Origin: Chloroflexota bacterium
GTDB lineage: Bacteria; Chloroflexota; Dehalococcoidia; Lucifugimonadales; UBA3495
DNA length: 34,293 nt
Direction of reading: 5' to 3'
Assembly: GCA_009840175.1 (NCBI GenBank)
Contig: VXOI01000009.1
Coordinates: 1 to 34,293 of the forward strand
The notes under the pieces: generated by a model
What the model was told of the DNA's origin: nothing
Databases searched by the model: none
What the model saw: only the letters and a program-made list of their open reading frames with translations
Shown: positions 1 to 34,293 of the stretch, one piece after another
How the letters are laid out: every line of letters begins with the position of its first letter
Position numbering within the stretch: position 1 is the stretch's first letter
Made by a program: the position numbers and the translations under genes

Positions 1-210
1 GTGATGGCGTGGGCGGAGTTGATGGGCGACGGGCTGGACGACTTGCCCCAGGAAAAACAGAGAGAGGTGTTGCTGCTGCTGTTGGACGAGGCCACCATCG
101 ACCGGGAAAATAACGTCAATCTCACGCTGGCAATCCCAACGGAAGATTTGGCGTCGATTGACGAACCGGTATCAGGGTCCCAGTGTAGACTTCGTTGTTC
201 AGAATCTTGA
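1..210 (+). pseudogene. C-terminal fragment of a large serine recombinase (partial; 3' boundary uncertain, probably ~165-175)
   Basis: ORF LPQEKQREVLLLLLDEATIDRENNVNLTLAIPTEDLASID resembles the C-terminal end of site-specific serine recombinases; no N-terminal part on this strand; starts at the window edge. Confidence 0.5.
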
Positions 211-904
211 CGATGGTGGTCTTGCTCCATTTCTTCCCCCTGGCGGGGGAAACGCCTTCGGCGTCAAGGGTCTTGGCCACATCTTTGAGAGTCTTTCCCT
301 TCAGCGCCAGTTGGAAGATTCGCCGCACCACCTTGTCGGCGGGCGGGTCGAGTTCCAGCCTGGGACGTTTCTTGGCCCCGTCCTGGACATAGACCTTCCT
401 GTACCCGTAGGGGGCGCAGGTGGACATCCAGAAGCCCCGCGACGCCGCTTCCCGCATCCCCCGGACCACCTCCTGCGCCAAATTCTCGCTGTAGAATTCG
501 TCCACTGACTCGATGATGGCCTCCATCAGCTTGCCGGTTGGGGAGTCGTCGGCGTGTTCCGTGATGGAGACGACGCGGATGCCCTTGCGCCGCAGCATGG
601 ACTTGAAGGCCACGGCGTGCTCCCGCTTGCGAGTGAATCTGGAGAACTTCCAGACCAGGATGACCTGGAAGGGAGACTTGGCCCGGCCTCCTTCGTCGAT
701 CATCCTGCGGAACTGGGGCCTATCGGCGATCCTACCGCTCTCGGCTTCGTCGATGTACTCCCTGGTCACCGTATAGCCGTTGTCCCTGGCGTAATCCCGG
801 AGCGCCCTGAGCTGGGCGGCTACGGAGAGGTCCACGTCCTGGCGGTCGCTGGAGACCCGGGCGTAAAGGGCCGCCGGTGTGGGAAGCTGTATCTGCTCCT
901 TCAT
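122..904 (-). CDS. Serine recombinase N-terminal resolvase domain plus Recombinase domain, apparently truncated at its 3' end
   Basis: YARVSSDRQ catalytic serine motif, VWKFSRFTR, recombinase domain PYGYRKVY...LKDVAKTLDAEGVSPARGKKWSKTTIVKILNNEVYTGTL; unrelated tail after VYTGTL. Confidence 0.85.
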   Translation of the reverse strand: MKEQIQLPTPAALYARVSSDRQDVDLSVAAQLRALRDYARDNGYTVTREYIDEAESGRIADRPQFRRMIDEGGRAKSPFQVILVWKFSRFTRKREHAVAFKSMLRRKGIRVVSITEHADDSPTGKLMEAIIESVDEFYSENLAQEVVRGMREAASRGFWMSTCAPYGYRKVYVQDGAKKRPRLELDPPADKVVRRIFQLALKGKTLKDVAKTLDAEGVSPARGKKWSKTTIVKILNNEVYTGTLIPVRQSTPNLPLGLPA

Positions 905-2038
905 AATGTCCCCCTCTTGCTATGAATGACGGTGGTCGGTAGCAGGTTGACCTGATTCCGGAATCTTGAATCTCGGTCACCTTCAAGGGGGATTGCGGAC
1001 TCGGGGTTGATCCTTGGCCTGGCTAAAACCGCAGTGGTTGTCCCAGCGCTGGCTGGTTGCCTGGGCGAATCCATTCATTTCCTAAGGGTGGGACGTTCTT
1101 CCCACCGTTTCCTTCAGGTCATACAAGTGGCCCCATTAGAAGGCTGTTTTGGGGAACGTGGTCGTCTCAACATTGATGGCCAGGGAAAGCCACCAGTAAT
1201 TCCACCCTGCTCGTTATTCTGTCGGGCTGTTCGAATTCTGGACCATCTAGCCCGTTGTTAACCATGTGAGCGTCCTGCAAGCAAAAGGCAATTGATACAG
1301 TCGGCCTGGAAAATTGCGCAGTCACCCCGCTCGATTTCGGATGTCTGGCCGGGCCGGGTGCAGTTGGACATATCCGCGTACCGCCTACATGGCCTTCCGG
1401 TAGTCCGTTCCGCAAGTGGGCGTCCGAGTTAGCAGTCCATCCTGCCGATTCGGAACGGGCATTGACTCGGCTCTCGTGCCTGTTTGCTCGCACGTCCTCC
1501 CTACACGGGTTTCCGGCGTCAATTGCCTGCCTGACCTGTAATCTGGTGTCCAGTGTGGAATGGTTGTCCCGCGTCAGCTGGACTTGTCGAATTGTCGTAC
1601 CCAAATTTGTTGGTTCGCCTCCTCCGCCACGCTGGCTTCGTCCCGCAGTTGGGCGGCATCGGTATGGCTGGGGACTTCAATCCTTTATTCCGCTGATAGG
1701 AGATCCGCCGGCGGACAGAATACCTGGACGACGTGCGGGTGGACCGGAACCGCAGCTCAAGCTACGACGCTTCCTCACCTTCGGCCTGTGGCGGGATCAG
1801 GACGCCGGTGGGTAGTTGGCGTGGGAGCCGAATCGGAGTGGCTTAGCAGCGATGTAGCAGTAAGCAATTGGTGCGGGAAGGGGCTAAAAGGCGGGTTTCG
1901 GGGTTCCCAGGACAGGGATGGGAATGAATAATTGAATGCGTTGTCTGGCTTTTTGCAGTGTTTCCAGCCCAGAAAACTGGAGGGTCCTTCCTCGACCCGG
2001 ATCGTGTGCTTGGGATAGAGCCTTGCTCTCCCGGCGGC

Positions 2039-2255
2039 GAACTGGAAACCCCGACGATTGGCCTTCTGATACTGGACGTCGGGGTAGGTCCCTACGACCA
2101 AGAACCACCGGATGATGGGAACACAGAAGACGCAGAGAACTTGGCGGAGGAAGATGGTATCAGGATTATAGCTGCCGTTCGTAAGAGGCGATTCGTGCCC
2201 GTGGTGTTCTATACGGGCCTTGTTTACAAGGTTCGAGGAATGGAATCACCGGTAG
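2039..2255 (+). pseudogene. Truncated duplicate of the response-regulator receiver domain encoded at 14300-15511
   Basis: 217 bp aligns without net indels to 14456-14672; both encode LLILDV.VGP..QE..DDGNTEDAE.L.EE.GIRIIAAVR.RRFVPVVFYTGL.YKVR.MESPV; the copy lacks the receiver N-terminus and the C-terminal domain. Confidence 0.85.
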
Positions 2256-2561
2256 CCTTACGACTTCCATAGGCTACCCTTGTTATCTCGCAACTCAATT
2301 CCATCAGTAGATCGGTGGTTCGGTGACGGGCCTTAGTGTAATGTATTGCGAACTGTTCGGTGGGAAGTCCCAATCAAGGGGAGTGAGCAGCGCTTATTCG
2401 TGACCTGCCAGGCCAAACAAGCTCAAGAAGTACAGTGAAACTCGTACATGCGATGACCTTCCTCTTGTCTTACCCGGTTTAGATTAACCCTCGGAATGCC
2501 CGTTTTCAGCGAACCAGTTTCCGGAAGGTGAACCAGAGACCGCTCAGACTACCCTTGGGCT

Positions 2562-3083
2562 TCACAAACCACGACCTGACAGTGCTCTCACACACAATGA
2601 TGCAAACGAAGCTCGCCGAATCCGACGGCACGCGTCATTCAACATCTTCAAGTACTCTGATGTCCAGGCGTCCGAAAAATCCCTATCGCTGAGAGCTTCC
2701 AGCAATATATTGGAACTCGGTTTTCTGTCGACTAGGCGCTCGGCCGGGACCACTATCCAGCGCGGTGTGGGGAAACCGATAGCCAAAGCGAAGTAGCCGA
2801 CTGCCCCGGACGAATCCAATAACGAGTCGAAATCTTCATTGGTCAATTGCCGCGGCCGTGGGCCGCTAACCTCAGCTTCAATCTCGAAGCGAAGCTCTTC
2901 TGCGCCTCTGAATGCGACGATGTCTGGATGCCCAAACTGGTTAATCTCTTTTATTCGGCAATTGAGCCGCATTAGTATGTGGGCAGCCATCGCTTGCACC
3001 TTGTATCCGAATTCAGAGGAGGAAACACTCAAGCGTAAATCCTCAATGCACTCGGACGCTCGCAATACTGCCTGGTCATTCAT
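2562..3083 (-). CDS. Small nuclease-like protein (divergent PD-(D/E)xK-like), partner of the SMC-like ATPase
   Basis: 173 aa; HPDIVAFRGAEELRFEIEAEV resembles a PD...ExE restriction-endonuclease-like core; overlaps the 3' end of the upstream ATPase gene by 8 nt. Confidence 0.5.
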   Translation of the reverse strand: MNDQAVLRASECIEDLRLSVSSSEFGYKVQAMAAHILMRLNCRIKEINQFGHPDIVAFRGAEELRFEIEAEVSGPRPRQLTNEDFDSLLDSSGAVGYFALAIGFPTPRWIVVPAERLVDRKPSSNILLEALSDRDFSDAWTSEYLKMLNDACRRIRRASFASLCVRALSGRGL

Positions 3084-5160
3084 ACATTATCTTCAGGGTT
3101 GGCCCTCTGTGTGGAGACCAACCGGTGGGCTCGATGATAACGTAGCTGTCCTCATCGAATACCTTCGGGATCATTTCTTGAAAGCGCTCAGTTTCTTGGG
3201 ACGCAACAATAAGCTGAACGTTGCGTCCGAGTTCGCGCAAGCGCTCCAAAAGAATATTGATGTGTTCCGTGTCCAAGGCTCGCGTGGGGTCGTCCAGCAT
3301 AACGAGGTAGACCTCGGTGGGGGTATCATCTGTCTGGCTGAACGCAAAGTGAGGGACCACAACCAAGGCGCTCTCTGCCTGGCCATTCAGTACGCCCGTC
3401 GGGTCTTCTCTACCAGTGGGATCTTGACTGCTTGCAACCCGAAGCTGCAGCTTCGGCAAGACAGAATTCGTGATTATCAGTCGGTCATACCAAGGGTGCT
3501 GCGTCAAGGCACTGAAGGCCCGGGAAAGGACTTCTGAGACACGAGGAATTTCCTGTCCTAATTGTTCGTTGAGCTGGGAATTCACTACCTCTTCAATTGT
3601 ACGGGCAGATTGCCCAAATGCCACCAGAGAATCGTAGGACTCTATGACTCTGTCGAGTTCCCTTCTATTTATCTGCAGGCTATTGAGTCGTCTTTGTATC
3701 CGGTGAAATCGGCTTTCTTCTTTAAGCCTGTTCAGTTCAGCTCGCTTGGATGCGGACCATGCGTCTTGGTCCTCCATCTGAGCATCGATAATGGATTCCT
3801 TCTGAACGTAGTTCTCGATCAATTGATCAATGTCTTCTGCCTCTGCCAGCCTGGCTTTGTCCTCGCTGTCAACAAGAGCCGCGGCATTCACCTCGTTGTC
3901 ACGTAACGATTTCAATCGGGATTCTTCTGTTCCGAGACGAAGTTCTAACTCTTCAGATTCTTGAAGTCGAGATTCAAGCTCGGCAACTATCGAACCTGCG
4001 GAGTCATCAGATTGGGTTGCGGTGCCCTGGAGGGTCGACTCCAAGACCTGCCGGTCGTGGTGAGAGTCACAGATCGGGCAGGGTACTTCCTCAGAGTCGC
4101 CCCGTCCAATTAAGTCAATCGCGTCGCGAACGATTCTTCCCTTTATGGATTCTGTTGTGGCTTCGAATTTCGCATCCGTTAGTTTTTGCTGCAACTCGTC
4201 GGCCGTTTGGTCATCGTACACATCCGCCAATTTGCCCTTGGTGCCTTGGATGATGGACTCCTGTGTCTGGATTTGAGCCGATACGCTGCGCAATTCTTCC
4301 AGTAGTCCTCGCGATTTGGCTAACTCCTCCGATCTTTTCTCTAAACTGCCTCGGTCTTGGGTGCGTCTCTCGCTGAGTGAGCTTTCGGCGCTCTCTAACA
4401 AGGCTTCAAGGGATGACCCTTGCAAGTCATCACCGGGAGGTTTTCCGGTGATTTCTTCAATGAAACGGCGGGCCTTCTGTTCTGACGCTGCGATTGATGG
4501 TGCTGGCCCGGTGCCCCAAGGTGGTGCGTTAAGGATACTGCTTCGACGGGTCTGCTCCTCTGCTATTTGACCGTCGATGTTCTTACGGACATCCGTGAGT
4601 TCCTCGTCTAATTCGTGCTCCAGGTCAGTCTGGTCTTCCAAGAAATCATTAAGGTTGCTTAGCAGCGCTCGTGGATGCGTAAGACCGAGGTAGTTGAAGA
4701 CGGTCCTTTCAAATGGGTCAAGATCCTCCGGCTGTCTGCGGAGTGGAGCCGATTGAGGGGCGAAGATAATATGCGTACCCTCACCAGCATCCACGGAGTC
4801 GAGTTGAGGCATTACCTCCCTCAAGGGGCGCCTGTTTCCATGGCGGTCGGTCAGGATGGGCTCGCTACTACTGCCGGTGCCGAGGTTTAGAGTACGACGA
4901 AGAGTCCATAGTTCTCCGTCACGAATCAACCTGACCGTAACGCGACAATCGCCAGAATAGTGCTGGTTCTTTACGACCTCGTTAGGTCGGTACGCCGAAC
5001 CGAATAGACCCCAGCGAACGGCCTCTACAATGCTAGATTTCCCGTTGCCATTGCGGCCAAGTAGGAACACGTGCCGACTCTTGAAGTCTATTGCCTGCGA
5101 AGATGCAAATCCCTTGAATCCTTCTATTTCCACGCTTTGAACACTGAAGCCCGTCGCCAC
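3076..5160 (-). CDS. Rad50/SMC-like AAA ATPase with coiled coil and a zinc-hook-like CxxC
   Basis: Walker A GRNGNGKSS; coiled-coil region; CPICDSHH hook; Walker B/D-loop region VYLVMLDDPTRALDTEH. Confidence 0.85.
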   Translation of the reverse strand: MATGFSVQSVEIEGFKGFASSQAIDFKSRHVFLLGRNGNGKSSIVEAVRWGLFGSAYRPNEVVKNQHYSGDCRVTVRLIRDGELWTLRRTLNLGTGSSSEPILTDRHGNRRPLREVMPQLDSVDAGEGTHIIFAPQSAPLRRQPEDLDPFERTVFNYLGLTHPRALLSNLNDFLEDQTDLEHELDEELTDVRKNIDGQIAEEQTRRSSILNAPPWGTGPAPSIAASEQKARRFIEEITGKPPGDDLQGSSLEALLESAESSLSERRTQDRGSLEKRSEELAKSRGLLEELRSVSAQIQTQESIIQGTKGKLADVYDDQTADELQQKLTDAKFEATTESIKGRIVRDAIDLIGRGDSEEVPCPICDSHHDRQVLESTLQGTATQSDDSAGSIVAELESRLQESEELELRLGTEESRLKSLRDNEVNAAALVDSEDKARLAEAEDIDQLIENYVQKESIIDAQMEDQDAWSASKRAELNRLKEESRFHRIQRRLNSLQINRRELDRVIESYDSLVAFGQSARTIEEVVNSQLNEQLGQEIPRVSEVLSRAFSALTQHPWYDRLIITNSVLPKLQLRVASSQDPTGREDPTGVLNGQAESALVVVPHFAFSQTDDTPTEVYLVMLDDPTRALDTEHINILLERLRELGRNVQLIVASQETERFQEMIPKVFDEDSYVIIEPTGWSPHRGPTLKIMYE

Positions 5161-5165
5161 TGACC

Positions 5166-5366
5166 TTACCTCTCTTTGAATTCGTCAAGTAGGCTTCTTA
5201 CGTTGCTTTCAAGCCGTTCCCTTTCGGCGTCCAAGTAAGTCTTGACAGCCTCGGGTCCTTCCCTATTAAAGTAGTCGGCCATCGGCGCCCACAACTCTCT
5301 GGTTTCTGGAGACAAACGCTGTGTGACCATCTCACTAAAGGAACGGTTCGATTTTTCCTCTGCCAC
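5166..5366 (-). CDS. Small 66-aa protein, first gene of the SMC module
   Basis: ORF ends 5 nt before the ATPase start, same strand, charged helical composition. Confidence 0.55.
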   Translation of the reverse strand: MAEEKSNRSFSEMVTQRLSPETRELWAPMADYFNREGPEAVKTYLDAERERLESNVRSLLDEFKER

Positions 5367-5820
5367 CTTATCTCCTTATTAGCCATTTACGTGGGAAACG
5401 CCCTTACGTAGTCGCTCGTGACCTCCCCCCATTATACAGGATCGCTATCAGTAGGGCAGAACACGCCTCACCTCATTCTGGTGAAGCAGTTCTCCAACTT
5501 CAGTCAGATGGGCGGGCATGGAGTTCCGCACCAAGGAGCGTCATCTACCTTTCCCTTTCCAACCCGAATGTCTGATCATACTATGGGGTGGTAACAGACA
5601 TAGAATTGCGGCGACTCCACCTTTGGTTTGCAAATGCAGGCTCATGAGATGAGCTTTCTTAACAACGAAAAAGGGGACTCAGGTCCGACGATTGGTAAGG
5701 CCAATCTGACCGGGCCAGAGATATCCGACATGAGCCGGACGTAACCCGAACCTTCCGGTGGGAGGTCTCTTTCCGATTTCAGATCAAACTAAGCCGATCC
5801 CACCGCGTCATGGTGTGGCA

Positions 5821-7566
5821 CTACTGGGGTCGAGGCCAACGGCAAATAGCCCGTTCAGCAAGGCTAGCTGTTCTGCCGGCAATCTGCTGCGGACCCCACG
5901 TCTCATTTTGCTCAAGGACTTCCCTGGCAGTTCTGTAGATCGTCTCATTCCGTAGGCGGCTTCGAGCCTCGTCCCAGTCAGCAGATCCCTTTGTCGAGTT
6001 ATCAGATTGGCTCAGCGGTACGAGGTTTCCAAGCAGACCGAGAATTTGGTCTCGCTCCTCCTTGTCTTCGGGAAATTCATTAGCCCAGGTGCCTTTGAGC
6101 GATTGCGGAGCTAGGTGATCAACCGTAACCGCCTTGAGCTGCTCTGGCGAAAATGGGTTCGTTTTGTGAGCGTCGATCTCAAGCTCACACAGCACATAGC
6201 CGTCAAGGCGGCGTCCATAGAACGGCTTGCTTGGGATATCTCTTCGAAGCTGTTCGTCGTCTGGGAAGTCGATGGTTCTAGTCTGAAGGTCGGACACAAG
6301 ATTTCCTGGATTGCCGCCGTTCTTCCCCCATAAACTCTTGAACACCGCGTGGAGTCCGGTTGGCTCTCGACCTGAGAAGGCCCTCCTGACCAAAAAGGAC
6401 TCGACAATTCTCAGGCATTCGGCAGCGTCAGAGACACTCAGCTCACCTAACCGTTGAGCCCTGAGCAACTGGATCAGAAATGCGTAGGTCACACGGGGAG
6501 CAGGCATACGAGCGAGTCGTTCCACCCATGTCGCTATCTCTGGTGTTGATGAGTAGCTCACTCCAGCTGACAGGGCGTTGTACTCGGGCACGAATTGCCC
6601 GAGATCCTTGATGATGAGTTCCGCGGTTTTGGCGGAATCATCGATCCCTCGAAACTCTTTGTCCCAGTGATCGTTGAGTGCGCCGAACGCCTTAGCGACC
6701 GTCGCTCTGTCGTTGACCGTAAGGGTGAACGGGTAGTAATAATTGTCGAGCTGCTGTCGATTCGCGAACGACTTTTCGAAGGGATCCCAGTGCTCGTTGT
6801 ACAACCGCATCGCAGTGGTTGCATCAGCCGCGAGTCGCCTGAAGATCTCGTTCTTCACAAGATCACCGACAGTCAGAGGTTGACCCGGGCGGTTCAAACG
6901 ATTGAATACCTCGTTTGGGTGGTGTCGTTCAGCAATATTGATGGCTGCAATCTCGACTCTGTCGACGATTGTTAGTTCCAGGGCCTTCAGCGATTCGCGG
7001 TTAAAGCCGTCCTCGCCTAAGCACCTAGCGCGCACCTCTGACTGAGCTCGCTCAAGTGCCGCAGTCATCCTTCCTTGCCTGAAGCTAGCGCCAGATGGCA
7101 GGTTCCAGTTGACATCCAATTTTCGACACAGGGAGATGAACTCCGGCGTATCCGGTATGGTTGGGAAAAAGCGGGGCGTACCTCTCGTCGTTGTGCGAGT
7201 GGACATCAAGAATGCTTCTGCGACGTCTGTAGCATCGTTCGGGTGTCCATGCTCTTGCCATTCTAGCGCGACGGCGAGGAGCGCGAAGAACAGGGTTGTA
7301 ATCCGCTGCTGTCCGTCCAGCACGAGGAACTCCTCAAGGGTGCCTGTGCTAGGATTGCTAGCCACTTCGTGCTTCAAGATGATCGCGCCCAAGAAGAGAG
7401 CCTCGGATTCTCCCTCTTCGACTAGTCTTATATCCTCCCAAAACTCGTCAAGGTTTTTTGAGACCCACGAGAATCGCCGTTGATAGAGAGGTGCGGAAAG
7501 CCGTCGCTCAACCTCAAAGACACTACGTACGTTGACGCAACTGTCTTGCTGTCTCATTAACGTCAT
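5821..7566 (-). CDS. DUF262 plus DUF1524 (HNH) protein, GmrSD-like Type IV restriction family
   Basis: YQRRFSW..., LVLDGQQRITTLFFALL (DUF262 motif) and C-terminal VDHLAPQS...LGNLVPLSQSDN (DUF1524 HNH-like). Start chosen at MTLMRQQ; the ORF extends upstream to 7656. Confidence 0.85.
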   Translation of the reverse strand: MTLMRQQDSCVNVRSVFEVERRLSAPLYQRRFSWVSKNLDEFWEDIRLVEEGESEALFLGAIILKHEVASNPSTGTLEEFLVLDGQQRITTLFFALLAVALEWQEHGHPNDATDVAEAFLMSTRTTTRGTPRFFPTIPDTPEFISLCRKLDVNWNLPSGASFRQGRMTAALERAQSEVRARCLGEDGFNRESLKALELTIVDRVEIAAINIAERHHPNEVFNRLNRPGQPLTVGDLVKNEIFRRLAADATTAMRLYNEHWDPFEKSFANRQQLDNYYYPFTLTVNDRATVAKAFGALNDHWDKEFRGIDDSAKTAELIIKDLGQFVPEYNALSAGVSYSSTPEIATWVERLARMPAPRVTYAFLIQLLRAQRLGELSVSDAAECLRIVESFLVRRAFSGREPTGLHAVFKSLWGKNGGNPGNLVSDLQTRTIDFPDDEQLRRDIPSKPFYGRRLDGYVLCELEIDAHKTNPFSPEQLKAVTVDHLAPQSLKGTWANEFPEDKEERDQILGLLGNLVPLSQSDNSTKGSADWDEARSRLRNETIYRTAREVLEQNETWGPQQIAGRTASLAERAICRWPRPQ

Positions 7567-7826
7567 GTGTAAATTCCTCCTTTGGCAATAAGCCTTACGC
7601 CCACGCTCAATGACCTCCGGGTTGCCCCGAATACACGACCGACGCGAGAGAGACATTCTGGCGGTGATGGCAGTCTGGCTGCCCGGTCACTCGGTGGCTA
7701 CCGTTACCGGAGTTGGTGAGCAACTAATTCATTATGCCACTGCTATGCGAAACAGGTTGTCGCATGACCAATGTTTTTCAACCCAGCCAGCCATGGTCCG
7801 TGCCAAACACCACAAAGAATCGGAAA

Positions 7827-8330
7827 TTAGAAGCTGCCCCAACCCAGCAATATGACCCAAAAGACAACCGAGAGGAGGCTCAGGTAGTACGCCCACCGGA
7901 CACGGCGCATTTTGGTGCTGGCTATCCAGGAAACCGTGTGAATCTGGTCCAACAGTTGACGCTCAATTGTCTCAGTCCCCATTGAAGTTGCTTGCTCTCT
8001 TAAAGACTCCAACGACATCGCCGCGATGTCCTCAAAGTAGATGAGGGATCCCCCGGTTCTCGGATTTCTGGGCAGGTAAACGCTGGTGGCAAACGCAACA
8101 ACACCGATGACAGATAGGGCGTAGAGCGCGAGCACTCCCGCCAGCACGGCCGACTCCACGCCCCAAGGCTCTTTTCCGATTATGGGAGCAAGTCTCTCGA
8201 ACCGGGCCGCCACTGTGCCTGCCAGTGCAACCTGGAGGGCCAGCACTGGTGCCGCCTTGCTGTCCGCCGCTCTCGTAAACCCAATCGCCCGGGACAGCGA
8301 TTCGTAATGGGACCTGAGACGCTCCTCCAC
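7827..8330 (-). CDS. pycTM: Pycsar effector-like transmembrane protein (PycTM-like)
   Basis: 167 aa with about 3 hydrophobic helices (ALQVALAGTVAARF, ESAVLAGVLALYALSVIGVVAFA, YYLSLLSVVFWVILLGW); starts 3 nt after the cyclase stop. Confidence 0.7.
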   Translation of the reverse strand: MEERLRSHYESLSRAIGFTRAADSKAAPVLALQVALAGTVAARFERLAPIIGKEPWGVESAVLAGVLALYALSVIGVVAFATSVYLPRNPRTGGSLIYFEDIAAMSLESLREQATSMGTETIERQLLDQIHTVSWIASTKMRRVRWAYYLSLLSVVFWVILLGWGSF

Positions 8331-8333
8331 GTT

Positions 8334-9170
8334 TCACCTAGCGGGACGTTGACCCGTAATAATCGCCTCGCAGAATTCTGCGCCGTGTCGCTCGCACCAA
8401 CCGGCCCTGCGCGTATAGACACTTCCGAAGTCCAGCCCCAATCCCTTTGGCGCAGCTTGTTTCGCCCACAATCTTGATGCTTGGCCGGTGGAAGCGCTCA
8501 ATCCCGGTCCTCGATTTCTACCGCCGCAGCCGCAGGACCAGATCAGGGCCTGTTGCCTTAACTTGGCAGCCCTTTCGTATCCGGCAAATACCCTGTCGGA
8601 CGCCGCCACCTGGTTGGGTCCGGCTGCGGAGCTCAGCTTGGCGGCCATGTTTACGGTCTTTCCGGCCCAAACTTCATTCCGTTTGGTTCCCTTCAATCCA
8701 AGTTGTCTCACGAGCAGGGTACCCTGGTCGATACCAACCCCGACCTCAAGTTTCCACTGAACCGAGGCGTCTTTCTTGAATCTCACGGCAACGACTTTTT
8801 CCACTTGGCTTCTCATGGTGATGGCGCAAGCGGCCGCATGGAACATAGACCTCTGGCCGCCGAACAGCCCGAATATCCCATCTCCTTGGATATCGACATA
8901 TCCCGCCGAGAATCTTTCCAGAACTACGGTCATTGCCCTGATGAAGTAGGTGTACGCGAGAGCCGCTGCTTCCGGCGAAACGGACGAACTGAGCGCGGTC
9001 GAACCTTTGAGGTCGGCGAACACGGCGGTGACGTTTGGAATCCGCCACCACAATCCCCTGCTGGCTGGTCCAGTCTCCGGAACTTCGGCCTGATCGATCA
9101 CCTGCACGCCGAGCTTGGCTTGGTCATTCAATTGGGCAACAACGGCTGTCGAAATTTCGTCAAGTATCAA
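8334..9170 (-). CDS. pycC: Class III-type nucleotide cyclase, candidate pyrimidine cyclase (PycC-like)
   Basis: FADLKGSTALSS and DIQGDGIFGLF metal-binding motifs, NEVWAGKTVNMAAKLSS; paired with a TM effector as in Pycsar. Confidence 0.75.
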   Translation of the reverse strand: MILDEISTAVVAQLNDQAKLGVQVIDQAEVPETGPASRGLWWRIPNVTAVFADLKGSTALSSSVSPEAAALAYTYFIRAMTVVLERFSAGYVDIQGDGIFGLFGGQRSMFHAAACAITMRSQVEKVVAVRFKKDASVQWKLEVGVGIDQGTLLVRQLGLKGTKRNEVWAGKTVNMAAKLSSAAGPNQVAASDRVFAGYERAAKLRQQALIWSCGCGGRNRGPGLSASTGQASRLWAKQAAPKGLGLDFGSVYTRRAGWCERHGAEFCEAIITGQRPAR

Positions 9171-9276
9171 GTTTCTGCCCCGGTTGATGTTGATCTGGTA
9201 GAGGGTGGCCTTACAGCCGGGATGTTCAACACTGGCTCAACTCCACACATCAACCAATCGTTCCGCAGAGGTTTTT

Positions 9277-11196
9277 TTACCTGCCAAGACCCGTGGTACA
9301 TTGAGCGCGGACTGGACAGTTCTTACACTTGGGCGCACGGGCTGTGCAGACCATGGCCCCCAAATCCAGAAGAGCCTGATTCCACTTTGCATCCGCGCCC
9401 TCGGCTCCGGCCAGTTCATAAAGCGAAAGCCTGAGATCCCACTTAGGTTGCTTGGGACCCTTGCCTGACACCCTGCGGGCTATCCTCATCGTGTTGGTGT
9501 CCATGATCACGCTGGAACGACCAAAAGCAAAACAGAGAACCGCGGAGGCTATATAATCGCCCACGCCTGGGATGGCAACCATTCCCTGCCAGTTGTCAGG
9601 CACCTGACCGGCCGCCCTGTCCCTGATGAATTCGGCAGCAGCGCCAAGATTCGCGGACCGCCAGTGGAGTCCGAGGGAGGCCAACGAAGGTTCGAGGGCC
9701 TCCAGGTTGTCTAGGAAAGAATCAGGCGTCCCACCCAATCTGAGCAGTTCGTCAGCCACCTTTGCCACCTGCTCGGCCCTTGTCCGGTGAAGGCACATTT
9801 CAAGCAACAAGGTCTGCCAGGGATTCAGGTCAGAGCGCCTCCAGGGAAAGTCACGCCTGTTCCACTTGAACCATTGAATTAGGCTGTCCCGAAAGGAAAT
9901 CCTGTATTCGGCCCTGTTCTCTCTGACCACCGAGTGGACTGGACTGTCGCCAAGGACTTGTTTCACCGACGAAGCTATAGCCGAAGCGAGCATCGGGGGA
10001 ACTGCGTTGCCAATTTGCCGATACCTGCTGGACGGGTGTCCGGCAAACCTGAATACATCGGGAAAGGTTTGAATTCTGGCCGCCTCCCGTATAGAGAGGG
10101 TGCGGTCCTCTCTCGGATGGATGTACCAGTAACCATCCTTGGCTATATGAGCGGTAATGGTCCTGGACAGGCCTTCGAAGGACAACCTTACATACTTATC
10201 ATTGAAAATATCGGATCGGTATCTCCTGGAATCTTCGGGTACGTCCAGGTAGGTATCTCCGGGGTTCAGTTGAGAGTAAATCAGCGCGTCATCCGGTCGC
10301 ACCGCCCTAGTCACATGATCCCGAATCCGCCGGGATTCCTCGCCTCGCAATCCCTTTCTGAGCGACTTCGCCAGTGCTGAGGAAGGTGGACCCTCATACG
10401 CCTGGGTTTCGCCCCTGGTATCCGCAGGAACCACTGGAAGGTCACCGATGGCCTGCCCCACCGTCGGTTGCCTCCCCCGAGGTTTGGGCCACTCAAATTT
10501 CCCATTTCCTGCAATCCCGACTACAAAGAGACGTGAGCGATGCTGAGGAACACGATACTGCCACGCCTGCAGCATCTTCACGTGCACTTCATAGTCACGG
10601 CCCTTCAGCTCATCCATCAGGGCAACCAACAACGCCCCTCCCTGAGCTTGGGCGAAATCGGGAACGTTCTCAAATAGCATGGCCTTCGGATTCAACCTGT
10701 CAATAACGGAAAAGAAGCTCCGCCACAGGTCGGCCCTGTCATCGAGAACCCTGCGGTTGCCCGTCCTAACCAGGTTCCCAATCTTGGAGACGCCGGCCCT
10801 GGAGAACGGCTGGCAGGGAGGACCACCCGCCAAGAGGTCAACGTCTTCAATGCCCCATTCATCCAATTGGTGAATGAAGGCAGAGGGATCGGCAAGATCC
10901 CCCGTCCAGGTGAGACTCTGAATATTAGCGGCATGGGTTTCGGTCGAAACAGGGTCGAAGTCTGCCGCGGCGATGACGGAGAAGCCCGCCTCCTCCAATC
11001 CCAGGCTCAACCCGCCGGCGCCGCAGAAGAGGTCTATCGCCCAAGGGCGTGGGCGTTCTTCCAACCACGTGCGTACGGCATCCCCGTCGTTCGGGTCCGG
11101 CGACATCTGGTGAGGGACTAGTTTTATCCGTTCCCCCCGGTGGGTGGGCAGTCTGTAGGACGAAGGTTTTTGGGCAGTTTCGGAAGGATTATCCAT
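9277..11196 (-). CDS. Fusion: C5-cytosine DNA methyltransferase plus HhH-GPD/MutY-Mig-type mismatch DNA glycosylase
   Basis: MTase motifs AIDLFCGAGGLSLGLEEAGF, GGPPCQPFSRAG, FENV, QHRSRLF, RQIGNAVPP; then FPWRRSDLNPWQTLLLEMCLHRTRAEQV, IPGVGDYIASAVLCFAFG, VIMDTNTMRI and [4Fe-4S] CTARAPKCKNCPVRAQC in one ORF. Confidence 0.93.
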   Translation of the reverse strand: MDNPSETAQKPSSYRLPTHRGERIKLVPHQMSPDPNDGDAVRTWLEERPRPWAIDLFCGAGGLSLGLEEAGFSVIAAADFDPVSTETHAANIQSLTWTGDLADPSAFIHQLDEWGIEDVDLLAGGPPCQPFSRAGVSKIGNLVRTGNRRVLDDRADLWRSFFSVIDRLNPKAMLFENVPDFAQAQGGALLVALMDELKGRDYEVHVKMLQAWQYRVPQHRSRLFVVGIAGNGKFEWPKPRGRQPTVGQAIGDLPVVPADTRGETQAYEGPPSSALAKSLRKGLRGEESRRIRDHVTRAVRPDDALIYSQLNPGDTYLDVPEDSRRYRSDIFNDKYVRLSFEGLSRTITAHIAKDGYWYIHPREDRTLSIREAARIQTFPDVFRFAGHPSSRYRQIGNAVPPMLASAIASSVKQVLGDSPVHSVVRENRAEYRISFRDSLIQWFKWNRRDFPWRRSDLNPWQTLLLEMCLHRTRAEQVAKVADELLRLGGTPDSFLDNLEALEPSLASLGLHWRSANLGAAAEFIRDRAAGQVPDNWQGMVAIPGVGDYIASAVLCFAFGRSSVIMDTNTMRIARRVSGKGPKQPKWDLRLSLYELAGAEGADAKWNQALLDLGAMVCTARAPKCKNCPVRAQCTTGLGR

Positions 11197-11641
11197 CGTT
11201 CAGTAAATCCTCAGCCGGAAGAGAATGTCCGGCTGCCCTCAGCGACTCCGCGAGGATGGAGGTATCCACTCAAGAGGGCAGGGCAGGCCTCCCGGCAAGT
11301 CCACCGAACCGGAGATGCTGAACTCGCCCATCCATTAAGCTCTGAAAGCCATTCAGGGGCACATTCTAACATCCCTCACCGGCCCCGATGCTGTTGCATC
11401 CGTCTGCGAGCTACCGAATGCAGACCGTTGCTCTCCAACCTCCCAGCAAGAAGTGACCTGGGGGCGATGAAGCATCACAGAGCCGTATGGTATGCTGGTG
11501 GAAAGCAGGGATCATCATTTCCAAGCGGGTCAGGTGGTCCTTAAGGGTATCCCACCGGGGCAGTATCAATCTGAACCCTCGTAGTTATGGCAGGGTTGCC
11601 CGCCCAACCCCAAGCGGCATCAAGTCACGGAGAGTAGCGCG

Positions 11642-11938
11642 ATGAAAGCGGAGATCAATGTCCCGGACCACTTGGCCGAAGCCTTGGACTTCATGGCGGA
11701 GTGCGACGGTCAGACGCCCGATGAATACATCCAAGAGCGGGTGATACTCTACCTGCAGGATTGGCTCTACCACATCAAGGACCCTGACCACGGAATAACA
11801 CGTTCCATCTGCGGGCATTACGGCGGTCCCAATTTGGTCACGGCCCTCGGTGCTGAGGAGCAGACTCCCGGGCTGCTCACGCCAATCCAGATGTGTTCGG
11901 TATGCCTTGCGGCTCAAGCCAAAAACCACGATCCCTGA
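11642..11938 (+). CDS. Small hypothetical protein (98 aa)
   Basis: ORF MKAEINVPDHLAEALDFMAECDGQTPDEYIQERVILYLQDWLYHI..., good codon appearance, upstream purine-rich stretch. Confidence 0.55.
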   Translation: MKAEINVPDHLAEALDFMAECDGQTPDEYIQERVILYLQDWLYHIKDPDHGITRSICGHYGGPNLVTALGAEEQTPGLLTPIQMCSVCLAAQAKNHDP

Positions 11939-12104
11939 CGGGGTCCCCACCGCTTCGCGGTCAGTCCAGGGCAATGATTTGACGCTCGAATCAGCAGGGC
12001 TTCCCTGAAGAGTTGGGCTCCAGTCCGCAGGGATAGACCGGTGAGGGGATATTACGTATGGAGTAGAAACTCCAGGGTCATGGACGAATGGCCTTGCCCC
12101 AAGG

Positions 12105-14303
12105 ATGGGCATTGAGATGACAGATACAGCGAATTCCACATCGGGGACCAGCACGCTTCGCCCGAGGGCCCGCATTCTTCGCACTCTTGGCGACGAACTG
12201 ATCAGCAGCGAAGCCGTCGCGCTGATGGAGCTCGTCAAGAACTCCTACGATGCCGACGCCACCAGGGTACTGGTGAGATTTCACGGGCCTCTCGAAATCG
12301 GGAAAGGGAAGGTCGAGGTCATTGACAACGGTCATGGAATGTCGCTGGAAACCATCCAGACAACCTGGATGGAGCCGGCCACCCTCTCCAGGAAACGGGA
12401 GCGGAGAAGCCAACGATTGGGTCGTCGCGTTCTGGGAGAAAAAGGGATTGGGCGATTCGCCACCTCACGCTTGGCCAACTTCCTTGAAGTGGTGACCCGT
12501 CGGGCGGAGTCAGAGCAGGAAACCCGAGTCTATTTCGACTGGGCGCAATTTGACAACGAGGGGAAATACCTGGACGAGGTTGAGGTTCTGTGGGAGGAGG
12601 AAGACCCCACGGAACTCGCACCGGGTGGTATCGTCGAACGACTGTGGGACTCCGGTGGAGAGCCGAATCTGGACGATCTGACCCACGGCACAATCCTCCG
12701 AATGGAGCAGTTGCGGAGCAACTGGAGCGGGTCTGAATTTGAGGATCTGCGGACCAGATTGTCGCGCCTGGTATCGCCCTTCTTTGGAGACGAGCTGTCA
12801 GCAAGGAATGACCAATTCGAGCTGTGTCTTGACCTTCCTCCGCCGTTCGAACAGCAGTCCGGTATCGTCGAACCTCCCGAACTGCTCCGTAGTCCTCATT
12901 ACGTATTGAAGGGCACGATAAATGCGGACGGTCGCTATGACTTTGACATCGGTCTGCGGGATGGAGGCAGCGAGGAGTCAATTCAGGGCGAATTCAACCC
13001 CAAAAGCCATGAACCGGAATGTGGTCCCATAGGAGTCGAACTGCGGGTTTGGGACCGGGACCCAACTTCCATGGCCGAACTGGTGGAGCGTCATTCGTTC
13101 CAATCGGTTTCCCAGGTCAGGGGGATGTTGGACAATGGCGCCGGCATCAGTATCTATCGGGACGGGTTCAGAGTGCTGCCCTACGGCGAACCGGACGATG
13201 ACTGGTTGCGGCTGGATATGCGTCGTGTGCAGAACCCCACACTTCGACTGTCAAACAACCAGGTCTTGGGCTACGTGTTAATCTCATCCGAGGGAAACCC
13301 GAATCTCAGGGACCAGAGCAATCGGGAGGGTCTCATCGAGGGCCCCCCTCTGGACGGCCTCAGAGAGTTGGTCAAGATGACCCTCCATGAACTTGAGGTT
13401 CGGAGGTACAAGCTCCGTCATCCAACTCCCCAACCCCGGCGGCGGCAAGCCGGGGGCCTCTTTGCCGACCTCGACCTGGCGACTGTCCGCGATTATGTGC
13501 AACGCCAACACCCGGATGACCATCATCTAAGGCAATTGGTTGGGAATGCGGAAAGGGAACTGGAAACCCGCGCCCAGGGAATTCAGGAAGTTCTTTCCCG
13601 CTACCACCGTCTGGCTGCTCTCGGACAGCTGATAGATGTTGTTCTGCATGACGGCAGAGCGCCTCTGGCAAAAATAAACAATGAGGCTGTCCTGGGACTG
13701 CGGGACGTAGACCGTTCGGGACAGGGCAGTATGGCCGCTATCGTGAAACTTGGGGACAGATTCAGAGGTATCGTGACCCAGTCCGACGCACTGGCAACCA
13801 TCTTCAGAAAAATCGAGCCATTTGGCGGAAGGAAGCGGGGGAGACCGGGATTGGTCTCGTTAGAGGAAGTGATAGCGAATGCCTTTTCCGTTCTCGACAC
13901 CGAGATTGCGGAAGTCGGAGTGGAGATAAGCCTGCCGGATACCAAGACCCAGGTCACGGTGGACCAAGCAGAGATTCAGCAGGTTGTCATCAATCTCCTA
14001 CAAAACAGTCTGCACTGGCTGCGTCATGTGCCCCAGGACACCCGACAAATCTCCGTTCACGTGCGGCGAAGAGAGCCGGATGAGGTGGAGGTCGTATTCT
14101 CAGATAGCGGGCCCGGTGTGAGTCCCGATTTCAGGGATCGAATTTTCGACCCGTATTTCTCCACCAAACCGGACGGAGTGGGACTTGGATTGACAATCGC
14201 CGGGGAGATAGTGAATGACTACTACGCAGGGGACCTCGAATTGCTGGAAAATGGTCCCCTTGCCGGAGCGACGTTCCGAATTGTCCTGCGTCGCCGGGTG
14301 TGA
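12105..14303 (+). CDS. Double-GHKL protein: N-terminal HSP90-like ATPase plus C-terminal histidine-kinase HATPase
   Basis: N-terminal ALMELVKNSYDADATRV, VIDNGHGM, GEKGIGRFATSRL; C-terminal H-box-like VVLHDGRAPLAKI, VINLLQNSLHWL, FSDSGPGV, GVGLGLTIAGEIV. Confidence 0.85.
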   Translation: MGIEMTDTANSTSGTSTLRPRARILRTLGDELISSEAVALMELVKNSYDADATRVLVRFHGPLEIGKGKVEVIDNGHGMSLETIQTTWMEPATLSRKRERRSQRLGRRVLGEKGIGRFATSRLANFLEVVTRRAESEQETRVYFDWAQFDNEGKYLDEVEVLWEEEDPTELAPGGIVERLWDSGGEPNLDDLTHGTILRMEQLRSNWSGSEFEDLRTRLSRLVSPFFGDELSARNDQFELCLDLPPPFEQQSGIVEPPELLRSPHYVLKGTINADGRYDFDIGLRDGGSEESIQGEFNPKSHEPECGPIGVELRVWDRDPTSMAELVERHSFQSVSQVRGMLDNGAGISIYRDGFRVLPYGEPDDDWLRLDMRRVQNPTLRLSNNQVLGYVLISSEGNPNLRDQSNREGLIEGPPLDGLRELVKMTLHELEVRRYKLRHPTPQPRRRQAGGLFADLDLATVRDYVQRQHPDDHHLRQLVGNAERELETRAQGIQEVLSRYHRLAALGQLIDVVLHDGRAPLAKINNEAVLGLRDVDRSGQGSMAAIVKLGDRFRGIVTQSDALATIFRKIEPFGGRKRGRPGLVSLEEVIANAFSVLDTEIAEVGVEISLPDTKTQVTVDQAEIQQVVINLLQNSLHWLRHVPQDTRQISVHVRRREPDEVEVVFSDSGPGVSPDFRDRIFDPYFSTKPDGVGLGLTIAGEIVNDYYAGDLELLENGPLAGATFRIVLRRRV

Positions 14304-15511
14304 TTATGGCGGGAACTGAGTGGCAGGCGTTGTTCGTTGATGATGACCCCGACCTGTGCCGTCAGGTCGAGGAATATCTTGACGGGGAACTTGTCGGCGG
14401 TTCGGATCATGTCCTCCGGGTGCAGGCCATCAGTGATTTCAACAGTGCCCTGAGTGAACTGGAAACCCGACGCATTGACCTTCTGATACTGGACGTCAGG
14501 GTAGGTCCCCATGATCAGGAACACCAAGATGATGGGAACACAGAAGACGCAGAGAGCCTGGTGGAAGAAGAGGGTATCAGAATTATAGCTGCCGTTCGTG
14601 CGAGGCGATTTGTGCCCGTGGTGTTCTATACGGGCCTTGATTACAAGGTTCGAGCAATGGAATCGCCGGTAGTGCGGATAGTGGAAAAGACGGAAGGTCT
14701 GCCGAAACTGCTGCTAACCATCAGGGAAATCTTCGATACCGCGTTGCCACAGACCAATCGTGCATTGGTCCATCATTTGGAAGCGGTGCAACGTGATTAT
14801 ATGTGGGGCTTCGTTGCGGAGAATTGGAACAGTTTTGCCGGGGGCGCAGACCGCAGGGAATTGGCCTACCTGTTGGCGAAGCGTTTGGCAATCTCATTAT
14901 CCGGGCCGGGCATTCAACAGTTGGCGCAGGACATGGGTGATACCACGGGTGCATTCACATCGGATGAAAGGGTTCATCCGATGCTGTACTACCTGCTGCC
15001 ACCGGTGGAGCCAGCACCCCTTGCGGGTGACCTGTATTATGGTGCCATCGGTGAGCAGGCCGGATATTGTATTCTGATTACCCCATCCTGCGATATGGTG
15101 GCTGGAAGAGAGAAGGCGGACTTCATGCTCTTTGCTCGCTGCCTTCATCTTGCGGAGCAACCGGAATTTGCAGCCTGGAAGGCAGGACTCCCAGAACCGT
15201 CCAACAATGTGAAGCGAAGGTTGGAGTTCCTGCTTGGAAACAACCGACAGGGTGGCCAACCCGAGAGGTTCTACTTCCTTCCAGGAGCTCTCACCCTGCC
15301 CAATTTGGTGGTGGATTTCCAGCAGTTAGTGACCCTGCCACGAGGCACAGCGAATGGTCTGGAGCGGAGAGCGTCCCTCGATAGCCCCTTCGCCGAAGCA
15401 TTCCTAGCACGCTTCGCCCGGTATTTCGGTAGATTGGGAACACCGGACCTAGATGTGGATTCCGTGATGTTCAGATTAAACCAGCAATTCGGCGGTCAAA
15501 GTTTGTCTTGA
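14300..15511 (+). CDS. Response regulator receiver with an uncharacterised C-terminal domain
   Basis: VDDDPDL, LLILDVRVGP (phospho-acceptor Asp), VVFYTG, VEKTEG; start overlaps the upstream stop (GTGA); C-terminal region contains ITPSCDMV. Confidence 0.85.
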   Translation: MIMAGTEWQALFVDDDPDLCRQVEEYLDGELVGGSDHVLRVQAISDFNSALSELETRRIDLLILDVRVGPHDQEHQDDGNTEDAESLVEEEGIRIIAAVRARRFVPVVFYTGLDYKVRAMESPVVRIVEKTEGLPKLLLTIREIFDTALPQTNRALVHHLEAVQRDYMWGFVAENWNSFAGGADRRELAYLLAKRLAISLSGPGIQQLAQDMGDTTGAFTSDERVHPMLYYLLPPVEPAPLAGDLYYGAIGEQAGYCILITPSCDMVAGREKADFMLFARCLHLAEQPEFAAWKAGLPEPSNNVKRRLEFLLGNNRQGGQPERFYFLPGALTLPNLVVDFQQLVTLPRGTANGLERRASLDSPFAEAFLARFARYFGRLGTPDLDVDSVMFRLNQQFGGQSLS

Positions 15512-15767
15512 ATATCGGCAACCGTCCCTGGTTGTCCTGCTGTGCTGAGTGGCAGCCTTTCAGGGAATCAAAGGTCGCTGCTGTGGATCTGCTCGGCAAA
15601 TAGAGACCTGCGAAACGGCAATACACGCAAAGCCGGTTTGCTACTACCCCGTTAACCGTGCTTGCCTTAACCTACTAGGAGTACAACGAAAATGCGGGTA
15701 CAGGCGAGCGGTACGACCGCGGGAGCCTGAAACGCTAAAATCACCGCACATACCGCCGGTAGGGGAG

Positions 15768-15786
15768 GGAGTCGCTAGGCGACTCC
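15768..15786. terminator. Candidate hairpin (GGAGTCGC-TAG-GCGACTCC) followed by TTTC
   Basis: Perfect 8-bp inverted repeat with 3-nt loop, ~255 bp downstream of the response-regulator stop. Confidence 0.4.
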
Positions 15787-16488
15787 TTTCCACTTTCTGT
15801 GGCGGCCTAGCGCCCAGTGACCACTGGATCTTTAGGAGGCTCTATTGTTGGTCGATCCAGTGATGCAACATCTGTTCTGGTACCCCTAAGAGTACCGTGA
15901 TGCGAACTTTCCGGTGGGAGGTCTCCCTCTAAAGTAACCAGGGACGCTGAGCTGGCTGCACCGTGAAGGCAACCGTAATCCCTCGGTGGATCCGGGGGCC
16001 TTAGAAACGCCCCCTGGCGCGCCGCCACCGCCAATTCACACCCAGATTATGCACCCACGCCGCGCCGGTGGCAACCCCAGAGCCGGGTGAGGCAATTTCT
16101 GCGGATGTACAAGGCCTTGAGCGACGATGACCCGTCATCACGTTCCATACGCAAAGGGAAGTACGATTGCCTGGTGGGCATATTTTGACGATAGGCTGAA
16201 CCGTCTTTGAGATGTGGCTGAGAACCCTGTGACCATAACACCGAAGCCTCAAAGCTAGTCTGAGCCCATTGGGGCGGGCCTGACTTGACGATAGGCAGTA
16301 GCACCTTCGAGATGTGGATGGGATTGTAACCACCGTACAGGATTTCGGATGCCCAAGGTTCGTACCGGCGCTGGCCCAATCGCGTACTAAGCGAGAGCAT
16401 TGTCGCCTGACGTTGCAACTGCTAGAAAAGTGTCTTCCCTGGAAGAGGTCGCCAGATGCCATCCCGCGCCTGGTGAGCAGCACCATGC

Positions 16489-17388
16489 CTATTGGCCTTG
16501 AATCGCGCGGATAGTCTCGGTTAACTCAACTGTCAATTCCTCAAGTCCCTGCGCGTTCGGCAAATATCTGACGTATCTGATGTGCCGAAGATCGAATGGT
16601 ACATCCTCGTCGTTTTGCACGATCATAATTACATCGCGGTTTCGCGCATGGGCGAGTCCCGTTTCATACAATACGTTGGGATTTCGCCCCGTAAGGTCAC
16701 TGACCACCAGCTTGCTCTGTTCTATGGTTCTGAAGACGTCGTCGATGATGTGCGTAGGACCGTATATCTCGTCAACTCGCAGCGGCTTGAGGCGTAGCCC
16801 TTGGCACGTCTCCCTCACCGCCTCGTAAACAGGATTAAAAGCTGTATCGAAAGGCATCATTACCGCGACGTGTCCGAGGTGTGCCAAGGGCCACGGCTCC
16901 ACACTGAACGCTTTTGGGCATTTTTCAATAGGTTGCTGATTGAGCAGTTGCAGGACGCTTTCCATGAGATTGCCATTCTTTACAGCCCAATGAGTACGTC
17001 GTGTTTCGTCGATCCCGCTACTGCTGAGGAAAATATCGAAGAGGCCGCTGTTGAAGACTTCCTCTGAGGTGAACCTGCCGAACAGATGGTCGAAGCGAAA
17101 ACGTATATTCGTTCCCTGATTTTCGATTTGGTCGATGCGGCTTACGAAGGCCGGCTGACCGAGATTATCAGGGTGGCGCTCGGCTACCACCAGAGTGGGA
17201 AGATCGCTCAGATCTTTCAAGTTGTCACTGAATTTGGATTTCAAGCCACCATCGGTGCCTTCAAGCATTCTACCCGCAGGGAAGTAACCCCATCCGGACA
17301 GGCTGCGAAAGACCGGGTGGTCGGTGGCTGCATATACGATCAAATTATAATGAGTCTGAGACCATTCCATGGCAATTTCCTTATGCAC
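16489..17388 (-). CDS. Protein with C-terminal TIR-like/nucleoside 2-deoxyribosyltransferase-like domain
   Basis: AVMMPFDTAFNPVYEAVRETCQGLRLKPLRVDEIYGPTHIIDDVFRTIEQSKLVVSDLTGRNPNVLYETGLAHARNRDVIMIVQNDEDVPFDLRHIRYVRY. Confidence 0.75.
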   Translation of the reverse strand: MHKEIAMEWSQTHYNLIVYAATDHPVFRSLSGWGYFPAGRMLEGTDGGLKSKFSDNLKDLSDLPTLVVAERHPDNLGQPAFVSRIDQIENQGTNIRFRFDHLFGRFTSEEVFNSGLFDIFLSSSGIDETRRTHWAVKNGNLMESVLQLLNQQPIEKCPKAFSVEPWPLAHLGHVAVMMPFDTAFNPVYEAVRETCQGLRLKPLRVDEIYGPTHIIDDVFRTIEQSKLVVSDLTGRNPNVLYETGLAHARNRDVIMIVQNDEDVPFDLRHIRYVRYLPNAQGLEELTVELTETIRAIQGQ

Positions 17389-17532
17389 CTGTAGGCGTGT
17401 CGATGCCTGCCATTGTCATCGTAATCTCGTTGAGTAGGGCCGGAATCCGGCTACCGATTTTGGATTTGACAGAATTCGGTCCGTCAAGCCTATAGGTTGC
17501 CTCGCAGCAACACAAGGGGGCAATGATATCTC

Positions 17533-20500
17533 TCAGGCCAGCGCCCAACCGTCCGACAGCACCTCCGCTTGTTCCAGCACGGTTAGAATAGCCTTTTCTT
17601 GCTTGTCGGGAGGATAGCCATGTTTGCGCAGGATACGCCGGACCAAGACACGGAGCTGCGCTCGGACGTTCTCTCGCAGCGTCCAGTCGATGGTGACGTT
17701 GCTACGGACGGTTTCCACCAGCTCGCGGGCGATGGCGCGGAGTGTCTCGTCACGCAGCATCTGAACGGCGCTGTCGTTGGTTCCCAGGGCATCGTAGAAA
17801 GCTAGCTCATCATGCGTCAGGCCAAGCTTTTCACCCCTAGCGCTGGCTTCCCGCATCTCGCGGGCCAGTTGGATCAGTTCTTCAATCACCTGCGCAGCTT
17901 CAATTGCGCGGTTTTGATAGCGGCGGAGGGTCTGTTCCAACATCCCGGCGAAGGAGCGGGCTTGAACCACGTTGGTGCGCCGACGACTTGCCACTTCGCC
18001 CCGGAGCAGCTTTTGCAGCAACTCCACCGCCAAGTTGCGCTCAGGCATCCCCTGAACCTCGGCCAGAAATTCGTCGGACAGCACCGAGATGTCGGGTTTG
18101 TCCAAGCCGGCGGCGGCGAAGACGTCAATCATGCCTTCGGACGCCACCGCACGGGAAACTATCTGCCGTACCGCCAAGTCCAAGTCTTCCTCCGGGCGCG
18201 CCTCCCCCGCCGCTCGCTTGGACAATGCCGCTCGCACTGCCTGGAAGAACCCCACATCGTCGCGGATGCGGAAGGTTTCTACGTGCGGCACAGCCAGGGC
18301 AAAGGCTTGTGAGAGTTCACGGACTGCAGCCATACAACGATCCTTGCCGCTTTCCTGGGCCAGGATGTGCTCTTGTGCGGGAGGAAGCAAACCCAAACGC
18401 TCCGCTGGTGCGCCAGTAGTCCATTTGGACCAGTCGAAGCCGTGAAACAGCGCACAGCATACGTCGTACTTTTCCAGCATCGCGGCTACTGCCTCTTCCT
18501 TGTCGATGGCGGTGCGCCCCGTTCCTCCGCTCTCGGTGTAAGTGACCAATGCTTGCCGCAGATCGTTAGCCAGCCCAAGGTAGTCCACCACCAGCCCGCC
18601 CGGCTTGTCCTTGAACACCCGGTTCACCCGAGCGATGGCCTGCATCAGCCCATGGCCACGCATCGGTTTGTCCAGGTACATGGTGTGCAGGCTGGGCGCG
18701 TCGAAGCCGGTCAGCCACATATCCCGCACCAGCACGATGCGGAAGGGGTCGTCAGGGTCCCGGAAGCGGTTGCCCAGCGCCTCCCGCCGGGCCTTGTTTC
18801 TCACGTGCTTCTGCCACTCCGGCGGGTCCGATGCCGAACCGGTCATCACCACCTTGATGTTGCCCTTGGCGTCATCATCATCGTGCCACTCCGGGCGTAG
18901 ACGAGCCAGCTCGTTGTAGAGGTCAACGCAGATGCGCCGGCTCATGCACACCACCATCGCCTTCCCTTCCAGTACTTCCAGACGCTGCTCGAAGTGGTCC
19001 ACAATGTCCTGGGCAATCTGCTTGACCCGGTTTTCGGCGCCGACGACGGCCTCCAACTGCGCCCACTTGGTCTTCAGCCGCTCCTTGCGCTCGATTTCCT
19101 CGCCCTCGGTTGCCTCCTCAAAGTCAGGGTCAATAGTGGGCCGCTCGCTTTCATCCAGTTCCAACCGGGCCAGGCGGCTTTCGTAGTGGATGGGCACCGT
19201 GGCCCCATCCTCAACCGAACGCTGGATATCGTAGATGCTGATGTAGTCGCCGAACACCGCCCGGGTGTTGGCGTCATGCAACTCGATGGGCGTGCCGGTG
19301 AAGCCAACGAAAGAAGCGCTGGGCAGGGCGTCCCTCATGTGCCGGGCGTAGCCGTCGATGAAGTCGTACTGGCTGCGGTGGGCCTCGTCGGCGATGACGA
19401 CGATGTTACGCCGCTCCGATAGAGTGGGATAGGTGTCGCCTCGCTCCTCGGGGAAGAACTTCTGGATGGTGGTGAACACCACACCCCCCGCGTTTACAGA
19501 CAGTTTTTCCCGCAGGTCGGCCCGGCTTTCCGCCTGCACCGGAGGCTGGCGCAACAGGTCCTGGCAGCGGGAAAATGTGGTGAAGAGCTGGTCGTCCAAG
19601 TCATTGCGGTCGGTGAGAACCACGATGGTGGGATTCTCCATAGCCTGCTCGCGGACGATGGCGCCGGCGTAGAAGGCCATGGTCAAGCTTTTTCCCGAAC
19701 CTTGGGTGTGCCAGACTACCCCGATTCGGCGGTCGCCCGGTTCTCCTCCTGACCTTCGTCCTGTTTCATACCTGCCCCGAATGGGTCGCGATGCAATCCT
19801 CTGCCCTTCCCGCTGTAGATCCGCTGCCCGCAGGGTCTCACTCACGGCGGCGCGAACGGCGTGAAACTGGTGGTAGCCGGCCATCTTCTTGACCAGCCGC
19901 CCGCTGCCGTCGTCATCAAAAACTACGAAATCTCGCAGCAGCGCCAGACATCGCTCTGGGTGGCAGGCACCCTCCAGCATCACTTGCAACTCAGTCAGGT
20001 CAGGACCGGCCAGGGTCTCGCCCGTAGTAGTGCGCCAGGGCTTGAACCACTCACGCCCGGCCCCCAAGGCGCCGATCCGGGCTTCAAGGCCGTCGGAAAC
20101 CATCAGCATTTCGTTCATGGAGAACAAGGAGGGCAGTTCCGACTGGTAAGTCTGAATCTGTTGCCAGGCGCTCCAGATGGTAGCGTCCTCGTCGGAGGGG
20201 TTCTTCAATTCTATAATGCCTAAGGGCAGGCCATTCACAAACAGGACGACGTCGGGGCGGCGGGTGTTCCGGTTCCCGCCCACCGTGTCGGTTAAGCTAA
20301 ATTGGTTGACCACCAGCCAATCATTGGCCGCCCAATCGTCGAAGTCGATGACCTTGGCCGGCTCGCCCCGCATGTTGCCGTCGGCAGAGCGATACTCCAC
20401 GTTGACGCCGTTGACCAGCATCCGGTGAAAGGAGCGATTGCGGGCCTCCAACGTCGCCCCCTCAGGGTGGGTTAGCTTGCGGAAGATGTCCTCCAGAGCA

Positions 20501-20700
20501 TCAGCGGGCAGGCCGCGGTTAATCTGGGCGAGGGTATTTCGCAACCGATGCTCTATGATCACCTGACTGTAATCGTTACGTTCGAAGTTAGGCGTCTCAG
20601 GAGCGATGTCAGGGCCGTACATCACGCGCCAACTAAGACCCTCCAGCCAAGCGAGTGCTGCCTGTTCGACAACATACTCTGAGAGTAGAGCTCTGTTCAT
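17533..20700 (-). CDS. hsdR: Type I restriction-modification endonuclease/translocase subunit R
   Basis: 1055 aa; [21 protein letters not shown] nuclease motif, [11 protein letters not shown] Walker A, DEAH ([11 protein letters not shown]), [16 protein letters not shown]-like [18 protein letters not shown]. Confidence 0.97.
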
Positions 20701-21353
20701 GGCTCCACCTCTTCCATGGCTTCTTCCCCAAAGGTACCTATCAATTTCCCACCGAGATCTCGATAGGCTGGGTGGTCGACAGCAAACAACAACTCGCTAG
20801 CATAGTAATCCTGCTCACCTACGGTGATGATACCGTACTGCGCGTCAATAGCCATATCGAAATCCCTTTCTTGAGCCGGAGGCTGCTGTGGAGTTCGATC
20901 AAGTATCGCTTGTTCGAGCGCAGCTTCGGGGTCGCCAACCTCAAAGAGGACCGAGAATATCCAAAGTGCAGCGTTTCGAGCGATCTGAAGGGTGATTATG
21001 TCGGGTATTCCCTTCTGACCACCGTGATACTGCTCGTTCCGTTGACGGTGCGCCCAAATGATGTGCGATTTTTCTATTGACCAAGTAAGGCTTCTTTTCT
21101 CCAGTTCCTTCTCGAAGAACCCAAGCTTGGTGAGATAGTCTTGCATCCATTGGTTGACATCATCCCTTTTGTACTGGCGCCCTCCTCGTTGGACCGGATG
21201 CAGCGTAAGGTAGGTCGTGATTGCCACCTCAATGGCATTATCGAAGCTGATGAGTGCAATGCTGCGACCGAAATCGTCTGCTTCGCGCAGGTGACTTTCC
21301 GCATGAACCATCAACTCGAACGGACCAATGGCCCATGGGGGGAGAGAGGTCAT
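20697..21353 (-). CDS. HEPN-like domain protein (candidate RNase toxin) inside the Type I R-M operon
   Basis: 218 aa; RNEQYH matches the HEPN RX4-6H motif; helical N-terminus ...[17 protein letters not shown]; overlaps hsdS and hsdR by 4 nt each. Confidence 0.6.
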
Positions 21354-22993
21354 GGTGCTTCCTCAGTTAGCAAACATTTCGGTTGCCTTACCTCTAACCC
21401 TCCCGACACCAGTCTCGGCAGCAGCACATCCCGCTGAGCGGCCAAAGAGCGAGAGCCGAATTCGTTGGTCCTGAGCTTCTGTTCCAACGGTAGCACCCAT
21501 TTAGCGAACCTGCCGACTAGTTCGTCCGTTGGGGATATTACCGACAGGGTCTCGAACTGCTTTCTGGTAATCGCGCCGAAAACCGTACCTGTTTGCTCGT
21601 ACCGCTCAAACTCGGACTGCATAGCCCAGGCTGAATAGTAGGTGAATGCACCGGACTCCGATTTGTGTCGCAATGCGGCTACTCCTCTGCCGATGCAGCA
21701 TTTCTCCCAAGCCATGTTCAGGGCACCAACGGGTGCTCTAACACTGACCAATGTATCGCCTCCTTCGGCAATTCGATTAGGTGACGAGCAATATTTTCGG
21801 TTGCTGGGAAATCGCGCCCCAAAGTCGGTGCTACCTTGAAAGAACGGCAGTCCTTCGCCATGGTCATTGTAAGTGTTTCCCGGTGGTGATTGCCCCATCG
21901 TGAGATTAAAGCAATCCCCTAGCGACTTCACCTCCCACCCTTCCGGTATCTCGCCCAACTCCGAGTCCACGAGCCGGTCAGGAAACAGGTCCCACAGCTC
22001 CGGCGGGAGGTACGGTTCCCGTCCTTCCAGCTTGGCGCGGACCGGGCCGAAGTCCACGAACCAGTCCTCAAAGATGGCACGGGCCATGGCTTCCAGCGTT
22101 TCGTTCATCCGCCGGTTGAGCTCAATCTTGTCGTCCAGCGTACCGAGGATGTGAGCGATTGAGCGTTGTTCAGGTAAGGGCGGGAGCATGAACATAAACT
22201 GCTTGATCCGATCCGGGGACGTATGTTTCACCGTCGTTCCGGTCGCACTCGCGAGGATCTCGTGGCGATAGTCTGCGGTGCACATGACGTAGTAGAGGAA
22301 TCTCGTATCAACGGCATCGGTTCCCTTGAGGGAAACCTTTCCAAGACGTTGGTTGTGCAAATAGCGAAGTCCCTCTGGGCCTTCGGGTACGAGTGCCGGG
22401 TAACCAAGAGTGTCCGAAAGTTTGCTGAGGTCGGTCATCGTGACCAGCAAATCACCTGTGCTGAGGACAAACTCTTCGGGAACATACCCATCGTAAAATT
22501 TGAACTTCTCACCCTTAAACCCTCCGCCTACGGCAAAGTTACCAGGCGTAAGCAGCACATCTCCTCGGGGTTCGTCGTGGATGTTTTCACCCTTGAAAGC
22601 GAACCCGTGCTTTATATCAACCAGGTCTCCGATAGACACCTGGGCCCACCCACCGTAACCCTTTGACGTCGATTTGAGCCGCATGTCCTGCACGACCACG
22701 TAACTGCGTTCAATCGCCCGTTGAAAACTCTCCGGCAACCTTGCCCAGTCGTGGACCTGAATCGAGATAGGGATGTTGGACTGCTCTAATGCCTCGACGA
22801 GTTCGACGTATTCGTTGCCCAAGGGTTCCAGGGTAGGGCCGCGCAACACCAGATCCAGGTCGCTGCCGTCGTGGCTCCGGCCGCTAACGCGGCTGGCGCA
22901 GGCCCACACTTCGGCGTCGGGCACGTACTCGTGCACTAGCGCATCGAGTTGTTCCCGGTAGCGGAGGAGGAAGTCCAAGCGGTCAGTCATCAT
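21350..22993 (-). CDS. hsdS: Type I R-M specificity subunit with N-terminal minimal nucleotidyltransferase (MNT) domain
   Basis: N-terminal EVWACASRVSGRSHDGSDLDLVLRGP (S-X10-DxD); two TRDs with central repeat LPPLPEQRSIAHILGTLDDKIELNRRMNETLEAMARAIFEDWFVDF. Confidence 0.9.
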   Translation of the reverse strand: MMTDRLDFLLRYREQLDALVHEYVPDAEVWACASRVSGRSHDGSDLDLVLRGPTLEPLGNEYVELVEALEQSNIPISIQVHDWARLPESFQRAIERSYVVVQDMRLKSTSKGYGGWAQVSIGDLVDIKHGFAFKGENIHDEPRGDVLLTPGNFAVGGGFKGEKFKFYDGYVPEEFVLSTGDLLVTMTDLSKLSDTLGYPALVPEGPEGLRYLHNQRLGKVSLKGTDAVDTRFLYYVMCTADYRHEILASATGTTVKHTSPDRIKQFMFMLPPLPEQRSIAHILGTLDDKIELNRRMNETLEAMARAIFEDWFVDFGPVRAKLEGREPYLPPELWDLFPDRLVDSELGEIPEGWEVKSLGDCFNLTMGQSPPGNTYNDHGEGLPFFQGSTDFGARFPSNRKYCSSPNRIAEGGDTLVSVRAPVGALNMAWEKCCIGRGVAALRHKSESGAFTYYSAWAMQSEFERYEQTGTVFGAITRKQFETLSVISPTDELVGRFAKWVLPLEQKLRTNEFGSRSLAAQRDVLLPRLVSGGLEVRQPKCLLTEEAP

Positions 22994-23002
22994 CGCACTC
23001 CG

Positions 23003-24745
23003 CTAGTTCTCTGACTGGTATTCCAGCAGAGATGATCTGCCTATTACGTCAAGAATTCGGATAGTTGCCTCCCGCCCGTCCGCATCGGTCATCCGCAGGC
23101 GCTCTGCAAAGGTGAACGAAACGGGCTGCTGCTTTCCTTGGTTAATCGCGATGTTGGAAGCGTACAGGTAGGTCCGGTCATGAGTGTCGCGGATGGGGTT
23201 CAATCTGCCCTTGACAACAGGCAGGTAACCCGTTCCCTCGGCGAAGATAACACTTCCACCTCCGCGGAGAGGTTGCAGGTCGATGGATAAAGACCCGTGA
23301 CTAGGGACCCACTCTCGCTCCACGTATCCGCAGCAGCCTGTGGCGGCGGCAAACACCGTCATGGGGAGATGGGTAGTGTACAAGTCCACGGAAGCTTCGC
23401 CGTTTTCGTCCGTGGCTGCATCCTTCCAAGTCTTGTTCGGGAATAGAGCAAGCACGGCGGCCCCTGGCAGGGGTTGACCGCCGGAGCGCACAGCAATAAT
23501 AGCTCGGGCGGGGCTTTGGTCCAGGACTGCTGCCGGAACGGTGAGGCGGACTTCCGAACCGTCAATGAGTTGATAGTCAGGTATTTTGCCGGACAGTTCA
23601 CGGGTTTCGCGCAAAATGATCTGAACGCCGTCTCCCCGCCGTTCCATAATATACTGTCTATCCTCCGCACCACCGATGCCACCCACTGGCATACGCGTCA
23701 GCACGGAGGTCAATGCTTCGTTACGGGTCGCCTGACGGTCAGTCATACTGTCAAGGGTCAAATTGTTTGGGAGCGAACCGGGCGACTGGATCTCCACGCG
23801 GTCTTCAAAAATTGACAAGCGTATCTTGCTGGAGCGTATTGAATAGTCGCGATGGACAACAGCGTTGACTATAGCCTCGAAAAGTACCCTCTCACTGTAT
23901 TGCGGCAGATTCACGCGGGCAGGGTCTTTTCGGGACGCCACCCGTATATTTCTCAAGGCAAAGGCGACGGCTTCACCAATTTGCTGGTTAATCGGTCCGA
24001 CTATCTCCTGTGCGTCAATTTGGCCGGATGCCCGGTCCAACCCTCTGTAGCGAGTTGCCGTGATGCCGGCGTTGGCAAGCCATTGTTCGGGATGCCGAGT
24101 GCACAGCAGCACACCGGCCACGGTGGCGCGTAGAATCCCGGCATCGTCGTTGGCCAACATGGCCAGCTTCGTCAATCCTGCCTCGGGTTCAGCCGCTCCT
24201 TCCACGCTCAACAAGGGTCTCCAGAGCATCTCGTCCAAGGTATTAAAACCGGTTCCGGGAATTGTCTGCTCGTCGTAGGAAGAAAACCGCCCCTGGCCTC
24301 TCCGTTGAGCAAGGCGCAGGCGCTCATCGCTGGTCATTCTGCGCTTTGTACCGCCCACTCGAATATAGCTGCCACCGGAGCTGTCATACTGCGTGTCGCC
24401 CTGCGTGACCTCTACCAATAGCAACCGCTTACCATCGACCTCCCGGTGATAGGTCCGGATGCGAACCGCCGGCTTGATGGTGTCGGTGCTTACCTCAACC
24501 AGCAGGGAGTCCAATGCCACCATCTGCTCACGTGACATACCCTGCACTTCACCTTCATCGGTTACGCCACAAAGCAGCATACCGCCGTCAGCATTGGCGA
24601 AAGCCGCTATTTCGTCAGACCAGTCGCTGCGGCTCGGCCCTGTCGGGCGATTTCCAGCGAATTCTATCGCCTTGAACTCCCAATTGCTGTCTTCACCAAG
24701 CTGCAAACGAGAGATGATTTCGTCGTTATCGAACGTCATGATCAT
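23003..24745 (-). CDS. AlbA_2/Schlafen-like ATP-binding protein with C-terminal HATPase-like and beta-rich regions
   Basis: EDSNWEFKAIEF...DEIAAFANADGGMLLCGVTDEGEVQG (AlbA_2), YIRVGGTKRRM, FEAIVNAVVHRDYS (HATPase_c_4-like). Confidence 0.9.
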   Translation of the reverse strand: MIMTFDNDEIISRLQLGEDSNWEFKAIEFAGNRPTGPSRSDWSDEIAAFANADGGMLLCGVTDEGEVQGMSREQMVALDSLLVEVSTDTIKPAVRIRTYHREVDGKRLLLVEVTQGDTQYDSSGGSYIRVGGTKRRMTSDERLRLAQRRGQGRFSSYDEQTIPGTGFNTLDEMLWRPLLSVEGAAEPEAGLTKLAMLANDDAGILRATVAGVLLCTRHPEQWLANAGITATRYRGLDRASGQIDAQEIVGPINQQIGEAVAFALRNIRVASRKDPARVNLPQYSERVLFEAIVNAVVHRDYSIRSSKIRLSIFEDRVEIQSPGSLPNNLTLDSMTDRQATRNEALTSVLTRMPVGGIGGAEDRQYIMERRGDGVQIILRETRELSGKIPDYQLIDGSEVRLTVPAAVLDQSPARAIIAVRSGGQPLPGAAVLALFPNKTWKDAATDENGEASVDLYTTHLPMTVFAAATGCCGYVEREWVPSHGSLSIDLQPLRGGGSVIFAEGTGYLPVVKGRLNPIRDTHDRTYLYASNIAINQGKQQPVSFTFAERLRMTDADGREATIRILDVIGRSSLLEYQSEN

Positions 24746-25350
24746 CCCACCTCGCGTTGCTGGAAAGGCTGGCCCAGCTTTTGAGCTACTTCTTCGGGTA
24801 GGTCAGGGAAATGGTCTCGCAATACCACTGGCTCGACTTCGCCAATGCGAAGCCCCAAACGGCAACGGATGTGCTTTACCGCTGGAATCAAACCTGCGAT
24901 AAACGGTTCCAGTAGTGATTGCGCTTCTCCATATGCTCCTTGGCGATGTTCAACTTCGGGTACACGAGAGTTCTGGTACCACGAGGCAAGACCCTCTTCA
25001 AGCCAGTTGGTGTTACGTCCGGCGGTAGCAGGCTCCCAGGGGTCCAGCAAGTGAACGCATTCGTGGGCAAGTTGCCAACGGGCTCGGGCTGGGTCCGTCA
25101 ACGCATTTCCGCTCAGGCGGATGATGATGTGTCCGAGTCTTCCGTTACCATCGCCAGGATACCAAAGATGAGGAGGCCTATCCGGCGCCGGGTCGATGTC
25201 AATTCCGGTGACGCAATATGAGCGGTCTCTAGGACCGAATAAGTCCTCGAGTTCCGCCAAAAACCGACTGGTACATTCGGGAAGCGTGAGTTCCCTTTCG
25301 CCTCCTTCCGCATCGGGTTGAATCAAGAAAAGAGACCCTAACTTATTCAT
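24742..25350 (-). CDS. Putative gluzincin-type metallopeptidase
   Basis: [12 protein letters not shown] (HExxH) followed 18-19 residues later by [11 protein letters not shown]; start MNKLGS overlaps the hsdM stop by 8 nt. Confidence 0.7.
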
Positions 25351-26938
25351 CGCCGAACCCCAGCCGTTCCAGGTTCTCGGCGATGGCAGTGTCCAGACGA
25401 TTGGCGTCGTTCTGCTGCTCACGCCATTGGGCGGCGAGGCGCGCCATCTTCTCCTGGAAGGGTTCGCCGTCGTCAGGCTGCGGCTCAGCGCCCACGTAGC
25501 GGCCCGGTGTGAGGACGTGGCCATGCTTGCCGATTTCCTCCTGTGATGCGCTCCTGCAGAAGCCGGGTACGTCTGCGTATTCCGTATCGCAGTCATTATT
25601 CCGCCAAGCGCGGTAGGTACCTGCGATACGGGTTATATCCTCGGCGGACAAGTCCCGGTGGGTGCGGTCCACCATGTAACCCAGCTTCCGGGCGTCAATG
25701 AACAGCGTCTCCCCGGTGCGCGTTTCCCCCGCGATGCGGCCCTTGCGGAGGAACCAGAGGCAGGCAGGTATCTGGGTGGAGCGGAATAGTTGCCCCGGTA
25801 GGGAGATGATGCAGTCCACCAGGCCCGCCTCAACAATGCCCTTACGGATTTCACCCTCACCCGACTGATTGGACGACATGGAGCCGTTAGCCAGCACAAA
25901 CCCAGCGATGCCCCGGGGCGCCAGGTGGTACAGGAAGTGCTGTACCCAGGCGAAGTTGGCGTTTCCTGCTGGCGGGACGCCATACTGCCACCGCTGGTCG
26001 TCCCGCAATCGTTCTCCCCCCCAATCGGAGACGTTAAAGGGTGGGTTGGCCAGGATGTAGTCGGCCCGCAGGTCGGGGTGGCGATCGTTGTGGAAGCTGT
26101 CGCCAAAGGCAATCTGCCCTTCGATACCTCGAATGGCTAGATTCATCCGGGCCAACCGCCAAGTCGTGTAGTTGGATTCCTGTCCATAGATGGAAAGGTC
26201 CCCTCTGGCCCTTCCGCCGTTGCCGTTCCCGGTGGCGTGGGCGCGTATGAAGTCAACGGATTGAACGAACATCCCGGAGGAGCCGCAGCAGGGGTCGTAG
26301 ACCCGGCCATGGTACGGCTCCAACATCTCCACTAGCAGCCGTACCACCGCGCGGGGGGTGTAGAATTCGCCGCCCTTGCGCCCTTCGGCCAATGCGAACT
26401 GTTCCAGGAAGTATTCGTACACTCGGCCCAGCACGTCGGTGGCCTGAGTCTCGGCGCCACCGACTCTGATATTGCTTACTAGGTCCACCACCTGGCCTAG
26501 TCTCTGTTTGTCGAGGGCATCCCTGCCATACTCCTTGGGCAATACGTCCTTGAGCGCGGGGTTGTCCCGCTCCACTGCGGTCATGGCATCGTCCACCATT
26601 CTGCCTATGGTGGGCTGTCGAGCTTGGTTTTTCAGGTGTTGCCAGCGTGCCTCGGGCGGTACCCAGAATATGCTTTGGGCGCGGTATTCGTCGGGATCCT
26701 CCGGGTCGGCGCCCTGGTCTCGCTCGTCCTCTAGCTTGGCGTAGGCTTCCTCGAAGGCGTCAGAGATGTACTTGAGGAAGATGAGGCCCAGGACGACGTG
26801 CTTGTATTCGGCAGCGTCCATGCTGCCCCGGAGGGCATCGGCCATTCGCCAAAGTTCAGCGCGGTAGTCCGCAACCGCATCGCCGCCCGAAGCAGCCATT
26901 GGACCGCCGCTATTCCGTTTCCTTCTTGCCGTCGTCAC
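25343..26938 (-). CDS. hsdM: Type I R-M N6-adenine methyltransferase subunit M
   Basis: [26 protein letters not shown] (NPPF), [18 protein letters not shown]. Confidence 0.97.
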
Positions 26939-27403
26939 CTTGTTTCACTCCCGCATCTGTCTTCGGGACGCCACCTGTCCGCCCCCCTTTATGACTGTTC
27001 CGCTCCAGGCCCTTATCTATACCGGGCCAGGAACCTTGAAAAGGCACCGTACCCTGTCGAGGCCACTATTGACTCTAAAGATAGGCTTCCTGCCTCGTTA
27101 GGTCAATGCGCTAACAGCGAGCGACACGATGACCGGGGCCTGTACATACACCATCCTGGCGCGCCCGGCATGACTGCCGTCAGCCCGGTGCCAGTGGTTT
27201 CCCCGTACGCGGATCATATCCCGCGTACGGATAATGCCTGAGTTGCTGCCAACGGTCGCTGCGCCGGGCGTCCGGTAGGCGCGCGGCGGCAACGCTCACT
27301 TTCCTCAGCCAGTGCGTCTGTTCAGCATGCCAGTCTTGCAACATCGACCATCGTCCGTCCTGCTGGTACGCGGCCTGCTCGCACGAGAGCATCCCACCCA
27401 GGG

Positions 27404-28100
27404 TCAGATGGACGCCGTCCTACTGATCCGCCGCCGCGGCCAATCGGGCCCCAACCTGCCATCGGGATCCATGCGCGGGAACTCCAGGCAGATTTCGTGC
27501 CAGTTCGCTGGGTGATTGATCTCCCGCACCCTCACGTCCTGTTGGAATTCGACCTTCCACATTGCCAGAGGGAAAGCTGAGATGTGGTCCGCCGACGTGA
27601 TGGCGAAGGCAGTAACTTCGGGCGTGGTTCCGCTTCTGAGCGTCGAAGTCAGCTGCCATGAGGTCGGAACCGGGTCGAGGTCTCGCTCCTCCGAGGGGGC
27701 CGCCTGGCTGCCTCCAGCTGTCGGCATCAAAGGGTTTCAGTGGGTCTTGGTTTGGGTTGTGATCGGCATTCAGGTTTCCACCAGGCATCCGAGGGGACGA
27801 CCAAACTTGGTTAGCCAGATCAACGGGTTCCCACCACTACGCAAAGGCCGGATGGCTGACTATGCGCAGGGCCAAGTCTTCTTGTGCCCGGGCGTCGTTG
27901 AACGCCATCCTCTGGTTCATGTCACCATCACCGTCGGTATACGGGTCCATGAGGTCCATCGCCGATGCCACCAGCCAGAAACTCACCTTCGGCTCAGCGA
28001 AATGCTCCAAGGGCAGATGACGGTTTTCGGACACGTCGAGGACGAGAGCGCATCCCACCGGAGAATTCAGCAACGCTTGGGCCCTGGTCTCGTTATTCAT
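27404..28100 (-). pseudogene. Hypothetical gene apparently split by frameshifts
   Basis: MNNETRAQALLNSPVGCALVLDV...IVSHPAFA ends at 27837; plausible continuation WWEPVDLANQVWSSPRMPGGNLNADHNPNQDPLKPFDADSW in a second frame, then PTSWQLTSTLRSGTTPEVTAFAITSADHISAF... in a third. Confidence 0.4.
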
Positions 28101-28457
28101 GATCCTGTCCTCGTATGTTCGGCCTGAATGGGCTTCGTTTTCCACGGTTCTATCGTTCTCAACTGCGCCACAGCCCAGCGTGGCCATGCGCCGCAGCAAT
28201 CGGGTCCGTTTGGCCCGGACCGACTCCCGGCGAGCTTCCGTCAGTGCGTCCCGCCGCCACCCCACCTGGTCGGCAATCCGCGTGGAGCACTTCAAAGCCT
28301 GTGCTTGAAACAGACCCTTATCAATTATAGAAAGGACGCACCCGTCGCTCAATTCGGTCCCTGATATCAATGAGCCCTAACGGTTGGTTTTGGGTTGCCC
28401 GCTAGGCCACGACTCTTGCAAAATTTTGTCTAGGATGTCTTCGGAGAGAAGCCATGA

Positions 28458-29258
28458 TTAACTACGGCCGGCGGTATGTTCAACCCAACGAGCGGTGTAA
28501 TCCTGGATGATCGCCCAGATGATGCGGTTGATGTCCTGCATATTACTGATCCAGTCCCGCACGTGGTTGGCAGTCACAGAGGAGATGCTGGATTGACCCG
28601 TCAGGACCATGGTCGCAGTTGCCTGTTGGGCGTCGGTGGTCTCGAAAATGCTGTACAGGCTAGCAGCTCCGAAATGAACGAAGTCGGAATACCCCTGGTG
28701 CAATTCCCGAATCCATTCCGTGCCGGTGCGATCAACGATTGATCCCACCAGCACGGTGTCGAACATTCTCTTGCCATGTTTGTTTTTCATGCTTCTGGTG
28801 GAATGGCCTTCGAACCGCCTCTCGACGTATTGATTCGGCCCTCCTTCGTATTCAAGGGCAGCGTATAGCGTGAGCAGATGGTCCACGTGCATCCTGATCA
28901 GGGCCGGAGCTACGAAGTGGTTGTCCGCCCTCACCATATCGCAGAAAGCTTCGACTATGGCACACGCACGACGACTGGTCGCGTAAATCAGCGCATCATA
29001 CAGCGGCACTTCATTCCCCTCGGAAACAGCTACCAGTTCGTATAGGACCTGGGTGTACGTCGCGTGGGACTCCGACAGCTCAGTGAGCTGCTTTTCGACT
29101 TCAGAAAATTTCATTTGATCGACGTTCTCTTGCTGTGTAGAACAGGGTGCAACGTTTTGATGTACCAGGCAGACGGGTATCGAACCTAGAGCAAAACCTA
29201 ACACGATCCCGTCATCCCTTACGCTCATGAATCTGACCATACAACGCTCATCCGCCAC
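28458..29258 (-). CDS. Helical hypothetical protein, possibly HEPN/DUF5677-like
   Basis: 266 aa, mostly helical; ACAIVEAFCDMVR..., GYSDFVHFGAASLYSIFE resembles SxFVH-type HEPN-like helices; start uncertain (MKFSEVEK at 29115 is an alternative). Confidence 0.5.
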   Translation of the reverse strand: MADERCMVRFMSVRDDGIVLGFALGSIPVCLVHQNVAPCSTQQENVDQMKFSEVEKQLTELSESHATYTQVLYELVAVSEGNEVPLYDALIYATSRRACAIVEAFCDMVRADNHFVAPALIRMHVDHLLTLYAALEYEGGPNQYVERRFEGHSTRSMKNKHGKRMFDTVLVGSIVDRTGTEWIRELHQGYSDFVHFGAASLYSIFETTDAQQATATMVLTGQSSISSVTANHVRDWISNMQDINRIIWAIIQDYTARWVEHTAGRS

Positions 29259-30021
29259 CTTCTACAAGGACCACCATTTGCAGGCCGAACTGCGTCGTCA
29301 GGAGACGGTGTGTTTCGTTCAATACCGTTTCGATTTCGTCTACTTGATCTGGTTCTTGGAAAACTGGCCCCCTTGATTCACGTAGTCGCCTGATCAAGTT
29401 TTGTCGCAGTTCGCGGAAAAATTCCTCGTCAATGGTCCGTCTTTCGTTGACGGTCGCGTAATGATCTTCGGCGGAGAACTTACCCTCAAGTCTTATGGGC
29501 TCAGATTGCCACTGGGCTACTCGCTCTTCCGAGGTAAATGTCAAGTAGTGGCGCTCGTCGTGGTGGATCCTGGGAAGGTCCCTTACAGGTACCCAAATGC
29601 TGTTATCAGTTACGCGCTTCTGGAGAAACAGCTCGTCAAACTGTCCTTGCTTGTGGAACCTGGGCGCCGCGTAAATTACGTCTTCGTAGTCCTCAGCCAA
29701 GTCCTTGAGCAGATTATGCTGATCGGACTGATTCTGAGGCGTCACTCGGAAACGATAGTGTGGTGTACCGTACTGCCCCCAATGTAGAGCACGGCTACCC
29801 CGCATAAACTCAGACAATTTGAACTGAAAGAATTTTGGATGGCCTTGATAGCCCAATTTGAGATCCCACCCCCCGCCCTCTGTTCCCTCCTTTACTAAGC
29901 TCGGCAACTCAGGAGCAGCACCTAGGCCCGGGTGGCGGTTGATGTATTCGTGGGTAAAAGCGAGTCCGTAAGAGAACTCTGAGAACTCAGGCGTCATGGC
30001 AACCCTCACATGAGGAAGCAC
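29248..30021 (-). CDS. Hypothetical protein, possible PD-(D/E)xK-like nuclease
   Basis: GTEGGGWDLKLGYQGHPKFFQFKLSEF resembles D-Xn-(E/Q)xK; overlaps the downstream gene by 11 nt. Confidence 0.5.
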   Translation of the reverse strand: MLPHVRVAMTPEFSEFSYGLAFTHEYINRHPGLGAAPELPSLVKEGTEGGGWDLKLGYQGHPKFFQFKLSEFMRGSRALHWGQYGTPHYRFRVTPQNQSDQHNLLKDLAEDYEDVIYAAPRFHKQGQFDELFLQKRVTDNSIWVPVRDLPRIHHDERHYLTFTSEERVAQWQSEPIRLEGKFSAEDHYATVNERRTIDEEFFRELRQNLIRRLRESRGPVFQEPDQVDEIETVLNETHRLLTTQFGLQMVVLVEGGG

Positions 30022-30409
30022 TATCCCACCCTATGATAACAAAATGGCTCTCAGCCAACCGTCAGCTTCTGCCCTGTATCCGACGCTTTCTCGATCCGGT
30101 CAATAAACCGATGCAGCCCCATGACGTGTCAAACATAGGCATCGGCACCCGGCTTTCCCCATTTCTGGTTGTCTCGGGGAACAGAGTGGACAACTGCTCG
30201 ACGTTGAACGAGTCGCCCACCGGAAAGTCCACCAAACTGGAAACATCAAGGACCCGTCACATCAGAATCCCGGTGAGGGTGTCATCGGCCGTTCACCGGC
30301 CAATATCGCTTATTGGTCAGGCCCTCGCCGACAACAGCGGGCGTTTTTTCTTCAGGTGTGTGAGCTGCCAACCGGATTGGAGCGACGCGAACCCACGAAA
30401 CAAGTCTGT

Positions 30410-32806
30410 TCACCCAGTTCTCTGTCCCCCTTCCGGCGCATCCGGCTTTTCCATCCGGTACCCCACCCGTGGCTCGGCGAAGATGTAGGTGGGGTTGGCG
30501 GCGTCGTCCCCCAGCTTGCGCCGCAGGTGCTTCAGGTGGGTGCGCAGCGCCCGCAGGCTCCCCGGCTTGCCCGGACTCCACACCCGCCTGAGCAGCCGGT
30601 CATGGGTCACCACCCGCCCGGCCTCCACGGCCAGCGCCGCCAGCAGGTCGAACTCGATGGGGGTCAGCGCCGCCGGGCGTCCCGAGACCGTCACGCTGCG
30701 AGCGGCGTAGTCGATGGTCAGGTCGCCCAGCGCGAAGGGCTCCGCCGGCGCCGGGAACTCGGGTTCCCCGACCCGACGCAGGGCCGCCCGCACCCGGGCC
30801 ACCAGCTCCGTGGGCGAGAAGGGCTTGGCGATGTAGTCGGCGGCCCCCTGCTCCAGGAGCCTGGCGACCACCTCGTCCCGGCCGTAGGCCGACAGGAAGA
30901 TCACCGGGATGCGGGAGACGGCAAAAAGGTCCCCCATCAGCTCCTCCCCATCGCGCTCCGGCAGCATCAGGTCCAGCAGGGCCAGGCGGGGGCAGTGTTC
31001 CGCCATCAGCGCCAGCGCCTCCTCCGGGTCTGCGGTCACCACCGGCCGGAAGCCGGCGGTGGAGAGGGCGTCCCGCACGGACCTGAGCGCCAGAGGATCG
31101 TCGTCCACCACCAGGACCGTTCCGGCGCATTGACCGTCTCCCGGGGAGCGGGCGGCGCGACGGGCCGGTTCCGTCTCCGGGACCACCGGCAGGGTGAAGG
31201 CGAACCTGGCCCCCAGGCCCGGCCCGTCGCTCTCGGCCCGGATGCGGCCCCCGTGGGCCTCCACGATGCCCTTGCAGATGGCCAACCCCAAGCCCGTGTT
31301 GCCACCCGAACCGGAACCGTCCATCTCTGTGCCGGAGAACCTGCGGAACAGGTGGGGCAGGTCCTCGGCGGGTATTCCCCGGCCCCGGTCGGCCACCGAG
31401 ACCTCGACGTGGCCGGCCTCCCGCACGGCGGACACCCGGATGACCGAGTCCCCCGGGGAGTGCCGGGCCGCGTTGGACAGCAGGTTGCCGATGACCTGGA
31501 CGATGCGCTGCCGGTCGGCCAGCACCAGAGGCAGGTCCGGCTCCAACTCCATAGCCAGATGGTTCCGGCCGCCGGAGCTGGCGAAGACGTTCCGGGCCCG
31601 GTCCACCAGCGTGGCCACCTCCGCCGGCTCCGGGTCCACCGGCAGCGTGCCCGTCTCGATGCGGGCCACGTCCAACAGGTCGCCGATGAGCTCCCGCATG
31701 TGGTCGGTCCGGTCGGCGATGATCCGGAAGAACTGGCGCATCTCGGCCGGGTCCAGCCCGCCGGCCGACTCCAGCAAGGTGGCGATGGAGCCCTTGACCG
31801 CGGCCAGGGGCATCCGCAGCTCGTGGCTGACCATGGCCAGGAACTCGGCCCGCAGCCGCTCCTGCTCCTCCAGGGGAGTCAGGTCCTGCATGGTGACCAC
31901 CACAGTTTCCACTTCCCCTTCCCCGGACGGAGCGCCGGTGCGGATGGGCGTGGCGTTGAGCAGCACTCTCACGCTCCTTCCGTCGGGGGCCGCCATGACG
32001 ATCTCCTCGGCCCGCACCGCCTCGGTGGAACCCAGCAACCGCGCGATGGGGAACTCCGCCAAGGAGAACTCGCTGCCGTCGGCGCGGCGCACGGTGATCA
32101 GCCCCAGCAGGTCCTCGGGCTGCTGGCCGGGGTCGCACAGGCCGTCGACGATCCGGCGGGCCTCCCGGTTGAAGGACACCGAGGCCCCGGTCTTCACGTC
32201 GAAGACCACCACGCCCACCGGGGAGATGTCGATGAGGGTCTCCAGGCCCGCCCGGGCACGCTGCTCCTCCCGGTGCCGGCGGGTGTTGGCGATGACCAGG
32301 GCCGCCTGGGAGGCGAACATCACCATGGTCTCCTCGTCTTCCTGAGTGAACTCCCGGCCCGGTTCGTCGCTGCCCACCAGGATGGTGCCTGACCGCGCGC
32401 CCTGGTGCAGTATTGGGGCCGCGATGAAGGCGGTGATGGTTACGGGGGATCGGAACTCCGCAAGGCCGATGGACCCGGTGAACTCCTCCAGCCGGCCCCA
32501 CCGCAGCGGTCCCGTAAGGGCGTTCAGGTACTCGAAGAACACCTGGCCCTGGGGGGTCTGCCACAGCCGCTCCACGTCGCCGGGTTCGAAGCCCAGGACC
32601 AGGTGGTCCTCCACCCGGCCCGCATCGTCCAGGGTGATGATGGCGGCGTAGGGCGCGTCGGTCAGGGACCGGGCGCTGTCCATCACGGCTCGCAGCGCCG
32701 TGTCCACGTCCAGGCTCTCGTTGATGCGGAGACTGGCCGCGCTCAGGCGGGAGAGGCGGTCTCCCGGCGGCTCCGTTCCCCGATACGGCTGGCCCTCATT
32801 CTCCAA
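30410..32806 (-). CDS. All-in-one sensor: GAF-PAS-HisKA-HATPase-REC-winged-helix DNA-binding protein
   Basis: MVSHELRMPLAAVKGS (H-box), NLLSNAARHSP, GLGLAICKGIV; VLVVDDDPLAL...LLDLMLPERDG...IAKPFSP (REC); LTPIEFDLLAALAVEAGRVVTHDRLLRRVWSPG...LRRKLGDD...VGYRM (OmpR wHTH). Confidence 0.95.
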   Translation of the reverse strand: MENEGQPYRGTEPPGDRLSRLSAASLRINESLDVDTALRAVMDSARSLTDAPYAAIITLDDAGRVEDHLVLGFEPGDVERLWQTPQGQVFFEYLNALTGPLRWGRLEEFTGSIGLAEFRSPVTITAFIAAPILHQGARSGTILVGSDEPGREFTQEDEETMVMFASQAALVIANTRRHREEQRARAGLETLIDISPVGVVVFDVKTGASVSFNREARRIVDGLCDPGQQPEDLLGLITVRRADGSEFSLAEFPIARLLGSTEAVRAEEIVMAAPDGRSVRVLLNATPIRTGAPSGEGEVETVVVTMQDLTPLEEQERLRAEFLAMVSHELRMPLAAVKGSIATLLESAGGLDPAEMRQFFRIIADRTDHMRELIGDLLDVARIETGTLPVDPEPAEVATLVDRARNVFASSGGRNHLAMELEPDLPLVLADRQRIVQVIGNLLSNAARHSPGDSVIRVSAVREAGHVEVSVADRGRGIPAEDLPHLFRRFSGTEMDGSGSGGNTGLGLAICKGIVEAHGGRIRAESDGPGLGARFAFTLPVVPETEPARRAARSPGDGQCAGTVLVVDDDPLALRSVRDALSTAGFRPVVTADPEEALALMAEHCPRLALLDLMLPERDGEELMGDLFAVSRIPVIFLSAYGRDEVVARLLEQGAADYIAKPFSPTELVARVRAALRRVGEPEFPAPAEPFALGDLTIDYAARSVTVSGRPAALTPIEFDLLAALAVEAGRVVTHDRLLRRVWSPGKPGSLRALRTHLKHLRRKLGDDAANPTYIFAEPRVGYRMEKPDAPEGGQRTG

Positions 32807-32884
32807 CTTGCGACCTCCCTGGGGGTTCTGGGGTGGCTGGCCCGAGAGGGCTTGATTGGGCCAATTCTAGCAAATTGGGCCAAA

Positions 32885-32933
32885 GTTCACCATGAGCTCA
32901 CTGAAATGGGAGCTAACTTCACCCCTAGTTCAT
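32885..32933. promoter_or_regulatory. Candidate OmpR/PhoB-type operator: GTTCAC/GCTCAC and CTTCAC/GTTCAT half-sites with 11-bp spacing
   Basis: Half-sites start at 32885, 32896, 32917 and 32928, i.e. two 11-bp-spaced pairs 21 bp apart, ~80-130 bp upstream of the wHTH regulator start. Confidence 0.4.
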
Positions 32934-33175
32934 GCATAAATCCCTAAAATCTTTGCACGACGCCTATGGAACTTTTTGTCCACGGGTACTTGGTCTTCGA
33001 GGACCCGGCGAACCCCGTGGCATTCCCAATGGCCGACGGAGAAACGCCATTACAAGGAGGATCCGGCAACCATGTTCAGCGGTAGAGGGAAGATGACCCA
33101 CCCGCGCCGCCCGTCGAGGGTGGCTATGCCCGTTACTCTCCTGTCAGGCCCCCCGACGTTGGGGGTTCAACTCTG

Positions 33176-33376
33176 ATGCTGGCCGCGTCGTGGCGACGGC
33201 TCCCCGCTCGCCTGCTGCCGGCCCTGGCCGCTGCCCTGCTGTGGCCGCCGCATCAACAGAAACAAACTCTCCCCGTACAACAGCATTATCACACGACCAC
33301 AACGGAAACGACATTGACTGCAGACATAGCGGGATCCGGGACCAGATCGGACACGGTGTGGTTGGCTTTAGCGTAA
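33176..33376 (+). CDS. Possible short exported protein (66 aa)
   Basis: MLAASWRRLPARLLPALAAALLW signal-peptide-like start; ATG overlaps the stop of a preceding 34-codon ORF (33072-33176) that has an AAGGAGG upstream. Confidence 0.35.
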   Translation: MLAASWRRLPARLLPALAAALLWPPHQQKQTLPVQQHYHTTTTETTLTADIAGSGTRSDTVWLALA

Positions 33377-33475
33377 ACACCGGAGATGAACCGAAACCGG
33401 GTCAGAAAGAAGGCGCCTGGCACACCGCACCAAGGCACGCGAACGCACCGGAAACTCGAACAAGGAAGGGCTCTG

Positions 33476-34204
33476 ATGACATCGATCAAATCTCACGCAC
33501 CGGCTTTCAACTTCAAGGGTAGGACCTTGACTCTGGCCGCGTTTATGGTGGCGCTCATGGCCGCCGTTCTATGGGTTCCCGGCAACCATTCAAGCGCCAA
33601 TAACGCCATCGTTGTGAACCTAGAGGTAGAGCAAGGATACGAGAGCGCCCTTCTCACCTGGAACGACCTGAGCAAACACACCGATATCGCTGGCTTCCAG
33701 TACAGATACCATAATCCGAACCACGCCCGTGGCTGGACCGACATACCCAACAGCAACCGTTACAGTACCGTCTACAAGGTACAGGGTCTGAATCCCAGAA
33801 GTAATTACTCGTTCAAATTGCGGGCGGTGGATGAGTCCGGCAAACTGGTAGGACATCAGTCGGACGACATATACGTGGACATTCCAGATGTCCTAAATTT
33901 GACAGGCGTGGCTGGCGACGGTCACGTTGTGCTGGATTGGACCGGGGATTCACAATATGAGCCGGACCGGGATGGCGCTGTTTTCTGGTACCGGGTCAGG
34001 ACCGGCGCCACCAGCACGTACCCTGAAGGGTGGAAATCGTTGGACCCGCGCAAGCGTCGTATCGAAGGTCTATCCAACGGCACCGGTTACGCTTTTCAAG
34101 TGCAAGAAGGGTCACGCGATTACGCCAACGCCATATCCAACGAATGGGTGGGCTGGCCGGAAGACACGACGCCACCGACCGTCGATACAATAACGAACCA
34201 GAAA
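33476..34204 (+). CDS. Secreted fibronectin type III repeat protein, 3' end lost to adapter sequence
   Basis: AAGGAAGG RBS before MTSIKSHAPAF; signal-like GRTLTLAAFMVALMAAVLWVPG; two FN3-like repeats (YESALLTWNDL...GFQYRYH...YKVQGLNPRSNYSFKLRAVDESG; GHVVLDWTGD...WYRVRTG...IEGLSNGTGYAFQVQ). Confidence 0.75.
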
Positions 34205-34293
34205 CTTATACACATCTGACGCTGCCGACGATCTTACCCGTGTATATCTCGGTCGTCGCCGTATCATTAAAAAAAAAATCGGGCGGGGGGGTG
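34205..34293. other. Illumina Nextera adapter read-through plus poly-A/poly-G (sequencing artefact)
   Basis: CTTATACACATCT + GACGCTGCCGACGA + 8-nt index TCTTACCC + GTGTATATCTCGGTCGTCGCCGTATCATT + A10 + G-rich tail matches the reverse-complemented Nextera i5 adapter with two mismatches. Confidence 0.95.

Follow-up and report, generated by a model that had tools for sequence, protein, structure and literature searches.

A Mig-type glycosylase fused to a C5-cytosine methyltransferase in Chloroflexota, with a proposed role in place of Vsr

The window analyzed here, a stretch of 34,293 nucleotides of the Chloroflexota contig VXOI01000009.1 (assembly GCA_009840175.1), carries on its minus strand a single uninterrupted open reading frame (9277..11196) that starts at ATG and encodes a 639-residue fusion of a C5-cytosine methyltransferase with a Mig-type HhH glycosylase. 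The methyltransferase domain (9961..11037, minus strand) matches PF00145 over residues 54-412 with E=2e-56, and the chain scores 192 bits against a Pfam cut-off of 22. Motifs I, IV, VI, VIII, IX and X are all present, including the motif I sequence DLFCGAGG, the PCQ cysteine (Cys128), ENV at residues 176-178, REAARIQ and QIGNAVPP. The HhH-GPD domain with its [4Fe-4S] loop (9280..9915, minus strand) was found with the NCBIfam mutY profile TIGR01084 (residues 435-634, E=3e-35), where it scores 122 bits, below the equivalog cut-off of 286.5, and in the PDB it matches MutY and Mig (1KEA, 2.5e-26). Its key residues are Glu466, Arg471, Ala474, Tyr548, Asp566 and Gln607. The iron-sulfur loop has the form Cys617-X6-Cys624-X2-Cys627-X5-Cys633, and six residues further on the chain ends, without a C-terminal 8-oxoG recognition domain. 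The AF2 model of the whole chain (pLDDT 85.4, pTM 0.84) has two well-folded parts and a disordered linker at residues 419-432; a Foldseek search with the whole chain against the PDB returned, among the matches listed, methyltransferases only. The first-pass annotation had proposed a complete C5-methyltransferase followed by a [4Fe-4S] HhH glycosylase on one reading frame, and the two profiles, the PDB matches and the catalytic residues bear this out, with both Asp566 and Tyr548 in place. The Pfam HhH-GPD model scores below its cut-off on the fused domain, and proteins of this kind may therefore be annotated simply as methylases.

A frameshift or assembly error joining two genes is excluded by the recurrence of the fusion. 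Seven intact, full-length fusions occur in separate genomes that span two classes of the same phylum and whose records name Caldilineaceae, Chloroflexi and Dehalococcoidia bacteria: that of the window and those designated L011/L022, L019, L020, L021, L024 and L252, at about 65-81% identity. A broken copy that lacks the first part of the methylase (L012/L023) was left out of this set, as were three loci with a degenerate glycosylase domain (L003-L005), which are not counted as active fusions. Open-frame lengths had suggested two more fusions, L255 and L257; these were rejected, their frames showing tandem genes split by a stop. In the glycosylase tree the fused domains fall into a single clade with full support, and in the methylase tree their methylases also make up one clade, so that the fusion most simply arose once. 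The nearest relatives of this lineage have methylase and glycosylase in separate, adjoining genes. In the three closest pairs of fusions, dN/dS is 0.13-0.19 for the glycosylase domain and 0.11-0.14 for the methylase. Both domains are under purifying selection, and the closeness of these values speaks for function of both. Within the window's own fusion clade the catalytic Asp, the Glu and the iron-sulfur cysteines are invariant.

Assignment of the fused domain among the glycosylases of this superfamily depends on a small number of residues and on its kinship. Tyr548 aligns with Tyr126 of Mig, at the hairpin position where EndoIII has its catalytic lysine, as had been claimed from the first reading, and EMCLHRTRAEQV of the fusion aligns with EILLRRTTAGHV of Mig. 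The fusions agree with Mig residue for residue at Mig positions 27, 30, 42, 47, 50, 126 and 144 (Phe, Arg, Glu, Arg, Ala, Tyr and Asp). The exception is L019, in which Leu27, Thr50 and His126 (the Tyr and Ala both being lost) suggest that the glycosylase may be weakened. The claimed likeness to Mig thus holds at seven active-site positions and in the aligned segment, with two qualifications. The tyrosine is also found in GstMutY and nearly all MutY rows of our residue table, and because it occurs at the same hairpin position in Bacillus-type MutY (PMC2714593), it does not by itself point to Mig. Secondly, position 187, which is Leu in Mig, is a MutY-like Gln in all intact fusions (Gln607 in the window); in their unfused relatives it is Leu, Met, Phe, Trp, Tyr or a similar residue. 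Position 50 is as a rule Ala in methylase-associated glycosylases and Val in MutY, so that of the two residues that set Mig (Ala, Leu) against MutY (Val, Gln), Ala474 is Mig-like and Gln607 is MutY-like. The changes A50V and L187Q together turn Mig towards A:G, the other adenine-pocket residues being common to both enzymes, and in MutY it is Gln182 that contacts the adenine (PMC2714593). In the glycosylase tree the fused domains group with glycosylases encoded beside C5-methylases and lie outside the supported clade formed by MutY proteins, which are not methylase-adjacent. The fused domain has the features of a Mig-type enzyme (an HhH-GPD fold with catalytic Asp, Tyr in place of Lys, and a [4Fe-4S] loop), lacks the hairpin lysine of EndoIII, and shows neither a score above the mutY cut-off, nor a place in the MutY clade, nor the C-terminal 8-oxoG domain. 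From the genomic context and the seven other residues, T:G rather than A:G activity is likely; the MutY-like Gln607 keeps this preference a prediction. The same glutamine could conceivably mark an altered substrate, such as another modified pyrimidine.

Divergent from the fusion, beyond a small ORF with no Pfam match (11642..11938, plus strand), lies a plus-strand gene (12105..14303) for a paraMORC-like GHKL ATPase, with a C-terminal histidine-kinase-type ATPase domain (HATPase_c_3 7e-21, HATPase_c 4e-24) and an N-terminus that matches the BbrUII/HgiDII restriction family. Its stop is overlapped by the start of a gene for a response-regulator-like protein (14300..15511, plus strand; Response_reg 2.5e-6, below the gathering cut-off). 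The GHKL ATPase is also encoded beside the fusions of L019 and L022 and beside the unfused methylase-glycosylase pairs of L253, L035 and L017, and the response-regulator-like protein is kept beside the fusions of L019 (76%) and L022 (37%). A short plus-strand frame at 1928-2272 of the window resembles the latter protein (111 bits) and is probably a partial second copy. Paired, two-component-like paraMORC genes are known to come with C5-methylases and often with Vsr (PMC8011034). The ATPase and response-regulator-like pair of the window is similar to these cassettes rather than a member of them, because the genes adjoining the fusion match neither PF19191 (HEF_HK) nor PF19192 (Response_reg_2) and gave only HATPase_c_3, HATPase_c and the weak Response_reg match. 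At L021 the setting is different: the fusion stands at the head of an operon, followed by MORC, Z1, PD-(D/E)XK and AIPR genes and without Vsr, which is of the type of the MORC restriction-modification operons, where Vsr is a frequent companion (PMC2292703). The fusion loci thus contain either a GHKL ATPase with a response-regulator-like protein (the window, L019, L022) or MORC-Z1-PD-(D/E)XK-AIPR (L021). Both of these published surveys report Vsr, and the main text of neither mentions a glycosylase (PMC2292703, PMC8011034).

The surroundings form a dense defence island that spans 3076-24745 of the window. On the minus strand it includes an SMC/RecN-like ATPase with a weak LmuB match (3076-5160), a GmrSD type IV enzyme (5821-7656), a TIR-effector-like protein (16489-17388), type I HsdR (17533-20700) and HsdS (21350-22993), and a protein with weak pAgo/SIR2-Ago matches (23003-24745). 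A Pycsar pair (PycC cyclase and PycTM effector, 7827-9170, minus strand) lies directly downstream of the fusion. In a Haloplanus plasmid locus (L006, 3565-4825) a Pycsar pair is again found beside a glycosylase, a C5-methylase and a GHKL ATPase, an adjacency that may reflect chance within defence islands or some link. Genes for DUF6339 proteins and conserved hypothetical partners also recur beside C5-methylases that have a glycosylase or its remnant, on one cyanobacterial and three haloarchaeal plasmids (L005 3218-3898; L006 10575-11285; L007 1171-1860; L010 9850-10560).

The relation of such glycosylases to Vsr was followed in a census of 295 genomes of the window's class, in which the coordinates of C5-methylase, Vsr and close glycosylase-relative matches were compared. 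A glycosylase lies within 5 kb of 25 of the 119 C5-methylase matches and Vsr near 65 of 119, and none of the 119 has both. The expected number of loci with both partners is 13.7 (Fisher p=5e-11). Like the comparisons that follow, this test is correlational, partly structured by ancestry, and dependent on match lists whose content varies with threshold, several of the contigs being short. With one row per genus and state, there are 20 glycosylase, 30 Vsr and 0 double rows (p=1.5e-6). Six genera hold both kinds of locus, at different places, and some fusion-bearing genomes carry Vsr elsewhere, beside other methylases. On viral contigs, Vsr accompanies 16 distinct methylases, an intact glycosylase accompanies 2, and none has both partners; the Z1-helicase operons of the class include 7 with a glycosylase, 2 with Vsr, 6 with neither within reach and 0 with both. 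The exclusion is not merely that of two old clades, since a tree of 101 methylases requires at least 12 partner switches and sister rows differ in their partner. In the window's own assembly, where one C5-methylase is found, Vsr (PF03852) gave no match. The suggestion that the glycosylase replaces a separate Vsr-like gene is supported by the locus-level exclusion, by the partner switches and by operon types that carry either partner, all of which are consistent with the glycosylase filling the Vsr slot at C5-methylase loci. The two would share a task, the repair of T:G mismatches from m5C deamination, and they share a placement, but Vsr has an unrelated fold and chemistry (a nickase as opposed to a glycosylase) and is encoded by a separate gene.

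Taken with the exclusion, the switches and the operon types, the first-pass proposal of a self-contained writer and repair enzyme is supported, its T:G (as opposed to A:G) part being qualified by Gln607. We put at roughly 0.8 the probability that the fusion is a writer tethered to a T:G repair glycosylase that serves the decay of its own m5C. On this view a MORC-type restriction-modification cassette has, as its modification subunit, a C5-methyltransferase that has acquired a Mig-like glycosylase in the same chain. By homology, the methyltransferase part would write m5C at its own site. Once deamination has turned this m5C into a T that faces G, the tethered glycosylase, presumed monofunctional because it lacks the lysine, would remove the T. 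The abasic site left behind would then be refilled with C by host base-excision repair. Mutual exclusion suggests that the fused glycosylase stands in for the Vsr nickase of other C5-methylase loci.

The alternatives leave more of these results unexplained. We regard it as improbable that the fused domain is a MutY-like A:G adenine glycosylase, covering a host that lacks MutY and only incidentally linked to the methylase. mutY is its best general profile, Gln607 is MutY-like and leaves room for A:G activity given that MutY Gln182 contacts adenine, and nothing in the window's assembly scores above the mutY cut-off, either because MutY is absent from the host or because the assembly is incomplete. 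Nevertheless, the domain falls below the equivalog cut-off and outside the MutY clade, has no C-terminal 8-oxoG domain, and differs from MutY in having Ala in place of Val45 and Arg in place of Gln at Mig position 47. Genome G053 encodes a fusion together with a separate MutY-like gene, and an A:G role would leave the exclusion with Vsr unexplained. Apart from the fusion, two other HhH matches in the window's assembly (G000; C180 and C227) score far below the mutY cut-off.

Still less probable is an offensive glycosylase that strips T, U or modified cytosine from incoming DNA, which would make the fusion a modification enzyme with a base-excising restriction domain. Base-excising restriction enzymes do exist, R.PabI being one, and the fusion is surrounded by a dense defence island and has relatives in MORC-type operons. 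But the related operons already have a predicted nuclease (DUF4420 PD-(D/E)XK), the fused domain is exchanged for Vsr, which is a repair nuclease, and it has no lysine for strand cleavage.

The degenerate fusions bear on a further possibility. C5-methylases with a C-terminal remnant of the glycosylase are encoded at L003 (4803-6851), L004 (4920-6938) and L005 (3874-5820). The Asp, the Glu and the hairpin are gone in L003 and L004, as is the Asp in L005, and all three keep the four iron-sulfur cysteines. The viral locus L004 carries PD-(D/E)XK and AIPR genes of the same families as those of L021, and beside its Asp-less fused domain it encodes Vsr, which is what a repair function of the intact domain predicts. 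No Vsr was found beside L003 or L005 within the stretch examined, and loss of the glycosylase is thus not always paired with Vsr. Least probable of all is a C-terminal domain that serves chiefly to bind DNA or to target the methylase and whose chemistry is dispensable, since, for all the retained cysteines of L003-L005, the window's clade keeps the Asp, Glu and iron-sulfur cysteines invariant under purifying selection and the clearest Asp-less case, L004, has Vsr next door. Each of the three alternatives conflicts with at least one result among the single chain, the conserved domains, the methylase-adjacent kinship and the exclusion with Vsr.

The preferred reading, a writer tethered to its own T:G repair enzyme, has precedents in parts. 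The gene of Mig.MthI adjoins that of a C5-methyltransferase. Horst and Fritz reportedly described Mig.MthI in 1996 as a T/G mismatch glycosylase, with Mig as the repair partner in a methylating archaeon (cited in PMC2714593). Mig.MthI (1KEA) shares with the fusion the HhH-GPD fold, the [4Fe-4S] loop, the Tyr/Asp/Glu active site, Ala50 and Arg47, but it has Leu187 where the fusion has Gln607, and its methylase partner is a separate gene rather than part of one chain. MutY offers the closest curated profile, the same fold and Gln at position 187, but differs in its clade, its C-terminal domain, and in Val at position 50 and Gln at 47, where the fusion has Ala and Arg. Mammalian MBD4, like the fusion, combines an m5C-directed domain with an HhH-superfamily T:G glycosylase in one chain; its methyl-CpG-binding domain is a reader rather than a writer, and it is not known to have an iron-sulfur cluster. 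Separate pairs of Mig and methylase have been known since 1996. In the literature searched, which took in few subscription papers, neither the covalent fusion nor the exclusion between glycosylase and Vsr is described, which speaks only weakly for novelty.

5-Methylcytosine is a mutation hotspot, and the cost of cytosine methylation in prokaryotes is known mostly from Vsr. With good though lesser confidence, Mig-type glycosylases can be viewed as a second widespread repair partner of prokaryotic C5-methylases, swapped with Vsr many times, with one lineage having fused writer and remover, perhaps for site-directed repair. One slot would then be served by two unrelated repair chemistries, never together at a locus in the sets tested, and by fusion in one lineage. 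It becomes directly testable whether every m5C writer requires a mismatch-repair partner of its own, and the fusion is a natural construct in which single active-site changes could uncouple writing from repair. The fusion also yields an annotation prediction for many genes beside C5-methylases that are now called "adenine glycosylase" or "hypothetical".

Follow-up and report, generated by a model that had tools for sequence, protein, structure and literature searches.

The locus described here lies in a 34,293-nucleotide stretch of Chloroflexota DNA, the whole of which was analysed and is referred to below as the window. It holds a kinase and a response regulator encoded in overlapping frames, a methyltransferase gene on the other strand and the remnant of a second regulator, as follows.

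2000 to 2255, plus strand: decayed second copy of the regulator (aa 36-124), with 89% DNA identity over about 218 bp.
9277 to 11196, minus strand: C5 cytosine methyltransferase (aa 54-412) fused to a MutY/Mig-type DNA glycosylase (aa 435-634), from Pfam, PDB and motifs.
12105 to 14303, plus strand: paraMORC-like sensor histidine kinase of 732 aa, with an N-terminal half of GHKL and predicted S5-like regions, a DHp helix pair and a CA domain (ORF, Pfam, homologue alignment and FixL profile match).
12213 to 12572, plus strand: N-terminal GHKL ATPase of the kinase, HATPase_c_3, aa 37-156 (Pfam and homologue alignment).
12723 to 13424, plus strand: predicted S5-like/transducer region, about aa 207-440 (boundaries approximate; fold proposed by analogy with the paraMORCs of PMC2292703).
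13647 to 13649, plus strand: codon of His515, the predicted phospho-acceptor, in the H box LHDGRAPL (alignment and profile match).
13962 to 14294, plus strand: C-terminal kinase ATPase, HATPase_c, aa 620-730 (Pfam and homologue alignment).
14300 to 15511, plus strand: response regulator of 403 aa, GTG start, with an in-frame ATG at 14306.
14321 to 14749, plus strand: receiver domain (D14/D15, D65, T111, K130; Pfam, profile and homologue alignment).
14492 to 14494, plus strand: codon of Asp65, the predicted phospho-acceptor, conserved in 54/54 homologues.
14972 to 15454, plus strand: uncharacterised output domain, about aa 225-385, with G243-D244, P262-x-C264-D265, P328 and R378-x-G380 (alignments and profile comparisons).

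A preliminary description of this DNA had proposed that the first protein carries two separate GHKL modules and an H-box-like VLHDGRAPL, and both proposals are borne out. The two modules exceed their Pfam cut-offs, HATPase_c_3 at aa 37-156 with E 7e-21 and HATPase_c at aa 620-730 with E 4e-24. In an alignment of 40 homologues, the invariant positions are E42, N46, D74xGxG78 and GxKGxGR117 in the N-terminal ATPase, and N630, N634, D667xGxG671 and GxGxG695 in the C-terminal one; judged by these catalytic residues, both are intact. H515 is also invariant in the 40 sequences, its H box reading LHEGRxPL in the relatives versus VLHDGRAPL in the window kinase, and the family profile matches FixL at E 2e-34 with H box aligned on H box. 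From about aa 485 onward, the profile aligns with solved DHp-CA kinases (FixL, HK853-type and ZraS). The region between the two catalytic halves (aa 207-440) is conserved in the 40 homologues as well, including RRVQNP and Q386. The N-terminus of the kinase is MutL/MORC-like; its first 200 aa are homologous to restriction enzymes of the BbrUII/HgiDII type (NF050001, E 7e-22), and the N-terminal half matches the PADLOC model REase_II at E 8e-16. No transmembrane segment is present in the kinase or in the regulator, the maximum 19-aa hydropathy being 1.03 and 1.22, respectively, in agreement with the absence of a membrane sensor noted earlier.

The GTGA overlap of the kinase and regulator frames, also reported in that description, is read in the sequence at 14300-14303; translation of the regulator could instead begin at the in-frame ATG at 14306, in which case the two frames would not overlap. 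The receiver falls below the Pfam threshold (28.1 bits versus a cut-off of 30.2). A profile built from 54 regulator homologues finds solved receivers in the PDB at E 3e-10, D65 being present in 54/54 and the acid pair D14/D15, T/S111 and K/R130 being conserved, which agrees with the full receiver described at the outset. The two-component residues are all in place, namely the DHp His, the N, G1 and G2 boxes of the CA domain, and the receiver Asp with its acid pair, T/S and Lys, and the receiver is predicted to be phospho-competent. A PADLOC match of the regulator to PDC-M60B (E 8e-6) spans receiver residues only and was discounted as evidence.

The C-terminus of the regulator had been called uncharacterised and devoid of an HTH, and a match to a known housekeeping output had been named as a result that would count against the proposal. 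Pfam, NCBIfam and the PDB yielded no match for it, housekeeping outputs included, and no recognisable DNA-binding or HTH domain anywhere in the regulator; PADLOC was likewise silent for the output domain, and the PDB gave nothing up to E 10. The domain bears the signature GD[IL]...[VIL][TS]PxCD...K...LP...RxGxPD, in which Cys264 and Pro328 are each found in 54/54 regulator homologues and Asp244 and Asp265 are conserved in the same alignment. Profile comparison links it to the C-termini of the regulators that partner N4/N6-linked kinases (E 2e-13), of those that partner HerA-linked kinases (E 2e-12), of genuine Response_reg_2 proteins (hhalign E 3e-9) and of a fourth other regulator group (E 5e-8). 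These cross-group scores were 55-85, against at most 26 in 60 column-shuffled controls per comparison and 16 for an unrelated alignment. At the level of sequence profiles, a single output domain unites at least five regulator subfamilies, Response_reg_2 included, and these five accompany different methyltransferases. The domain also exists in several genomes as stand-alone proteins of about 185 aa, joined to the regulator form at E 5e-21, which in several cases adjoin a TIGR04255 protein and a small ORF. Shared by at least five regulator families and by these stand-alone proteins, it is unnamed and apparently undescribed.

Two fold assignments were considered for this domain and rejected. The GDI...VVLTP strand pattern had prompted a comparison with the MazF/PemK (SH3-like) fold. 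With PF02452 members of 40 relative genomes aligned for the purpose, hhalign returned E 0.22 for the regulator output domain and E 0.018 over 19 columns for the stand-alone domain. A PD-(D/E)XK nuclease was dismissed for want of an E/DxK arrangement, and RE_XamI (E 0.019), the single Pfam match, obtained with one member, was treated as noise.

The preliminary description had overlooked two elements of the window, the decayed regulator remnant (2000-2255) and the C5 methyltransferase-glycosylase gene (9277-11196). The latter is divergent from the kinase gene, 0.9 kb away. Its methyltransferase half matches PF00145 at E 2e-56, with the motifs GGPPCQ and ENV present. Its glycosylase half belongs to the MutY/endonuclease III superfamily, and its PDB matches to MutY and to the G-T mismatch enzyme 1kea are of about the same strength; the tyrosine in GVGDYIAS occupies what we take to be the position discriminating Mig from MutY, and presumably points to T:G repair. 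The window is a dense defence island, containing type I R-M, Pycsar, GmrSD and TIR-like genes. No nuclease gene that could be the cognate restriction enzyme adjoins the kinase-regulator pair in the window.

A histidine kinase with a regulator ending in a non-HTH domain, inside a defence island, recalls abortive infection of the Detocs kind. The output domain would then be toxic, with a cellular metabolite or RNA as its target, the methyltransferase linkage only setting or tuning the trigger; the invariant Cys264 (54/54), together with the conserved Asp244 and Asp265, could form its active site. However, the window has no stand-alone receiver resembling DtcB, and no known effector fold was found in the output domain with Pfam, NCBIfam, PADLOC or the PDB. 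We regard this explanation as improbable. The preliminary description had likewise seen a logic akin to Detocs in a different composition: the soluble kinase, the non-HTH regulator and the defence island speak for that part, but the linkage to a methyltransferase and to 5-methylcytosine repair follows restriction-modification logic instead.

This linkage extends far beyond the window. We collected 80 kinase loci, the best 80 of at least 569 confirmed matches from one GTDB scan with the kinase alignment, a sampling biased towards relatives of the window kinase. These best 80 come from many bacterial phyla and include one archaeal (methanogen) MAG, and such recurrence argues that the pair is not a chance association. 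Among them, a regulator-like gene neighbours the kinase in 75/80, and a DNA methyltransferase is found nearby in 68/80 (58 of the C5 type, 9 N4/N6, the rest HsdM-type); where at least 3 kb of flank is available on both sides, the proportion is 46 of 51. The long-flank loci devoid of a methyltransferase are L016, L020, L021, L028 and L062. On conjugative Campylobacter plasmids dcm adjoins the kinase-regulator pair, and a Hymenobacter plasmid carries the order Vsr-dcm-HK-RR. Homologues were found neither in phage genomes and viral contigs nor, with an Enterobacter pair as DNA query, in E. coli genomes.

Vsr is present in 36 of the best 80 loci out of at least 569, and within the 51 long-flank loci of this set, Vsr or a MutY-type glycosylase accompanies 34/44 C5 loci versus 0/7 of the others; of the N4/N6 loci among all 80, 0/9 have such genes. 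As the N4/N6 group forms one clade of the kinase tree, this contrast amounts to a single event. The exchange of Vsr for glycosylase requires five changes on the tree, indicating that non-homologous repair enzymes were swapped while methyltransferase, kinase and regulator stayed together. Kinase and regulator have diverged in step, pairwise identities of the kinase correlating with those of the receiver at rho 0.71 and with those of the output domain at 0.75.

The abundance of T:G repair enzymes could also mean that the MutL-like kinase monitors the damage caused by methylation (T:G mismatches, hemimethylation or methyltransferase-DNA adducts) and triggers repair or growth arrest, an anti-phage function being secondary at most. 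Its N-terminus and the Vsr or MutY/Mig glycosylase genes of the 34/44 long-flank C5 loci, among the best 80 of at least 569, fit such a sensor. Yet an entire clade of the kinase is tied to N4/N6 methyltransferases and lacks a mismatch-repair partner, and Vsr accompanies C5 methyltransferases in general, which accounts for its occurrence with no need to invoke the kinase. We consider this reading improbable.

Apart from kinase, regulator, methyltransferase and Vsr or glycosylase, every gene cluster is limited to 9 or fewer of the best 80 loci out of at least 569, and therefore no separate nuclease is conserved. A few loci do carry an obvious nuclease, in the form of EcoRII-C, Z1/PD-(D/E)XK or HsdR cassettes; type I subunits, EcoRII-C, HerA and the Z1/PD-(D/E)XK/AIPR cassette are each confined to subsets of loci. 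The pair could be a regulator of these nucleases or, as C-proteins do, govern the expression or activity of the neighbouring methyltransferase or other R-M genes, and not itself be an effector. The constant linkage to methyltransferase genes of two chemistries is consistent with this, and the authors of PMC8011034, in the portion of that paper available, propose a signalling that governs R-M systems. But the regulator has no DNA-binding domain recognised by Pfam, NCBIfam or the PDB, and no nuclease gene to be controlled is conserved across the loci. In the window the pair and the methyltransferase gene are divergent and 0.9 kb apart, and the order and strand of kinase-regulator relative to methyltransferase vary from locus to locus. 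We thus find a purely regulatory role unlikely.

Because no nuclease is conserved, we favour over such a control circuit an R-M-like defence module centred on the C5 methyltransferase, of which kinase and regulator would be the signalling and executing arm; we give this reading about an even chance. For this module we infer a sensed signal, a phosphotransfer, an output-domain activity and a role in phage or plasmid defence. The methyltransferase would mark the host DNA, and the fused glycosylase, replaced by Vsr in most relatives, would repair the T:G mismatches arising from 5-methylcytosine. Upon encounter with foreign or unmethylated DNA, the GHKL-S5 half would act as an ATP-driven clamp engaging the DNA or a DNA-protein complex, and this engagement would lead to autophosphorylation in trans, the C-terminal kinase domain acting on His515. 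Asp65 of the regulator would then receive the phosphate from His515, and the GD/PxCD output domain, released or dimerised, would take the part of a dedicated restriction nuclease by executing or licensing the action against the invader.

Several observations support the R-M-like module: the methyltransferase linkage, the swapping of Vsr and glycosylase, the restriction-enzyme-like N-terminus, the co-divergence of kinase and regulator, the shared output domain and the defence island. Others weigh against it. No nuclease motif is recognisable in the output domain, which also has no functionally characterised homologue; its stand-alone forms lie beside TIGR04255 proteins of unknown role, five long-flank kinase loci have no methyltransferase, and a nuclease is present in a few loci, where the pair could regulate it. 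A more specific scheme, which we put forward tentatively and consider doubtful, is restriction-modification with a phosphorelay as its restriction step: an ancestral GHKL-type restriction enzyme may have given up its nuclease half and gained a histidine kinase instead, and the regulator, whose output domain also stands alone with TIGR04255 proteins, may be the effector that senses, or kills upon, the loss of self methylation.

Restriction-modification is normally a direct decision between methylating and cutting. That a methyltransferase is retained with a kinase and a regulator across bacterial phyla and in an archaeal MAG, while no nuclease is conserved, implies that a layer of signalling intervenes between the recognition of DNA as self or non-self and the response. 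As one unnamed domain serves at least five regulator families and the stand-alone proteins, it offers a single target, the biochemistry of which would explain them all.

Compared with a type II R-M system, the window has the methyltransferase with its catalytic motifs, but the cognate nuclease is absent beside the pair and unconserved across loci. Enzymes of the BbrUII/HgiDII type (NF050001) have N-terminal 200 aa homologous to those of the window kinase, which differs in having no nuclease half and a DHp-CA kinase module in its place. Such enzymes pair with C5 methyltransferases. The Detocs regulator carries a known effector, of the PNP type or of another. Measured against the components DtcA, DtcB and DtcC as summarised in PMC11728103, the window pair is similar in its intracellular-looking kinase and its regulator without a DNA-binding domain; it differs in that no buffer receiver of the DtcB type appears among the ORFs beside it, no effector domain is recognised in the regulator (Pfam, NCBIfam, PADLOC, PDB) and a methyltransferase/repair gene accompanies it. 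The resemblance is one of functional analogy only, and the pair does not class as Detocs.

The paraMORC and MORC GHKL-S5 ATPases found in R-M operons and in a Vsr context (Iyer et al. 2008, PMC2292703) share with the window kinase the N-terminal GHKL ATPase and the R-M/Vsr setting, and an S5-like region is predicted in the window kinase by analogy with them, but paraMORC1-5 are described there without a fused histidine kinase or a receiver partner. A precedent for a response-regulator output domain that is found in a separate defence protein as well is provided by the regulator PorX and the BREX protein PglZ (PMC12839542); PglZ, however, has a known phosphodiesterase/nuclease fold, whereas the window domain matches no known family.

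The closest relatives are the HEF_HK (PF19191) and Response_reg_2 (PF19192) proteins. According to the available part of PMC8011034 (Bellieny-Rabelo et al. 2021), kinases of the composition HATPase_c_3 + HEF_HK + HATPase_c lie beside Response_reg_2 proteins, C5 methyltransferases and Vsr; R-M enrichment was tested there by simulation, and a signalling that controls R-M systems was suggested. That work concerns the sister family, and the theme of HATPase_c_3, DHp and HATPase_c with a response regulator and a C5 methyltransferase was thus already in print. The window pair likewise combines HATPase_c_3, DHp and HATPase_c with a receiver protein, is soluble and lies near a C5 methyltransferase, with Vsr in many homologous loci, and the C-terminal domain of its regulator is homologous to that of Response_reg_2 (hhalign E 3e-9). 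However, its H box is of the LH[DE]GR type and not HEF, and we rejected membership in either family, as PF19191 and PF19192 give no match to the pair even at E 10. A PF19192 search of the window genome was negative, control genomes being silent too; true members were found in other genomes, and the genome of the closest relative (L007) carries, at separate loci, that relative of the window pair and a true PF19192 pair. From these two results, the window pair is best placed, by its sequence, in a sister family, a branch apparently undescribed. The shared output domain finds no description in the accessible portion of PMC8011034. The kind of system has therefore been known since 2021, and what appears to be new here is the sister branch and the output domain that unifies it with the others.

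The kinase and regulator genes lie among several genes of defence type on the same contig.

Features of the window
2000-2255, +, remnant of a second regulator copy (aa 36-124), 89% DNA identity
3076-5160, -, SMC/RecN-like ATPase, LmuB match (PADLOC, E 2e-22)
7827-9170, -, two paired Pycsar genes, encoding a PycC cyclase (PADLOC, E 8e-64) and a PycTM effector (PADLOC, E 4e-26)
9277-11196, -, C5 cytosine methyltransferase and MutY/Mig-type glycosylase in a single polypeptide
11642-11938, +, 98-aa ORF with paired cysteines, in the methyltransferase-kinase gap
16489-17388, -, protein of 299 aa with a PADLOC hit to a CBASS TIR effector model (E 3e-14)
20697-22993, -, HsdS with an additional N-terminal segment, and a 218-aa HEPN-like ORF
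23003-25596, -, two further members of the type I R-M operon: an AlbA_2 Schlafen/ATPase protein, and an ORF whose product has a HECVHLL metalloprotease-like motif
30410-32806, -, 798-aa single chain with GAF/PAS-like, histidine kinase, receiver and winged-helix parts

The TIR-model protein is placed between the regulator and the type I R-M operon. In this operon, the extra segment of HsdS weakly resembles a minimal nucleotidyltransferase (Pfam, E 0.01) and the HEPN-like ORF adjoins HsdS; together they possibly represent an MNT-HEPN pair incorporated in the operon. The SMC/RecN-like ATPase is followed by a 173-aa ORF without assigned function.

No kinase remnant was found beside the regulator remnant. 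The 98-aa ORF may be a genuine small gene, and the 798-aa protein is apparently an ordinary hybrid regulator.

The methyltransferase-glycosylase fusion is also present in L007, a close relative, and at another locus, L013; at two further loci (L008 and L030) the two activities are encoded by separate genes, side by side. Elsewhere, the stand-alone form of the regulator's output domain belongs, in unrelated genomes (loci L132, L134, L136 and L141), to a three-gene cassette with a TIGR04255 protein, a family of which we found no mention in the literature searched, and a small ORF. Finally, at L062 and L072 the position after a kinase of the same superfamily is taken not by a regulator but by giant proteins, with lengths from 1293 to 1876 aa; one of them carries a Helicase_C domain.
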